This document shows positions 1-64,000 of a DNA stretch of 64,000 bases, one piece after another. Source of the DNA: Rahnella woolbedingensis (GTDB taxonomy: Bacteria > Pseudomonadota > Gammaproteobacteria > Enterobacterales > Enterobacteriaceae); the NCBI RefSeq assembly GCF_003602095.1, contig NZ_RAHH01000004.1, forward strand, positions 184,012-248,011. Direction: 5' to 3'. The position numbers and the translations under genes were made by a program. The notes under the pieces are model-generated. The model saw only the letters and a list, made by a program, of their open reading frames with translations, did no database searches and was not told the DNA's origin. Numbering within the stretch: the stretch's first letter is position 1; the number at the start of each line of letters is the position of its first letter.

Positions 1-1
1 A

Positions 2-178
2 GGCGCTGCAGGTTCCGTCGGGCTGAAGCATTTGCAGCAACTGGCGCAACAGATCCAGACCCCGACACTGCCGGCATGGTGGGACAACGTTCAGGAATGG
101 ATTGATGAGCTGAAGGCCGAATGGCGTAATGACATCAAAGTTTTACGCGACTGGACGGCAAACGCTGAAAAAAAATAA
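2..178 (+). CDS. arcB: ArcB sensor kinase, C-terminal end (partial)
   Basis: Fifty-eight codons open from the window edge to TAA. The protein end reads GAAGSVGLKHLQQL and finishes WTANAEKK, which matches the last part of the HPt domain of E. coli ArcB, starting just after the phosphoacceptor histidine. ArcB is the inner-membrane redox sensor kinase that passes phosphate to ArcA; the HPt domain is its final relay station. The rest of the gene is left of the window. Its last codons (AAA AAA TAA) also encode, on the other strand, the U-run of the ArcZ terminator. Confidence 0.93.
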   Translation, partial: GAAGSVGLKHLQQLAQQIQTPTLPAWWDNVQEWIDELKAEWRNDIKVLRDWTANAEKK

Positions 179-196
179 CCCCAGCCGAGGCCGGGG
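168..196 (-). terminator. ArcZ intrinsic terminator
   Basis: The minus strand has a CCCC(A/G)GCC-type stem at about 179-196 followed by eight T within 168-175. The T-run is read from the last lysine codons of arcB, so the two genes overlap tail to tail. Confidence 0.85.
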
Positions 197-289
197 TGCG
201 CGAATACTGCGCCAACACCAGGGAAAGAGGTAACCCACGATAGTTTTTAGGGTTCGGATTTCGCAGGTCTTGGAATTCAGTCTTAAAGT
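169..289 (-). ncRNA. arcZ: ArcZ small regulatory RNA
   Basis: Read on the minus strand, about 194-227 is almost the conserved processed core of E. coli ArcZ, including TTTCCCTGGTGTTGGCGCAG and the following GTATTCGCGCACCCC, then a GC-rich hairpin and a U-run. ArcZ is an Hfq-binding sRNA that activates rpoS and represses several mRNAs, and is repressed by ArcA. Position agrees: in E. coli arcZ lies directly 3' of arcB in opposite orientation. The 5' end is estimated from the usual 121 nt length; the 5' half is less conserved than the 3' core. Confidence 0.88.
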
Positions 290-1073
290 CTAATACATCC
301 TGTAGCAATCAACATAACAAATATAAGCAGAACTGTTACAACATTCATTAAAAACTGTGATGTAGATTAGTCTTTGTCTATACAAAACATCAAGCCTTTA
401 TCGCAGGATTTTTGACAGAATACAAATGAAGCATGTTGATGTTGTATTGGCGACATGCAGTTTTGCTTATAGAAGTGAACAATCATCGGCTGTTTAGCCA
501 GTAGTTTTGTCACACCTGCGGCTATGAAACCGGTTCTATAAAATGCAAAATCACTGGCAAGTTACTGTAATTCATCGTTTATGCATGATTTTTAGCAAAA
601 TGGCCTTTCAGGGGCTAAAAGAACGCTAAAATTTATTTTAAATGAAAAAATTTCACTTAGGTGAGTGCGCTTTTTGTCTGACAAAAAGATGCACACGCGG
701 CTGATTTTTTATGGATTACAGGCGCAGGATTTGACTTAGGAGGTCGCTTGCAACGGAATAATCGATGAGAATTTATTCACTTTTGCAAGCGGAATTCATA
801 AATATCTCTTACGTATTGAATGTGGGTTTATTCACAAGTATTTTACCTTTTCGCTTAAAAACTCACCGACATGAAAAAAGTTAGAATTTCAGGTCGTTTG
901 CCGGAACTCCTTGATGATAGTGGGTAAATAGGATTTTTCCGCTCTGAATGTAAGCAAAAGTTTCATTCATATTGCTCAATTGTTAGCAGTGTTGCTGTAC
1001 ATTTCGCTAGCCTGATCTTGCAGGTTATTATTGAGATTGATTAGATGGTCGGATGTGTTGTGGAAAACGCTAA
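290..1073. other. AT-rich intergenic gap where elbB is expected
   Basis: About 780 bases between arcZ and mtgA with no convincing gene on either strand. In E. coli this interval is occupied by elbB; no ElbB-like reading frame or remnant was recognised. The only structure noted is a 9 bp inverted repeat (CGCTTGCAA at 745-753, TTGCAAGCG at 783-791). A tiny frame of 18 codons from 871 has no support. Confidence 0.6.
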
Positions 1074-1796
1074 ATGAATAAAATTACTCGAAAGGGTCTC
1101 CTGCACAAGCCAGTAATGTGGCTGAAACGTGCGCTGATACTGTTACTCTGCTTATGGGTAGCGGGCATTCTTCTTTTTTCATTTCTACCGGTACCTTTCT
1201 CCGCAGTCATGGTGGAACGGCAGGTTTCAGCCTGGCTGACCGGTGATTTTGGCTATGTCGCACATTCAGACTGGGTCCCGATGAGTGAAATTTCCTCACC
1301 AATGGCGCTCGCGGTAATGGCCGCTGAAGATCAGAAATTCCCGGAGCATTGGGGTTTCGATGTGGATGCAATCCAGTCCGTTCTGGATAAAGATGGCGGC
1401 AAGATGCGCGGTGCCTCGACATTATCTCAGCAAACTGCCAAGAATCTGTTCCTTTGGGACGGGCGCAGCTGGGTGAGAAAAGGGCTGGAAGCGGGTCTGA
1501 CCGTCGGAATCGAAACGGTTTGGACCAAACGCCGCATTCTGACGGTATATCTGAATATCGTGGAGTTTGGTGACGGTGTATTTGGTGTGGAACAGGCTTC
1601 ACAGCATTTCTTCCACAAACCGGCCAGTCGCCTGACGGCTTCTCAGGCGGCATTGCTGGCAGCGGTATTGCCTAATCCGCATCTGTTCAAGGTAAATGCC
1701 CCTTCCGCTTATGTACTGCGTCGCCAGCAATGGATACTTCGCCAGATGAGTCAGCTTGGCGGCGAGACTTTCCTGCAGGAACATAAACTGCATTAA
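1074..1796 (+). CDS. mtgA: Monofunctional biosynthetic peptidoglycan transglycosylase
   Basis: A 240-residue protein closely similar to E. coli MtgA (242 aa). It polymerises lipid II into glycan strands at the outer face of the inner membrane. One N-terminal membrane anchor spans about residues 17-39. The GT51 motifs are intact: [10 protein letters not shown] at 85-94 with catalytic Glu85, [10 protein letters not shown] at 115-124, and the [10 protein letters not shown] motif at 152-161. No transpeptidase domain follows, as expected for the monofunctional type. The ATG at 1074 has a poor ribosome site but gives the family length. The E. coli neighbour elbB is missing upstream. Confidence 0.95.
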
Positions 1797-1818
1797 CGGC
1801 TGACGTTTTTGCGAAATA

Positions 1819-1848
1819 AAAAAGGACAGCCCGTGAGCTGTCCTTTTT
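1819..1848. terminator. Bidirectional terminator between mtgA and dolP
   Basis: A 12 bp perfect stem, AAAAAGGACAGC against GCTGTCCTTTTT, with loop CCGTGA. Both strands end in a T-run, so it can serve the two convergent genes. Confidence 0.9.
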
Positions 1849-1871
1849 CGTTGTAGCTGGCTGAATCTTAA

Positions 1872-2447
1872 TTATTTAACGTAAGTGAACGCCGTTGTGA
1901 CGTGTTTAACGCCGCTGACGCCAGCCGCAACGCCAGCCGCCGATTTACCTTCTTCCTGAGTAACCAGACCCAGCAGGAAGACTTCACCGTTTTCAGTGGT
2001 GACTTTCACGTTAGAGGATTTCACCGAATCGCTGGTCAGTAACTGAGAGCGGACTTTGGTAGTGATCCATGTATCCGTTGACGCGGTGCCCATGCTGACG
2101 GGCTTGCCTGTACGGATTTCGTTATAAACTTCTGTCGCACCGTCTACACCCACTGCAATCTGTTTGGCGCGGGCGGCCATGTCAGGTGTGGGTGTCTGAC
2201 CGGTCAGCAGGACTTTACCCTGGTAGGCAGTCGCCACAATCCGGGCTTCATCTTTCAGTTGTTTATCTTTGCTGATCGCATTGGAAACACGGGCTTCCAG
2301 AGTGCTGTCATCAACCTGAGTACCCACGGTACGCGGGTCAGTGGTCGTTTTAGTGGCCACGCCGGCCACGCCAACCACAGCTGCTGCAACACAGCCTTGT
2401 AAAAGAAGGGCGCTTAACAATACAGCAAAGAGAGGACTCGCCTTCAT
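1872..2447 (-). CDS. dolP: Outer-membrane BON-domain lipoprotein DolP (YraP)
   Basis: A 191-residue protein, the exact length of E. coli DolP, and similar throughout. A lipoprotein signal peptide ends in LLQGC with Cys19 as the lipidation site. Two BON domains follow, at about 47-113 and 125-191. In E. coli DolP sits on the inner face of the outer membrane, supports envelope integrity and acts at division sites; it belongs to the sigma-E regulon. It follows diaA by nine bases on the same strand, so it is the last gene of the lpoA-yraN-diaA-dolP run. Confidence 0.96.
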   Translation of the reverse strand: MKASPLFAVLLSALLLQGCVAAAVVGVAGVATKTTTDPRTVGTQVDDSTLEARVSNAISKDKQLKDEARIVATAYQGKVLLTGQTPTPDMAARAKQIAVGVDGATEVYNEIRTGKPVSMGTASTDTWITTKVRSQLLTSDSVKSSNVKVTTENGEVFLLGLVTQEEGKSAAGVAAGVSGVKHVTTAFTYVK

Positions 2448-2456
2448 TGGATCTCC

Positions 2457-3047
2457 TTAATCGTCCTGGTGTGGGAACAGCGTATTATCTATCAGGTCAC
2501 AGAGGCAGTTTACTGTGAGCATATGCATTTCCTGAATACGGGCGCTGCGATGAGAGGGAATACGAATCTCAACATCGTGAGGCCCCAGTAAACCCGCCAG
2601 TTCACCGCCGTCATAACCCGTCAAAGCGACAATCGTCATATCGCGGGTTACCGCTGCTTCAACGGCTTTGACAATATCACGGCTGTTGCCGCGGGTCGAA
2701 ATAGCCAGCAGAACATCACCCGCCTGACCTAAGGCGCGTACCTGTTTGGCATAGATTTCTTCATGCAGGCGATCGTTCGCAATCGCGGTCAGCACAATGT
2801 TATCTGCACATAGTGAGATTGCAGGAAGGCTCGGACGTTCAGTTTCAAAACGATTAATCAGACTGGCGGAAAAATGCTGAGCATTCGCCGCAGAAGTGCC
2901 GTTGCCGCAGCACAGAATCTTATTGCCGTTGAGCAGCGATTGCACCAGCGTCATCGCGGCGCGGGAAATCGCGTCAGGCAAGGCTTCCGCCGCGGCAATC
3001 TGAGTTTGGATACTTTCTGTAAAGCAGACTTTGATTCTATCCAGCAC
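2457..3047 (-). CDS. diaA: DnaA initiator-associating protein DiaA
   Basis: A 196-residue SIS-domain protein, identical in length and nearly identical in sequence to E. coli DiaA. It forms a tetramer that binds DnaA and promotes its assembly on oriC, helping timely replication initiation. The phosphosugar-fold loop [10 protein letters not shown] is at about 48-57 and the C-terminus ends FPHQDD as in E. coli. It lies 30 bases after yraN and nine before dolP. Confidence 0.96.
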
Positions 3048-3077
3048 GGGTTTTCGTCCAGTCAGTCGTCGTAATAT

Positions 3078-3479
3078 TTATTCCGCATTGAATGCATCAC
3101 GCAGCCATTCTATCTGGCTGCCGGTGATGGCTAATACATCAAAACGGCAAGATGATGTGTCAAAGCTTGCATTCTTTCCTGCAAGCCAGAAAGACGCCGC
3201 GCGTAACAGGCGCTGCTGTTTTTGAACGGTCACGCTGGCCGCCGCACCGCCAAAATCAGCGTTACGCCGGTAGCGGACTTCTACAAACACCCAGGTTTGC
3301 TGGTCACGCATGATCAGGTCAATTTCACCTGCGCGGCAGGCCACGTTGGCGGCCACGAAGATTAACCCGGCTCTTTCAAGATAACGACGGGCAAAGGCTT
3401 CGTACTTATCGCCACATGCCCGCGTCTTCGATAAAAAATGGTTCATCAGTACGTCCTTGTACCTGTCATGGCTGAGCAT
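3078..3479 (-). CDS. yraN: UPF0102 family endonuclease-fold protein YraN
   Basis: A 133-residue protein of the UPF0102 family. The restriction-endonuclease-like core motifs are present: GEIDLIM at about 51-57 and FVEVRYR at 65-71. The cellular role is not established; Holliday-junction-resolvase-like folding is known for the family but activity here is not implied. The start at 3479 gives E. coli length; an in-frame ATG at codon 12 is a possible alternative. It is placed 30 bases after lpoA. Confidence 0.93.
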
Positions 3480-3509
3480 TTCTGTCTCAGCGTCGCGGTC
3501 GGGTTTCTC

Positions 3510-5534
3510 TTATGAAGAAACCGGCACCAGTGAACCCTGGCGGTACTGCAGCCATGGCAGTTTGCGATGAATAACGCAATTCTCATTGGCGCTCAGGTCA
3601 CCGGTGCTGCCGGAAACCTGGAAGCCAGGTAATGTGCGCATTTGCGAGAAGTGATTTGCCAGACTCCAGGCATCAATCCCCATCGCGTACAGGCGAACCA
3701 GCGAGTAGTCGTTACCGAATTTCGCAGTAGCCTGCTGCATCAGAGCCGGGTTACCGCCTGCCAGCAATGGAATATCGCTGAACTGCACGCCTTCCATTTC
3801 CAGACGATAGTCCGGGCCAGCACCTGCCTGATAGCTGCGGGAACTCGCGTAAACGGAAGGATGGACGCGACCATTTACGGCCAGATCCAGCATCGGTTTA
3901 ATCAGCGTCAGTTCACTCTGCGTTGCCACAACGTAAACGGAATCCACTGCACCGCCGGAGCTGCCCTGCGTAATCTGCGCATCGGTCGGCGGAGCCGGAA
4001 TGGTGATCCCACCAATAGTGACGCCCTGCGCTTGTGCCGGTGCGGCAGCATCGGTGGCAATAACCGGTGTACCGGTCAGACGGATACCGCTGCCAATAGA
4101 AGAACGTAATTCACCGGCTGAGCCGAGACCTTGTTTCAGCACGGTCTGGCCGCCCAGTTTTTGCCATTCGTTAGCAAAAGCCTGTGCGATACGGTCACCG
4201 AAGTTGCCACGTGGCACCAGCAACAGCGGCATACGTTTTTGTTCAGCCCACATGTGGCGCGCGGCATCTTGCGCTTCGTCTTCCGGCGAGAGCGCAAAGT
4301 AACAGATATTCGGGCTGTTTTTCTCAGTTTCTGGCTGATTGAGTGCTAAAACATTCAGCGGAGTCTGATCTGAGGAGAGTTCGTTGACCTGATCTTTGAG
4401 CAGCGGGCCGACAACCAGCGTGGCACCGTCCTGCTGAGCCTGTGTCAGAAGCGCAGCCAGAGGCTGACCGTTGGTGTCATACACTTTCACCTGCGCATTG
4501 CTGCTGGCGACAGACGCTGTCACTGGCGCTGCCGCAGGCTGTGCCTGAGCGGGATCGGTTTGCGGCTGGCTGGCATCCGGAGCGGAAGTACTCACCGCCG
4601 CGTTCGGATCTGCCGGGGGCTGCGTTTGTGCATTCGGATCAGCAGGTGCCGCTTGCGCAACTGGCTGGCTCAGCTGACCGTTCATAGCCGCGTTGAAACC
4701 TTGCGAAATCGCATTCCCGTAAACCTGCGCCGGGCCGCTCATCGGCAGGAATAGCGCAATTCTGCCGGTAGAAGCAGGCTGGAAGCTCAGCACATTATTC
4801 AGCTGCGTCGGCAGGGTTTTCGCTGCCGGATTCACCGGATAACGGCGCTGCCAGTCTTTAATTCCGGCTTTGAGCAGATCAGGATCCTGCTTGTTGCTCT
4901 GCCAGACACTCAGTAAATCCAGCCATCCCTGCAAGGTATTTTCATCGGCATTAATCACAATGCTGTTGACGTCCTGTGCGGACATTTGCGTCAGCGCGGT
5001 CCAGGTCTGGTCAATGTTGTCCTGATGCAGTTTGCCCTGCAACAGTGGCTCCTGAGCGATATATGCGCGGATCAGCCCGAGACTGGTGCGTCCCTGACTG
5101 GCATCGATTTGCGCCTGATAGTAACGCGCTTTCTGATCGTTGCTCAGATTGGTCGGGTCTATCTGGCTCAGGCTGGTGGCCGCGGCCTGATAGTTTTTCT
5201 GCGCGACCTGCACTTCCGCGCTGGTCAGTTGCTGCTCGAGAGTTTGTGCGGCGGTCAGATTTTGCGGCACTTTGGCCAGTTGTTCCGCCGCCTGAGGCAC
5301 TTTGCCTTCACGTATCAGGGCACGCACTGCAAGCAATTGCCAGTCAGCCTTGTTATCATCACCGCTTTGCTGTGCCTGCTGCAGATAATAGTCAGAGCTG
5401 CCGGACGCTGCACCCTGGACACTTTCTGTCGGTGCCTGTGGTGCCTGACCGGAACAGCTGGCAAGAAGCATAGCCACGATAATGGCAGGGAGTAAACGTC
5501 CCGAACGGGTACGAAAGGTCATTGAGGAAGGCAT
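3510..5534 (-). CDS. lpoA: Penicillin-binding protein activator LpoA
   Basis: A 674-residue outer-membrane lipoprotein that reaches through the periplasm to stimulate PBP1A. The signal peptide ends in the lipobox LLASC with Cys27. A TPR-like N-terminal region (about 30-255) is followed by a periplasmic-binding-protein-type domain from about 258. A low-complexity Pro/Gln/Ala/Asp stretch at roughly 290-345 interrupts this second domain, in the place where E. coli LpoA has a similar variable insert. It is divergent from rsmI, as in E. coli. Confidence 0.95.
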   Translation of the reverse strand: MPSSMTFRTRSGRLLPAIIVAMLLASCSGQAPQAPTESVQGAASGSSDYYLQQAQQSGDDNKADWQLLAVRALIREGKVPQAAEQLAKVPQNLTAAQTLEQQLTSAEVQVAQKNYQAAATSLSQIDPTNLSNDQKARYYQAQIDASQGRTSLGLIRAYIAQEPLLQGKLHQDNIDQTWTALTQMSAQDVNSIVINADENTLQGWLDLLSVWQSNKQDPDLLKAGIKDWQRRYPVNPAAKTLPTQLNNVLSFQPASTGRIALFLPMSGPAQVYGNAISQGFNAAMNGQLSQPVAQAAPADPNAQTQPPADPNAAVSTSAPDASQPQTDPAQAQPAAAPVTASVASSNAQVKVYDTNGQPLAALLTQAQQDGATLVVGPLLKDQVNELSSDQTPLNVLALNQPETEKNSPNICYFALSPEDEAQDAARHMWAEQKRMPLLLVPRGNFGDRIAQAFANEWQKLGGQTVLKQGLGSAGELRSSIGSGIRLTGTPVIATDAAAPAQAQGVTIGGITIPAPPTDAQITQGSSGGAVDSVYVVATQSELTLIKPMLDLAVNGRVHPSVYASSRSYQAGAGPDYRLEMEGVQFSDIPLLAGGNPALMQQATAKFGNDYSLVRLYAMGIDAWSLANHFSQMRTLPGFQVSGSTGDLSANENCVIHRKLPWLQYRQGSLVPVSS

Positions 5535-5595
5535 TCAGTTTCCAGTGATGTTTTTTCAAGATGCTCAATATTAAATCGGCAATCCGGATGAAACA

Positions 5596-6465
5596 ATGAA
5601 TCAAGACGATCAAGCAGATATTTCTGCCTCAACGCTGTATATCGTACCGACGCCAATTGGCAATTTAGGGGATATTACCCAACGCGCGCTGGCCGTACTG
5701 AACAGTGTAGATTTGATTGCCGCAGAAGACACCCGCCACACCGGATTGCTGCTGCACCATTTCGCGATCACCGCCAAAATGTTCCCGCTGCATGATCATA
5801 ATGAACAGCAGAAAGCCGAGCATTTACTGGCGAAATTGCAGGAAGGACAGACCATCGCGCTGGTATCCGATGCCGGTACGCCGCTGATCAATGACCCCGG
5901 CTATCACCTGGTACGTCGTTGTCGTGAGGCCGGTATTCGCGTGGTCCCATTACCGGGTGCCTGTGCGGCGATCACCGCACTTTGTGCCGCAGGTTTGCCT
6001 TCCGACCGTTTCTGTTACGAAGGATTTCTGCCGGCCAAAACCAAATCACGTAAAGATACGTTGCAGGCGTTAATCGAAGAACCGCGCACGCTGATTTTCT
6101 ACGAGTCGACTCACCGCCTGATCGACAGCTTACAGGATATGGTCGAAGTTTGGGGGCCGCAACGTTATGTGGTGCTGGCGCGCGAGCTGACCAAAACCTG
6201 GGAAAATATTCACGGCGCGCCGGTGGGCGAACTGCTGGCCTGGGTGCAGGAAGTGGAAACACGCCGGCGTGGTGAAATGGTGCTGATTGTTGAAGGCCAT
6301 AAAATTGATACCGAAGCCTTACCGGCAGAAGCCCTGCGTACTCTGGCGTTGTTGCAAAAAGAACTGCCACTGAAAAAAGCCGCCGCGCTGGCCGCGGAAA
6401 TCCACGGCGTGAAAAAGAATGCGTTGTATAAATACGCGCTTGATGAGCAAGAGGGTGACAAATAG
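5596..6465 (+). CDS. rsmI: 16S rRNA (cytidine-1402 2'-O) methyltransferase RsmI
   Basis: A 289-residue SAM-dependent tetrapyrrole-methylase-fold enzyme that modifies C1402 in the decoding centre of 16S rRNA. Family motifs are clear: PIGNLGDIT at about 20-28, EDTRHT at 44-49, [12 protein letters not shown] at 91-102 and LPGACA at 119-124. It is divergent from lpoA. The rnpB -35 element overlaps its last codons. Confidence 0.96.
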
Positions 6466-6483
6466 GGCGTAATACCCTATTAT
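6455..6483 (+). promoter_or_regulatory. rnpB promoter
   Basis: A -35 GTGACA (6455-6460) and a -10 TATTAT (6478-6483) are separated by 17 bases. Transcription would begin at 6491, seven bases downstream, exactly where the RNase P RNA begins. The -35 overlaps the end of rsmI. Confidence 0.85.
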
Positions 6484-6490
6484 CCGCCGC

Positions 6491-6867
<377 letters not shown>

Positions 6868-6885
6868 CTTCTATATAAAACAATA

Positions 6886-6945
6886 CGTTGATGTATCTCA
6901 AGTGCCCAGAAGCAAAAATGGGATACAGAATGGGATACATCAACG
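6886..6945. repeat. Candidate Int arm-type sites, left end
   Basis: GGGATACA occurs at 6920-6927 and 6932-6939, 12 bases apart. A perfect 12 bp inverted pair, CGTTGATGTATC (6886-6897) and GATACATCAACG (6934-6945), brackets them. The same octamer recurs at the right end. The block overlaps the integrase start, which would let the enzyme control its own expression. Confidence 0.6.
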
Positions 6946-8567
6946 GTTGTAACATCCCCCACACACTCCGCCGTAACGACATTTTCTATGTCTATTTCCG
7001 CCTTCCTGATAAACATTTTTTTCGCTGTTCGATAGGAACCGATAGCCCTCGTCGCTGTAGCCTTATTATTTCCCGCCTTATGCCGTACATATCGCTGTTT
7101 AGACTTGGTAAGATAGGGCGTGAACAATTTCTCAGGGTTCTTAGAACAATGAAAAAGCTAACCTCTCAAGATATTGATTTGTTTGTTGCAACTATGAATG
7201 CTGAAATCTTGGACTATGTTGAGGCTATACCGGCTGATGCACGTCTTGAGGTGCTGGAAGGGGAAACGACGCCGACGCCAGTTCCGATGAAACAGGGATC
7301 CGCTTCATTCTTCAAGAACTACTATGAGAATGCTTTCTTTAACGGCGGCGAGTCCGCGACGGAAACCTACTTCAATAAAGCCTTGGCGACGGTCTTTGAC
7401 ATCGCCGGTATGGAGAAACCGATCGCGGACGCCGCGTCAAAATACAGCGTCCTTCTCCATCAATCTCAGGAAGCTCAACTCGCTTTTCTCGATAGGGATA
7501 TCTCCGGCTATCGGCAGATTCTAAGCGCCATGAAACCAGTTGCCGCGCCTGTTACGCCAGCCGCTTCCGCCCCAGCGTACAGTGAACCAGAAACGCCCGC
7601 ATTGACGTTAGCGCAAGCGGTAGAGGGATTCTTGAAGTTTAAATCTGACTGGAAACCCAAGATTCGTCAGAACAACGAAAAATATTTGGAAATCATTAAA
7701 GAAGTGCTGGGGGCTGATACGTCAGTAACGAAGATTACGCGGCGTGATATCAAAAACCTCCTTGAAGTCGTGGAAGGGCTACCACTACAAAACAAGACCG
7801 CCTATAAGGGGAAAACCGCGAGAGAGCTTATCGAGCTTGATGATATCCCCGAGGATGACCTGATCTCGTCCAAAACAGTTAAAGATTATCTGAAACTTTG
7901 TCAGGGGCTGTTTTCTACTTACCTAACCGGTTATCAGGATGTACTTCCCGCTTCACCGACTAACAATGTTCGTTATGAGGCGAACAGCACCCGTTATGGC
8001 GACTATAGCCTGACGGAAATGAGTAGGTTGGTGACGCATTTTATGACGTTAGATGGCTGGAAAAAGTGGTCGTTACTTCTGCTGGCCTACACCGGCGCAC
8101 GTCGGAGTGAGATTATTTCTTTGACGGTTGGGGATGTTCGGTTAGACGAAGATTCAAATCGCCATTACATAATGATTGGGCAAAGCAAAACTGATGCCGG
8201 AATCCGGCGAGTGCCTTTGTCCGAGCATATTTTGGGTATGGGATTTCTGGCCTTTCTGGAAGGCCGGGGGAAGGAAGAAAAAATCTTCCCCGAAATCACC
8301 TACGCTAACCAACTGTCCAAAGTTTTTCATGGCATCCGTGATGATTTGGAAATTCCGTACCTGAACGATTTTAAAGAGCGCCGGGTGATCCATTCTCTGA
8401 GGCATACATTCATTACAGCAGCCAGTAAAAAGCATATTACGCAGCTCGTTCAGCGATTCGTCGGTCATGAACTATCAAACATAGGACAGACGCAAAATTA
8501 TACTCACCTGAACAGCTTTACCGTGACTGACCTGCTTCCTATCGCCGACTCCATCAACTGGCAATAA
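6918..8567 (+). CDS. Tyrosine recombinase (integrase)
   Basis: About 549 residues from the ATG at 6918; ATG codons at 6891 and 6930 are in frame and none has a good ribosome site. The N-terminus (HTLRRNDIFYVYFRLP) fits the DUF6538-type arm-binding domain, the middle fits a SAM-like core-binding domain, and the C-terminal catalytic domain has Arg395 (TGARRSEI), His492 and Arg495 (HSLRHTF), His517 (VGHE) and the nucleophile Tyr528 (NYTHL). All catalytic residues are intact. It lies against the rnpB 3' end, so it is the enzyme expected to have integrated the element there. Confidence 0.93.
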   Translation: MGYRMGYINGCNIPHTLRRNDIFYVYFRLPDKHFFRCSIGTDSPRRCSLIISRLMPYISLFRLGKIGREQFLRVLRTMKKLTSQDIDLFVATMNAEILDYVEAIPADARLEVLEGETTPTPVPMKQGSASFFKNYYENAFFNGGESATETYFNKALATVFDIAGMEKPIADAASKYSVLLHQSQEAQLAFLDRDISGYRQILSAMKPVAAPVTPAASAPAYSEPETPALTLAQAVEGFLKFKSDWKPKIRQNNEKYLEIIKEVLGADTSVTKITRRDIKNLLEVVEGLPLQNKTAYKGKTARELIELDDIPEDDLISSKTVKDYLKLCQGLFSTYLTGYQDVLPASPTNNVRYEANSTRYGDYSLTEMSRLVTHFMTLDGWKKWSLLLLAYTGARRSEIISLTVGDVRLDEDSNRHYIMIGQSKTDAGIRRVPLSEHILGMGFLAFLEGRGKEEKIFPEITYANQLSKVFHGIRDDLEIPYLNDFKERRVIHSLRHTFITAASKKHITQLVQRFVGHELSNIGQTQNYTHLNSFTVTDLLPIADSINWQ

Positions 8568-8583
8568 ATGCGAGTGTTTTAAT

Positions 8584-8629
8584 GCACAAAAACAACATTA
8601 ATGCAAATGAAAAAATTCTCATTTTGTGC
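8584..8629. promoter_or_regulatory. Nested palindrome upstream of the Fur-like gene
   Basis: Outer arms GCACAAAA (8584-8591) and TTTTGTGC (8622-8629) pair perfectly; inner arms AAATGA (8605-8610) and TCATTT (8619-8624) also pair. The inner part resembles an AT-rich Fur-type operator. It lies between int and the Fur-like gene, so it may be an operator, a weak int terminator, or both. Confidence 0.45.
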
Positions 8630-8682
8630 CTTTTGTGATAAAATCATTGTGGGCCAATAAATTAGACAAAATAGAGGACACC

Positions 8683-9027
8683 TTGAATGTAACATCACCG
8701 CCAGCCGCTTTCGCACCTCCAACTGACGCCGAACGTCTTAAGCTGGCAACAGTTTTAAATTCCGTTGACCTACGTACAACGACCCTGCGAATTAACGTTC
8801 TCCACTATCTGAATATCGCAGATGTGCCGGTAACAGCAGAAGCAGTCAGCCGCTTCGTGGACCTTCCCCTTTCAACGGCATATAGAACTCTCACCGCGCT
8901 TGAGATTAACCGTCTGGCAGGCGTGACCTTCGAACGCGGACATGTAACGCGTTGGTTCCGGTTCCTCCCGGAGACACCACAACACTGTCCGGCATGTGGG
9001 CAGAGCTTCTATACAGAGTACGCATAA
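8683..9027 (+). CDS. Small Fur-like winged-helix regulator
   Basis: About 114 residues if started at TTG 8683, which has GAGG six to eight bases upstream; a GTG at 8626 is in frame but lacks a ribosome site. The middle reads LRTTTLRINVLHYL, then TAEAVSRFVDLPLSTAYRTL, the pattern of the Fur DNA-binding winged helix (helix, then STxYRTL recognition helix). A C-terminal CPACG resembles the Cys pair of Fur, but the dimerisation domain and His-rich metal sites are absent. DNA binding is inferred from the fold pattern. The palindrome at 8584-8629 is a candidate target. Confidence 0.6.
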   Translation: MNVTSPPAAFAPPTDAERLKLATVLNSVDLRTTTLRINVLHYLNIADVPVTAEAVSRFVDLPLSTAYRTLTALEINRLAGVTFERGHVTRWFRFLPETPQHCPACGQSFYTEYA

Positions 9028-9145
9028 GCCGTACACACAAACACCGATGAGATGACCGCATATTACGGTTGCAAAAAATGACGCTCACCAGAGAGCGCCA
9101 GAGGCCTGCTATGGCCCTTACTCACCAATTCCAGAGGATTACACA

Positions 9146-9652
9146 ATGACAAAGAAGACAGCACACAGCGCCGCTGAGGGCGATCTAAAGGCATTCCTGA
9201 GCGAGGCCGCCGAAAGATTCCAACCTGACGCCAACGTACTGGCAGCGCGGATTGATACCGCCGTCAAACGGCATACAGCTACCAGCACCACACAGCGTTT
9301 AAATGCTCCCGCTCCGCTGGCTATCCAACAACTCCAGGAGAGGATTCTGGAAGGGTGGCGATATGACATCGGAATCCCTCAGTCGGTCTATCTCGCTGGT
9401 AGCTCGGGGAATATGGCAATCACGCTGTGCAAACCAGAATCGCTGGTGAAGCAGGAGATTGCCGACCTGAAAAGACAGGTTGAGGATGCATATCACGACG
9501 AGCTGGCAAACGCGATGGAACGCGAAGTCGACAAACTGGTACAAGACGCAGCCAACGAGACACAGCGCCTTGCTGAGGAAGCCGCAGCCACAGAACAGGA
9601 CGCTATGCGAAAGCTCCTCCGCGATATGCTCCTGACTGGAGCGATTGTATGA
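9146..9652 (+). CDS. Hypothetical element protein with coiled-coil C-terminus
   Basis: A 168-residue protein of unknown function. The N-terminal half is mixed; from about residue 100 on it is rich in Lys/Glu/Ala/Gln with heptad-like spacing, suggesting a helical coiled coil. There is no signal peptide or membrane segment. The ATG follows AGAGGATT, an acceptable ribosome site. It overlaps the next small gene by ATGA, so the two are probably translated together. Small helical proteins next to YfjJ-like genes are common in P4-like and inovirus-derived islands, but no function can be given. Confidence 0.7.
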   Translation: MTKKTAHSAAEGDLKAFLSEAAERFQPDANVLAARIDTAVKRHTATSTTQRLNAPAPLAIQQLQERILEGWRYDIGIPQSVYLAGSSGNMAITLCKPESLVKQEIADLKRQVEDAYHDELANAMEREVDKLVQDAANETQRLAEEAAATEQDAMRKLLRDMLLTGAIV

Positions 9653-9792
9653 GCGAGACCAAAAGCGGGCCACCAGCGCCCGCATATATCGACCCAGAAG
9701 CTCTGGAACGTGCAATAGCCGCAGCTCGTAAAATCAGGGAAGCCAACCCGGAAAAGTACAAATCCGTTCCAGCCTCACCGAAACTTTTCTGA
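9649..9792 (+). CDS. Small hypothetical protein, 47 residues
   Basis: An ORF begins at the ATGA overlap with the preceding stop and ends at TGA 9790-9792. The product begins MSETKSGPPAPAYIDPEALE and contains a predicted amphipathic helix (ERAIAAARKIREANPEKY). No family recognised. Support comes from the four-base overlap, consistent codon use and close spacing with its neighbours. Confidence 0.55.
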   Translation: MSETKSGPPAPAYIDPEALERAIAAARKIREANPEKYKSVPASPKLF

Positions 9793-9918
9793 GTGAAGAA
9801 TCTGGCAATTTGTACGACTCCGCGCCAGCAGTGGCGCGGCATGGAGATTCTTTAAGAACACAGTAACCGTACTGGTTCTTATTAATACCTGTAGTACCCA
9901 CCATCAACTGGAGGAACA

Positions 9919-10581
9919 TTGAACCATGCAGTAACCAGCCATTACGACAATGGCAGATACCACCTTATTAACTCAGCTAACTACACCTTCGACGACAACA
10001 CGTATAGCCTGAACTTCAAACCTGACAGCAAACGCCATGCGCCGATCCGTCAGGAGATAATCGACAGCTTCATTACCCAGCTCTGCGCGATGCAGTCCCA
10101 TTACAGCAAAATATTCGCCTTCCGGTTCGACCTGTCAGTACCGGTAGGAATGTCCGTCTCAGAGAGTAACAGGCTAATCAGCGACCTGTTTACCCGGTTG
10201 CGTGGCAAGTTCACCGCCAAACGCTGGAGTGGGCAGCCGATTAAGAAATTTGCATATGGCTGGGTTCGTGAACTGGAGAAGGCCAAACAGGTTCATTACC
10301 ACTGCTGGATCGCCTTGCCCCGCTTTCAGGTCAGAGTTGCTGGATTCGGCAACGAGGGCGTATACGGGCTGATAAGCATGTTCTGGAGTGAACTGACAGC
10401 CCAAGCTGGTCGCGCCCACCTATGTGATGGCTCATACACCATCAACCGGGATGACCACTCATCGCTGGTGGAACTGGTTGAGCGTGTCTCCTACCTCGCT
10501 AAAGCGCGTGGAAAATATTCTACCGGGGACGGGCAGCGTATGTTTTCTGCATCAAAGTTGAAAATACTGACCGCTGCTTAA
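9919..10581 (+). CDS. Inovirus Gp2 / YagK-YfjJ family protein
   Basis: A 220-residue protein started at TTG 9919, six bases after a strong GGAGGAA ribosome site. It has the features of the YagK/YfjJ C-terminal domain family: FAFRFDLSVP, a charged helix, then VHYHCWIALP with a His-x-His pair at 126/128, and a late conserved stretch VSYLAKARGKYS. The family groups inovirus replication-like Gp2 proteins and genes of E. coli prophages CP4-6 and CP4-57. The HxH pattern suggests a HUH-type nuclease relative, but activity is not shown. It ends 216 bases before the convergent serine recombinase. Confidence 0.75.
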   Translation: MNHAVTSHYDNGRYHLINSANYTFDDNTYSLNFKPDSKRHAPIRQEIIDSFITQLCAMQSHYSKIFAFRFDLSVPVGMSVSESNRLISDLFTRLRGKFTAKRWSGQPIKKFAYGWVRELEKAKQVHYHCWIALPRFQVRVAGFGNEGVYGLISMFWSELTAQAGRAHLCDGSYTINRDDHSSLVELVERVSYLAKARGKYSTGDGQRMFSASKLKILTAA

Positions 10582-10797
10582 CCGGGTTCGCCTCTACCGG
10601 GCAATCCATACGCACAAGAAAAATATCTGGGTCATTTCCCATGACAAATTTGTCTCCAGCAGGCGCACCAACGCCCACAGCGATCCACACGCCGCCGGTT
10701 TTCTCACATTAAACAGGCAATAAAAATCCCCGCACATGGCGAGGATCTCAATACGCCCGACCGTCTTAGGTCGGTGCTTTGGATTGTGGACGGCGGA

Positions 10798-11430
10798 TTA
10801 GCCAGTGATAGCGGTATCTTTTAGACTCTTGCTCACTTTGGCAACCGTCGCACGGGAACAGTTCACCGTTTCCATGATATCACTGTACGACATACCCGCT
10901 TTCAGCAGTCTGGCGATCTTCTCGTTGCGCTGGGCGTCTTCCGGGCGACCTTTGTATTTGCCAGCCTCCTTCGCCTTGCTGATTCCTTGCTCCTGACGGC
11001 GTTTACGGTCGGTGTAGTCCTTACGTGCAATGGCGGCGAGCATATCCAACATCATCCCGTTCAATGCTTCCAGCATACGGTTAGTAAACTCATCGCCGGA
11101 CTGGATTAGCTGGTGGCTGGTAGGTAAGTCTAACGCTACAACCCTGATCCCCTTGTTGCTGATGGTCTGCCGCAATACCTGCCAGTCGTCCGTCTTTAAG
11201 CGGCTCAGGCGGTCTACCTGCTCCACAAGCAATACGTCATCCTTCTGTGCGATATCCAGCAACCGGAACAACTCAGGGCGCTGCAAAGACGCTCCCGACT
11301 CGTTCTCTGTGAAATAGGTGGCGATGGTCATACCCTTAGAATGAGCGAACTCATCAAGCTGCTCTCTGGCGCGTGATGCGTTCTGCTCTTTAGTCGAGGC
11401 TCTGAGGTAAGCATAAACACGTGATGTCAT
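10798..11430 (-). CDS. Serine recombinase (resolvase/invertase family)
   Basis: A 210-residue small serine recombinase. The catalytic N-terminal domain has the nucleophile Ser12 in YLRASTKEQ and the EQVDRLSRL motif at about 70-78. The C-terminal helix-turn-helix lies at about 168-195 (AGMSYSDIMETVNCSRATVAKV). Size and domain order match Tn3/Pin-type resolvases. Three copies of an 11-mer lie directly upstream and could be its res or operator sites. Possible roles are multimer resolution, inversion of a nearby segment, or autoregulation; no inverted pair flanking a gene was found. Confidence 0.88.
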   Translation of the reverse strand: MTSRVYAYLRASTKEQNASRAREQLDEFAHSKGMTIATYFTENESGASLQRPELFRLLDIAQKDDVLLVEQVDRLSRLKTDDWQVLRQTISNKGIRVVALDLPTSHQLIQSGDEFTNRMLEALNGMMLDMLAAIARKDYTDRKRRQEQGISKAKEAGKYKGRPEDAQRNEKIARLLKAGMSYSDIMETVNCSRATVAKVSKSLKDTAITG

Positions 11431-11459
11431 GGCGGTGTCCCTTATTAGTCTGTTTTTAG

Positions 11460-11528
11460 TGGTTCAATAATAACAGTCTATTAAGAGTGGTTCAATAAGT
11501 GTTTTTCCCGGCCTGACTGGTTCAATAA
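11460..11528. repeat. Three 11 bp iterons upstream of the serine recombinase
   Basis: TGGTTCAATAA occurs at 11460-11470, 11488-11498 and 11518-11528, that is, every 28-30 bases. The block begins 30 bases upstream of the recombinase start. Spacing of about three helical turns puts the copies on one face of the DNA, as expected for a res site or operator array. Confidence 0.7.
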
Positions 11529-11540
11529 ACCAGTGCCTAT

Positions 11541-11666
11541 TTAGGTATACCCAAACGATACTTGGTTGGATGACTGAGACTGGCATATAATTACAGATAC
11601 GGGTTTACGATCGCTGATACCGGTCATGAAGTCGTTAAATTCATTTAGGCCTTCCTCGATTGCCAT
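11541..11666 (-). CDS. Possible 41-residue protein downstream of the AbiJ-like gene
   Basis: A minus-strand frame begins MAIEEGLNEFNDFMTG and ends VSFGYT. The frame stays open upstream of this ATG for about 16 more codons, where there is a GGAGG but no standard start. It is on the same strand as the AbiJ-like gene, 114 bases after it. No family recognised; coding status is uncertain. Confidence 0.25.
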   Translation of the reverse strand: MAIEEGLNEFNDFMTGISDRKPVSVIICQSQSSNQVSFGYT

Positions 11667-11780
11667 CAGATGTTCTGCTGTACATCTATTCTGGTTTCCT
11701 CCATTTAAAATCTCTCATTATTGTTTTTAATCGATAATCCTCTGCTAATGTTGGTTCTGCATCAGAATGGAGGTGTCAGT

Positions 11781-12647
11781 CTACTGCGGCAATTCCGACA
11801 ATTTAGCTTTCAGGAAATTGCAAAACGCACTGCATGTAACCAACATAAACTTGGCGTCTGCATAAGAGGGGGGCTCTGACTCATCCGTTAACGCATGGCG
11901 AATACCGCCACTGTCGCTGGTATAACCATATAACTGTAGAAAGGCGCGCTTTAAAGCGGGATGAAAAGAGCATGTTTTTTCGAGTTCTGTTAGTGCATCA
12001 CTGAACTTTTTCGTGTTGGTGCCAGCTAACGTGTTGCATAAACTTTCTACTGCGGAAATGGATTCTTTAATCGAATTACGATAATCAGGAGATCTGCGGT
12101 CAGATAGCAACGATAATGCTCTCTGGAAATGGGATTTTACAGAGTTCCCGTTTTCTTCAAGGGCTGTCTCTATTGCGTTAATCTCATTATCATCACTGAC
12201 AGCAACAAATTTAGAGCCAACAAATCTATAAGCTGAATTTTCACGTTCAAGCATATGATTAAGAAATTTGTCCGCTTTACTTCTTACGTTATCCGTTAAG
12301 TTGAATTCATTAAATATAAATTCTACAAAATCATATGCTTTCCACCACTTTGTTGAACTGCTCAAAAAAAACTTACGACAGACTGAGAATGCACAATCAT
12401 CCGTCAAGGTTTCTAAGTAATCGTAAGAAAAAAATCGTGGGCATCCATCAAGGGGTAACTTAAAAAAAGTAAACCAAATTCTTCTTGCAACACTATCTAA
12501 CTGAGAATTAGTTTCGTGATTATTTTCATCCCAGAAGCAAACCTGCAATACATTCCACAGTCCATTGCGTAACTCTTCATCCATCGACTCCAGTTGAATG
12601 GCTTTCACTAAAGGGGTGATTCCCATTCTTTGAGAAAACAAGGTCAT
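11781..12647 (-). CDS. AbiJ-like abortive infection protein
   Basis: A 288-residue protein. The N-terminus (FSQRMGITPL, then IQLESMDEELRNGLWNVLQ) fits the AbiJ_NTD4-type domain. The C-terminal region (SIKESISAVESLCNTL, then HPALKRAFLQLYGYTSDSGG followed by IRHALTDE) fits the HEPN-like Abi C-terminal domain found with it. Proteins of this make-up are associated with phage defence, and HEPN domains often act as RNases. The family assignment is from motif memory; the defence role is inferred from family and from its place in a mobile element. A good ribosome site (AGGAAG) precedes the ATG. Its DNA is more AT-rich than the flanking core genes. Confidence 0.7.
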   Translation of the reverse strand: MTLFSQRMGITPLVKAIQLESMDEELRNGLWNVLQVCFWDENNHETNSQLDSVARRIWFTFFKLPLDGCPRFFSYDYLETLTDDCAFSVCRKFFLSSSTKWWKAYDFVEFIFNEFNLTDNVRSKADKFLNHMLERENSAYRFVGSKFVAVSDDNEINAIETALEENGNSVKSHFQRALSLLSDRRSPDYRNSIKESISAVESLCNTLAGTNTKKFSDALTELEKTCSFHPALKRAFLQLYGYTSDSGGIRHALTDESEPPSYADAKFMLVTCSAFCNFLKAKLSELPQ

Positions 12648-13557
12648 CTTTCTTCCTCATGCCATTACCAGTAAGTGTGAATAATGATTGGAATTTCTAT
12701 TGATGTCCATAATTTGAATGGTAAAAGTACCATCCATCCTTGTGAATATGCTGGACTTGTTCAAACCTACGGAATTACCTCGAATAGAATCTTAAAAGTG
12801 CCGAAAGGCCAACAAAAGATAAGTGTAATAATAAATCAATTAATTGATTAATAAGTAGATTCTTTAGAATCATGGCAAAAGAACCAGCTCTTAGAGGGCT
12901 ATCGGTTAAGTACCGCAACCCATGAGCCAGAGGCGTAATCACAAGCAGGATATTTTTCCATCAACCGGTTGCATCTTGATGGGGTATCAATAATCCAGTT
13001 CCAGGGGAAACATCCCTCCCGCTATATGCCCCATGTGATCAGTAGTTAGGTTATAGCTGTCCTATAATCACCTTCTTGCATCGATTCAGCAGTTAATTCC
13101 CATTATTAAATTAAACCACTGGTTTTTTGAACATATAGCAAAATTCCGCCTAAAAAGACCTGTAATCGTTTATCGCAGTTATCCTGGCTATCATGTCAAG
13201 AATAGTAAAAAACCCCGGAGAATCGATTTGACGACCTTGTGGGGCATAAAATAGGCGTAATCAGTAGAATTTAGATGTGTAATGAAGGGGGGCGTGGTAG
13301 CATTAAGTTTCTGGTGATCATGGATCCCAGAAACGAAAAAGCAGCTATCAGGTAAATGGCCTTGGAACCGACACCCGATAGCTGCTCATGCTCCAGTTCA
13401 GAGACTGAAGCGGCTCAACCAAATATTTGCAGATCTGGTTAAGCCGTGCGTAACATTACGGCTAATTGACGCAGATTTCCAGAAGATTTTGCGTTATATC
13501 AAACCTTGCTTACGTCTCTGCTCTGGTTTTATCCGTTATGAAATGGAGTAAACCATT
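12648..13557. other. Long non-coding stretch with clustered hairpins
   Basis: About 900 bases between the divergent AbiJ-like and HTH genes. No solid gene: the longest candidate is a 55-codon frame at 12684-12851 (+) without a ribosome site. The right part (13340-13463) holds three overlapping inverted repeats described separately. The rest has no recognised feature. Confidence 0.6.
13340..13463. repeat. Cluster of three inverted repeats
   Basis: AGCAGCTATC (13340-13349) pairs with GATAGCTGCT (13377-13386). CGGCTCAACCA (13411-13421) pairs with TGGTTAAGCCG (13436-13446), one mismatch. AGCCGT (13442-13447) pairs with ACGGCT (13458-13463). The block lies about 95-220 bases upstream of the HTH gene. 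It could be an origin, a structured RNA or a cis-regulatory region. Confidence 0.5.
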
Positions 13558-14091
13558 ATGACAGCGAAAGATTTTAACCAGCGTAAGGTCACTGACGATT
13601 ACGCACCCGATCAAGCCCGCCAAAAACTAACTTCCTTCTTCGAAAACCATCCAGTTGCCTTGGAAACAGTGCAAACCCTGAATCGCACGCAAGCGTGTGT
13701 TCTTGCTGCACTCTTGGATGATAAATCGATTACAACATCAGGCTACACCATCCCTGCGGATTACGGTGTAAAGCGTGCTTCTGCGGTAATCCACGCATTA
13801 GATAAGGAATATTCATTTCCGATATCGAGTCGTCGTGTCGAAACAGAATCAGATGTTGGCAATCGAACTAAACAGTCACTATTCTTCATTACCCGAGAAG
13901 ACCAAGAACGATTGAAAGTCGAGCCAGAAGTAGTATTCAAAGAACGTCATGATAGTGCCTGCCGTAAGAAGGAAAGCCAGGCGCAGAAAGAGATCAAACG
14001 CTTAGTGAAAGAGTACGGTGAAGATGGGGTTCGCGAGCTTCTTGAGCGCACGGCGAATGATGAAGCCGGCCCAGATTCCAATGCGGGTTAA
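13558..14091 (+). CDS. Helix-turn-helix protein of the element
   Basis: A 177-residue soluble protein. The central part (TQACVLAALLDDKSITTSGY, then YGVKRASAVIHALDKEYSFP) has the layout of an HTH_39-type winged helix found in phage and prophage proteins: a helix, an ITTSGY turn, and a helix selecting an alternative, followed by a beta wing ending FFIT. The C-terminal third is charged and helical. GGAG lies ten bases before the ATG. DNA binding is likely; target unknown. It could control the structured region upstream of it. Confidence 0.55.
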   Translation: MTAKDFNQRKVTDDYAPDQARQKLTSFFENHPVALETVQTLNRTQACVLAALLDDKSITTSGYTIPADYGVKRASAVIHALDKEYSFPISSRRVETESDVGNRTKQSLFFITREDQERLKVEPEVVFKERHDSACRKKESQAQKEIKRLVKEYGEDGVRELLERTANDEAGPDSNAG

Positions 14092-14384
14092 TTAACGCAG
14101 CCAGAACATAGTCGGAGCTTCGGCTCCGGCTACATCTAAGATACTATATAAATAGATTAAGACCTGAACTACCTGCCACTCAGGCAACACCAGATATTTG
14201 AAAATTACAGCGAGGAATTCTCGTTGTCCCCCCAGTATTGTCAGACAGCGGTGAGAACACACCAGCGTGAAAAATAGCCTGCTGAATATTTCCCGGTAAG
14301 TCAGTTACAGACGCAAAGGGGATGGCGGAACCCCTCCGGGGGCGGGATATGGGGTAGCGTAAGCCACTACCCCAGAGAACAATT
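14092..14384. other. Intergenic stretch with two small hairpins
   Basis: No gene seen. A tetraloop hairpin CGGAGC-TTCG-GCTCCG lies at 14113-14128, just after the HTH gene and without a T-run. A second stem GGGGTAG/CTACCCC (14351-14373) follows the end of the minus-strand zinc-ribbon gene. Confidence 0.5.
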
Positions 14385-14987
14385 TTAACGGAAGTCCTTC
14401 ATGGTGAACCTGTGCGCGATATCCTCGGAACTGGTGTAAACCTCTGTTATCATCAATATTGCATTTTTGATGGAAAACTCCACATTGAAATCGACAATCC
14501 CCGATCCGTTCCATCGGTCAGAACTCTGTCCTGATTCAGTCCAGATCACATTATTGCCAGAGAGCTTGCAGTCGAATGAATATTGATTACCATCAGGCGG
14601 ACGATGATAAGAGATTTTAAACACGCCTGCCGGATTAGCTTTTACAGTTTTGATCGTATTTACTTCACGCCCGAACATTCCGCTGATTGCAGCCTTACAA
14701 ACCTGAGCAGCCGTAAAAGGTGCCGTTGAAGCCGGAGCCAGATTTACGGGAGCAGCGGTTTTGAGCCTGATTTCTCCCATTGAGGCCGAAGCGCTTTCCG
14801 TGGATGCATGATTGCTACCTGACGATTTATCATCAGTAAACGCGATCCACCCAGTCCATCCAATTACTGCCAGCAAAAAGACTCCTCTGAGCGGCGAAAT
14901 ATAAGGTTTTTTTACTCCGCAGGATGGGCATACCTTCGCGCTGCTCGAAATGCTATGCCCACATTCACGGCATTTTTTCATTGCCAT
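14385..14987 (-). CDS. Zinc-ribbon membrane protein, unknown function
   Basis: A 200-residue protein. The N-terminus is a zinc ribbon with Cys6, Cys9, Cys20 and Cys23 (CRECG and CPSCG). One membrane segment follows at about 34-50 (GVFLLAVIGWTGWIAF). A Ser/Ala-rich linker then leads to a roughly 110-residue C-terminal domain on the far side of the membrane, with no recognised family. Two ATG codons (MAM) are possible starts; the first has GAGG seven bases upstream. Proteins of this layout occur in prophages and islands of enterobacteria. Confidence 0.7.
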   Translation of the reverse strand: MAMKKCRECGHSISSSAKVCPSCGVKKPYISPLRGVFLLAVIGWTGWIAFTDDKSSGSNHASTESASASMGEIRLKTAAPVNLAPASTAPFTAAQVCKAAISGMFGREVNTIKTVKANPAGVFKISYHRPPDGNQYSFDCKLSGNNVIWTESGQSSDRWNGSGIVDFNVEFSIKNAILMITEVYTSSEDIAHRFTMKDFR

Positions 14988-14996
14988 ATCCGGGCC

Positions 14997-15239
14997 TCAA
15001 TCGTTGACTTCAACAGTCCAGCGACCGCCGCGATCCTTGATGGTGTACTCATACACATCATCGCAGAACACAGTAAAAGCGTTGCTAAAGTGGGCAGGAT
15101 AGACTCCATTCACCTTGTTACATTGATAGTCTGCCGCCTGGATTAAGGCCTTCGCCTCTGCCTTCATTTCCGGCGAACCGTCATCTGCATACGCATTACC
15201 CGCCAACAATCCCAGCACAACCAGAAGTATTTTTTTCAA
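14997..15239 (-). CDS. Small secreted hypothetical protein
   Basis: About 80 residues. The AAGGAG ribosome site (15246-15251) touches the ATG at 15245 but is six bases from TTG 15239, so TTG is the likelier start, giving the classic signal peptide MKKILLVVLGLLAGNAYA cut before ADDGSPEM. The mature part has two Cys residues (YQCNK, VFCDD) that may form a disulfide in the periplasm. Function unknown. It lies nine bases upstream of the zinc-ribbon gene on the same strand and may be co-transcribed with it. Confidence 0.65.
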   Translation of the reverse strand: MKKILLVVLGLLAGNAYADDGSPEMKAEAKALIQAADYQCNKVNGVYPAHFSNAFTVFCDDVYEYTIKDRGGRWTVEVND

Positions 15240-15405
15240 AGTCATCTCCTTGAACAAAATTGAAATAATAAAAAACCTAAGATTTATCTTAACCACGTTG
15301 ATCAATTAATTCGATCTTAAAGGTCAGTATTTTCGATCGAACGAGGTGTAAACTCCGTGTATGAATTGTGAGCAGCGCAAAGTTACCTGAAAGGAGCAGA
15401 TTGGA

Positions 15406-15615
15406 ATGAAGCGGTTTTCTTTGGTTTTTTGCGCTTTATTGGCGTCATTCAGCGCCGTCGCCGGACGGATCACCATGAGTGCACCAGAGCAGTCAACGAC
15501 GGAGAGCGGACAAACATTGTGTATCTACAGCAACTCGATCTACACGTTTACATACGTCACGAAGTCAAAGCATTGTCCGTACAGCAAGACGTTCGATACT
15601 GAGAACGCCGAGTAA
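15406..15615 (+). CDS. Small secreted hypothetical protein, 69 residues
   Basis: A clear signal peptide (MKRFSLVFCALLASFSAVAG) is followed by a short Ser/Thr-rich mature peptide with two Cys residues (TLCIYS, KHCPYS). AAGGAG lies ten bases before the ATG. The gene is divergent from the other small secreted gene and is the last gene before the right end of the element. Small exported Cys proteins of this kind are common cargo in enterobacterial islands; no function is known. Confidence 0.65.
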   Translation: MKRFSLVFCALLASFSAVAGRITMSAPEQSTTESGQTLCIYSNSIYTFTYVTKSKHCPYSKTFDTENAE

Positions 15616-15654
15616 ATCAGGTGCGATTGGTTGATGCGTAGGCGGACTTTATCC

Positions 15655-15686
15655 GGGATACAAAGTGGGATACAGTACGTGATACA
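15655..15686. repeat. Candidate Int arm-type sites, right end
   Basis: GGGATACA at 15655-15662 and 15667-15674, then GTGATACA at 15679-15686, each 12 bases apart. The same octamer and the same 12-base step occur at the left end beside the integrase. Confidence 0.6.
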
Positions 15687-15735
15687 TGACTAACGTGGCG
15701 CTTGATTGCACCAGTGTATTGTTAGAACGAGCCGA

Positions 15736-15751
15736 CTTAACGGTCAACTCC
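15736..15751 (+). repeat. attR core repeat (rnpB 3' fragment)
   Basis: An exact copy of the 16 bp rnpB 3' end sequence at 6850-6865. It marks the right boundary of the element, and the pre-insertion rnpB sequence resumes after it. Confidence 0.9.
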
Positions 15752-15762
15752 CTCGTCAAAAG

Positions 15763-15794
15763 AAAGCCCGCGTAGCTAACACTACGCGGGCTTT
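15763..15794 (+). terminator. Displaced native rnpB terminator
   Basis: A perfect 13 bp stem AAAGCCCGCGTAG/CTACGCGGGCTTT with a six-base loop, directly after attR. Its position relative to the rnpB end fragment is that of the rnpB terminator in other enterobacteria. It is now 8.9 kb from the gene it served. Confidence 0.8.
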
Positions 15795-15828
15795 CGCCTT
15801 TTCCGGTCATCATTCCAACTGCCGATGC

Positions 15829-15925
15829 GTTGGCTACTCTTACTCACCCGAATCACTTACTTCAGTAAGCTCATCGGGATTCATTCGTTTGCCGCCTTCC
15901 TGCAATCTGAATGATTCGGGGACGT
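15829..15925. repeat. Dispersed intergenic repeat (Serratia/Rahnella type)
   Basis: The block containing GATGCGTTGGCTACTC, the internal hairpin CTTACT-TC-AGTAAG (15856-15869) and GCCGCCTTCCTGCAATCTGA resembles a repeat I recall from many intergenic sites in Serratia and Rahnella genomes. A shorter related piece lies at about 18705-18735 upstream of yqjG (GCCTTGATGCAACCCGAATG). Copy number elsewhere cannot be judged here. Confidence 0.5.
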
Positions 15926-15926
15926 T

Positions 15927-16631
15927 CTATACCGGCATATCAATCAGCAGCGCCCGTAATGGTGTAATGGCGGAAACGGTCAGGCTGTTTTCCTGATGAA
16001 TGAATGCGCCATCGCCACAGGCCAGTTTTTGTAGCTCACGGCTGACCGTACCCTGCGCATCAATCTGTCCGTGAATCGATTGCAAATAGGCGCGCGGTCC
16101 ACGTACTGACAGCGTGATTTGCTCACCTGCTCCTAAATCCAGATGATGGATCCACACGTTTTGCCGCAACTGCAGGCTGCCATTTTCCCCGTCCGGTGAC
16201 GCCAGCAGGAAATGCGGGGTGTCCGGCAGCGTCATTTTCTGCGTGAGTGGATTTTCGTGCTCGGGACAGGCATCCAGCCACAACTGCATCCGTGTCAGCG
16301 GCTGACTGGCGCTGGTGTTCAGTTCGCTGTAACTGACATTGGGCTGTGTTGATAATAATGCGGCTTCACCGGCCTGCGCCCGGATGCTGTTACCTGCGCT
16401 GTCGCGGTATTGTGCCGAACCGTGTAACACCAGATTCAGTACATCCACGCGCGGATAAGTGCGCGGCTGGAAACTGGCTCCCGGTGCCAGCACTTCCTGG
16501 TTCAGGACGCGCAGGGATGCATAACCCATCAGCTTGGGGTCAAAATAGTGGCCAAAGGAAAATGTATACCGTGCCTGGAGCCAGCCAAAGTCAGCGGTAC
16601 CGCACTCTTTTGCCGTTCTGCTGGTGATCAT
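15927..16631 (-). CDS. yhaK: Pirin-family bicupin YhaK
   Basis: A 234-residue protein matching E. coli YhaK (233 aa) along its length. It is a bicupin of the pirin family; in E. coli it is cytosolic and has been tied to redox or nitrosative stress, but no substrate is settled. The start is supported by GAGAGG before the ATG. It is divergent from the LysR gene yhaJ with 110 bases between them, so YhaJ probably controls it. Confidence 0.92.
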   Translation of the reverse strand: MITSRTAKECGTADFGWLQARYTFSFGHYFDPKLMGYASLRVLNQEVLAPGASFQPRTYPRVDVLNLVLHGSAQYRDSAGNSIRAQAGEAALLSTQPNVSYSELNTSASQPLTRMQLWLDACPEHENPLTQKMTLPDTPHFLLASPDGENGSLQLRQNVWIHHLDLGAGEQITLSVRGPRAYLQSIHGQIDAQGTVSRELQKLACGDGAFIHQENSLTVSAITPLRALLIDMPV

Positions 16632-16741
16632 GGCGGTCGCCTCTCTTAAAAATTTCGATGTATAAATGGTAAGCGTCTGGACGTGCGATTGTTAGCCAGT
16701 TAATCTGGTCGCTATATTCAAATTTCCTGAAAGAGAAGAGA

Positions 16742-17647
16742 ATGGCTAAGGATCGCGCACTCACACTGGAAGCCTTGCGGGTCATGGATGCGATTGATCG
16801 CCGGGGCAGTTTTGCCGCTGCCGCCGACGAGCTGGGCCGCGTCCCGTCTGCACTGAGCTACACCATGCAGAAGCTGGAAGAAGAGCTGGACGTGGTGTTA
16901 TTTGACCGCTCAGGTCATCGGACAAAATTCACCAACGTTGGCCGCATGTTGCTCGAACGCGGGCGGGTTTTGCTGGAAGCTGCCGATAAGCTGACCGTCG
17001 ATGCCGAAGCCTTAGCGCGCGGCTGGGAAACGCACATTACCATCGTGTGTGAAGCCTTATCGCCTGCCGCACAGTTATTCCCGCTGATTGAGAAGCTGGC
17101 GCTGAAAGCCAATACGCAAGTTTCGCTGATAACCGAAGTGCTGGCCGGAGCGTGGGAGCGTCTGGAGCAGGGGCGTGCGGATATCGTCATTGCGCCCGAT
17201 ATGCATTTCCGGTCTTCTACCGAAATTAACAGCCGCAAGCTGTACAAACTGGTCAGTGTGTATGTGGCCGCACCGGATCATCCGATCCACCAGGAAGCCG
17301 AACCGTTATCCGACGTCAGCCGGGTAAAATATCGCGGCATTGCCGTGGCCGATACCGCCCGTGAACGCCCGGTGCTTACCGTTCAGTTGCTGGATAAACA
17401 ACAGCGCCTGACTGTGAGTACGATTGAAGAAAAACGCAAGGCGCTGCTGGCAGGATTAGGCGTGGCGACGATGCCTTATCCGATGGTCGAGAAAGACATC
17501 GAGGAAGGGCGTCTGCGGGTGGTCAGCGCGGAATATAACCGCGAGACGGATATCATCATGGCGTGGCGTCGTGACAGCATGGGCGAGGCGAAAGCCTGGT
17601 TCCTGCGCGAAATTCCAAAGCTGCTGGCTACGCGCGAACCGAAGTAA
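16742..17647 (+). CDS. yhaJ: LysR-family regulator YhaJ
   Basis: A 301-residue LysR regulator. The N-terminal winged HTH spans about 5-65 (DAIDRRGSFAAAADELGRVP, then SALSYTMQKLEEEL), and the effector-binding domain about 90-295. It lies divergent from yhaK and syntenic with E. coli yhaJ-yhaK. In E. coli YhaJ activates yqjF and yhaK-linked genes in response to aromatic degradation products; yqjF lies 1.2 kb away here, so that link may hold. Confidence 0.92.
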   Translation: MAKDRALTLEALRVMDAIDRRGSFAAAADELGRVPSALSYTMQKLEEELDVVLFDRSGHRTKFTNVGRMLLERGRVLLEAADKLTVDAEALARGWETHITIVCEALSPAAQLFPLIEKLALKANTQVSLITEVLAGAWERLEQGRADIVIAPDMHFRSSTEINSRKLYKLVSVYVAAPDHPIHQEAEPLSDVSRVKYRGIAVADTARERPVLTVQLLDKQQRLTVSTIEEKRKALLAGLGVATMPYPMVEKDIEEGRLRVVSAEYNRETDIIMAWRRDSMGEAKAWFLREIPKLLATREPK

Positions 17648-17691
17648 TTTATGACGCCTTCCCTTTTTACCTGGGGAAGGCGTGAAACCGA

Positions 17692-18675
17692 TTAGAAACG
17701 CGTATCGCGGCCGTGCTCAGACTCTAAATCCTGTGCCGGTCCGGTCGAAATAATCCCGTAAGGATTGATGGTCGCGTGGCTGCGGTAATAGTGATTACGG
17801 ATATGGGCAAAATCCACCGTGTCACGAATGCCCGGCATCTGGTAGATATCGCGCAGGAAACCGTACAGATTCGGGTAATCGCTGATGCGGTGACGGTCGC
17901 ACTTGAAGTGCGTGACGTACACCGGATCAAACCGCACCAGCGTAGTCCACAGACGCAGATCGGCTTCGGTCAGCTGGTTACCCGTCAGATAACGGTGCTT
18001 GCTCAGCAGTTCCTCGGCACGGTCCAGCGCCGCGAAAACACCGTCAACCGCTTCATCATAAGCGCCCTGAGACGTGGCAAAACCAGCCTTATAAACGCCA
18101 TTGTTGATCTGCGGATACACCCACTCATTAACCTCATCAATCGCCGGACGTAATGACGGCGGATAATAATCCCCGGCTTTTGCACCCACGGCATCAAACG
18201 CGCTGTTAAACATGCGGATGATATCGGCGGACTCATTGCTGACGATGGTTTGCTGTTTTTTATCCCACAGAATAGGCACGGTGACGCGGCCGGTGTAATC
18301 GTACTGCGCCCGCAGATAGATTTCATACGCGTAATTGAAATGATACAAATCGTCGCCGGTTGCCGCCGGGAAATCAGTACCGAAAGTCCAGCCATGCTCG
18401 AGCATCAGCGGATGAACGACAGAAACCGGAATGATATCTTCCAGTCCTTTCAGCGTACGCATCAACAATGTGCGGTGCGCCCACGGGCAGGCCAGTGAAA
18501 CATACAAATGGTAGCGGTCGCGCTCTGCGGTAAATCCACCCACGCCGTGTTCGCCCGGCGTACCATCGGGCGTTACCCAGTTACGAAACTGTGCTGCTGA
18601 ACGTTTGAAATGACCCCCGGTCGATTTGGTGTCGTACCAGGTGTCCTGCCAAACGCCATTGACGAGTTGTCCCAT
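17692..18675 (-). CDS. yqjG: Glutathionyl-hydroquinone reductase YqjG
   Basis: The start is placed at 18675 (MGQLVNGVWQDTWYD), which has AAAGGAGG five bases upstream and matches E. coli; the frame stays open for 26 more codons through repeat-like sequence. The 327-residue product is a Xi-class glutathione transferase that reduces glutathionyl-hydroquinones. The catalytic Cys63 is in SLACPWAHRT, as in E. coli. A GST-type C-terminal helical domain follows from about 150. Confidence 0.95.
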   Translation of the reverse strand: MGQLVNGVWQDTWYDTKSTGGHFKRSAAQFRNWVTPDGTPGEHGVGGFTAERDRYHLYVSLACPWAHRTLLMRTLKGLEDIIPVSVVHPLMLEHGWTFGTDFPAATGDDLYHFNYAYEIYLRAQYDYTGRVTVPILWDKKQQTIVSNESADIIRMFNSAFDAVGAKAGDYYPPSLRPAIDEVNEWVYPQINNGVYKAGFATSQGAYDEAVDGVFAALDRAEELLSKHRYLTGNQLTEADLRLWTTLVRFDPVYVTHFKCDRHRISDYPNLYGFLRDIYQMPGIRDTVDFAHIRNHYYRSHATINPYGIISTGPAQDLESEHGRDTRF

Positions 18676-18753
18676 GCTTCCTCCTTTCCCGTCATCCTTC
18701 AGGGCGCCTTGATGCAACCCGAATGATTCAGGGGAGATGTACAGATAAGTCAT

Positions 18754-18785
18754 AAAAAAGGGCGAGGTGATAAATCACATCGCCC
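18754..18785 (-). terminator. Terminator downstream of yqjF
   Basis: On the minus strand a 12-position stem GGGCGATGTGAT/ATCACCTCGCCC (one mismatch) is followed by six T at 18754-18759. Confidence 0.85.
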
Positions 18786-18847
18786 TGCAGGTTATTTTTT
18801 GTCTTATTTAATTATAGCTTGGTTGCTGCTCCCTGGTGCCGGGGCAA

Positions 18848-19240
18848 TTACCAGTTTTTCTTGATCAGGCGGTCGATGCTGAATGCGCCCGGGCCGGATG
18901 CGAACAGAACGAAGAAACCACCTGCGATGGACAGGTTTTTCATGAACATCATCTGGTTCACGCCCTGTGCGAAATCAGTGTGGAAGATAAGCGCAGTCAG
19001 AATGGTAAAGATTGCAGTGATCAGCGCGGTAGTACGGGTGAAGAAACCAAACAGAATTGCCAGACCGCCGCCAAATTCTAACAGGATAGTCAGTGGCAGG
19101 AAGAAGCTCGGCACGCCCATAGAGGTCATGTAACCGGCCGTCGCGGTGTAGCCGTTAATTTTGCCCCAGCCTGCAACGATAAACAGGATTGGCATCAGAA
19201 TACGGGCAACCAGCAAAGCGGTGTCTTGTAACTTAGTCAT
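18848..19240 (-). CDS. yqjF: DoxX-family inner-membrane protein YqjF
   Basis: A 130-residue protein with four predicted membrane segments (for example ILMPILFIVAGWGKI and FFLPLTILLEFGGGLAILFG), characteristic of the DoxX family. It is syntenic with E. coli yqjF. The E. coli gene responds to nitroaromatic compounds through YhaJ; its biochemical role is unknown. It has its own terminator. Confidence 0.93.
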   Translation of the reverse strand: MTKLQDTALLVARILMPILFIVAGWGKINGYTATAGYMTSMGVPSFFLPLTILLEFGGGLAILFGFFTRTTALITAIFTILTALIFHTDFAQGVNQMMFMKNLSIAGGFFVLFASGPGAFSIDRLIKKNW

Positions 19241-19428
19241 TTTCTACTCCAGATTGATATGCCCAAAGGGGGCTAAAAGTGTTACCGGCCCGGTCAGAAA
19301 ATGTTTCATGCCGTTACCGCATCAGTTGATGACGAGATAATAAGTCGGATGGTTGCGCTTTGTTAGCAAGTAAAACTGTTGGAATGCTTCAAATTAATTG
19401 AACAGCGGAGGGATTGTTATTCAAAAAG

Positions 19429-19460
19429 AAAAGGGCTGATTATTTCCAATCAGCCCTTTT
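19429..19460. terminator. Terminator after the yqjDEK operon
   Basis: Perfect 12 bp stem AAAAGGGCTGAT/ATCAGCCCTTTT with loop TATTTCCA, with T-rich tails on both strands. It lies 19 bases after yqjK. Confidence 0.88.
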
Positions 19461-19478
19461 AACAGGAGGAGGTTGAGG

Positions 19479-19763
19479 CTATTTGTTGCCGATGGTTTTA
19501 CGAAACAACCTGACGGTTCCCCAGATACCAAAAGCACGCCGTGACCAGCGGACGACCGCACTAGGATGACGGATACCGTAAACTGCCAGCAGGCTTGAGC
19601 CCACGACCAGATACTTACGCATATCCACCAGTTTTACCCAGTAATGATCGATTTTCGCGGTAGCCTCCAGCCAGTCAGAACCGGCCTGAGAAAGCTCGCC
19701 ACGCTGACGCTCAATTTTGCGCAGCAGCCTGACTTTTTCGATAGCGCGGTCCGGAATACTCAT
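19479..19763 (-). CDS. yqjK: YqjK-like protein
   Basis: A 94-residue protein similar to E. coli YqjK (99 aa): a charged N-terminal helix (KVRLLRKIERQRGELSQ), a membrane segment (YLVVGSSLLAVYGI), and the conserved IRHPSAVVRWSRRAFGIW stretch. It overlaps yqjE by ATGA, so the two are coupled. Function unknown; the operon has been linked to stationary phase and membrane-associated ribosomes. Confidence 0.9.
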   Translation of the reverse strand: MSIPDRAIEKVRLLRKIERQRGELSQAGSDWLEATAKIDHYWVKLVDMRKYLVVGSSLLAVYGIRHPSAVVRWSRRAFGIWGTVRLFRKTIGNK

Positions 19764-20167
19764 TGCTCGTCATCCTTTTCCAGCAGGGCGCGGTCGACGT
19801 CCAGCTGCTTGCGGGTGAGGCTGAGCAGGGTGGAACGTTTGGCTTTCGCCAGCGTCATTGCGCCAAGGATCACTGCCAGAAGCAGCAATACGCCGGTTGT
19901 CGTCGCTATCGCGGTCAGACGATAGGCCGGATCGATGGCCCAGAAGAGAACCACCAGCAAACTCATAAGACCAAAAGCGGTAAATATCAGGGTAATACCG
20001 GCCATGAGCAGCAATTGGAAAATATTGGCCTTTTCCTCTTCCAGCTCAACAACGGCCAGTCTGACACGCGTTTCAACAATGCTCACCACGACAGTGGCGA
20101 TGCGGGAAACGATGTCAAACAGCCCTTTACCCGGTCCTTGTGGTGCAGGTTTGATTGGCTCTGCCAT
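19760..20167 (-). CDS. yqjE: Phage-holin-like membrane protein YqjE
   Basis: A 135-residue inner-membrane protein of the YqjE (Phage_holin_3_6) family. It has an amphipathic N-terminal helix and two membrane segments at about 52-75 (FQLLLMAGITLIFTAFGLM) and 85-107. It starts two bases after yqjD ends and overlaps yqjK by four. No enzyme function is known. Confidence 0.92.
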   Translation of the reverse strand: MAEPIKPAPQGPGKGLFDIVSRIATVVVSIVETRVRLAVVELEEEKANIFQLLLMAGITLIFTAFGLMSLLVVLFWAIDPAYRLTAIATTTGVLLLLAVILGAMTLAKAKRSTLLSLTRKQLDVDRALLEKDDEQ

Positions 20168-20169
20168 AA

Positions 20170-20472
20170 TTAGCGGCGGGCTAACAAAACGCCGATAATA
20201 ACGCCGACTGCGGCACCAATACCGACGCCAGTCCAGGGTTTATCATGTACGTAATCGTCGGCTTTGCCGGCAATTTCTTTAGTCTGATAGGCAATCTTAT
20301 CGCCCGTATCGCTCAGACGTTCGCGGGTATCTTTGAGCAGGGATTCTGCTTTGCCACGCAGTTTATCGAGTTCAGCTTTCGGCTTATCGGTAGAGGTCTG
20401 GAGAACTTCTTCCAGGGTGTCTGCCAATGACTTGAGTTCAGCGCGCAGTTGTTCTGATGTATTACTAGCCAT
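20170..20472 (-). CDS. yqjD: Ribosome-associated membrane protein YqjD
   Basis: A 100-residue protein of the ElaB/YqjD/DUF883 family. A long charged helix (TDKPKAELDKLRGKAESLLK) is followed by the C-terminal membrane anchor with a glycine-rich pattern (GVGIGAAVGVIIGVLLARR). In E. coli YqjD anchors 70S and 100S ribosomes to the inner membrane in stationary phase and is RpoS-dependent. First gene of yqjDEK. Confidence 0.94.
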   Translation of the reverse strand: MASNTSEQLRAELKSLADTLEEVLQTSTDKPKAELDKLRGKAESLLKDTRERLSDTGDKIAYQTKEIAGKADDYVHDKPWTGVGIGAAVGVIIGVLLARR

Positions 20473-20630
20473 GTGTAAGTCACTCCATACGTTAACTGAT
20501 TCGAACTTTTAACATAGCGGATATTCAGGTGATCGCAAATGCGAATAATCTGTTAAGACCCACAGAAACCCTGAAAAATCCGCTATATCGCGGTAAACCT
20601 AACTCCGGAAATCGACTCTGGCAGAGAGAA

Positions 20631-21008
20631 TTACTTGCCTTCAGCTTCTTTCAGTTCAGACTTTGCTTCATCCAGTTTCTGCTGCTTTTTGATCACTTTG
20701 TCATGGTCGCCTTTGGCCTGAGCTTCTTTCAGCTCTTGCTCACGTTCCGCGACTTTTTCATGTTTTTCTTCAATATTTTTCTGCTTTTCGGCTTTTAAAC
20801 CGGCATCGGTACAATGCGCTTTATTCTCGCGCAGCGCTTTTTCCAGTCCGTCTACACGGTTCTGATTCTTGTGCGCACGGGCTTCGTCGATTTGTTTCTG
20901 GATTTCGTTTTGCTTGGTCACACAGCTTTCAGGCTGAGAGGCCGCAAAGCTGACCGTGGTGAACAGCAGGGCCGGGGCTAAAACAAGGGCAGTTAACGTC
21001 AGTTTCAT
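20631..21008 (-). CDS. yqjC: Periplasmic DUF1090 protein YqjC
   Basis: A 125-residue exported protein. The signal peptide ends AAS after LLFTTVSF. The mature part is almost wholly helical and highly charged (repeats of KA/KE/EQ, such as EREQELKEAQAKGDHDKV), with two Cys residues (ESCVT, AHCTDA). It is like E. coli YqjC. Function unknown. It is separated from yqjD by 158 bases and from mzrA by about 140. Confidence 0.92.
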   Translation of the reverse strand: MKLTLTALVLAPALLFTTVSFAASQPESCVTKQNEIQKQIDEARAHKNQNRVDGLEKALRENKAHCTDAGLKAEKQKNIEEKHEKVAEREQELKEAQAKGDHDKVIKKQQKLDEAKSELKEAEGK

Positions 21009-21090
21009 CTTGTGGCTTCCTTTTGATGGTTAAGTGAGTGTGGCACTTAATTCCCTAAATAATTAGTCGAGTGGATAACTCGCTTTAAAT

Positions 21091-21119
21091 GATATCACCG
21101 CTGAATGAACGGTGATATC
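21091..21119. terminator. Hairpin between yqjC and mzrA
   Basis: A perfect 10 bp inverted repeat GATATCACCG/CGGTGATATC with a nine-base loop. It follows mzrA on the minus strand but has only a short T-rich tail, so it may be a weak terminator or an mRNA 3' stabiliser. Confidence 0.5.
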
Positions 21120-21149
21120 GGATGAATCTTCCCTGAAACGCTAAGAAGA

Positions 21150-21533
21150 TTATCCAAACTTCAAACGGTCGCGGTCCAGTTTCTGGAGCCACGCTTTTTC
21201 GGTTGGCGGTTCGTAGAACTGAATCATAAATCCTGGCGGCAGAATGTCCTGCAGGGCTTCTTCTGCCAGTTCGCGCTGAGATGCAGAATCCAGCTGAACC
21301 ACCAGCCCGTCATTGAGCGGGGTGATGCTTTTGATATGGATGCCGCGCTGACTGAGACTCTGGTAAACATAAAAACCGTCAGGCAGCGACGTCCCGGTTC
21401 TGGCGGGACGGATTTGCAACGCGCTGGCAGGAACCGGCAGGCGCGATAATGCCAGCCCGAACATGGCCACGATCGCCACTAACATGAGCATTCCCGGCCA
21501 GAAAAATGACCGGCTTTTCAGCCTCTGACTCAT
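21150..21533 (-). CDS. mzrA: EnvZ/OmpR modulator MzrA
   Basis: A 127-residue membrane protein with an N-terminal membrane segment ([14 protein letters not shown]) and a periplasmic domain. It is in the same place and overlap as E. coli mzrA (YqjB), which interacts with EnvZ and couples CpxAR to EnvZ/OmpR. It overlaps the yqjA stop by ATGA, so the two are co-translated. Confidence 0.9.
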
Positions 21534-22213
21534 GATGTGCTTTTACCTTTGTTCTGGCGATCAGCATGTTTTTTCCGCCACAACACCACGATTGACCCCA
21601 CCAGACCGCCGATTAATAACAGCAACGGCAGCAGCATCAGGCAGTTCATGACCTGATCCTCATACTTGAGGAACAGCGGAGTTTTGCCGAGGAAATACCC
21701 CAGCGACGTCAGGATCAGGATCCACAACAGTCCGCTGACCCAGTTGAAAAACTGAAAACGGCTGTTGCTCAGGCCTGACAGACCGGCAATCGTTGGCAGG
21801 AGTGTGCGGACAAATGCCAGAAAACGGCCAACTAACAGCGCCGAAAGGCCGTGTTTATGGAAAAGGGCATGTGCGCGTTCATGGTAATGCACGGGAAGAT
21901 GTGCCAGCCAGCTTTGAACTATTCGCGTATTTCCCAGCCATTTTCCCTGTGCGTAACTGAGCCAGCAACCCAGACTGGCGGCATTGGTGAGCAGGAAAAT
22001 CGTGAGCGGGAAATTCATGGCGTCTTTGGCAATCAATACACCCACCAGGATCAGGAGGCTGTCGCCGGGCAAAAAAGCCGCAGGAAGCAGCCCGTTTTCC
22101 AAAAAAATGATCATGAATAAAATCAGGTACAGTGCCCAGACCAGTGAAGGGTCCGCGAGAGTTTTATAATCTTGTTGCCAGAGGGCATCGATGAGCGCGC
22201 TGATAATTTCCAT
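21530..22213 (-). CDS. yqjA: DedA-family membrane transporter YqjA
   Basis: A 227-residue DedA protein with about five membrane segments. Conserved family features are present: [18 protein letters not shown] at about 38-55, with the acidic residue in the re-entrant loop, and the later [19 protein letters not shown]. coli YqjA (with YghB) is needed for proton motive force maintenance and alkaline tolerance. It heads the yqjA-mzrA operon. Confidence 0.94.
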
Positions 22214-22582
22214 CTGTCTTGTGAAACTCCATCATTTTCAGTGAGTCAGCAAAAGCATCAGCGGAGAAATTGTCTCGACGCTGCCTGCGGGGCTGATTAG
22301 GTAGCCAAGTCCGTGGCCGGTTCTTTGTTTCTGAAACCGTTGTTTCTGATGCTGTTATTTCTGATCCCATTGTATTTACGCGCCATTTTGCTTTCTGAAA
22401 CGCGCATCAAACGGGTAAAAAAAGTGGTCTAACTGTAACAAAATACCAATAACTCAGACAGGTAAATATAGCGCGTTGAGACCGATCATTTAAGTCTGAA
22501 GCGCGTTTGGGAAAGGGTTTTACATTGGCTGACACTACTCGACAGTGCCTGACAGGTTCAACGGGGGAGAGCGCAGAGAGAG
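22214..22582. other. Intergenic region between yqjA and exuR
   Basis: About 370 bases holding the yqjA promoter region on the minus strand. A short Ser/Thr codon-like direct repeat (TTTCTGA occurring four times between 22320 and 22400) was noticed. No gene or clear operator could be named. Confidence 0.5.
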
Positions 22583-22613
22583 TAAAACGGCAGGTTGGGG
22601 GGATTAACCTGCC
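22583..22613 (-). terminator. exuR terminator
   Basis: An 8 bp stem GGCAGGTT/AACCTGCC with a nine-base loop, followed on the minus strand by GTTTTAC, ten bases after the exuR stop. Confidence 0.8.
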
Positions 22614-22623
22614 TTAAAGGGAA

Positions 22624-23400
22624 TTATTTGGTGTTGAGTAAAGGGGGCTCGAGATGAACAACCGGGTTTTCTGAGTAAAGATAACGGTCTACATTGAACT
22701 CAAAATCATCACTGGTCGCGCGGAAAAGCATTTGTTTGGTGTTTTCCAGATGCTGCCACATTGCCAGTTTTGCGGCGTGCGGATCACGGCGGATCAGGGC
22801 TTTGAGGATCAGGTCATGATCCTCACACCAGCTTTCAATCGATTTCTCATCGATATGCTCATGCAGTTTGCGCCAGTAAGGGTTGTGCAACCGCTGACTC
22901 CACATCTTCTCAACAATGGTCGCCAGGGCGCTGTTTTGCGTCGCCTGTGCAACCTGCACGTGGAATTTCAAATCCCACTCAGAATCACGAAAACGATCTT
23001 CCTGTCGTGCATGTTCCTGAATTTCCATCAGACGCATGATGTCCTGCTTCGTCACCTGGGTCGCAGCGAATTCAGCGATGTTACTTTCAATCAGCTGACG
23101 TGCCTGTAAAAGTTCAAACGGACCGGAGGTTCCAAACTCACTTCCACAATCGGGCACGACAAGATGGCGCTGCTGGTTGGACATGACATGAATGCCCGAC
23201 CCTTTTCGCACTTCCACGTAACCTTCCACTTCGAGCATGATAATCGCTTCACGCACCACGGTGCGGCTGACATCCATTTCATCGGAAATCAGACGTTCGG
23301 CCGGTAACTTCTCGCCAACCGGGTACAAACCCGTTTCGATCCGTTCCTTGAGCGTGGCGGCCAGTTGTTGGTAAAGGCGTCTGGTGTCTGTGGATTCCAT
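22624..23400 (-). CDS. exuR: Hexuronate regulon repressor ExuR
   Basis: A 258-residue GntR/FadR-family regulator. The winged HTH spans about 8-75 ([20 protein letters not shown], then [20 protein letters not shown]) and the all-helical FCD effector domain follows from about 95. ExuR represses exuT, uxaCA and uxaB until galacturonate or glucuronate derivatives bind. It lies downstream of exuT in the same orientation as in E. coli, but a terminator at 23550-23578 separates them. Confidence 0.95.
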
Positions 23401-23549
23401 ATGAGTGCTCTTTAAAGTAGTGAAACCTGTAAGAAGTAAGTGTCGGACAGACCTGTGAACTTATTATACAAGTAGCAGTATACGATTTACGAAAGGCTGT
23501 TGCACCGTGCATTGGACAGAAAGGTTTTGGAGAAATGTCAGAAAACAGC

Positions 23550-23578
23550 AAAGCCCGGTAAAAGAATTACCGGGCTTT
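23550..23578 (-). terminator. exuT terminator
   Basis: A perfect 12 bp stem AAAGCCCGGTAA/TTACCGGGCTTT with a five-base loop, eleven bases after the exuT stop. Confidence 0.85.
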
Positions 23579-23589
23579 CGTGCTGGTGA

Positions 23590-24882
23590 TCAGGCTTTTG
23601 CGGTTTTAAGCGCAGCCGGAGCCACTTCTGCTGCGGACCGGTTTTGCAGAACGGTCCAGATGATGATGGCACCCAGCAGGTCGAAGACCGCAAGAGCTGC
23701 AAACAGCGGGCTGAAACCAATGGTATCGGCCAGTGCACCCACCACCAGGGCGAACATGGTACTTGCCATCCAGGCTGCCATACCGGTCAGACCGTTGGCT
23801 GTCGCCACTTCGTTACGACCGAACACGTCAGAAGACAAGGTGATCAGCGCACCGGACAGAGACTGGTGAGCAAAGCCACCGACACACAGTAAGGCGATAG
23901 CGGCGTACGGGCTGGTAAACAGGCCAATCATGCCAGGGCCAATCATCAGAACCGCACCCATGGTCACGACCATTTTACGGGAAACGATCAGGTTCACTTT
24001 GAAGTACTTCTGGAATAACGGTGGCAGATAACCGCCGAGGATACAGCCGAGGTCAGCGAACAGCATCGGCATCCAGGCAAACATCGCGATTTCTTTCAGG
24101 TTAAAACCATACACTTTGAACATGAACAGCGGGATCCAGGCGTTGAATGTCCCCCAGGCAGGTTCAGCCAGGAAACGTGGCAGCGCGATACCCCAGAACT
24201 GGCGGTTACGCAGGATCTGCCAGGCAGACATTTTTTTGCCGTTGTCAGTCTGATGCTGTGCTTCCTGACCTTCCAGAATGTACTCACGTTCTTCAGGGCT
24301 GAGTTTTTTCTGATCTTTAGGATGCTTGTAGAACACCAGCCAGCTCAAAGCCCAGACCATGCTTAATGCACCGGTAATGATGAAGGCTAGCTGCCAGCTG
24401 TGCATCACGATGCACCAGACCACCAGGGGTGGCGCAATCATCCCGCCGATAGAAGAACCGACGTTGAAGTAACCGACGGCAATAGAACGTTCTTTAGCCG
24501 GGAACCATTCGCTGCTGGCTTTCAGCCCTGCAGGGATCATCGCGGCTTCAGCCATACCGACAGCGCCGCGGGCGATAGCCAGACCACCCCAGCTGCTGGC
24601 CAGTGCAGTCGCCATACAGAAGACGGCCCACATAATGGCAAACATCGCGTAACCGACTTTGGTGCCCATCACGTCAAGCACATAACCGGCCACCGGCTGC
24701 ATCAGGGTATAGCAGGCGGAATAGGCGGCGATAATATAAGAATATTGCTGTGTGCTGATGTTCAACTGGCTCATCAGCGTTGGCGCTGCGGCGGCAATGG
24801 CGTTACGTGTCAGATAACCCAGGACCGTGCCGCATGTAACCAGCGCGATCATGTACCAGCGTAACCCTTTAATCTTAGCCAT
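23590..24882 (-). CDS. exuT: Hexuronate MFS transporter ExuT
   Basis: A 430-residue major facilitator of the anion:cation symporter family with 12 predicted membrane segments. It matches E. coli ExuT from MAKIKGLRWYMIALV on. It imports galacturonate and glucuronate with protons. It is divergent from uxaC, with 969 bases between them containing the likely ExuR sites. Confidence 0.95.
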   Translation of the reverse strand: MAKIKGLRWYMIALVTCGTVLGYLTRNAIAAAAPTLMSQLNISTQQYSYIIAAYSACYTLMQPVAGYVLDVMGTKVGYAMFAIMWAVFCMATALASSWGGLAIARGAVGMAEAAMIPAGLKASSEWFPAKERSIAVGYFNVGSSIGGMIAPPLVVWCIVMHSWQLAFIITGALSMVWALSWLVFYKHPKDQKKLSPEEREYILEGQEAQHQTDNGKKMSAWQILRNRQFWGIALPRFLAEPAWGTFNAWIPLFMFKVYGFNLKEIAMFAWMPMLFADLGCILGGYLPPLFQKYFKVNLIVSRKMVVTMGAVLMIGPGMIGLFTSPYAAIALLCVGGFAHQSLSGALITLSSDVFGRNEVATANGLTGMAAWMASTMFALVVGALADTIGFSPLFAALAVFDLLGAIIIWTVLQNRSAAEVAPAALKTAKA

Positions 24883-25203
24883 TTAACTCTCTCCCAGTAA
24901 ATAATCCGGCGATGACAGCGACAGGCTGTCAGGGCGTATTTCGCACCACCTCAGTAAGCGTGGGTTCTGGCTTTCCTTAACGTTTTCCGGGTATCACGCC
25001 GCCAGAGAATTTCACTGGGAGCTGCCCGATGCTTGTACGCACTGCGTTATTGTTATTTGTGCGTATTGATCCGATGAACGTCCTGGACACCAGAATGAAT
25101 GCTTCGCCATGGTCTGATTGAGCCCGGGAAGTGATTTGCCCGGGCAACAGCGAAAGGACGTGGCAGGTAATCTCTGAAGCTCTTGTCCGGGCGAAGCAAA
25201 GAT

Positions 25204-25263
25204 AACTTGTCATACAGATTTAAAATTTGAATGACATCACAAAACCACATTTAAATTGTGTGG
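25204..25263 (+). repeat. 60 bp direct repeat, copy A
   Basis: Begins AACTTGTCATACAGATTTAA and matches 25602-25661 at about 52 of 60 positions, with the first 21 bases identical. Confidence 0.85.
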
Positions 25264-25601
25264 TTGCTTAAGTTTTTTAACTTCACGGTTATTTACTTGA
25301 TTTTACAATGAAAGTTGTATTTTTCTTGACGTGGTTCACACTTTTCATTGGCGAATTAACAAAGATGAAAGAATTATAGAAACGTAATTGGTGTGACAAC
25401 TTTACGAAATAATTACATCTAATGTGAACAGTTAATGAACAAGATCATTTGCCCTGAATTGACTGATAAAGTGTCTTTCAGATAAGAAGTTCAATCAAAA
25501 AGGCCTGTGCAGCAGGCTGGCAGGATGGTGCAACGCGCAGGCAGAAAACGGGAAAGGCGCAAAAAGGTGTCAAAGCCGTTTTGTCACATTTGGTACGAAT
25601 T

Positions 25602-25661
25602 AACTTGTCATACAGATTTAAAGTTTGAGTGACATCACAAAATCACACTGTGATTGTGAGG
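25602..25661 (+). repeat. 60 bp direct repeat, copy B
   Basis: Second copy of the block at 25204-25263, 398 bases downstream. It lies about 190 bases before uxaC. Within it TCACA occurs near TGTGA half-sites, compatible with CRP binding. Confidence 0.85.
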
Positions 25662-25851
25662 ATAATAAGAGCCAGAGTATTAAAGCCTCAACGTTATTAT
25701 TTAACAGAGAGTTAGTGTGTATTTTCGGGCCTGGATCGTCGGTTTCTGCGGGTGCATACCCCTAAAAAGAGCTGGACGACAATCTAAATTGGTGTGATAA
25801 CTTCGCACCATTGAGTGATAACTCTACAGAATTCATGATGAGGAACCTAAG

Positions 25852-27264
25852 ATGGCGCAGTTTTTAACGGAAGACTTCCTTCTCGACACAGAATTCGCAC
25901 GTCGCCTGTATCACGACTACGCGAAAGATGAGCCAATTTTTGACTACCACTGCCATTTGCCGCCTGAGCTGATTGCGCAGGACTACAAATTCAAAAACCT
26001 GTATGACATTTGGCTGAAAGGCGATCACTACAAATGGCGCGCGATGCGTACCAACGGTGTGCCTGAGCGTATGTGTACCGGCGATGCCAGCGACCGCGAG
26101 AAGTTTGACGCTTGGGCGGCAACGGTTCCTCACACTATCGGTAACCCGCTTTACCACTGGACGCACCTCGAGTTACGCCGTCCGTTCGGTATCACCGGCA
26201 AACTGCTTTCTCCATCTACAGCAGGCGAAATCTGGGAACGCGGTAACGAATTGCTGGCGCAGGATAACTTCTCTGCCCGCGGCATCATGAAACAGATGAA
26301 CGTGAAAATGGTCGGCACCACTGACGACCCGATCGACTCCCTTGAGCATCATAAAGCCGTTGCTCAGGACGGCAGTTTTGATATCAAAGTGCTGCCAAGC
26401 TGGCGCCCGGACAAAGCGTTCAACATTGAAGCCGTGACTTTCGTGGATTATATGAAGAAGCTGGAAGCCGCGTCGGACGTGTCCATCACCCGCTTCAGCG
26501 ATCTGCGTGATGCCCTGAAAAAACGTATGGATCACTTTGCCGCGCACGGTTGCAAAGTGTCTGACCATGCGCTTGACGTCGTGGTTTACGGCGAAGCGGA
26601 TGACGCAACGCTGGACGGCATTCTGTCCCGTCGTCTGAACGGCGAAACGCCAACTACGCAGGAAATTGCCCAGTTCAAAACCGGCGTTTTGTTGTATCTG
26701 GCTTCTGAATATCAGCGTCGTGAATGGGTACAGCAGTACCACATTGGCGCGCTGCGCAATAACAACACCCGTATGTTCCAGCTGATTGGCGCAGATGTTG
26801 GTTTCGACTCTATTAACGACCAGCCGCTGGCAGAACCGCTGTCAAAACTGCTGGGCGCACAGGGTCTGGCCGGTGGTCTGCCAAAAACCATTCTGTACTG
26901 CCTGAACCCGCGTGATAACGAAGTGATCGGCACTATGGTCGGTAACTTCCAGGGTGAAGGGATGCCGGGCAAAATGCAGTTCGGTTCCGGCTGGTGGTTT
27001 AACGACCAGAAAGACGGCATGCAACGTCAGATGACACAGCTTGCCAATCTGGGCTTGCTGAGCCGCTTTGTCGGCATGCTGACCGATAGCCGCAGCTTCC
27101 TGTCTTACACGCGTCATGAATATTTCCGTCGCATCCTGTGCCAGATGATTGGCCGCTGGGTAGAAGATGGCGAAGCGCCGGCAGATATCGAACTGCTGGG
27201 TAACATGGTGAAAAACATCTGCTTCGATAACGCGAAACAATATTTCCAGATTGAACTGAACTAA
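25852..27264 (+). CDS. uxaC: Uronate isomerase
   Basis: A 470-residue amidohydrolase-superfamily enzyme, the same length as E. coli UxaC. It isomerises D-glucuronate to D-fructuronate and D-galacturonate to D-tagaturonate in the cytoplasm. The metal-site motif [10 protein letters not shown] gives His33 and His35. GAGGAA precedes the ATG. First gene of uxaC-uxaB-uxaA; unlike E. coli, uxaB is part of this run. Confidence 0.96.
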
Positions 27265-27274
27265 AACGTCTGAA

Positions 27275-27296
27275 GGAGCGCAGGTTCCTGCGCTCC
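27275..27296 (+). other. Hairpin between uxaC and uxaB
   Basis: Perfect GGAGCGCAG/CTGCGCTCC stem with loop GTTC, eleven bases after uxaC. No T-run follows, so it is more likely an mRNA processing or stability element than a full terminator. Confidence 0.6.
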
Positions 27297-27406
27297 TGAT
27301 AATAAATACTGAAATAACAAATCATTATTCCAACAATGAACGACGGCCACGGGGCGTTATCCCGCCCTCAAAGACCGGAGTCTGAGCAAATTAAGGTGAA
27401 CGTGAG

Positions 27407-28858
27407 ATGCAAAGGTTAAATCGCCGTGACTTCCCTGGCCGTCAGCACCCGGACAAAATAATCCAGTTTGGTGAAGGTAACTTCCTGCGGGCATTTGTTG
27501 ACTGGCAAATCGACCTGCTAAATGAACATACCGATCTCGATGCGGGTATCGTAGTTATCCGCCCGATTGATACTGATTTTCCACCTTCACTGAGTACACA
27601 GGATGGTCTGTACACCACCATCATCAGCGGCCTGAACGAGCAGGGTGAAACGGTGCGTGATACCCGCATCATCCGTTCTGTTAACCGCGAAATTAATATC
27701 TATCATCAGTTTGATGAATATCTGGCGCTGGCCCGCGATCCGAATATTCGCTTTATGTTCTCTAATACTACTGAAGCCGGTATCAGCTTCGTCGAGAGCG
27801 ATCGTCTGGAAGATGCGCCTCCGGCCAGCTTCCCGGCCAAACTGACCCGTTTGCTGTTCGAACGTTTTAACCATTTCGACGGTGCTGCTGATAAAGGCTG
27901 GGTTCTGCTGCCGTGCGAACTGATCGACTACAACGGCGAAGCATTGCGGGAACTGGTGCTGCGTTACGCACAACTTTGGGCACTGCCGGCGGCATTCACG
28001 CAGTGGCTGGAAAACAGCAATACTTTCTGTTCAACGCTGGTTGACCGCATTGTGACCGGTTATCCGCGCAGCGAAGTCGACAGCCTGCAGGAAGAACTCG
28101 GCTATCAGGACAGCTTCTTTGACAGCGCCGAACACTTCTATCTGTTTGTCATTCAGGGGCCGAAAAGTCTGGCTCAGGAACTGCGTCTGGACAAACTGCC
28201 ACTGAATATCCGTCTGGTCGACGACATCAAGCCGTATAAAGAACGCAAAGTGGCGATCCTTAATGGCGCACATACCGCGCTGGTGCCGGTGGCATTCCTG
28301 GCAGGGTTGAATACTGTGGGCGAATCGATGAATGACCCACAAATCAGCCGCTTTGTCGAACTGGCCATCGCCGAGGAGATCTCGCCGGTGCTGGATTTAC
28401 CGCAGGATGAACTGACGTCCTTTGCCCAGGCTGTGCTCAGCCGTTTCCGCAATCCGTTCATCCAGCATCAGCTTTTGTCGATTGCCCTGAACGGTATGAC
28501 TAAATACCGCACGCGCATTTTGCCGCAGCTGCTGGCGAGCCAGGAAAAGAATCAGCTTCTGCCTCCGCGCCTGACCTTTGCGCTGGCGGCGTTACTGGCG
28601 TTTTACCGGGGTGAGCGTAACGGTGAGATGTATCCGCTTCAGGACGATGCACACTGGCTGAGCCGTTTCTCCGGACTGTGGAGTGATGTACGTAACGGCA
28701 GCCTGCCGTTAATCGGTCTGGTGGAAACCGTGCTGGCAGATGAAGAACACTGGGGACGTGACCTGAATACCGTGCCGGGTCTGACGGTGAAAGTGACCGA
28801 GCAATTGCAGGCGATTGAAGATCGCGGCATGCGTGATGCGTTGGCGGCTTACAGCTAA
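27407..28858 (+). CDS. uxaB: Tagaturonate reductase (altronate oxidoreductase)
   Basis: A 483-residue NAD-dependent polyol dehydrogenase of the mannitol dehydrogenase family. It reduces D-tagaturonate to D-altronate. The N-terminal dinucleotide fold starts [17 protein letters not shown]; the later [17 protein letters not shown] is the conserved catalytic stretch with lysine and asparagine/histidine residues. GTGAG precedes the ATG. It lies 142 bases after uxaC and ten before uxaA. Confidence 0.96.
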
Positions 28859-28868
28859 GAGAGCAACT

Positions 28869-30359
28869 ATGCAAAGTATCATTCAAATTCATACCGCTGA
28901 TAACGTCGCTGTAGCTTTGCGCGATATTGAGGCGGGCGAACAGGTTGAAGCGGGCGGATATTCCGTGGTTCTGGCTCAGCCTGTGGCACGTGGTCACAAA
29001 TTTGCCCTGAAACCGATCGCGGCCGGGGAAAATATTGTGAAATACGGCCTGCCGATTGGCCATGCGCTGGCCGCGATTGAACCGGGTGTGCATATCCATT
29101 CACAAAACGGCAAAACCAATCTCAGCGATCTGGATGAATACCAGTATCAGCCGGATTTCGCCACCGTGCCGGAACAGATGGCGGATCGCGACGTGCAGAT
29201 CTTCCGCCGTAATAACGGTCAGGTCGGGATCCGTAACGAACTGTGGCTGATCCCGACCGTGGGCTGCGTCAACGGTATCGCGCGTCAGATCCAGTCACGT
29301 TTTCTGAAAGAAACCAATGACGCTGAAGGCATCGACGGCGTTTACCTGTTCACACACCCGTTTGGTTGCTCGCAACTGGGTGATGACCATGTAAACACCC
29401 GTACCATGTTGCAAAACATGGTACGTCATCCGAACGCGGGTGCCGTGCTGGTGATCGGCCTGGGTTGTGAAAACAATCAGGTGGACGTGTTCCGTGAAAC
29501 GCTGGGCGAAGTGGACGAAGAACGCGTGCGCTTCATGACGCTGCAAAAATTCGATGACGAAGTGGAAGCCGGACTGGAACGTCTGCGCGAACTGTATGCC
29601 GTGATGCGTGACGATAAACGCGTTCCGGGCAAACTCAGCGAGCTGAAATTTGGTCTGGAATGCGGCGGCTCCGATGGCCTGTCAGGCATCACTGCCAACC
29701 CGCTGCTGGGACGCTTCTCTGACTACGTAATCGCCAACGGCGGTACTTCCGTACTGACCGAAGTGCCGGAAATGTTTGGTGCCGAACGTATTCTGATGAG
29801 CCGCTGCCGCGATGAAGGCACGTTTGAGAAAACGGTTCACATGGTGAACGATTTCAAACAGTACTTCATCGAGCATAATCAGCCGATTTACGAAAACCCG
29901 TCTCCGGGTAACAAAGCCGGTGGTATCACCACGCTGGAAGAGAAATCGCTGGGCTGCACGCAGAAAGCCGGTCAAAGCCCGGTAATGGATGTGCTGAAAT
30001 ACGGCGAGCGCCTGACCACGCCGGGCCTGAACTTACTGAGTGCGCCGGGTAACGACGCCGTTGCCACCAGCGCGCTGGCGGGTGCCGGTTGTCATATGGT
30101 GCTGTTCAGTACCGGACGCGGCACGCCTTATGGTGGTTTTGTCCCGACGGTGAAACTGGCGACGAACAGCGAACTGGCGGCGAAAAAACCGCACTGGATC
30201 GATTTCGATGCCGGGCAACTGATCCACGATGTGAGTATGGATCATCTGCTGGGTGAGTTTGTCGATCTGATCGTGGCGATCGCGGATGGCCGTAAAGCCA
30301 AAAACGAAATCAATGATTTCCGCGAATTAGCGATCTTCAAAAGCGGCGTCACATTGTAA
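28869..30359 (+). CDS. uxaA: Altronate dehydratase
   Basis: The start at 28869 (MQSIIQIHTADNVAVALRD) matches E. coli UxaA; the longer frame upstream only overlaps uxaB. The 496-residue enzyme dehydrates D-altronate to 2-keto-3-deoxygluconate, with iron or manganese. Full-length similarity is evident, including FGLECGGSDGLSGITANP and the SLGCTQKAG motif. It has an N-terminal SAF domain and the UxaA-type catalytic domain. A strong terminator follows at 30384. Confidence 0.96.
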   Translation: MQSIIQIHTADNVAVALRDIEAGEQVEAGGYSVVLAQPVARGHKFALKPIAAGENIVKYGLPIGHALAAIEPGVHIHSQNGKTNLSDLDEYQYQPDFATVPEQMADRDVQIFRRNNGQVGIRNELWLIPTVGCVNGIARQIQSRFLKETNDAEGIDGVYLFTHPFGCSQLGDDHVNTRTMLQNMVRHPNAGAVLVIGLGCENNQVDVFRETLGEVDEERVRFMTLQKFDDEVEAGLERLRELYAVMRDDKRVPGKLSELKFGLECGGSDGLSGITANPLLGRFSDYVIANGGTSVLTEVPEMFGAERILMSRCRDEGTFEKTVHMVNDFKQYFIEHNQPIYENPSPGNKAGGITTLEEKSLGCTQKAGQSPVMDVLKYGERLTTPGLNLLSAPGNDAVATSALAGAGCHMVLFSTGRGTPYGGFVPTVKLATNSELAAKKPHWIDFDAGQLIHDVSMDHLLGEFVDLIVAIADGRKAKNEINDFRELAIFKSGVTL

Positions 30360-30383
30360 CCGGTCAGGATTGTCGTTAGAATG

Positions 30384-30417
30384 AAACGGCGTTTCAGTCA
30401 TGAGGCGCCGTTTTTTT
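30384..30417 (+). terminator. uxaA operon terminator
   Basis: Stem AAACGGCG/CGCCGTTT (30384-30391 and 30406-30413) running into seven T. Confidence 0.9.
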
Positions 30418-30485
30418 ATTTAAAAAATCGACGTAATTTCCACGTGATTTACACGAAAATCCTCCACGGATGAGATCCCGGACAA

Positions 30486-31049
30486 ATGACCTATTACTGG
30501 TTTGCCCAGTCAGTTGGTGTTCTGGCCTTCATGGTCGGCATCACGATGTTTTTCAACCGCAGCGACCGCCGCTTTAAACAACAACTTTCTGCCTACAGCG
30601 CCATTATCGGCGTGCATTTTCTGATGATGGGTGCAGCACCGGCGGGCATGAGCGCCTTGCTTAACTCACTGCGCACGCTGATTTCCCTGCGTACCCGTAA
30701 CCAGTGGATTATGGTGGTTTTCATCGTCCTCACGCTGGTGTTAGGGATTAGCCGCGCACATTACTGGGTGGAATTATTGCCGGTCGGCGCCACAGTCGTC
30801 AGTACCTGGGCGCTGTTTCGCACCAGCGGGCTGACCACGCGCTGCATTATGTGGTGCTCAACCTGCTGCTGGGTGGTGCACAATATCTGGCTCGGTTCGA
30901 TCGGTGGCTCGCTTATTGAAGGCAGTTTTCTGGTAATGAACGGTTTTAACATCATCCGTTTTCGCCGCCTGCAACTGCGCGGCATCGATCCGTTTGAGGT
31001 CGAGAAAAAGATCGTTCAGAAGATGGATGAAAATAAAGCAGCGGAGTGA
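30486..31049 (+). CDS. ygjV: YgjV family inner-membrane protein
   Basis: A 187-residue hydrophobic protein with about five membrane segments (from YYWFAQSVGVLAFMVGI) and a charged C-terminal tail. It resembles E. coli YgjV (183 aa), which is a neighbour of the uxa genes in E. coli as well. Members of this family (imm10/YgjV) have no known function. The start has a weak ribosome site. Confidence 0.85.
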   Translation: MTYYWFAQSVGVLAFMVGITMFFNRSDRRFKQQLSAYSAIIGVHFLMMGAAPAGMSALLNSLRTLISLRTRNQWIMVVFIVLTLVLGISRAHYWVELLPVGATVVSTWALFRTSGLTTRCIMWCSTCCWVVHNIWLGSIGGSLIEGSFLVMNGFNIIRFRRLQLRGIDPFEVEKKIVQKMDENKAAE

Positions 31050-31073
31050 GAGCCCACTCCGCCTGAAGCGAAT

Positions 31074-31805
31074 TTACTCATCTAATTTCAGCGGCGGCAG
31101 CTGGCCGAAAATGCTCAGTAAGCCTTCGCCCCAGCCTTTGCGGATCATGTCGAAATACGGGTGTGTTTCAGTGATCCGGTGCTGTTGCGCTGCGCTGAAG
31201 CTGTCCGTCGGATAGGTCATCACGTCCAGCGGCAGACCGACGGAAAGATTACTGCGCAGCGTAGAATCCATTGAAATAAGCGCACATTGCATCGCCTGAT
31301 CCAGCGCCGTGTCGTAGCTCAGCACGCGGTCAATAATCGGCTTGCCGTACTTACTTTCGCCAATTTGGAAATACGGCGTGTCATGTGTGGCTTCGATGAA
31401 ATTCCCCTGCGGATAAATGTGGAACAGCCGCAGTCCTTCCCCTTTTATCTGACCGCCGAGCAGCAGATTACAGCTGAAATCGGTGTTTCCGCCCTGATTC
31501 GTGCCGCTGTCACGGGCAATCACTTCCCGCACTGTTTCACCCAGCAGGCTGGCCGCGTCGTACAGCGACTTCACGTTCAGCAGGTTTTCCCGCTCATCGT
31601 CTACGCAGCGGCGGTGCAGCAGGCTGATAATGCTCTGTGTGGTCGCCAGATTCCCGGCACTTTGAATAACCAGCACGCGTTCATCGCTTTGATGAAAAAC
31701 ATGCAGTTTACGGAAAGTGGAAATATGGTCCACTCCGGCATTGGTGCGTGAATCGGATACAAACACCAGGCCAGAGGACAAGCGCATGGCCACACAGTAA
31801 GTCAT
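31074..31805 (-). CDS. Anbu proteasome-like peptidase
   Basis: A 243-residue Ntn hydrolase of the Anbu (ancestral bacterial proteasome) family. The catalytic threonine is residue 2, exposed by removal of Met (TYCVAMRLSSG). Asp18 in FVSDSR and Lys33 in FRKLH correspond to Asp17 and Lys33 of proteasome beta subunits. Anbu forms open-ring assemblies; its substrate is unknown. It is the last gene of an operon with an ATP-grasp, an alpha-E and a transglutaminase-like gene, the context typical of Anbu. Spacing to the previous gene is 25 bases, with AGGAAG before the ATG. Confidence 0.93.
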   Translation of the reverse strand: MTYCVAMRLSSGLVFVSDSRTNAGVDHISTFRKLHVFHQSDERVLVIQSAGNLATTQSIISLLHRRCVDDERENLLNVKSLYDAASLLGETVREVIARDSGTNQGGNTDFSCNLLLGGQIKGEGLRLFHIYPQGNFIEATHDTPYFQIGESKYGKPIIDRVLSYDTALDQAMQCALISMDSTLRSNLSVGLPLDVMTYPTDSFSAAQQHRITETHPYFDMIRKGWGEGLLSIFGQLPPLKLDE

Positions 31806-31830
31806 AAAAAATCTTCCTCAGGCGTCAGGT

Positions 31831-32625
31831 TTATTGTGGCACGTCGAGCATCGCAACGGCTGCGACAGTACGCATGTCTTCGCTGCCTCCACCCAACCGG
31901 ATACCGCGGACCGGGCATGCATCAAGATAATCTATGCCGATAGCCAGTTTCAAATGCTGATTCGGTTTACAGGTATTGTTGGTGACATCAAAGCTCTGCC
32001 AGCGGTTATCCAGCCAGGCTTCCGCCCAGGCATGCATCGCCACATGCGTTGAATCTTGCGAATAAAGATAGCCGCTGACATAGCGCGCCGGAATACCCAG
32101 ACTGCGGCAACAGGCGAGGAAAACGTGGGTGTGATCCTGACAAACGCCGGTTTGCGCCGAAAAAGCCTGCGACGCGCTGTCTTTCACCGTGGTGCTGCCG
32201 GGGTTGTAAGGCATTTTCAGCAGCAGCTCGCCCATCAGATTGCACAGACTTTCGTGCTGAGCCTGCGGGCGGTAATAACGGCTGGCGAAATCCCGGATCG
32301 CCCCGTCGGCTTGCGTCAGCGGGCTGGTCCTTAAAAACACCAGCGGCGAAAGATGCCCGGTATTATCGTCTTCCATATTGTCTTCAATCTCGACCACGCC
32401 GTTGGCGACAATGGTAATCGCCTGATGGGGCTGATCGAGGGTGAGAACATGCAGCACATTGCCGTAAGCATCCAGCGTGCGGGTGGCGTATTCCGGTAAG
32501 GTCAGATCCCAGGACAAAATCTTCTGATGGCTGGAATCCTGCGGCGTAAGGCGCAGATATTGCGTGCTGTGCTTGACCTGCTGCGCGTAGCTGTAATGCG
32601 TCTGATGCGAGACATTCAGTTTCAT
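31831..32625 (-). CDS. Transglutaminase-like cysteine peptidase of the Anbu operon
   Basis: A 264-residue protein. The N-terminal beta domain (MKLNVSHQTHYSYAQQV) is the one that precedes bacterial transglutaminase-like cores. The catalytic triad is in place: Cys162 (TGVCQDHTH), His198 (VAMHAWAEAW) and Asp213 (SFDVTNN). It is likely a peptidase or amidase. It overlaps the alpha-E gene by one base and lies just upstream of Anbu. Confidence 0.92.
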   Translation of the reverse strand: MKLNVSHQTHYSYAQQVKHSTQYLRLTPQDSSHQKILSWDLTLPEYATRTLDAYGNVLHVLTLDQPHQAITIVANGVVEIEDNMEDDNTGHLSPLVFLRTSPLTQADGAIRDFASRYYRPQAQHESLCNLMGELLLKMPYNPGSTTVKDSASQAFSAQTGVCQDHTHVFLACCRSLGIPARYVSGYLYSQDSTHVAMHAWAEAWLDNRWQSFDVTNNTCKPNQHLKLAIGIDYLDACPVRGIRLGGGSEDMRTVAAVAMLDVPQ

Positions 32626-33566
32626 TATTGAGCCTCCAGATAGGTTTGATGAATGCTCTCAGCGATGGCATTGGTCTGGTCAAGGAACTGCATTAACCAG
32701 GGGCTGAGGCCCATCTCGACGATCTCTTCCATTTCGGTGAAACGCAGCTGAGCGTGAAGGGTATGAACGCGGCGGCGGGGCAGATTGCCCGCGGTTCCGC
32801 CGATTTCTTCCAGCTGTTCGGCCATGATTTCGATACAGGAAAGCAACGAGCGCGGTAACTCGCGGCGCAGAACCAGCAGTTCCGCAATGCGCTTCTGGCT
32901 GAGTTGCTGTTTGTATAACGTGTGGAACGCTTCGCGGGCGCTGACGGCGCGTAGCAGCGTGTCCATCCGGTAGTATTCACGCACCGGATCTTCATCGGCG
33001 TTCAGCAGCTGATTTTTGGCATCCAGCAGGCGCGCGGTACTGTCTGCACGTTCGAGCATGGTGCCGAGGCGGATGAAGTTCTGTGCATCGCTGCGCAAAA
33101 GGGTGCCGAACATCGCGCCGCGAAACAGATGTGAGCGCTCCTTAACCCAGTCGAAGAAAGAGTCTGCACCGGCGGAACCGACTCCCTGACGGCGGATCAG
33201 TTTCATCTCAATCCAGGTGGCATTAATGCTTTCCCAGACTTCTGATGACAGGCTGCCGCGCACCGCATGGGCATTGTTCCAGGCCATTTGCAGACAGCTG
33301 AAAATACTGCTGTGGTTAAAACTGTCTAGCGCAAAAAAGTTGAGCAGATTGCTCATCGTCTCCTGCGGGTAGTGTTCGTTGAAAAGTGTCCGGGTGCCGG
33401 TCATGGTCAGCGGTACCAGCAGGTCATTGTTTTCATCGCGTGCATTTACATCGCGAATCGACATCATCGACAGCTTGTTGGTCACGTCCAGCAGGCGGGC
33501 GATATTCTCGGCGCGTTCCAGATAACGCGCCATCCAGTACAGTTCGCTGGCTGTTCTGCTTAGCAT
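32625..33566 (-). CDS. Alpha-E domain protein of the Anbu operon
   Basis: A 313-residue all-helical protein of the alpha-E family (COG2307). Conserved N-terminus MLSRTASELYWMARYLERAE. It has no known enzymatic activity and nearly always accompanies the circularly permuted ATP-grasp, with which it overlaps by seven bases here. It is thought to act as a partner or scaffold for the ligase. Confidence 0.92.
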   Translation of the reverse strand: MLSRTASELYWMARYLERAENIARLLDVTNKLSMMSIRDVNARDENNDLLVPLTMTGTRTLFNEHYPQETMSNLLNFFALDSFNHSSIFSCLQMAWNNAHAVRGSLSSEVWESINATWIEMKLIRRQGVGSAGADSFFDWVKERSHLFRGAMFGTLLRSDAQNFIRLGTMLERADSTARLLDAKNQLLNADEDPVREYYRMDTLLRAVSAREAFHTLYKQQLSQKRIAELLVLRRELPRSLLSCIEIMAEQLEEIGGTAGNLPRRRVHTLHAQLRFTEMEEIVEMGLSPWLMQFLDQTNAIAESIHQTYLEAQ

Positions 33567-35011
33567 GCGTCATCCTCCGTCGGATTTTCTTCCAGTACCC
33601 AGGTGTCTTTGGTGCCACCGCCTTGGGATGAGTTCACGACCAGTGAACCTTCCGCCAGCGCCACGCGGGTTAATCCGCCTGGCACCAGACGGATTTCCGC
33701 ACCGGTCAGTGCGAAAGGTCGCAGGTCGATATGGCGTGGTGCCAGTCCGTTGCCGACAAATGTCGGGCAGGTGGAAAGCGCCAGCGTTTCCTGGGCAATG
33801 TAGTTTTCCGGGCGGGCATGCAGTAATTCGCGAAAGCGTTCAATTTCGGCTTTGCTGGCCGTCGGGCCAATCAACATGCCGTAACCGCCGGCGCCATGAA
33901 CCTCTTTCACCACCATTTTTTCCAGATTCGCCAGCACGAAAGACAGATCACTTTCCTTACGGCATTGCCAGGTTGGCACGTTATTAAGGATCGGATCTTC
34001 GGCCAGATAGTAGCGGATCATCTCCGGCACATACGGATAGATAGATTTGTCATCCGCCACGCCGGTGCCGATCGCATTCGCCAGCACGACGCCACCGGCG
34101 CGATACACTGAAAGCAGGCCGGGAACGCCGAGCATCGAATCGGCGCGGAACGCCAGCGGATCGAGGAACGCATCGTCAATGCGCCGGTAAATCACATCAA
34201 TTTTGCAGGGTCCGGCGGTAGTGCGCATAAACACCGCACCGTCTTTGACGAACAAATCGACGCTTTCTACCAGTTCCACGCCCATTTGCTGCGCGAGGAA
34301 ACTGTGCTCGAAATACGCGCTGTTAAAGCGGCCAGGCGTCAGCACTACGACGGTCGGATCGTTGACCGGCGTGCTTTCACGCAGCGTTTGTAGCAAGTGG
34401 GAAGGATAGCGGGAAACCGGCGCGATACGCTGCTCGGCAAACAGTTCGGGGTATAACCGCATCATCATTTTGCGGTTTTCCATCATGTAAGAAACGCCGG
34501 ACGGTGTGCGCAGGTTGTCTTCCAGCACGTAATATTCACCATCGCCGCCACGCACCATGTCGGTTCCGGCAATGTGGGCGTACGTATCGCGGTGCAGATC
34601 GATACCCTGCATACAGGGCTGATACTGATCGTTGGCCAGCACCTGCTCGGCGGGTACGATCCCGGCTTTGAGGATCTTCTGGTCGTGATAAATATCATGC
34701 AGAAAAGCATTCAGCGCCTGAACCCGCTGGCGGATCCCCTGGTCGAGCATCTGCCATTCGCTGGCCGGAATAATACGCGGCACGCTGTCGAACGGGATCA
34801 GCCGTTCCGCACCATCATCTTCGCCGTAAACGTTAAAGGTAATTCCCACCCGATGGAACAACAGCGCGGCTTCTTCTTTTTTGCGCTGAACTGCCTGTTG
34901 ATCGGCTTGCTGCAACCACTGCCAGTAGGCCTGATAATGGCTGCGGTGTGTCCCTTCAGCCATGAGCATCTCATCAAAAAAGGGTGAATCGGAAAGGTCA
35001 ATCTTGATCAT
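33560..35011 (-). CDS. Circularly permuted ATP-grasp peptide ligase-like protein
   Basis: Start placed at 35011 (MIKIDLSDSPFFDEML), preceded by GAGGT; the frame extends 16 codons further upstream. About 483 residues of the COG2308 circularly permuted ATP-grasp family. ATP-grasp signatures include VVKEVHGAGGYGMLIGP and LRTPSGVSYMMENR. Such enzymes are predicted to form amide bonds between peptides or amino acids. First gene of the Anbu operon, so ligation, trimming and proteolysis functions are co-expressed. Confidence 0.92.
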   Translation of the reverse strand: MIKIDLSDSPFFDEMLMAEGTHRSHYQAYWQWLQQADQQAVQRKKEEAALLFHRVGITFNVYGEDDGAERLIPFDSVPRIIPASEWQMLDQGIRQRVQALNAFLHDIYHDQKILKAGIVPAEQVLANDQYQPCMQGIDLHRDTYAHIAGTDMVRGGDGEYYVLEDNLRTPSGVSYMMENRKMMMRLYPELFAEQRIAPVSRYPSHLLQTLRESTPVNDPTVVVLTPGRFNSAYFEHSFLAQQMGVELVESVDLFVKDGAVFMRTTAGPCKIDVIYRRIDDAFLDPLAFRADSMLGVPGLLSVYRAGGVVLANAIGTGVADDKSIYPYVPEMIRYYLAEDPILNNVPTWQCRKESDLSFVLANLEKMVVKEVHGAGGYGMLIGPTASKAEIERFRELLHARPENYIAQETLALSTCPTFVGNGLAPRHIDLRPFALTGAEIRLVPGGLTRVALAEGSLVVNSSQGGGTKDTWVLEENPTEDDAC

Positions 35012-35173
35012 CATCACCTCACAAACTGGACAGGCCGCAATTGAATCGTTCAATAACAATGAAGATCAGGCATAAAGTGTGCCAGCGTGCAAAACGGGCA
35101 GGAAATCAGGGGAAATGAGGAAGGTCTGCTTAATTATAGAGCGGAAAAGGGTTTCTTTGCCTGAAAATGGGGC

Positions 35174-35198
35174 AAAAAAAACCAGCCCGCAGGCTGGT
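35174..35198 (-). terminator. ridA terminator
   Basis: Minus-strand stem ACCAGCC/GGCTGGT with loop of four, followed by eight T (35174-35181), about 20 bases after ridA. Confidence 0.88.
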
Positions 35199-35219
35199 CT
35201 GGTGCATCGCTGGCGCGGA

Positions 35220-35606
35220 TTAACGGCGAACGGCGATAGCTTCGATTTCGATTTTCACGTCTTTTGGCAGACGGGCCACTTCAACACACGAGCGCGCCGG
35301 GAACGAAGCTTTATGTTCAGTGAAGAACGCTTCGTAAGTGGCGTTAACGGTGGCGAAGTCATTCAGATCTTTCACGAAAACGGTGGTTTTCACGATGTCT
35401 GAAACTTTCAGGCCAGCGGCTTCAACGATCGCTTGTACGTTTTCCAGTGACTGACGCGCCTGCGCAGCGATATCGTCAGCTACCGCGCCGGTTTTTGGAT
35501 CCACAGGGATCTGGCCGGAAGTGATGATCATGCTGCCCAGATCCACGCCCTGAACGTAAGGACCGATAGCGGCAGGGGCGTTTTCAGTGCTGATTTCGCG
35601 GGACAT
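35220..35606 (-). CDS. ridA: 2-iminobutanoate/2-iminopropanoate deaminase RidA
   Basis: A 128-residue protein of the Rid family, the same length and sequence type as E. coli RidA. It hydrolyses reactive enamine/imine intermediates from PLP enzymes such as threonine dehydratase. The key Arg105 is in SFPARSCVEVARLP. AGGAG precedes the ATG. It is downstream of pyrI on the same strand, as in E. coli. Confidence 0.96.
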   Translation of the reverse strand: MSREISTENAPAAIGPYVQGVDLGSMIITSGQIPVDPKTGAVADDIAAQARQSLENVQAIVEAAGLKVSDIVKTTVFVKDLNDFATVNATYEAFFTEHKASFPARSCVEVARLPKDVKIEIEAIAVRR

Positions 35607-35659
35607 AATGTCTCCTGATTATGAGTGATGGGGAACGAGATGTGCGCCAGTATAATCGC

Positions 35660-36124
35660 TCAGTCGTTATTCAGCACCACCTGATGCTCAAACTCTTTCT
35701 CGCAGTATTTGCATTTCAGGTGCACGCCGTCTGCGCGCTGTTTCACCGCAAAGCTGGAATCCACTGGTTCAAAGCGGCTGATGCAGTTGCCGTTCGGACA
35801 GCGCAGAACGCCGACAATGCGATCCGGCAGCGTCGGCATCAGCTTTTTCACCACGTCATAATTGTCGATGCGGTTCACTGTCGCACGCGGGGCATACACC
35901 GCCAGCTGATTGACCTGCTCATCGGTGAGGAAGGTGTTCTCGATTTTGATGATGTCTTTGCGGCCCAGCTCGCCGGAAGGCAGATTCAGGCCGACGGTCA
36001 CGCGCTGGTCAGTTTGGGTAAACTTGAACAGCGACAGCAATTTAAACCCGATTTGCGCCGGAATATGGTCGATAACGGTACCGCATTTGATCGCTTCAAC
36101 CTGAAGTTTATTGTCGTGAGTCAT
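35660..36124 (-). CDS. pyrI: Aspartate carbamoyltransferase regulatory chain
   Basis: A 154-residue regulatory subunit of ATCase, binding CTP/UTP and ATP at the N-terminal domain ([19 protein letters not shown]) and zinc at the C-terminal domain through four Cys (CPNGNC and CKYC). It is 19 bases after pyrB and co-translated as the pyrBI operon. E. coli length is 153. Confidence 0.97.
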
Positions 36125-36143
36125 AATCGTTTTCTCCTCAAGT

Positions 36144-37079
36144 TTACTGTGCAGTGTCTGCGTTCAGAACCAGCGCCAGCAAAGCCTGACGCGCAAAAAT
36201 CCCGTTACCGGCCTGCTGGAAATACCAGGCGTAAGGCGTTTTATCAACGTCTGGTGTAATTTCATCGATACGTGGCAGCGGATGCAGCACTTTCAGGTGC
36301 GGCTGAGCGTTCGTCAGGTCGGCAGCTCGCAGGACAAACTGCGCTTTCACGTTGGCGTATTCCGACGGATCCAGACGCTCTTTCTGCACGCGGGTCATGT
36401 ACAGAATGTCGATTTCTGACACCACTTCATCAATGCTGGTGTGCAGACTGTATTCGATGCCTTTCTCTTCGAGCAACGACAGAATATAGCCCGGCATCGC
36501 CAGCGCATCTGGCGCGATGAAGTAGAAGCGGTTGCCATTAAATTTCGCCAGCGCCTGTGCCAGGGAATGCACCGTGCGGCCATACTTCAGATCGCCGACC
36601 ATGGCGATTTTGATGTTATCCAGACGCCCCTGCGTTTCCTGAATAGTGAATAAATCCAGCAAGGTCTGGGTCGGATGCTGGTTAGCACCGTCACCGGCGT
36701 TCAGCACCGGAATGCAGCCGGAGAATTCAGTCGCCAGGCGCGCCGCACCTTCCTGCGGATGGCGCATGACAATCGCATCCACATAGGTGCTGATGACCGA
36801 AATCGTGTCGGCCAGCGTTTCGCCTTTTTTACCGAGCGAGGTATTGCTGCTGTCGGAGAAACCGACCACCGAGGCGCCCAGACGATGCATCGACGTTTCA
36901 AACGACAAACGCGTACGGGTTGAGGCTTCGAAGAAACAACTGGCGATCACTTTGTGTTTCAGCAATTCCGGCTGCGGATTGGCTTTCAGGCTGGCAGCGG
37001 TGTCCAGCACCAGCTCCAGCTCCTCGCGGCTGAGATCGTTGATAGAAATGATGTCTTTCTGATACAGCGGATTGGCCAT
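36144..37079 (-). CDS. pyrB: Aspartate carbamoyltransferase catalytic chain
   Basis: The start at 37079 ([17 protein letters not shown]) has AGGAG seven bases upstream and matches E. coli; a longer frame begins 13 codons earlier. The 311-residue enzyme joins carbamoyl phosphate to aspartate in pyrimidine synthesis. The carbamoyl-phosphate site STRTR is at about 53-57; HPLPR is near the C-terminus. Expression is controlled by the pyrL leader and attenuator. Confidence 0.97.
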
Positions 37080-37131
37080 AGTCATTCTCCTGTTCTTAAC
37101 GCGTAAAAAGTGGGGCACTCAAATTCCGGAC

Positions 37132-37157
37132 AAAAAAAAGCCCCTCATTGAGGGGCT
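37132..37157 (-). terminator. pyrBI attenuator
   Basis: Minus-strand hairpin GCCCCTC-ATTGA-type stem GCCCCTCAATGAGGGGC (37140-37156) followed by eight T (37132-37139). It overlaps the end of pyrL, the layout needed for UTP-sensitive, ribosome-coupled attenuation. Confidence 0.93.
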
Positions 37158-37258
37158 TTCAGTAATACGGTAATACCACGGAAGAACAACGGCAGCGGGC
37201 TGCCTGATGGCACGGTGTTTGGTCGATCATCTGAGCACAAAACGTGGCGATTGTTCAT
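37145..37258 (-). CDS. pyrL: pyrBI leader peptide
   Basis: A 37-codon frame beginning MNNRHVLCSDD and ending TVLLKAPQ. Its stop codon lies inside the attenuator stem. A stretch rich in U in the mRNA (codons for PLPLFFRGI) precedes the attenuator, the place where RNA polymerase stalls at low UTP in E. coli. Sequence differs from E. coli PyrL, as leader peptides do, but position and role agree. GGGAGAA precedes the ATG. Confidence 0.88.
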   Translation of the reverse strand: MNNRHVLCSDDRPNTVPSGSPLPLFFRGITVLLKAPQ

Positions 37259-37275
37259 GGGTTCTCCCGGCAAAT

Positions 37276-37311
37276 TGTGGCGCATTATACGCGCGTCGCT
37301 GACGACATCAA
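37276..37311 (-). promoter_or_regulatory. pyrBI promoter with UTP-sensing start
   Basis: Minus-strand -35 TTGATG (37306-37311) and -10 TATAAT (37284-37289), 16 bases apart. The predicted transcript starts AATTTG at 37276, the same initial sequence on which E. coli pyrBI undergoes UTP-dependent slippage. Confidence 0.85.
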
Positions 37312-37373
37312 GCGGAAAAATGGCCGACGGGCAAACGATTGGTATGACGGAAAACGAAGGCGAAAACTGTTAA

Positions 37374-39714
<2,341 letters not shown>

Positions 39715-39840
39715 ATTGGTTCCTTCTTACTGCGTTTCTGTTTTTCTGATGGAGTGATAAAACCAACGCGCTGTTAAAAGGTTAGTTGAAAATGAAGGGC
39801 TGTGACGGCAAAAAGGGGAGATAGCAGAGGATTCTGGCGT

Positions 39841-39880
39841 AAAAATGCGGCATCATCCGGGAAAAACGCGAATGATGCCG
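39841..39880 (-). terminator. argI terminator
   Basis: Minus-strand stem CGGCATCAT/ATGATGCCG (39848-39856, 39872-39880) followed by a T-run complementary to 39841-39845. Confidence 0.8.
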
Positions 39881-39887
39881 GGATGAA

Positions 39888-40895
39888 TTATTCCGTGCCG
39901 AGGGTGGCCACCATCACGGCTTTGATGGTGTGCAGACGGTTTTCAGCCTGATCAAACACCACGCTGTGGCTCGATTCAAAGACTTCATCCGTCACTTCCA
40001 TGCCGCCTTGCAGGCTGTATTCTTCGGCCATTTGCTTGCCGAGTGTGGTCTGGTCGTCATGGAACGCCGGCAGACAATGCAGGAACTTCACCTGCGGATT
40101 GCCTGTCAGGGCCAGCATCGCGCTGTTCACCTGATAAGGACGCAGCAAGTTAATGCGTTCTTTCCAGACTTCTTTCGGCTCGCCCATCGATACCCAGACG
40201 TCGGTATACAGGAAATCCGCATCTTTCACGCCGGTTGCGATATCCTCGGTCAGGGTAATCTTGCCGCCGTTTTCGGTGGCGAGATGCTGGCAGGTCGCGA
40301 CCAGTTCAGCATCCGGCCAGCAAACTGATGGCGCGACAAGGCGTAAATCCAGGCCGCACAGCGCCGCGGCTTCCAGTAGCGAGTTCCCCATATTGTTACG
40401 GGTATCCCCCAGATAGGCGAGACGCATCCCTTTCAGCGGCTGATCGGGCAAGTGTTCCTGCATGGTCAGCAGGTCAGCCAGCAGCTGCGTCGGGTGGAAT
40501 TCATTGGTTAAGCCGTTCCAGACGGGCACACCGGCATATTGCGCCAGAATTTCCACTTTATCCTGACCGAAACCACGATACTGAATACCGTCGTACATCC
40601 GTCCGAGAACGCGGGCAGTATCTTTCATCGATTCCTTATGGCCGATCTGACTGCCACTTGGGCCGAGATAGGTGACTTTCGCCCCCTGATCGTATGCGGC
40701 AACTTCGAAAGAGCATCGTGTGCGGGTTGAGTCTTTTTCGAAGATGAGCGCGATGTTTTTGCCTTGCAGGCGGGCTTTTTCGGTGCCGTTTTTCTTTGCT
40801 GCTTTGAGTTCAGCGGAGAGTTTCAGCAGGGACGAAATCTCTGACGGGGTAAAATCCAGTAACCTGAGAAAATGACGTTTACTCAACAAACTCAT
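39888..40895 (-). CDS. argI: Ornithine carbamoyltransferase
   Basis: The start at 40895 ([15 protein letters not shown]) matches E. coli ArgI; the frame runs 23 codons further upstream across the operator. The 335-residue enzyme makes citrulline from ornithine and carbamoyl phosphate. The carbamoyl-phosphate motif STRTRCSFE and the ornithine-site motif [10 protein letters not shown] are present. Two ARG boxes directly upstream show ArgR control. Confidence 0.96.
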
Positions 40896-40926
40896 GATGT
40901 CGCTCCATAGCGCGTAAGCATTTCGG

Positions 40927-40965
40927 ATTGAATTAAAATTCAATTTATCTGGATGAATATTCAAT
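40927..40965 (-). promoter_or_regulatory. Tandem ARG boxes of argI
   Basis: ATTGAATTAAAATTCAAT (40927-40944) is a perfect ArgR box. A second box with one mismatch in its left half, ending ATTCAAT, occupies 40948-40965. The three-base gap is the normal spacing for an ArgR hexamer site. Confidence 0.88.
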
Positions 40966-41066
40966 TACAACCCTGAAGTAAAAACTTTGTCGTTGTTTAT
41001 AGTGGAGGCTGGCCCTGCGGTGTGTGAAAATAGACTACAAACGTCACATTGATTGAGGACAGAGAA

Positions 41067-41492
41067 ATGGCAAACCGTGAATTGCTGGAAGAACAACGTG
41101 AAGAAACTCGCTTAATCATCGAAGAACTGCTGGATGATGGCAGTGATCCTGACGCGCTTTACACCATCGAACACCACTTATCTTCAGAGAAGTTTGAAGT
41201 GCTGGAGAAAGCGGTCGTTGAAGCGTTCAAACTGGGTTATGAAGTTTCCGACCCGGAAGAGCTGGAAGCGGAAGACGGTACTGTCATGATGTGCTGCGAC
41301 GTGATCAGCGAAGTTGCGCTGAATGCAGAACTGATCGACACCCAGGTTGAGCAACTGATGAATCTGGCTGAAACCAACGGCGTAAACTACGACGGCTGGG
41401 GTACTTACTTCGAAGGCGATGACGACGAAGAGGGTGAAGAAGGCGAAGATGAAGACTTCATCGATGAAGATGATGACGGTAAACGTCATTGA
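41067..41492 (+). CDS. rraB: Ribonuclease E inhibitor RraB
   Basis: Start at 41067 ([18 protein letters not shown]) with GAGG upstream. The 141-residue protein binds the C-terminal half of RNase E and lowers degradosome activity. The highly acidic C-terminal tail ([14 protein letters not shown]) is as in E. coli. It is divergent from argI, in E. coli order. Confidence 0.95.
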
Positions 41493-41527
41493 TTGAGTCG
41501 GGCTTCTGAATAATCAGGTTTAAAAAT

Positions 41528-41556
41528 AAAAGGCTGCCGGAGACGGTGGCCTTTTT
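41528..41556 (+). terminator. rraB terminator
   Basis: Stem AAAAGGC..CCG/CGG..GCCTTTT with loop GAGA, ending in five T. Confidence 0.85.
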
Positions 41557-41565
41557 AATGCATAA

Positions 41566-41631
41566 TCATTTCTTATTGGGTAGCGATAAAGGGGGAATAT
41601 TACTATCCCCAGACATATCATCTTTGTCACT
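41566..41631 (-). pseudogene. 3' remnant of a second immunity-like gene
   Basis: The 21 last codons before the IS left end read SDKDDMSGDSNIPPLSLPNKK and stop. They align with the end of the intact gene at 43073-43438, whose product ends ASDKDDLTGDGILKPLLPSQ. The remnant begins exactly at the IS256 inverted repeat, so the element removed or separated the rest of a paralog. The two copies differ enough to be distinct genes rather than a recent duplication. Confidence 0.75.
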
Positions 41632-42945
41632 GAGCCTGTCCCTAATTCTGTGTAACTGCCACCGTATTAAAGGTGACCGCTCAGACGGTCACCGAACTCG
41701 ATAATAAAACGACTCATCGCCAGCCGCCAGTTCTGGATCGGCATACTCCATTTTTTTGACGCATCCCTGATCGCCAGATAAATAACTTTTCTCACTGAGT
41801 CGTCCGTCGGGAACACCTTTCGCTTTTTGATAGCTACACGGATAACGCTGTTTAGCGATTCGATGGCATTCGTGGTGTAGATGGCCTTACGGATATCGGG
41901 AGGATAGCCGAAGAACGTATTGAGATTTTCCCAGTGCGCACGCCAGCTTTTGCTGATTTGCGGATATTTATCATCCCAGACGTTCGCGAACGCATCCAGC
42001 GCCATCAGTGGTGCGTCTTCCGTTGGGGCCTGATACACCGCTTTCAGTCCGCCGGTGACGGCTTTGTAATCCTTCCACGACACGTATTTCAGACTGTTAC
42101 GCACCTTACGGATGATGCACAACTGGATGTGCGTCTGAGGATAAACGCTGTTTATCGCATCCGGGAAGCCCTTCAGCCCGTCCACGCAGGCAATCAGGAT
42201 ATCCTCAAGCCCCCGGTTTTTAAGCTCTGTCAGTACACTGAGCCAGAACTTCACCCCTTCGTTTTCTGCCAGCCACATGCCCAACAGTTCTTTCTGACCT
42301 TCAGTATTAATGCCCAGCGCGAGGAATACGGCTTTGTTAATCACGCTGCCGCCGTGACGAACTTTAACCACGATACAGTCGAGATAAACAATGGGATACA
42401 GTGCATCCAGAGGTCGATTTTGCCACTCTGTTACCTGTTCTTTAACCGCATCGGTGACTTTAGATATCAGCGTGGGAGACACGTCCGCATCGTACATTTC
42501 CCTGAACGTGGCGACGATTTCACGGGGCGTCATACCTTTGGCGTACAGGGACAAAATCTGACTGTCCATCTGCGTAAACGCGTCTGGTTTTTCTTTATGA
42601 GCTGAGGCTCAAAGGTGTTTTCACGATCGCGAGGTGTGCTCAGTTGGATCTCGCCATCGTCGCACAACAGCGTTTTGGATGAATAGCCGTTGCGGGTATT
42701 CGAGCCTGATTTTGGGGCGTTTTTCTCGTGTCCGAGGTGGTCAGTCAGCTCTGCATTGAGCGCTGTTTCAACGGTTAATTTCGTGAGCATACGAGAAAAC
42801 GCATTGAGATCGGCTTCGGTTTTAAGGCCTTTAGCCAGTTCAGCCGCAAGGGCTTTGAGTTTCTTTTCGTCCATAATTTGCCTGTCTCCGTTGTTGGAGT
42901 GAACATATCAAAAACAGGCAATTACACAATTTTAATTACAGTCTC
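41632..42945 (-). mobile_element. IS256-family insertion sequence, 1314 bp
   Basis: Bounded by imperfect inverted repeats of about 29 bp: left GAGCCTGTCCCTAATTCTGT (41632 on) and right, on the other strand, GAGACTGTAATTAAAATTGT (42945 inward), both continuing to a shared TGCC. It contains one transposase frame, now frameshifted. No target duplication is visible: flanks are TTTGTCACT at left and GTAAATTCA at right, so a deletion or rearrangement may have occurred next to it. Confidence 0.9.
41667..42874 (-). pseudogene. IS256-family transposase, frameshifted
   Basis: Two overlapping frames together make one IS256 transposase of about 402 residues: an N-terminal part (MDEKKLKALAAELAKGLK, from 42874) and a C-terminal part (MDSQILSLYAKGMTPREIV, from 42569). 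Near 42575 the codons for QTRL are followed out of frame by what should be TQMDSQ; a single missing A explains it. The DDE residues remain in the second part (YLDCIVVK, ACVDGLKGF, AIESLNSVI). The IS is probably immobile. Confidence 0.88.
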
Positions 42946-42988
42946 GTAAATTCAGATAGATAACGTGGCGGGTTTTACCCCTCGGTCA

Positions 42989-43043
42989 TACAATCCTCAT
43001 CTGGTGCTCATATTGCTCATGTGAGCACCAGATGAGGATTGTA
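42989..43043. repeat. Perfect 22 bp inverted repeat with 11-base loop
   Basis: TACAATCCTCATCTGGTGCT.. (42989-43010) is the exact complement of 43022-43043. It lies 43 bases from the IS right end and 29 bases after the candidate immunity gene on the minus strand. There is no T-run, so it is not a typical terminator. Confidence 0.85.
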
Positions 43044-43072
43044 AGATGATTATTTAAATTATATAAAATTCA

Positions 43073-43438
43073 TTATTGAGAAGGTAATAGTGGTTTTAGT
43101 ATCCCGTCACCAGTTAAGTCATCTTTGTCACTTGCCATTTCATGCGTTTTTTGGGATACGTATACACTGAATATACGAGGGTGAGTTTCAGGGTCTCCTT
43201 TACATTTCCCTCCATGCTTTTCTAATACATCGACAAGATCAATACCCGCCTCTATATTCTTTGTGAGAAAGTAGTCAGTGCATTTAACATCACGAACCAA
43301 GTTTTCTTGCTCGACCGTCATCTTGACTAACGAGATCACTGGATCTATTTTTATATTTTCATTAGCCATGCTTGGGTAGACTATTACTGAGGCAAAAATG
43401 AGAATTATTAAATATTTAATGTTAGCTTTATTTAACAT
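43073..43438 (-). CDS. Candidate T6SS immunity protein, exported
   Basis: A 121-residue protein with an N-terminal signal or anchor (YLIILIFASVIVYPSMA at about 9-25) and a small mature domain with two Cys residues (KCTDYFL, GGKCKG). It is reminiscent of small periplasmic Rap1a/Tai-type immunity proteins in size, Cys pattern and location, but family membership is not secure. It lies 14 bases after the GH73 effector gene. A periplasmic immunity factor is what a peptidoglycan-cutting effector requires. A truncated paralog lies beyond the IS. Confidence 0.6.
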   Translation of the reverse strand: MLNKANIKYLIILIFASVIVYPSMANENIKIDPVISLVKMTVEQENLVRDVKCTDYFLTKNIEAGIDLVDVLEKHGGKCKGDPETHPRIFSVYVSQKTHEMASDKDDLTGDGILKPLLPSQ

Positions 43439-43452
43439 TGTTACAACCTTTT

Positions 43453-44301
43453 TTATTTAGATTTAGGAACATCATAATCACTTAATCCATTTGCGCGAAT
43501 TATTGAGATTAAAAGCTTCTCATAGTCAGGATTTGTTGCATATCCCGCTTTTGCAACCTCATGAACAAATTTTTCTGGGTCATCTGTAAAATTAAAAGCT
43601 GCTGAGTATCTATGATTGCCAGCGAGAAAATTTCCGTAATCATCAGCAGATTGTTCTAAAGTATCATACGAGCGAAAGCTATCTTGTATCAAGGTTGATT
43701 TGTTTCCATAGGTTTCGTGAGTAGTAATTATTATAGACTTTCCCTGCGATGATTTTCCTTTAATTCCAAAGTATATATTTCCCCTGGTTTTAGTACCATA
43801 AGCTGATTCTAACGCTCCTTGAGCAATTGTCACTGCTATTGGAATTCCTAAACGAGCCTTTAACTTTATAGCCGCTGGTAGAGCCCTATTGATCCAAACT
43901 GTCTTAATGTTGTCTGGTTTAGCATTTCTCTCTAATTTTCTCATACTAGGATCATCAGGCAGTATCGTGCTTTTGGAACGTGTACTTGAAAATTTTGTAT
44001 GCGGAGATGAAGCTTTAGGGCGTTTATGATGGAGAGTTGTTTTTGTCCTGCTATTTCTCAACCTACGCTGGGTTGGACCTCTTGGATCAACAATTCCATC
44101 GAATTTTCTCATATGTAATTGTATTCTCTGGAAAAGCTCAATTCGATATTTTGTTTTGGGACCAAAAAAACCATCTTCTTTTAATAATAGTTGAGGTGTT
44201 TTTTCATCAGTCGATCTATTTAGCAGCATTTGGATTTTCTTTACGTCATCTCTTCTATTCGGTTGGCCAACTCCAACACCCGATTTTATCTTCCAACGCA
44301 T
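43453..44301 (-). CDS. GH73 peptidoglycan hydrolase, putative T6SS effector
   Basis: A 282-residue protein without a signal peptide. Residues about 1-80 fit a PG-binding domain (IQMLLNRS, then LKEDGFFGPKTKYRIELFQR). A basic Ser/Thr/Lys linker follows. Residues 135-275 form a FlgJ-type N-acetylglucosaminidase domain with catalytic Glu165 in QGALESAYGTK and the usual YFGIKG and AGYATNPDY motifs. Absence of a signal, position directly after hcp and an exported partner gene argue for delivery by the T6SS into the periplasm of rivals. Coding DNA is more AT-rich than the core T6SS genes. Confidence 0.82.
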   Translation of the reverse strand: MRWKIKSGVGVGQPNRRDDVKKIQMLLNRSTDEKTPQLLLKEDGFFGPKTKYRIELFQRIQLHMRKFDGIVDPRGPTQRRLRNSRTKTTLHHKRPKASSPHTKFSSTRSKSTILPDDPSMRKLERNAKPDNIKTVWINRALPAAIKLKARLGIPIAVTIAQGALESAYGTKTRGNIYFGIKGKSSQGKSIIITTHETYGNKSTLIQDSFRSYDTLEQSADDYGNFLAGNHRYSAAFNFTDDPEKFVHEVAKAGYATNPDYEKLLISIIRANGLSDYDVPKSK

Positions 44302-44394
44302 TTTATTTCACCTTTCTGTTAGCATTGGCAAGTGTTTTTACTTAAGCTTAAAATTCTCAAATAAAATCGTTACTTGCCAGTGTAATTCATTTAG

Positions 44395-44874
44395 TTAAAA
44401 CACTCTTTCATTCCATAGACTATAAGCACTTGTTCCTGCAATGATGTGCTCCCAAGTTATTGTTTCATAAGAAAAGGATAGCTCTTCATAAGCTTGGGCG
44501 TTGTTGTCATCAATAGTGTTAGGAAAAACTAAACTTATGTCACTAAGCCGTGCCTTTGTGAGCTTTATTTTAAAGAACAGCTCGTCTTTACCAAATCTGT
44601 TTGTCCGATAAATATCTAGATTAACAGTAAGTATTTCATTCTCTGAAATCGCTTTTCCAAGTAATGGGGATGACTTATCTATAGGCTTCGTTACTACTAC
44701 AGGATGATGATTAACATTTTCCTCTCTGGAGAGAATATGCGACAACTCATAAACCATTATCTGATCCAAATGTGCGATCTGTGCTTTGTTCCCAATCGAA
44801 TCCAGCGATGAGCATCCTGCTGAAATCAGACCCTGGGTTTGTCCTGTGAGGGTTAAGTAAATAAGGTTGGCCAT
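44395..44874 (-). CDS. T6SS tube protein Hcp
   Basis: A 159-residue Hcp-family protein (TssD). Typical features: MANLIYLTLTGQTQGLISAG at the N-terminus, the HPVVVTKPIDKSSPLLGKA segment, and the ITWEHIIAGTSAYSLWNERV end. Hexameric rings stack into the inner tube and can carry small effectors in their lumen. It lies between the structural cluster and the GH73 gene, so the last three genes form an effector module. Confidence 0.93.
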   Translation of the reverse strand: MANLIYLTLTGQTQGLISAGCSSLDSIGNKAQIAHLDQIMVYELSHILSREENVNHHPVVVTKPIDKSSPLLGKAISENEILTVNLDIYRTNRFGKDELFFKIKLTKARLSDISLVFPNTIDDNNAQAYEELSFSYETITWEHIIAGTSAYSLWNERVF

Positions 44875-44924
44875 GATGTTATTCCTTTATCTTAGTCATG
44901 ATTATTAGTTGTTAGGTTTAAATG

Positions 44925-46253
44925 TCAATTATCATTTTGACGAATGTCTTTAATCAAAAAATAGCGGCTGGATAATGAGTCCATTCTCTCGTTAATTGTT
45001 TTTTCAAGAGTTTGGGTGTTTTTATTTTGTCTTTTGGCTTCTTCCAGCTGGGTTAGTAGCGCCTCAAGGGGTGTAGTCTGATTCAGCAAGGTTTCGGCCT
45101 GATAGGCGACGGTTTTGAGATAAGAAAGCGTGACGCCTTCTTTGCTTTTTTCCCGTTGCACTAATAAGTCGGAAAATGCCTGCATATCCTGACGTAATTG
45201 TAAGTATCCGCGTAAGTCAGGGCTGTTATCGGCGCGCAGTTTGAGCGCACTGTTCCAGCGGGCGATAGTTTGTTGTTGCTGTTCATTTTCAGGCCAGATG
45301 GCCGCCGCTGTTTTGGTCAGATGCTCGCCGGTTTCCAGTGCCTGCAGCGGGGCTGCGTTGAGCAAGCGGTTTAAGCGCTGCGGATACGTATTCAGCTCAG
45401 GAGATGTCAGCCAAAGTGCGCCGCCGCCCTGAGGGGTATCTCTGATCAGTGCGATTTGCTTTTGCAAAGGCGCAACCTGCCACCACCATAATCCTCCGCA
45501 GACCAGCGCCGAGCAGACAATACCCGCCAAAAAGCCGCCGATAACGGGCTTGCGGGAAGGGCGTTTTTTATTCTCCGAACCGGCGAAATGCACTTCGACT
45601 TTCGGCGCCTGCTGCACAGGCTCCATGCTCGGCAACGGCGAATAAACGGGTTCCGGATGAGTTATCTGGTCCGGCATATAGACCAGCGTCTGCGAGATGT
45701 AATGGTGAGCCTGGGAACTTTGTGCCTGCTGCTCGGCTTCGGTGCGTTTGCGGATGTTCTGCATAAAATAGAGCAGATTCTCCACGCGCGGAACGCGCTT
45801 GAGTTCGACTTGTTGCAGCTTGTCGCAGATAAGTTGCAGCGTGCGTTCAGTGCGGTACAGAAGCTGGATATCACCCAGTGCCAGTGCGGGATTTTTTCGC
45901 AGAATATTACCGATGCGGGTGTTGAACCACTCCAGCATATCGCTGCGCGCCTGGTAGTTTTGTGGCCAGAAGCGTTCCCATTCGGCGGTGATGAGCCCCG
46001 CCAGCAATTCGCAGCCTTCGCAAAATCCGGACAGTCCGTTAATTTTGGTGCGCGCCAGCGTGTAGTAAGTGGCAGTGTGCAGGTCGACGCCGTTGCTTTT
46101 GAACAGTGTCAGCGCCAGCGATTCGACAAGCCGCCAGTTAACTTCCGGCTGGGAAGGGTGATTCGCTTTATTGATTTCTTCACGGATCGCACTGAATTCC
46201 GGCAAAAAGCGCGGATCGTCCCCGAGTTTGATGATGTGTGTGTCGTCGCTCAT
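44925..46253 (-). CDS. vasL: VasL-family T6SS protein (TssA-like with membrane anchor)
   Basis: A 442-residue protein with an ImpA-type N-terminal domain (residues about 10-130; WRLVESLALTLFKSNGVDLH) as in TssA. A single membrane segment lies at about 238-260 (GGFLAGIVCSALVCGGLWWW), followed by a VasL-type helical C-terminal domain. It corresponds to V. cholerae VasL, next to vasK/tssM. Homologues of this type are thought to hold or stop the sheath at the membrane complex or far pole. It lies 42 bases after tssM. Confidence 0.85.
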   Translation of the reverse strand: MSDDTHIIKLGDDPRFLPEFSAIREEINKANHPSQPEVNWRLVESLALTLFKSNGVDLHTATYYTLARTKINGLSGFCEGCELLAGLITAEWERFWPQNYQARSDMLEWFNTRIGNILRKNPALALGDIQLLYRTERTLQLICDKLQQVELKRVPRVENLLYFMQNIRKRTEAEQQAQSSQAHHYISQTLVYMPDQITHPEPVYSPLPSMEPVQQAPKVEVHFAGSENKKRPSRKPVIGGFLAGIVCSALVCGGLWWWQVAPLQKQIALIRDTPQGGGALWLTSPELNTYPQRLNRLLNAAPLQALETGEHLTKTAAAIWPENEQQQQTIARWNSALKLRADNSPDLRGYLQLRQDMQAFSDLLVQREKSKEGVTLSYLKTVAYQAETLLNQTTPLEALLTQLEEAKRQNKNTQTLEKTINERMDSLSSRYFLIKDIRQNDN

Positions 46254-46295
46254 GGTTTTCCTTAATACCCCGGCATGGCTGCCGGGGTGAGTCCT

Positions 46296-49200
46296 TTAAT
46301 ACAACGTATCGGGCAGGCTGAACTCGCTGAAGAGTCCGCCGGTGAAAGGATTGTCCTGCGTATCAAAATGCATGCGGTAAATCATGTAACCGCCGTCAAC
46401 GTTGAAGCGCACGTCAAATGAGCCGTCATCGACGTTGGTCAGACTTCCGGCGTCGATCAGGCGGAACTGCGCCCACGGACCTTTGAAGCTGATGCTACGT
46501 GGTGCGCCGTCGCCGGTGCCGACCAGCGTAAGTTTGCTTTCAGTTCCATCACGCATGGTGTTTGGCCAGACCAGGTGTGTGGTGTAATTGCGACCATGGC
46601 TGTAATCGAGTAACTGACCATCCATATTCAGTACGCTGCGGCGCTTGTTCGACGAAAGCTCAGTGGTTTCAATGGCATACTGAGTGCCCAGAGCGCTTTG
46701 CTGTGTAAAGAAGGTTTCACGGATTTTTTGAGCAGTTTCAAGCTGTTGCTGTACATCCGGGCGGATCAGCACCTGGCCGTCATCACCCCAGGTGAGTTTG
46801 TTCTCGATAAACAGCTTCAGGTTCTGCTGATAGAAACTGTCGAGAACGCCATCGGGTTTGAAGAAGCGATTAAAGGCATCGAGTGAGGCATCCTGTGTCG
46901 CGTCCGGGTTAAACGGATAGCGGTCCGCCAGCTGTTCATTGAAGGTTTTGACTACTTTGTCGTTCCACTCAACTTCCATGTAGTGAACGGCTTCGACCAT
47001 CACCACGTGCCAGGCCTGATCGGCAAGCTTGCCCACCCAGCGGTTAAGCGGTGCTGGAAGAGTTTTTGCCATCTGGCGGGTCGCGAATATCGGGTCACTG
47101 TTATTCTGATCAAGACGCATCTGCACGGCTTTGAGCGCTGACTTACCCGGCACCGGAGAGTTCTGAATCGCCAGTAAATAACGATGAAGCTCAGTCAGTT
47201 GCTGATAAACAGCCTGCAGGGTGCTCTCTTTGTCTTTGGTTTCCGTCAGAACGCTATTTTCGGGCGAAAACTCACGGCCCAAACGCGCCAGCAACTGGAA
47301 ATCGAGAGAGGACATCATTTCATCACGCGCTTTCTCCGGAATATTTGCAGGAGGAGGCGGGAGCTGGGTGTTATCACGCAGCGTTTGTAACGCACGATAG
47401 AACGGCTGATCGCCACTGATCACTTGTTCAAGAGCATCGGTGACTTCCTGTATATCCTCATAGTCACGGACATCCAGATTATTCATTCCCGCCTGCCAGG
47501 TGGCAGTGTAGTCGCTGATGTACTGCTCCGTGATATGCCGCTGAATTTCTTCACGATCGGCTTCGCTGAAAGTCACATTTTTAGTGATATTCAGCACCCA
47601 GCTATCCAGTGCGGTGAGTTCTACCAGACTGTCACGCTGCTTCACAAAATAGCTTTGCAGCCCGTAACGGGTGAGGAACTGCGGGATGGCGAGATCTTCT
47701 TCTTTGTTGGCGACGAAAACCTTGTCGAAGCTTGGGCCAATCTGGTCTCTCAGGTTCAGATCAGCAGGTAATACGCCCTGTGCTTTTGACCTCAGGCTTT
47801 GATAAACGCGCTGATAAATAGAGAGTTTGCTGAGCTCCTGCTGAGCGGCAACGATCGGTTTTTCATAAGGAATAAAACGGGTGATCGCATCGCTGTCGCC
47901 TTCCGCCCTTCGCGCATGCCAGTCGGTGTGATCCAGTGCGTAATCAAGATGCGACATCAGCTGGGACTGAAGCTCACGCTGACCGTGAAAATGTTCACTC
48001 CAGCGCTGCGACATATATTGTTCGACGACCTTATTGTCGCGGCCACTTTTGTCTTCCAGCATGCGGATCACTCGCAGGATCGCGAGTTTTTTCTCACTTC
48101 CCGCAGGTGCAGCATTGAGGTCTTTGATCAGTCCGTTAAATAAAGCGGGTAAGAAGCGCTGATCGAGCAATTGCAGATACGTTTTTTCAACATACGGACC
48201 GATTTTCACACCCTGATATAAAGCCATATCCGTCAGCGCATTGTGTTCGCGGTAGTCTCCATAGGCCAGAGTGGCATCCCGCATCGGATTGAGCAGCGGC
48301 AACTGAAGGTTACCCAACTCATCAATGCCCTGCGGCGGGGGAATTTCCCTAAAGGATTTTGCCTGGGCCAGCACCGTAACGCCTGAATGGTAGTTAGACT
48401 GATAATAGTAATGCCAGCCCGCCATGCAGGCCAATGCTGCGGCCGCGCCAATGCCTGAAAAAATAGTCATCCGGCGGCGCGATTTTTTCAGCCAGAGCGT
48501 GTTTTCTCCGGCAAGATTTGCTTCGGCCAGTAAGATTTCAGGGAACAGATTGCGGCTGAAATAAGGCTGTGTTTCCACCATCGGCCAGGAGGAAAGCGCG
48601 GTTTGTCCCAGGCGGTACTGAACCGCGGCAGACTGAATAAAAACGTCGTCAACCTGACCACGTTGCAGCGAAGAGGTGAGATACACTCCGCGCAGCATGA
48701 CAGACATGTTGTCGCCAGCCAGCAGGCTGCTGATTAATGACTCCAGATGATCGTTGATGCCCTGCATCTGGCGGTTGAAGCTGAACAGCATACTGCGCTG
48801 ACTGGCTTCCACATGGCTCAGCAGGAGGTCCGGCAGCGCCTGATTAAAGCGCAGCATCCATTCCTGCCAGAAAGTGTGCAGTTCCTCGCGCCACAGGTCA
48901 TTTTCGTGTGAGCCCTCGCGGAAGGTGACGCCCAGAATCGAATCGCGCTGTTGTTTATCAAGCGGCTGGAAAAGCGGCGCAAAACCGTAAAGCAGATCGA
49001 GTTTGGTCAGAACAATATAAACCGGCAATTCGCAATGCAGCTGCTGGTTGAGGTCCTGCAGTCGCTGACGAAGAACGGTGAGTTGTTGCTCGCGCTGAGA
49101 TTTACTGGCGGTCAGAAGTTCAGGCAAATCCAGCGTAATAATAATGCCATTCAGCGGCTGACGCGGGCGGTTCTGGTTCAGCCAGCCGAGCCAGTGCTCC

Positions 49201-49838
49201 CATAACAGGCTGTAAACGTTGACTTCATCTTCTCCGCCAGCAAGCTGGTTAATCAGTTTGCCGTCAATATCAAAAATCACTGCGTGCTCGCCCACATAGG
49301 GCGAAATATGCCAGGTGGCGTTATTCTCACCGCGCACTTTTTCGGGAACATAAATCTTGTCTGCAGAATAACCTTCGCGCAGCAACGTCGTCTTTCCGCT
49401 GCCGGAAGTGCCCACCATGATGTACCACGGCAGATGGTAAACCGGGTTCCTGCGGGACAGATGACGTTGCAGGCGTAATAACCAGTGGTCCAGATGACGC
49501 TGCTGTTGATGCACTTCGAGGCTGAGCGGATCTTTTTCATGCAGGCGTTGCAGGCGTTGCAACGTCTCCAGATGTTGCAGGCGTTTTACCACCCGCCAGG
49601 TCAGCCAGGCAAGCGCAATGAGCACCCAGACTGACGTTGCCAGCCAGCGGTTGGCTTGTGGCGCCAGCGGATGTTGTTGTCCGAGCGTCCATGTCGGGCC
49701 TTTCCACCAGATCCAGACCAGTGAAAGGATCCAGCCGATGACCAGCAGCACCATCGCCGAGATTTTTAGCCGTGGCATGGCGGGTTTTAGCGTGGGCTTT
49801 AATGCTCTGAGGAAACCGGGTTTTGATATTTTGAACAC
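46296..49838 (-). CDS. tssM: T6SS membrane complex protein TssM (IcmF/VasK)
   Basis: An 1180-residue inner-membrane protein. Two membrane segments near the N-terminus (about 26-45 and 66-84) precede a cytoplasmic NTPase-like domain with the intact P-loop GTSGSGKTT at 143-151. A third membrane segment lies at about 459-475, followed by the large periplasmic part that binds TssJ. With TssL and TssJ it makes the envelope-spanning channel. Confidence 0.96.
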   Translation of the reverse strand: MFKISKPGFLRALKPTLKPAMPRLKISAMVLLVIGWILSLVWIWWKGPTWTLGQQHPLAPQANRWLATSVWVLIALAWLTWRVVKRLQHLETLQRLQRLHEKDPLSLEVHQQQRHLDHWLLRLQRHLSRRNPVYHLPWYIMVGTSGSGKTTLLREGYSADKIYVPEKVRGENNATWHISPYVGEHAVIFDIDGKLINQLAGGEDEVNVYSLLWEHWLGWLNQNRPRQPLNGIIITLDLPELLTASKSQREQQLTVLRQRLQDLNQQLHCELPVYIVLTKLDLLYGFAPLFQPLDKQQRDSILGVTFREGSHENDLWREELHTFWQEWMLRFNQALPDLLLSHVEASQRSMLFSFNRQMQGINDHLESLISSLLAGDNMSVMLRGVYLTSSLQRGQVDDVFIQSAAVQYRLGQTALSSWPMVETQPYFSRNLFPEILLAEANLAGENTLWLKKSRRRMTIFSGIGAAAALACMAGWHYYYQSNYHSGVTVLAQAKSFREIPPPQGIDELGNLQLPLLNPMRDATLAYGDYREHNALTDMALYQGVKIGPYVEKTYLQLLDQRFLPALFNGLIKDLNAAPAGSEKKLAILRVIRMLEDKSGRDNKVVEQYMSQRWSEHFHGQRELQSQLMSHLDYALDHTDWHARRAEGDSDAITRFIPYEKPIVAAQQELSKLSIYQRVYQSLRSKAQGVLPADLNLRDQIGPSFDKVFVANKEEDLAIPQFLTRYGLQSYFVKQRDSLVELTALDSWVLNITKNVTFSEADREEIQRHITEQYISDYTATWQAGMNNLDVRDYEDIQEVTDALEQVISGDQPFYRALQTLRDNTQLPPPPANIPEKARDEMMSSLDFQLLARLGREFSPENSVLTETKDKESTLQAVYQQLTELHRYLLAIQNSPVPGKSALKAVQMRLDQNNSDPIFATRQMAKTLPAPLNRWVGKLADQAWHVVMVEAVHYMEVEWNDKVVKTFNEQLADRYPFNPDATQDASLDAFNRFFKPDGVLDSFYQQNLKLFIENKLTWGDDGQVLIRPDVQQQLETAQKIRETFFTQQSALGTQYAIETTELSSNKRRSVLNMDGQLLDYSHGRNYTTHLVWPNTMRDGTESKLTLVGTGDGAPRSISFKGPWAQFRLIDAGSLTNVDDGSFDVRFNVDGGYMIYRMHFDTQDNPFTGGLFSEFSLPDTLY

Positions 49839-49858
49839 AATAAAACTCCTGTTTTACT

Positions 49859-51286
49859 TCACTGTTCCGTCGTGATTTTTTCTTTTAACTGTTCAAGCAG
49901 CGCAGGTTCCCATTCGGGTAATGTCATCTGGCGCGCGGTGTGATGGAGTAATTGATATTGCTGTCGCGCTGAGGCTTCCAGACCGGCCTTTTCAAGAAGC
50001 CGGGCACTCAGGAACTGACGGTAAAACTGACCACGTGGCTCACCGAACCGTTGTTGCATCTGATCGAGTAATTCCAGCGCCGCAGCCAGCCCCTGGGAGT
50101 CAAAGCACTGCCAGATGCGCTGGTTTTCCTCATCATTATTGCCGGATGACAGATTTTCTGTGCGGGGGGAGGAACTCTCATTGAGCCAGTTCAGGGTCGG
50201 CCCGGAAAGAAAAGGGGTGTGATCGGTAAAGTGCAAATTTTCCAGCAACGGTAGCCGTTTTATAAAAAGACGGAGCTCATCGCGGATAGCTGCGGCGGCT
50301 GCCTGAAAGCCTAGCTGAGTGGCAATGCGCGAGGAGAGGTAATGCCCGTCAAACCAGTACGGCGCCAGTAACAAACTGGCTTCGACCTGCTCCCAGAGCG
50401 CAATATCAGCGGCCGGAAGCCGGCTTTGGTAATCAGCCATTAAATCAGGAGGAAATGCGGCGAGAGAAGTCCGGCCTTCATTTTCGGCCTGAGGTACGGC
50501 ACCAATATTTTGCCAGAGCGCATGACGACGCAGGCGGTAACCCATCGCGCTTTGCGGATGGCGTTCGCATAATAATTCCGCCACCCTGAGCAGCGTTTGT
50601 CGCCAGGATTTATCGTCATGGCTTTCGACGCTCACTTTCGGGAATTCAGGCTGAAAGTTTTGCGCGCCGGTTTCGCGGGTTTCGTTGCCGGTAATTGAAG
50701 ACGGCGTGTTTTCGGTCACGGCGCTGTTTACAGATAACTGTTGCTGAATACTGCGCTGATAGGCGCGTACAAGCTCGTCAGCGGCCGATGCCAGCGGCTG
50801 GTTTTCAGCCGCCAGCCAGAGCTGAGCAAGATGCTGTAATTCTTGGAGCATGGTGTCACGTTCAGCCTGACTGGCTTGCAGGGCGAAAGTCCCTGATGCA
50901 GTTTCAAAACGTTTTATAACTTGCAGGGCAAAACGATTTTTTTGCGAAGCTTTTTGCGGCCAGCTGATCGCCCAATATTGCCCGATATATTGTGTGAGGA
51001 GTTGCAGTGCCAGCAACAAGGAGGGCGCTTTCCCGGCGTGTTGCAGGGTGCGCAGCAGGTGTACCATCAGGCGGAAATCTTTGCTTTCAGTTGCCAGCAG
51101 TTTCAGCGCCCGACTCTGGATCTCCGTGATATCCAGCTGAGCATGGGTCAGTGATCCCAGCTTAACCATTTCACTGTCGATATATTCCCAGTCGACATTG
51201 CTTTCACTGATGGCTACCCGGATTTTTTCATCCGCCAGCGGGGCAAGGACAAGCTCTGTCCAGGCCCCTGGTGTTCTCATTTCCAT
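49859..51286 (-). CDS. tssA: T6SS assembly cap protein TssA
   Basis: A 475-residue soluble ImpA-family protein. The ImpA N-terminal domain occupies about 10-130 (IQSRALKLLATESKDFRLMV, then HLLRTLQHAGKAPSLL), and the C-terminal half is a VasJ-type domain. It equals V. cholerae VasJ by position between vasI and vasK. TssA primes baseplate and sheath assembly. Confidence 0.9.
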   Translation of the reverse strand: MEMRTPGAWTELVLAPLADEKIRVAISESNVDWEYIDSEMVKLGSLTHAQLDITEIQSRALKLLATESKDFRLMVHLLRTLQHAGKAPSLLLALQLLTQYIGQYWAISWPQKASQKNRFALQVIKRFETASGTFALQASQAERDTMLQELQHLAQLWLAAENQPLASAADELVRAYQRSIQQQLSVNSAVTENTPSSITGNETRETGAQNFQPEFPKVSVESHDDKSWRQTLLRVAELLCERHPQSAMGYRLRRHALWQNIGAVPQAENEGRTSLAAFPPDLMADYQSRLPAADIALWEQVEASLLLAPYWFDGHYLSSRIATQLGFQAAAAAIRDELRLFIKRLPLLENLHFTDHTPFLSGPTLNWLNESSSPRTENLSSGNNDEENQRIWQCFDSQGLAAALELLDQMQQRFGEPRGQFYRQFLSARLLEKAGLEASARQQYQLLHHTARQMTLPEWEPALLEQLKEKITTEQ

Positions 51287-51310
51287 AAAATTCCCTTTAG
51301 AAATTCGTCG

Positions 51311-52012
51311 CTAATCTGCCCAGTGGCAGGCCACCCTGAGAGGGGTAAGCGTTTTATCCAGACCATCGATCGAAAACGTGAGCAAAGTTGCCGGATCTGA
51401 TTTCGCGGACATGCCTTTATCCGTTTTGTTCAGCGCTACGGTCAGCGTATGGGCGCCAAAAAGTTGTTTAATTTCATCAATTCCTGGCAGACCGCGGCTG
51501 GATTCAAGAAGTGAGTCGTTCTCCCGCAAAAACCAGTGAACGTCAGCATGGAATTTTTCTGTGGAAACAGACAAGTTCGGCTCATGATGCAACGGCGTGG
51601 GTAAAGCAATTTGCATACGCGTGATGTTGTCTATGCAACTGAACATCAGTACAGGGCGCGGAGGCACGATCCCGATCGCTGGGGTGGTGATCACAACAGA
51701 AGGGGATTCACCGGTAGTCTGCTGGGTTAGAAAATTTGCTGAGTGATCGTCGCGTAAGTGTTCCTGTGCAAAAGCACGTTGCCAGGCCTCACCTTGCACC
51801 TGAGCTTTGACCAGTGCGCCGGAAAAGTCGGGATAAGCAGGCGTCAGTAAGTGGTCGTAACAATCGAGACGTAGCAGAGACGAAGGTTCCTGGCGACAGG
51901 TCGTCATCGCCGCGAGTGTGGTTTCTGCCGGACTGATAACCGGCTTGAGTGGTTCTGCCAGTGCCAGTCCGACAGATAAAGGCAGCAGGCAGAGCAGAAT
52001 TACACCGCGCAT
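51311..52012 (-). CDS. vasI: T6SS-associated protein VasI (TagO-like)
   Basis: A 233-residue exported protein with signal peptide ([16 protein letters not shown]). A Cys-containing motif CRQEPSSLLRLDCYDHL and a later FSCIDNITRMQIAL are typical of the VasI/EvfG/TagO family. Role in secretion is accessory and unclear. It overlaps the clpV stop by 13 bases. In V. cholerae the regulator vasH sits between clpV and vasI; it is absent here. Confidence 0.85.
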   Translation of the reverse strand: MRGVILLCLLPLSVGLALAEPLKPVISPAETTLAAMTTCRQEPSSLLRLDCYDHLLTPAYPDFSGALVKAQVQGEAWQRAFAQEHLRDDHSANFLTQQTTGESPSVVITTPAIGIVPPRPVLMFSCIDNITRMQIALPTPLHHEPNLSVSTEKFHADVHWFLRENDSLLESSRGLPGIDEIKQLFGAHTLTVALNKTDKGMSAKSDPATLLTFSIDGLDKTLTPLRVACHWAD

Positions 52013-54648
52013 AAACCGCCTTCTTGCTCAGTGAAAGAATCCTGAATGTCTGCCGTGAAACGATGTTCAGTGACGGCAATTTGCACATGCTTGATAGCTG
52101 AGCCGGCGGCCAGTTTTTGCAGCAGCAGCAACGAAAGAGGCGGCAGGACTTCGCCATCAATAATGGATTCGAGCATACGTGCGCCGTTCTCAGCACGTGT
52201 CACCCGCAGCATAATTTCATCACTCACTTGCGCATCAATAATCACTTTGGCCCCAAAGCGTTTGTTGAGCAGTACCTCCAGCCTTGCCAGTTTTGCGGCA
52301 ATAATGGTGATCAGCGTTTCTGCCGACAATGGCAGGAACGGAATGGTTTCCATACGTGCCAGCAGCGCAGGTTTGAAGAAATCGGCAAGAACCGGATACA
52401 GCGCTTCCTGTAGCTGTTCAGGATTAGCGGCATGCTCCACAATTACCTGATAACCCAGATTTGAAGTCAGGAAAAACACCACATTTTTGCAGTCGATCAG
52501 GCGGCCCTCGCCATCCGACATTTCACCTTTATCAAACGCCTGATAGAACAGATTGAGTACGTCCGGGTGGGCTTTTTCAACTTCGTCGAGAAGTACCACG
52601 GAATAAGGTTTTTGACGGATAGCCTCTGTCAGTACGCCGCCTTCGCCGTAACCGACGTAGCCGGGTGGTGAACCGATCAGTCGTGAAACGGTATGCTTTT
52701 CCTGGAACTCAGACATGTTGATGGTCGTGAGGTACTGGCGGCCGCCGAAAAGCAATTCTGCCAGTTGCAGCACGGTTTCTGTTTTACCAACGCCACTCGG
52801 ACCCGCCAGCAAAAATGCCCCCAGCGGACGGCCAGGACGGCGCAGATCGGCTCTGGCGGTCAGTAAATGTTTATGCAAATGGGCAATCGCCAGTGACTGG
52901 CCCTGAATTTTTTCGCCAAGCCACGCGGGAAGTTCGGTAATCAGTGTCATCTCACTTTGAGATAACCGGTTTAACGGCACGCCGGTCCATTCGGCAATGA
53001 CGGCCGAAATTTGCCCTTTATCCACGTGCGGAGAAACCAGTTTTCGGGTCTGATGCAGTGCGTCGAGTTCGGCCATCAGCTTTTGCAACGTTTGACGTTT
53101 TTCCGCGATCGATTCAGTGCCAGACTCTTCATCATCCATGGCTAAAAAATCATGGCGAAGGGCAATTATCTGATGAACCAGATCACGCTGATGCTGCCAG
53201 CCTGATTCGAGTTCATTAAGTTGCTGGCCGGTTTCCTCATAAAGCTGATGTAATTCTAAAAGCCGGGAATCGTTGTGCAGCAGACCAATGCGTTGCTCGC
53301 GTTCCAGCTGGCGGATTTCCGCTTCAAACTGGTGCCTTTGTGTGGTCAGCGCAGAAATCTGGCGGGGCGGCGACGTTAAGTTGATCGCGACGCGGGCACA
53401 GGCGGTATCCAGCACATCAATGGCTTTATCTGGCAACTGACGCCCGGATAAATAACGTTCGCTCAACGTGGCTGCGGCCTGTAGCGCCTCGTCATCAATC
53501 AGTACGCCGTGAGATTGTTCGTAAACCGACGAGAGTCCGCGAAGAATAATAGTGGCTTCGGCTGCCGTCGGTTCAGTCACTTTCACCGGCTGGAAACGTC
53601 GGGAAAGTGCGGCATCTTTTTCAAAATATTTTTTGTATTCGCTCCAGGTGGTGGCCGCAATGGTTTTAAGCTCGCCACGGGCCAGAGCGGGTTTCAGCAG
53701 ATTGGAGATATCCAGTCCACCTTGCTGATTACCTGCGCCGATCAGCGTGTGGGCTTCATCAATAAACAAGATGACGGGAACCGGTGACTGCTTTACTTCC
53801 GCCATGATGTTTTTAAAGCGTTTCTCAAACTCACCTTTGACAGAAGCTCCGGCCTGTAAGGCACCTAAATCAAGAGTAACCAGTTCGGTGTGACATAATT
53901 TTTCCGGCACCCGTCCGGCAACGATACGCATTGCCAGCCCTTCGATGAGTGCACTTTTTCCGACTCCGGCTTCGCCGACCACGATCGGATTGTTTTTGCG
54001 CCTGCGGCAAAGGATGTCGATCATTAAATCGATTTCATTATCACGACACAGCACCGGATCGAGTTTGCCGTTGCGGGCATCTTCCGTCACGTTAGTGGAA
54101 TAACGCGCCAGCATACTTTCTTCGCCATTGTGCAGAGGGTTACTTTTTCCTGCTTCTTCCGGGAGGGCGGACTCAGCGGAATCTTTCGTCCAGACGAAAA
54201 AATTCAGTCGTAGCAAATCGCGATTTATTTGCGCCAGAAGCTGCGTCGCAGCCGGAGTGACATAACGCAGCGGGGAATGGAGCAGGGCAAGTAGCAAAAT
54301 TCCTCCGCGCAGCTGTGTAACCTGCATGTCCGCAGAAGCCAGCAGCCAGGCATCTTTCAGCCATTCCACCAGCAAAGGAGAAAAACTTGGATAACTTGTC
54401 TCGACGGTATTCCCCGGCCGTCCGCCGGTCAGCGATATCGCCGCGAGTAATTCATCTGCATCAATCCCTGCCTGTTCAATGATGACGCGCACATCACTGC
54501 GCGGTGTCATCAGCATTTGGGACAGCACGTGGGCAACCGTAATTTCAGTTCCCTGCTGGTTTACGCATTCTGCCGCTGCCAGTTCCAGTGACTGTTTCGA
54601 CAGGATATTGAGTCGACTAACGAGCATCGGTAAATCAATCTGGATCAT
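52000..54648 (-). CDS. tssH: T6SS AAA+ ATPase TssH (ClpV)
   Basis: An 882-residue Hsp100-family ATPase that dismantles contracted TssB/C sheaths. It has a ClpN-type repeat domain at about 1-150, first Walker A GEAGVGKS at 225-232 with Walker [12 protein letters not shown], a coiled-coil middle region, and a second Walker [11 protein letters not shown] near 615. All nucleotide sites look intact. Confidence 0.96.
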
Positions 54649-54664
54649 AGAAAACTCCTTTTTC

Positions 54665-55429
54665 TTATCGCAGCAAATTATTCAGCTGGTGCAAAATGTC
54701 CTGAGTCTGGGCATTAAGACGAAGCAGATAAAACAGGTAAACCACCGCCAGCAGGATGCCGCCGCCCGCGAGAAGATGCTTAATTCCCAGGCGTCGTGTC
54801 AGGCGATAAAATCCGGGTTGTCCGATTTTGTTCTGGTGCAGCAGCGGGAAGGCGCTGTCGCCTCTGAGCTTGTGCAAAACGTGATGAAGGCGGCGAAAAA
54901 TCTGTTCAAATTCATCGTTGTTCTGATTACTGACTTTATATCTGCCCCGGAATCCGAGAGAAAAACACAGATATAAAAACTCCAGCAAATCCTGATACCG
55001 TTTGGGTTCTCCCATCAGCCTTTCCAGCAAAATGAAAACCTTTTCGCCACCCCAGGTTTCGTTATGAAAATGCACCAGCAGCGATTGTTTTACCCATTCG
55101 TTTTGCGTGGACCAACCCTGTCCCAGTGCGGTTTCATCAATGAAAGTACAAAGAACGTAACGGAAAGAAATGATGGTGCCGGGCTCGTAACCATGATTTT
55201 GCAGCAGTTGCTCAATGGCGCGGATATCGGTGACCACCTGACCAAACAGGTGTTCCGGTAGCCCGCGGCTGCTCATACTTTTCAGACGCAAAACCATTCC
55301 CAGCAGCGGTGTGGCTGCATCAATCATTGTATTAAGGCTATTGCCGCGCAGCGTCAGGCGATAGAGACGGTGGCTGTCTTCACTGACGTCTTCCGGGGTG
55401 AAGGCTGAAACCGCAGATATGTCGCTCAT
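54665..55429 (-). CDS. tssL: T6SS membrane complex protein TssL (DotU)
   Basis: A 254-residue DotU-family protein: a helical cytoplasmic domain with the conserved YVLCTFIDETALGQGW stretch at about 107-122 and one C-terminal membrane anchor (LLAGGGILLAVVYLFYLL). It lacks a fused OmpA-like peptidoglycan-binding domain, so anchoring to the wall must come from another protein, if at all. It is four bases after tssK. Confidence 0.95.
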   Translation of the reverse strand: MSDISAVSAFTPEDVSEDSHRLYRLTLRGNSLNTMIDAATPLLGMVLRLKSMSSRGLPEHLFGQVVTDIRAIEQLLQNHGYEPGTIISFRYVLCTFIDETALGQGWSTQNEWVKQSLLVHFHNETWGGEKVFILLERLMGEPKRYQDLLEFLYLCFSLGFRGRYKVSNQNNDEFEQIFRRLHHVLHKLRGDSAFPLLHQNKIGQPGFYRLTRRLGIKHLLAGGGILLAVVYLFYLLRLNAQTQDILHQLNNLLR

Positions 55430-55433
55430 TGCG

Positions 55434-56783
55434 TTATCCCCTTATTGCCCAAAGCTGAAGATCTAATTCCGGGAAGGAGCCGGAGACGTGCAGCGCAATG
55501 CCATTGTGTTTGACGATTTCTGCCCAGCCGGGGCTGTTTTTATCCAATGAGAAATAGACATAGTTGGCGTGGTAGGGGATCTGGCGCGGTGCGGTTGAAA
55601 GGGACGTCAGCTGAACGCCGGGCACCTGCACGCTCACCACATTGCGGATCCTTTCCACTGAACTGATTTTGGATTGCTGCACAAACTGTCGCTGCAACGT
55701 GTCATGAGGGATTTGCGATTTGACGGCCAGGATAAATGTTGCAGATTTCAGTAAAGAGAGGTCGTTAACCAGTGCGACGTAAATACCGTCCATATAGCTG
55801 AATGGCAGATTCATGGCTCTCGGAGCCAGTACGGTACTCAGCGCTTTGCGCAAACGCATCATGATCTGATTATAAGTTTCGGTGAGATGTTCCTGCTGAT
55901 AAGGCTCGATATTTTCCGGTAAACGGTCATCTTCGGTGAACGTCACCATTTCCCCGTAAAGAGAAATCAGATCGACATAAAAAGTCTCCGGATGTAACCG
56001 TAACAAACTGGCGCGATGGGCAAATTTGAGCTGATTTCGGTTGAACATCTGCAGCATCATAAATTCAGCGACATCCGCAATACCTTGCTGAGAAGGTGAA
56101 CCTATCCGGCTGGCGAGTTCTTTTGCCCGGCTTTGCACGGCAGAGGTAATTTCATCGAGGTATCTTTTCAATGCGGTGCTGGCATGAACAGTCTGGCAGC
56201 CCGGAATGAAGTCGGGATCTAAGTCCAGCCGGCCGTCGGGATGGCGGTTTTTAATCCGGCAAACCGGAATGGTGACCCAGGAGCTCAGATCCTCCGCGCC
56301 GCTCATCAGTCGCGGGATCAGTTGTCCTAACGCTAACTGGCTGACATCGCCTTCGTTAGTGTGCAGATCACGTACGTCGTTATAATTTATACGGTAACGT
56401 CCGGAGCTTTGACCGGCGCTGTGCATCCCTTCAACTTCATTGATGACATCACTGATAATTGGCAGCACCAGAAAAATATCCCGGCTGCTGGCAGATTTCA
56501 GTTCGCTGATGAGCAGCGGTGAGGGCAGAATATCCTGATCGGGGATACTGAAAAAGGTGCCATCGGACATACACCCAACTGCCCGGTTGAGACTGATTTT
56601 GCCATGCTTAAGCTGCGTGTCATCGATATCGAGCTCGGTAAATCCCCAGGTGAGATTACTGATCGACGATAAACGGTTGCTGATGACATAATCGTTATGT
56701 CGTTGATATTGCTGAAAGTGTTGTGGTTTGACGAACAATCCTTCCTGCCAGAGCACTTTATTTTTCATTGTTGCCACGATCAT
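55434..56783 (-). CDS. tssK: T6SS baseplate protein TssK
   Basis: A 449-residue TssK/VasE protein. The N-terminus contains the family signature VLWQEGLFVKPQHFQQYQRH. It links the baseplate to the membrane complex as a trimer. It starts within the tssJ stop by ATGA, so the five residues before MKNK are probably translated. Confidence 0.95.
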   Translation of the reverse strand: MIVATMKNKVLWQEGLFVKPQHFQQYQRHNDYVISNRLSSISNLTWGFTELDIDDTQLKHGKISLNRAVGCMSDGTFFSIPDQDILPSPLLISELKSASSRDIFLVLPIISDVINEVEGMHSAGQSSGRYRINYNDVRDLHTNEGDVSQLALGQLIPRLMSGAEDLSSWVTIPVCRIKNRHPDGRLDLDPDFIPGCQTVHASTALKRYLDEITSAVQSRAKELASRIGSPSQQGIADVAEFMMLQMFNRNQLKFAHRASLLRLHPETFYVDLISLYGEMVTFTEDDRLPENIEPYQQEHLTETYNQIMMRLRKALSTVLAPRAMNLPFSYMDGIYVALVNDLSLLKSATFILAVKSQIPHDTLQRQFVQQSKISSVERIRNVVSVQVPGVQLTSLSTAPRQIPYHANYVYFSLDKNSPGWAEIVKHNGIALHVSGSFPELDLQLWAIRG

Positions 56784-57313
56784 TCATCCTCTTTTTTAAA
56801 TTCGATACTTTTGTCGCGGACGTGCACCAGCAGGTGGTAGTGATGGCCTGTGGCACTGACGCGCTCAATCGCTTTCCATTCAGTTACCTGATCGTCCGAA
56901 AAATATGCAACGACGCCGATGTATTGCGTCGCCGGCACCAGTTTCGTTGGCGGTAATGTTTTCATTGTGTCTGGCAATAAATTGAAATCCTGGTGGTCGA
57001 TATAATTTTTGCCCAGAACCTCATCCAGCTTTGTTGTGGTTATCTGATCGAAATCGGCCACACGCAGCTTTGAGTCTTCACTCATATAAATTAATTGAAC
57101 GCTTACCGGAGAAGCCTCGCCGCTGTCATTCGGATTGATACCCGGCTCAGTCAGCATCGTGACCCTGATTTCTGAAGGCTGGTCATCCTGACTGCCCACT
57201 TTGATATCGGGGTGAGCTATGACCTGACCGATTTTTTTGATGGTCTGGCATCCCGTTAAGCTACCGGTCATGAGACAAATCAATGATATTGAAAGAGCAA
57301 CCTGCCATCTCAT
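56780..57313 (-). CDS. tssJ: T6SS outer-membrane lipoprotein TssJ
   Basis: A 177-residue lipoprotein of the VasD/TssJ family. The signal peptide ends LTGC with Cys22 to be lipidated. The transthyretin-like beta domain contains VQLIYMSEDSKLR and the TssM-binding loop region. It overlaps tagH upstream and tssK downstream by four bases each. Confidence 0.93.
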   Translation of the reverse strand: MRWQVALSISLICLMTGSLTGCQTIKKIGQVIAHPDIKVGSQDDQPSEIRVTMLTEPGINPNDSGEASPVSVQLIYMSEDSKLRVADFDQITTTKLDEVLGKNYIDHQDFNLLPDTMKTLPPTKLVPATQYIGVVAYFSDDQVTEWKAIERVSATGHHYHLLVHVRDKSIEFKKEDE

Positions 57314-58623
57314 GATGCGTTTGGCTCCCGGCTGGCCTGCCGCAATACCCGGTCATAAACCTGGGCATAGACTTCATTGAAAAGCTTTTCAAACCCCAGC
57401 TGGCGGCTTGAAGCCAGCTCTTCGTAATAGTTGCAATACATACGCCATGCCCAGGCATCGTTGATTTCCTGGCGTTGTTCATTACTGCGACGATATTGCG
57501 CGAAACGTTGTATGAGTTGTGCAGGCGATAATGCGTCGAGCATCATTCCTAATGCTTCAACAATGGCCGTCTGATTGGCCTGATTATGGTGTTTTATATT
57601 GCGAAGACTTTCTGAAACAGCGGCAGGCGCAGAAAGGTGAACCGGACTTTTCTGTTCAGCAAACAGGACATTCAGCGCTGTCTCATAATTTAAACTCAGG
57701 CGTAGCGGGTTATCTTCCAGCGGGCGCAGGTGTTTGTCAGAAAGGCTGTTTTGCTGAAATTGAAGCTCAAGTAATCCTCTGACAGCAGCTTGTAATGTGC
57801 GCCCGATTTCTTCTAAGAAATCATCAGCATCCTGCGAGTTTTGCAGCGGAAGAGCATGACCTAACCCTCGCATCAGCGGTGTAATCGCCACATGCCGGTG
57901 TGTCATATTGTGGTCGTGATTTTCGGGTTCGTAATCGTCGTGAGTATGAATTTCGGGCAGGTCCATAAAATTGTTGTCAATTCCGCCTTTAGGAAGATGA
58001 TCTGACCCCGGAGCAACCCGTGCAGGACGGTGGGAATATTGCAGTTCAGAGGTGTCGTCAAATGCAGAAAAGGTTGCGTGATGTGTAGTCAGCGTTTCTT
58101 TTTGCAACGCAGCCAGCGGATCCTGAGAAAAGCTGTTCACCAGTGTTGGCGCGATTTCCCGGTGGGGAGCATTGTTGTGATAGCTTGGCTGTCCGTCAGT
58201 ATTCAGAAGCGTCTCCGTCAGCATGTCACGGTTCATGACAATCGTTTCTGGCGTCGCGTTTTGCGTGTCATAGCCGGTGGCCTCACCAAGGTGGAACTGT
58301 GCTTTCATACACAGTGAACCGATAAAGATTTCATCCCCCTGACGAAGCCGGATAAGTCCGGAATTTGCCGGAACAGTCGCCTGGTTAATCCGCAGATTTT
58401 GAGTGAAAACATGCAGGCAAAAGGTGCCGTCATGCCAGCGCACGGCACAGGCTTTTTCTTCGATGCTGTGCTGTCTGTCCTGCACTGACCAGTAGTTGGT
58501 TTGGGCGTGACCAATCTCGCCTCCTTCTGTGGTGAACAGGCATTTTGCCGCCCGGCCACTTTCCAGTTCATTACCGTTCATAACCTGTAATGAGAGTGAT
58601 GGCTGTTGTTTGTCCTCTGCCAT
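57310..58623 (-). CDS. tagH: T6SS FHA-domain protein TagH
   Basis: A 437-residue protein. The N-terminal FHA-like domain spans about 18-100 (CLFTTEGGEIGHAQTNYW, then HVFTQNLRINQATVPANSG); the typical GRS core is degenerate, so phosphothreonine binding is uncertain. The C-terminal region (from about 255) fits the VasC/ImpI-type domain that accompanies type VI FHA proteins. No TagE/PpkA kinase or PppA phosphatase is found in the window. Confidence 0.88.
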   Translation of the reverse strand: MAEDKQQPSLSLQVMNGNELESGRAAKCLFTTEGGEIGHAQTNYWSVQDRQHSIEEKACAVRWHDGTFCLHVFTQNLRINQATVPANSGLIRLRQGDEIFIGSLCMKAQFHLGEATGYDTQNATPETIVMNRDMLTETLLNTDGQPSYHNNAPHREIAPTLVNSFSQDPLAALQKETLTTHHATFSAFDDTSELQYSHRPARVAPGSDHLPKGGIDNNFMDLPEIHTHDDYEPENHDHNMTHRHVAITPLMRGLGHALPLQNSQDADDFLEEIGRTLQAAVRGLLELQFQQNSLSDKHLRPLEDNPLRLSLNYETALNVLFAEQKSPVHLSAPAAVSESLRNIKHHNQANQTAIVEALGMMLDALSPAQLIQRFAQYRRSNEQRQEINDAWAWRMYCNYYEELASSRQLGFEKLFNEVYAQVYDRVLRQASREPNAS

Positions 58624-58650
58624 ACTGCGCTCCGTTTATTTATGCTCTGA

Positions 58651-59685
58651 TTACGATCTCACGACGATAGTCACGTGAGGATGCTGTTCGGGTTGCCCGA
58701 TAAAACTGGTCCACCCCAGCAGTGAATTTTGTTCATCACCCAGCGTCATGCCCCCCACCTGTTTCGGTGCGATACCCAGCCTTAAATCCCAGGCAAACTG
58801 GTCACGTAAAATGAAGGCAACGAATAAGGTAAGGGGTAAAAAATTTTCGCCGTTAGGGAGAAAAGACAAAAAATCTGATCTTGATAAATTATCTATACAT
58901 AATAAAAACTTACCGCCACGATCTGGCACTTTATCGCCCAGAGAGAAATTAACGCCGAGTGTGGATTTTTCAGTATGTTTGCCCGCTTTAAGCAAGCGGA
59001 CACCCAGCCGGTTTTGCTGCTCTGATTTGATGTTCATTTTGCGTAACTGCCAGCCACGCAATGTGACGTCTTCCAGGTCAAAACAGTGAGAAATCAGGCT
59101 GCATACGACTTCTGGTGCTCGACCCGGATTTGCCAGTGCGCCAGCGTAGGCCAGCATTTTGCTGTGGTTAATTTCCAGCCGCCCGCGGATGCTTTGACTG
59201 CCGAGGCCGACAAGTGAATACATTCGCTGTGAGAATTCGTCCGTTCCTCCGTTGCGGAAACAGACGAAATAACGATATTTACGCCAGATGTGGTAAACAA
59301 ACTGGGTCCAGCGATGAGCGAACATATCGAGGAAATCAGTCAACTTTCTTTCGCCCTGAGCGGATTCCCAGGCGAGATTATCCAGGTAGTATCCGGGGAG
59401 CGGGGACTGGCTACCGTGAAGCCCCAGAAACGTCGTTGTCATGATGAACTGGCTGGATTTATTTTGGCCGAGCGCCTGCACATCGCTTATTGGAAAAGCA
59501 ATACCGGCCTCCGCCTGAAAACGAACCACTTCATTTTCTGGCTCAGTCTGCAAAGAAATTGAGTCATAGTTTCCGGTACGCTTATAAATAGCCTCGACCA
59601 GAGCATAGAAATTATGTCGGCTGATATCGCTAAACAACTCCTCAGAGGTTAAATCAGCGCGTGCTGACCTATTCTTTCCGGCCAT
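58651..59685 (-). CDS. tssG: T6SS baseplate protein TssG
   Basis: A 344-residue TssG/VasB protein. Conserved segments include FPISDVQALGQ, the FLGLHGSQSPLPGYYLD signature at about 87-103, and RLGIAPKQVGGMTLGDEQ near the C-terminus. It pairs with TssF in the wedge of the baseplate. Its start overlaps the end of tssF by 37 bases. Confidence 0.95.
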   Translation of the reverse strand: MAGKNRSARADLTSEELFSDISRHNFYALVEAIYKRTGNYDSISLQTEPENEVVRFQAEAGIAFPISDVQALGQNKSSQFIMTTTFLGLHGSQSPLPGYYLDNLAWESAQGERKLTDFLDMFAHRWTQFVYHIWRKYRYFVCFRNGGTDEFSQRMYSLVGLGSQSIRGRLEINHSKMLAYAGALANPGRAPEVVCSLISHCFDLEDVTLRGWQLRKMNIKSEQQNRLGVRLLKAGKHTEKSTLGVNFSLGDKVPDRGGKFLLCIDNLSRSDFLSFLPNGENFLPLTLFVAFILRDQFAWDLRLGIAPKQVGGMTLGDEQNSLLGWTSFIGQPEQHPHVTIVVRS

Positions 59686-61484
59686 TCATAGCACTCCTGA
59701 TTATCCATATTGACCACTTTTAATTCGTGGAAGCTATTAATGCTGCAATAAAGCGAGAAGAAATGAGAAAGCACAGTGCCTAACAAATACAAATCGCCCT
59801 CGCAGACAAAAGGTGCCTGACGAATATAAAGCGTGGATGCCAGGCCTCTCACAGGCACGCCCTTAAATAAGTGATCGACAGGATGAGTTTCAATCTGCTC
59901 CATGGCGTCTAGTTTTTGCTGGGACAAACGGGCCGCCTGGGGATGATGTATCCCGGGCAAATCGTAAGTCCGAAGGATTTGCTTAAGGGCATCAATGTCC
60001 AGTAATGACAGATAGTTAAGGCTCATATTTGACAGTAATGACCAGTGCAGACTGCCATCGAGAACCGGATAAAGTGGCAGCGAAGGGCGTGTGACATTGC
60101 GAAAAGAAGCGATTGCCGGTTCTTTGCCATTGGCCCGGAAAATGTCCCCGGTTTTGAGTTGAGCAGGCAGGTCCCGGTTAGTACAGGTTAACGCTACTGA
60201 CGCGATTTCATGGTTTTCACCCGAATAAGTCCTCTTTTGAACAGCGCCATCGCCATGCACAAATGAAATATAATGTTCAAATCCCTGATAGCTTAATGAG
60301 GGTTGTGTTTTTACCCGATAATATAAAGCTTCGCGCTGTTGCGAATATTCCACCTGATGCTGGAAACTTTCAAAGGAGGTATAACTTCTTGTCATGTCAT
60401 CAGCGGCTTTACCGCTCTCATTTTCTCTTTGCCATCCGCTTTCAACATTATCCACCGAGAAAATGTCATAGCATTCTGCAAGTTTATGATGGGCTTCCAG
60501 CAAATACTCTGTAGAAGTTTCATTGAGAACAATGGCTTCTGCGTGCTCAGTAAAAAGATTGACTGCGGGTGTGCAGTACAACCGTATTGAGTCCTGGCGC
60601 AGTTTTATGTCAGGTGGCAGAGGACGGGAGAAATGTAATCGCAGACTAAATTCTTCGGCTATCAACCCATCTGGAAGTGAATGAATTCCCGCAACATCAA
60701 AGAAGAAAAAACTGTCTAAATAACAGAGGTATTCCTGCAGAATACGATAGCCGCTGTAAACATTTTTGGGATAGGGCAGCAGCGCATCCTGCTTGGTAAA
60801 ACCTACAGGAGAGAGCCTGAAATCCGGCAGGCGGATAACCTTTTCACCGACAATAAGTTCGGCGTGGGTGATATATTCGCATAACCATAAATAGAGCTGA
60901 TAGCGAGTGTAGTTATCATCATTTCCCAGCCATAAACGCATTTTATCGAAATCAATTGAACTGATTTCCTGCTGTTTACCTCTCAGAAAAGTAATATTCA
61001 CAGAGCCTTGTTTATGACTATTGTTAGATGTCACATCTGCGATGCTTAGAGGCAATAACCATACGCCGCGACCAAGTGTGAATTTACATGCCGGAACCGG
61101 TTCTGAGGGAGAACCCTCCAACATTTGTCCGGTAATTTTGCCTGATTCGCTCATGACCTGAGATCCGGCTTCGACTAAGAATGCCGTCGTGACGGTTTTA
61201 GGATCGGGAATAAATTCCATCACGGTCATACTGGGCGTCGGACGAAGATAATTTGGCCACAGCATATTGAGCAAACTATGAGTAAGTTCTGGAAATTCAT
61301 CTTCAATTCTTGAACGCAGATTTCCGGAAAGAAAAGCAAAGCCTTCCAGTAAGCGTTCAACATCCGGATCGGCTTCTTTTTCTGCCAAAAAAGGAGCCAG
61401 ATGAGGTTTTTCTTTAGCCAATAATTTTCCCAGCTGGCGTAAATAATCCAGCTCTTCGCGAAAATACTTTTCCTCAAATGACAT
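59649..61484 (-). CDS. tssF: T6SS baseplate protein TssF
   Basis: A 611-residue TssF/VasA protein. The N-terminus FREELDYLRQLGKLLAKEKP, then DPDVERLLEGFAFLSGNLR, is diagnostic. It forms a heterotrimer with TssG. The gene lies five bases after tssE. Its DNA is noticeably AT-richer than tssM or clpV, but the reading frame is intact. Confidence 0.95.
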   Translation of the reverse strand: MSFEEKYFREELDYLRQLGKLLAKEKPHLAPFLAEKEADPDVERLLEGFAFLSGNLRSRIEDEFPELTHSLLNMLWPNYLRPTPSMTVMEFIPDPKTVTTAFLVEAGSQVMSESGKITGQMLEGSPSEPVPACKFTLGRGVWLLPLSIADVTSNNSHKQGSVNITFLRGKQQEISSIDFDKMRLWLGNDDNYTRYQLYLWLCEYITHAELIVGEKVIRLPDFRLSPVGFTKQDALLPYPKNVYSGYRILQEYLCYLDSFFFFDVAGIHSLPDGLIAEEFSLRLHFSRPLPPDIKLRQDSIRLYCTPAVNLFTEHAEAIVLNETSTEYLLEAHHKLAECYDIFSVDNVESGWQRENESGKAADDMTRSYTSFESFQHQVEYSQQREALYYRVKTQPSLSYQGFEHYISFVHGDGAVQKRTYSGENHEIASVALTCTNRDLPAQLKTGDIFRANGKEPAIASFRNVTRPSLPLYPVLDGSLHWSLLSNMSLNYLSLLDIDALKQILRTYDLPGIHHPQAARLSQQKLDAMEQIETHPVDHLFKGVPVRGLASTLYIRQAPFVCEGDLYLLGTVLSHFFSLYCSINSFHELKVVNMDNQECYEWPERIGQHALI

Positions 61485-61489
61485 GATGC

Positions 61490-61921
61490 CTAATCCAGTT
61501 GGTAATGATGGTAATTATCAAGCTGCATATTGAATTCAACGACATCCCTTAGACCGTTAAAATCGATATGCGCGACAATATGGAAGTTAAGATCCATTGG
61601 GTTGTATCCGTCGTTATTCACCGCCTGAACCTGCGCTTTTTTAACCCGCGGCTCATAATGTTCGATACATTGTGCAATGGCATGTTCAACGGTTTTACGA
61701 AAATCAGCCGAGGTGGCAGTTGCGTCATTAAGATCAATGACGCCTAATTCCGCAGTGCTCTGACAGCTACCAGGCCGGGCATTCAGAATGTTGCGTAAGT
61801 TTCTTTTAATCGACATTTGCAATCGTTCAATTTGTATTGCACGGGAAAATCCAGAGGACTCTCCCCCGATGCGTTCAAACAAACTGGCAGAAACATCCCG
61901 CTTACGGCCTGGCATGCTCAT
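61490..61921 (-). CDS. tssE: T6SS baseplate gp25-like protein TssE
   Basis: A 143-residue gp25-like protein. SLFERIGGE is at the start and SIKRNLRNILNARPGSCQS at about 33-51; the family's conserved EPR motif appears in IEHYEPRVKKAQV. It initiates sheath polymerisation. It lies two bases after tssC. Confidence 0.94.
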   Translation of the reverse strand: MSMPGRKRDVSASLFERIGGESSGFSRAIQIERLQMSIKRNLRNILNARPGSCQSTAELGVIDLNDATATSADFRKTVEHAIAQCIEHYEPRVKKAQVQAVNNDGYNPMDLNFHIVAHIDFNGLRDVVEFNMQLDNYHHYQLD

Positions 61922-61923
61922 TG

Positions 61924-63408
61924 CTATTCCTTATCAAGCCTGCCGACCAAAGATAACTCGAAGTTAGCTCCCATATATTTGAAATGCGGACGTACAGAAA
62001 TCGCGACCTGATACCAACCAGGATCACCATCGACATCCAGCACATCAATTTTGGCTGCCCGTAAGGGTTTACGGCTGCGCACATCAGCGGGTGGGTTTTC
62101 CTGATCGGCGATATATTGCTTGATCCAGTTATTCAGCTCGCGTTCCAGATCATTGCGCACCTTCCATGACCCGATTTGCTCACGTTGCAGGACTTTAATG
62201 TAGTGGGCCAAGCGGTTGATGATGAACATGTAAGGCAACTGAGTTCCCAGCTTGTAATTCGTTTCCGCGACTTTACCTTCTGGTGTTCCCGGGAATTTGC
62301 GTGGCTTTTGCGCTGAGTTAGCCGAGAAGAATGCCGCATTATTACTGCCTTTGCGCATGGTCAGCGTGATGAATCCTTCCTCCGCCAGTTCAAATTCACG
62401 GCGGTCGGTCACCAGGATTTCTGTCGGGATTTTGGCCTGGGTTTGACCCATCGCTTCAAAAAGGTGAACCGGCAGATCATTGACCGCGCCACCACTTTGC
62501 GGACCGATAATGTTCGGGCACCAGCGGTATTTAGCAAAGCTGTCCGTCAGGCTGCTGGCCAGAAGATAAGCCGTATTGCCCCACAAATAATCGTCATGAT
62601 TGTGGCTAACATCTTCCTGGTAATTGAATTTCTTCACCGGATTCTCAACAGGAGAGTAAGGCAGTCTCAGCAGAAAACGGGGGGCAGTCAGACCCAGATA
62701 TCGGGCATCTTCCGTTTCACGCAGGGCGCGCCACTTGGTGTAAGAAGGGCCTTCAAAAATGGAAGAAATGTCTTTAATCGTAGGTAATTCAGTAAATGAA
62801 TTCAGGCCGAAAAAATTCGGCGAAACGGACGTCAGGAAAGGAGCGTGAGCCATTGCTCCCACAGCGCTGACATAGTTAAGCAGTTTCATGTCCTGCGCAC
62901 TGTTATTGAATGCGTAGCTGCCAACGATAGAGGCGATCGGCTCGCCGCCAAACTGACCATAACCGGAAGAATAAACATGCTTATAGAAACCAGATTGCAC
63001 AATTTCAGGTGCAAATTCAAAGTCTTCCAGCAACTCTTCTTTAGTGGCATGGAGGATATTGATTTTAATGTTTTCTTTAAAATCAGTTCTGTCTACCAGC
63101 AGCTTCATTGAGCGCCAGAATGATTCGACCTGCTGGAAGGATTCCGCATGCAGAATATTATTCATCTGTTTGCTGAGTTTGCTATCAAGTTCGGCGATCA
63201 TACGATCAACGGCCAGTTTGTTGATCGGTTCTGCGTGACTGCCTGTTTGCAGGATGCTGGTCACAAATGCTGCTACACCCTGACGGGCCACATCATATCC
63301 ATCTGATTCGGGCTGAATGCGCGTTTGCGCCATAATTTCATCCAGCAATGATTTCTGCGGTACGGCAGCCTTCGCCATTGCTGATGACAGTTCTTCCTGT
63401 AATGACAT
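61924..63408 (-). CDS. tssC: T6SS sheath large subunit TssC
   Basis: A 494-residue TssC/VipB/EvpB protein. Recognisable parts are LLVDRTDFKENIKINILHAT, GGEPIASIVGSYAFNNS and the C-terminal AISVRPHFKYMGANFELSL. With TssB it forms the contractile sheath. It lies 20 bases after tssB. Confidence 0.97.
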   Translation of the reverse strand: MSLQEELSSAMAKAAVPQKSLLDEIMAQTRIQPESDGYDVARQGVAAFVTSILQTGSHAEPINKLAVDRMIAELDSKLSKQMNNILHAESFQQVESFWRSMKLLVDRTDFKENIKINILHATKEELLEDFEFAPEIVQSGFYKHVYSSGYGQFGGEPIASIVGSYAFNNSAQDMKLLNYVSAVGAMAHAPFLTSVSPNFFGLNSFTELPTIKDISSIFEGPSYTKWRALRETEDARYLGLTAPRFLLRLPYSPVENPVKKFNYQEDVSHNHDDYLWGNTAYLLASSLTDSFAKYRWCPNIIGPQSGGAVNDLPVHLFEAMGQTQAKIPTEILVTDRREFELAEEGFITLTMRKGSNNAAFFSANSAQKPRKFPGTPEGKVAETNYKLGTQLPYMFIINRLAHYIKVLQREQIGSWKVRNDLERELNNWIKQYIADQENPPADVRSRKPLRAAKIDVLDVDGDPGWYQVAISVRPHFKYMGANFELSLVGRLDKE

Positions 63409-63428
63409 AGTGAAAATCCCTTTTAGAT

Positions 63429-63926
63429 TTACGCCTTATTGACGATATCGAGCTCTTTCAAAAGTTGCGCGCGTGATTCTTCCTGATCGAGCAAGGCCTG
63501 CAACTGAGAACGGAAAGCGGGCACGTTTCCCATCGGACCTTTGAGAGCCACCAGGGCTTCTCGTAGCTCAAGCAGTTTTCTCAGCTCAGGGACTTGTTTT
63601 ACGATGTTATCTGGCGAAAAGTCCTCTATGGATTTGATATCAAGCTCGACCTGGACTTCATCACCTTTTTTATTACTGAGTGAGTTTGCAACACTGAAAT
63701 TCAGGCTGATGCCTGTTTCACTCATGATTGAATTGAAATTATTTTTATTGATAGATACCGCTGAACGCTCATCGAGCGGCGCATCTTCAGGCCGGCCTTT
63801 CATATCGCCAACAACCAGGAGATTGAGAGGTAATTCTACTTCAGAGCTTAATCCGTCCGCTTTGGGCACATAGCGAATATTAATTCTTTCTTTAGGTGCA
63901 ACACTGCCATCTTTGGTATTGCTCAT
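63429..63926 (-). CDS. tssB: T6SS sheath small subunit TssB
   Basis: A 165-residue protein if started at ATG 63926 (MSNTKDGSVAPKERINI), the usual TssB beginning. It contains VELPLNLLVVGDMKGRPEDA and a C-terminal helix ending LLKELDIVNKA, used in VipA-VipB contacts and ClpV recognition. The frame remains open upstream through TTG 63935 to the window edge (reading FEEEYLQANDQKLAF), and no good ribosome site precedes the ATG, so a start beyond the window cannot be ruled out. Confidence 0.93.
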   Translation of the reverse strand: MSNTKDGSVAPKERINIRYVPKADGLSSEVELPLNLLVVGDMKGRPEDAPLDERSAVSINKNNFNSIMSETGISLNFSVANSLSNKKGDEVQVELDIKSIEDFSPDNIVKQVPELRKLLELREALVALKGPMGNVPAFRSQLQALLDQEESRAQLLKELDIVNKA

Positions 63927-64000
63927 GCTGGTCAATGCCGTACAGTTATCGGCAAACGCCAGTTTCTGATCGTTGGCCTGCAGATATTCTTCTTCAAAAA

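Follow-up and report, generated by a model that had tools for sequence, protein, structure and literature searches.

The 64,000-nucleotide stretch of Rahnella woolbedingensis DNA analysed here (the window) carries an 8,886-bp insert at the 3′ end of rnpB, which is probably an integrative plasmid with an AbiJ-type (PDC-S32) cargo gene; the roles given below to its integrase, Gp2-type Rep and serine recombinase are predictions from sequence (Table 1). We favour this reading because the insert lies at rnpB between exact repeats and because its middle 2.9 kb is common to free small plasmids. The tyrosine integrase would splice the circle into and out of rnpB, Gp2, a predicted HUH-type Rep, would replicate the circle once excised, the serine recombinase would resolve multimers, and the AbiJ-type gene is predicted to protect the host against phages. 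Such a modular element, with a plasmid core inside, would account for the odd mix of genes.

Table 1. Features of the insert and its rnpB target (positions in the window).
Feature	Position	Strand	Evidence or remark
rnpB (class A RNase P RNA), restored at the element's left end	6491..6869	+	Rfam RF00010, 327.5 bits
Left att core, 16 bp	6850..6865	+	Contains the P1 3′ strand (RNase P RNA)
int, tyrosine recombinase, 549 aa from ATG 6918	6918..8567	+	PF00589 3.2e-13
Left pair of direct GGGATACA repeats, 12-bp spacing, over int start codon	6920..6939	+	Probable arm sites, function inferred
Small winged-helix-type regulator, in plasmid core	8626..9027	+	HTH_20 7.8e-5, below cut-off
Plasmid core module, in collinear form also in free circular plasmids	8633..11556	.	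84% nt to NZ_CP018667 over 8633-11555
p168, conserved core protein, no assigned function	9146..9652	+	77-84% in plasmids; 172 homologues
p47, small core protein, overlaps p168	9649..9792	+	77-83% in plasmids
Gp2/YfjJ-type protein, predicted HUH rolling-circle Rep, TTG start	9919..10581	+	PF11726 4.4e-12
Serine recombinase, resolvase/invertase type	10798..11430	-	PF00239 1.1e-23, HTH_7
Three TGGTTCAATAA repeats before serine recombinase gene, probable res-like site	11457..11535	+	Function inferred
Cargo gene of AbiJ_NTD4 / PDC-S32 type, candidate for abortive-infection defence	11781..12647	-	PF18863 2.5e-31; PADLOC PDC-S32 2.7e-103
p177	13558..14091	+	No significant family match
Zinc-ribbon protein	14385..14987	-	Zn_ribbon_3 1.2e-6
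p102, small protein, signal-peptide-like start (by eye)	14997..15305	-	
p69, small protein, signal-peptide-like start (by eye)	15406..15615	+	
Right pair of GGGATACA repeats, 12-bp spacing as in left pair	15655..15674	+	
Right att core, 16 bp	15736..15751	+	Exact copy of left core
Hairpin, likely rnpB terminator in congeners, now beyond the element's far end	15762..15795	+	-29.1 kcal/mol, z -6.8

The insert is bracketed by exact 16-bp direct repeats (CTTAACGGTCAACTCC), with no third site within 2 mismatches; the repeat extends to 20 bases if one mismatch is allowed (CCGG.../CCGA...). A preliminary description had these repeats enclose int and about ten further genes, and both points stand, since shuffled sequence yields 0.04 matches on average and the mechanical ORF list, as we judged it, holds int plus ten likely ORFs. 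Its proposal that rnpB is the target and is rebuilt at the left end is likewise borne out by the RF00010 match, the only one in the window to reach the Rfam gathering score, and by the start of the insert within the 3′ end of rnpB. The comparison of related genomes at this position, already envisaged there, found rnpB in each of the 14 genus genomes searched, the window's own among them, and an empty site in 12 of the other 13, where rnpB joins directly to the sequence lying right of the window's right repeat. The thirteenth, G300, has other sequence as the 3′ neighbour of rnpB, and a search of 3.5 kb there revealed no integrase of the family. In the window's own genome, a flank near thiM matches Rahnella ecdela at 87.6% identity over 1,486 bp, which makes Rahnella or a close relative the likely host. 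Direct-repeat ends, an unoccupied site in relatives and an intact int with the R-K-H-R-H-Y residues adjoining an att core, all found here, are the marks of a tyrosine-recombinase integrative element.

The int gene begins 52 bp past the left att core. An in-frame TTG at 6888 offers an alternative start, and in the related element L033 the ATG homologous to 6918 is the earliest start possible. Residues R395, K424, H492, R495, H517 and Y528 are invariant in all 16 integrases aligned. The DUF6538-type domain attributed to the protein earlier was not seen, PF00589 being the only Pfam match above cut-off. The two GGGATACA pairs are probable integrase arm sites; the pattern used in the wider end search was picked after some element ends had already been inspected. 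Both att cores and both pairs are intact in the window. Searching PLSDB by tblastn revealed no circle with int and no autonomous form of the element.

The plasmid core consists of five genes in the order winged-helix regulator, p168, p47, Gp2-type Rep and serine recombinase, and is collinear, at 84% nucleotide identity, with pCAV1042-5566, a free plasmid of 5.6 kb. This and other small Klebsiella/Leclercia plasmids with an 'inovirus-type Gp2' hold the same five genes in the same order but differ from the window element in having no integrase, no att core and different cargo; the others are collinear over slightly less, from about 8770-8850 on. The element and autonomous plasmids share a replicon, as expected of an integrative plasmid. 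Amino acid identity reaches 72-76% for the regulator (plasmids L151-L154) and 89-96% for the serine recombinase (L151-L153). The regulator had been called Fur-like, a label we drop since Pfam returned nothing of that kind and its best match, HTH_20, fell below cut-off. In 9 of 12 plasmid records the right-hand end of the homology falls at 11550-11556, and comparison with L033 puts it at 11556, just past the three TGGTTCAATAA repeats. All five sequences compared have these repeats, with no more than one substitution. Another ACTGGTT-like site, at 13118 past abiJ, was considered as the end of a serine-recombinase cassette and rejected, because shuffled sequence contains about 3 of these per 9 kb; for the cassette idea only the common breakpoint at 11550-11556 stands.

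Gp2 has the two motifs expected of an HUH Rep, the HUH pair (H126-Y-H128) and a catalytic tyrosine within YxxK (Y192xxK195), and both are invariant in 11 of 11 aligned sequences. Among 50 homologues Y192 and K195 are invariant, and H126 and H128 are each present in at least 90%. Its structure model (pLDDT 89) has HUH Reps among its fold matches, together with viral models that bear the names inovirus Gp2 and microvirus Rep.

Downstream of the core, the AbiJ_NTD4 and PDC-S32 matches uphold the earlier picture of a compact element with a candidate defence gene, and some homologues of the cargo protein are annotated HEPN AbiJ-N-terminal. In a wider survey of 30 large cargo proteins picked by size, 15 matched PADLOC families, and these 15 came from 11 of the 20 elements; for the element of E. 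coli EH10-18-47 (L060) the right end was not found and was placed by hand. The zinc-ribbon protein belongs to a right-end module that recurs in the rnpB, TPP and rluB elements of the family described below.

Insertion would leave helix P1 of RNase P RNA whole, because the att core brings a matching 3′ strand: GGTCAACTCC within the core presumably pairs with GGAGTTGACC at the rnpB 5′ end, to judge from the sequence and the M1 RNA structure. The hairpin that lies directly 3′ of rnpB in 12 of 13 congeners is now 8.9 kb away, and int is directly downstream of rnpB in the same direction, so that int may be transcribed by read-through from the rnpB promoter. A terminator scan found none on the plus strand between rnpB and int; simple scanning of this kind also passed over the displaced hairpin. 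ICEKp1 offers a precedent for a displaced terminator with tRNA-driven int, its int likewise following, and reading the same way as, an RNA gene (PMC13023037). In ICEKp1 the promoter of that host RNA was shown to drive int; for the window element the gene layout suggests it. ICEKp1 is conjugative and sits at tRNA-Asn, unlike the non-conjugative element at rnpB (same source).

Related rnpB elements move, since two of them match E. coli copies at 99.8-99.9% while their flanks match at 78-82%. The int region of G023 is 99.9% identical to that of E. coli EH10-18-47 over 3,220 bp (flank 81.6%), and that of G535 is 99.8% identical to that of ECC-1470 (flank 78.5%). Two further pairs are Siccibacter and G023 (92.3%, flank 78.5%) and the window and L033 (84.3%, flank 77.1%).

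A first genome scan with int alone as query gave zero relatives, and an alignment-based scan gave 45 integrase-relative loci. Of these, 41 adjoin rnpB, the thiM TPP-riboswitch aptamer or a hairpin before rluB; L097 and L101 were assigned to the aptamer despite an estimated int start 416 bp further on; the searches overlap in some loci (L094 is L035, Siccibacter; L095 is L036, Limnobaculum; also L112/L049 and L126/L051). The three site classes track the integrase tree, with the rnpB class deepest, in a tree built by a quick method after excluding identical or short (<430 aa) integrases. Host RNA promoters likely drive int in the rnpB and thiM classes, since there int follows the host RNA and is read the same way. 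TPP-class elements supply thiM with a substitute aptamer. A consensus scan in E. coli N921 found no promoter before the thiM-side aptamer.

Our tentative proposal, whose chances we put slightly short of even, is that one integrase lineage has specialised in host RNA sites, rnpB first and then the TPP riboswitch and the rluB leader hairpin, and that its rnpB and TPP elements use the host promoter for int. The TPP elements, with a nearly complete spare aptamer as att site, would on insertion provide thiM with a new sensor and new upstream sequence while retaining the host aptamer before int, thereby trading riboswitches. Elements of the lineage may make their own mobility depend on the level of vitamin B1 or on RNase P synthesis. 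Neither rnpB nor a riboswitch is described as an integration site in the titles and abstracts of the literature matches listed, which for the larger result sets were the top 10-30 of 84 to 1,586 papers and which covered few subscription papers; this missing precedent is no proof of novelty. In the available parts of PMC8776855 and PMC2705793 rnpB has uses other than as an integration site, and the corresponding terms do not occur in PMC8371274.

As first described, the gene content follows no standard P4-like, PICI or conjugative layout: among ten of the eleven ORFs (p69 was left out) we found neither the primase-helicase, capsid-redirecting or packaging genes of P4-like elements and PICIs nor the relaxase of an IME, nor that combined with the type IV secretion system of an ICE. 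The names 'satellite' and 'mobilisable' given to the island at that time found no support in the same scans, in which no ORF matched a PHROGs head or packaging family significantly (p168 reached E 0.054 against a head family) and Pfam gave no relaxase. That a helper phage packages the element, as a satellite of the P4, PICI or cfPICI kind or one of filamentous phages with a Gp2-type Rep, strikes us as quite improbable. The viral fold matches of Gp2 and the head and head-decoration homologues of the sister TPP-site elements L041, L043, L048, L103 and L119 speak for it, but significant matches to packaging, head or primase families are missing among the ten ORFs, the phage collection contains no record matching p168 or Gp2, only 2 integrase relatives came out of a pattern scan of IMG/VR, and the same core exists as plain plasmids.

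Were the element integrative and mobilisable, a conjugative helper plasmid would move its excised circle by way of a cis-acting oriT. This would fit the near-identical copies of related elements in unlike hosts, and HUH Reps can serve as nicking enzymes; with no relaxase match in the ten ORFs and 11 of the 12 plasmid records matching element DNA typed non-mobilizable by PLSDB, we consider it rather unlikely. We also think it unlikely that the repeats are genuine and the element a static remnant, no longer mobile in this strain. Some related copies are indeed damaged, with gp2 split over two frames in L033, an in-frame TAG in the Siccibacter int and an IS in the int of PCP06173, but int and gp2 of the window are open with all motifs, and its att cores and repeat pairs are intact. 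An integrative plasmid remains the reading we prefer.

The flk flagellin islet of E. coli, reportedly described by Feng et al. (2008) in J Bacteriol, appears to be a sister of the window element. The islet is discussed in PMC5422975, PMC7844058 and PMC7018530, the first of which names ECC-1470 as a flkA/flkB carrier, on a genomic island. In ECC-1470, taken as the example, an integrase, a YagK/YfjJ (Gp2-type) protein, a serine recombinase, flagellin and more genes come right after rnpB, and right-end genes are also shared, their proteins matching the window's at 48-74%. The islet differs in carrying flagellin instead of AbiJ as cargo and in its integrase, about 52% identical to the window's; its flagellin and fliC repressor are absent from the window element by ORF list and Pfam. 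The 11.2 kb pHS87b of P. aeruginosa is likewise a plasmid with an integrase and an integrated form, but at tRNA-Thr, with phage-like genes and, in the text available, no known replication gene (PMC4739549).

The element links a class of unnamed defence islands with a plasmid core that is also found in autonomous plasmids. Searches for defence systems in Enterobacterales gain three defined sites, namely the 3′ end of rnpB, the riboswitch of thiM and the leader of rluB, and within one integrase family these sites form a target-switch series that is directly testable. If the rnpB or thiM promoter does drive int, insertion would be coupled to the synthesis of an essential or a vitamin-regulated RNA.

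Two copies of CTTAACGGTCAACTCC bracket the insert, spaced by 8,886 bp, at the coordinates proposed in the preliminary description; the window contains no further copy within two mismatches (mean of 0.04 matches in shuffled windows). The same description had pointed to relatives as a source of empty sites, and the 3′ end of rnpB proved unoccupied in 12 of the 13 other congeners. While rnpB is present in all 14 genomes of the genus searched (including that of the window's strain), CTTAACGGTCAACTCC at its end is directly joined in these 12 to CTCGTCAA and a hairpin, which is the sequence found right of the second repeat in the window. The 13th congener, G300, has a different rnpB 3′ neighbour, and no integrase of the element's family was found in the 3.5 kb retrieved. 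In this genome (L147), rnpB is followed by another hairpin and other genes, the sequence diverging no more than a few bases from the att core.

In helix P1 of RNase P RNA, GGAGTTGACC at the 5′ end faces GGTCAACTCC, a 3′ strand that we place within the 16-bp core. The E. coli copies examined have GGTCAGCTTC at the left end, fully matching the host GAAGCTGACC, but GGTCAGTTTC at the far end and in the repeats lying further out, suggesting that the 3′ strand adjoining rnpB in these copies was probably derived from the element. P1 pairing looks imperfect at the compared locus L139.

We counted eleven ORFs as likely genes between the repeats. From rnpB, they encode the integrase (Int), a winged-helix-type regulator (wHTH), the small proteins p168 and p47, a Gp2/YfjJ-type protein, a serine recombinase (opposite strand), an AbiJ-type protein, p177, a zinc-ribbon protein and two small proteins with signal-peptide-like starts. 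Integrase residues R395, K424, H492, R495, H517 and Y528 are identical in 16 of 16 aligned relatives.

Coordinates of features in the window
Feature	Position	Strand	Remarks
rnpB	6491-6869	+	sole Rfam match at gathering score in the 64-kb window
Left att core	6850-6865		CTTAACGGTCAACTCC
int	from ATG 6918		549 aa; PF00589
Left GGGATACA pair	6920, 6932		
Stretch between abiJ and p177	12650-13550		~900 bp without convincing gene
Right GGGATACA pair	15655, 15667		
Right att core	15736-15751		CTTAACGGTCAACTCC
Possible second foreign stretch	43000-45000		G+C down to ~36% over 2 kb

Gp2-type proteins sharing 85-93% identity with that of the window are mostly encoded by small circular plasmids of Klebsiella and Leclercia. 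Four of these (L151-L154) carry the genes for wHTH, p168, p47 and Gp2 in the window's order, and the serine recombinase is shared by L151-L153 as well (89-96%); the recombinase annotated in L154 did not match that of the window. The plasmid pCAV1042-5566 (NZ_CP018667) is collinear with positions 8633-11555 at 84%, and collinearity with the others begins at ~8770-8850, at 81-83%. With the whole element as query, 12 plasmid records matched: homology stops at 11550-11556 in nine and at 10713 in two, and one matches elsewhere. It stops at the same point as in the nine in L033, the nearest related rnpB element. This breakpoint lies just beyond three TGGTTCAATAA repeats that adjoin the serine recombinase gene and occur in all five sequences compared. 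No integrase was found in the plasmids examined. The shared core, the common breakpoint and the integrase-free plasmids together argue that a plasmid core makes up the middle of the insert, flanked on one side by an integrase/att module and on the other by cargo plus a right-end module. A satellite had been one of the initial proposals for the element; since its core is common to free plasmids, we instead regard it as a likely integrative plasmid, and the proposed defence gene stands as candidate cargo.

The AbiJ-type protein matches PF18863 and the PADLOC family PDC-S32 (2.7e-103), and L033, which resides in another host, has different DNA at this position. When 30 large proteins encoded as cargo by 20 other elements were compared with PADLOC (threshold 1e-5), 15 proteins from 11 elements had matches and the remaining 15 had none. 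The families were Lamassu LmuA+LmuB, NsnA-like, PDC-S32, SIR2+HerA, PD-Lambda-2 B and C, a type II restriction-modification pair, a CBASS-type cyclase, Old-like, PDC-S25, AbiU-like and Drt8. The element of E. coli N921 (L001) has an annotated Drt2, directly preceded by an RT-12 RNA (Rfam; 9766-9902).

Megablast detected an rnpB-class integrase in 19 of 5,426 E. coli genomes, and most of the left junction is also held by 34 of the 5,375 E. coli genomes with an rnpB match. In all ten of the 19 that we opened, the annotated order is rnpB, integrase (IS-split in one), YagK/YfjJ, serine recombinase and flagellin, with an annotated flagellin repressor in nine. Since ECC-1470, described as carrying the flkA/flkB islet (PMC5422975), is among these ten, the flk islet, as far as that description extends, appears to be a sister of the window's element that shares the rnpB-adjacent integrase, YagK/YfjJ and serine recombinase but carries flagellin as cargo. 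Two Citrobacter plasmids, NZ_CP102506.1 (L157, 114-4229) and NZ_CP056202.1, encode Gp2, the serine recombinase and flagellin, with the repressor in L157; the flk-type core thus occurs off the chromosome too.

We compared the identity of int plus the adjoining part of the element with that of the chromosome just before rnpB. Element and flank share 99.9% and 81.6% identity between G023 and E. coli EH10-18-47, 99.8% and 78.5% between G535 and ECC-1470, 92.3% and 78.5% between Siccibacter and G023, and 84.3% and 77.1% between the window and L033. The order is reversed between Leclercia L096 and EH10-18-47 (72.2% over just 659 bp, 78.9%). The element is therefore closer than the flank in four of five pairs, strongly in two, and because G023 and G535 have different genus codes (g24 and g144), at least one of these two near-identical pairs crosses genera. 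The gp2 gene of L033 is split across two frames (5165-5813).

In congeners, rnpB is followed by a hairpin that in the window (-29.1 kcal/mol, z -6.8) is displaced 8.9 kb from the gene. A simple scan for terminators did not pick up this hairpin, nor did it flag any terminator on the plus strand from rnpB to int; a weaker hairpin (-12.4, z -1.9) folds in that interval. As int lies directly downstream of rnpB in the same direction, a layout shared with ICEKp1, in which the host RNA is tRNA-Asn and the tRNA promoter was shown to drive int (PMC13023037), rnpB transcription would likely read through into int.

At each end of the element lies a pair of direct GGGATACA repeats spaced by 12 bp, the left pair overlapping the int start codon. 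These repeats are candidate integrase arm sites; the window has six copies (1.3 expected), two of them outside the pairs. The looser pattern TG(G/T)NA(C/T)ACA, picked after some ends were seen, matches 55 times within the first 220 bp of 48 two-ended elements and 63 times within the last, several places being counted twice, against 0.01 per 220 bp inside them; it is absent from both ends in 10 of 48.

Scanning genome contigs by integrase alignment, regardless of context, yielded 45 loci, 41 of which lie by motif search just downstream of rnpB (3), a TPP aptamer (27) or a near-palindrome by rluB (11). The motif search found none of these sites at L133, L134, L136 and L137, whose integrases align at 25-46% over part of the protein. 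In the eight genomes from other families of the order with matches at 1e-40 (27-43% identical), rnpB is always upstream of and codirectional with int, within ~100 bp in six, at ~260 bp in L144 and at ~1 kb in L145, where int is broken. The third site directly precedes rluB (RluB identity established for L039); int points away from rluB in three of the four examined, and the layout in the remaining one, L039, resembles that at thiM.

Two-ended TPP elements have an aptamer at both ends, and thiM follows the right-hand one in 20 of 20 (18 distinct places), a 21st being excluded for its short right flank. The window's own genome contains such an element, L043 (contig C5, 39000-58900; 13.6 kb), at the thiM riboswitch, with head-protein-type genes; it is a second member of the same integrase family in that genome. 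Its two aptamers differ, the left, before int, being host-like and the right resembling those carried by other elements, suggesting that the element supplies thiM with a nearly whole replacement aptamer; the host aptamer end (GGAAGTC) is replaced or altered by element sequence. Both have ATGCCAGCGTAG in common, which places the crossover at the aptamer 3′ end, and int ends up behind the host aptamer and presumably the host promoter. Major-head and head-decoration-type proteins belong to a set common to the TPP-site elements L041, L043, L048, L103 and L119, most of which also encode a helicase-loader-type protein; these elements may represent a capsid-coding type of satellite.

In a tree of 49 integrases (built by a quick method and rooted at the midpoint, with several long branches and with L144 labelled rnpB ahead of confirmation), the TPP and rluB integrases form sister clades, the latter including one row of unknown site, and site labels change four times, the minimum possible, compared to 24.8 in shuffles, none of the 200 being as low. 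Since rnpB integrases are scattered over deeper branches, rnpB is likely the older target. The surprising part is the choice of targets by the wider integrase family.
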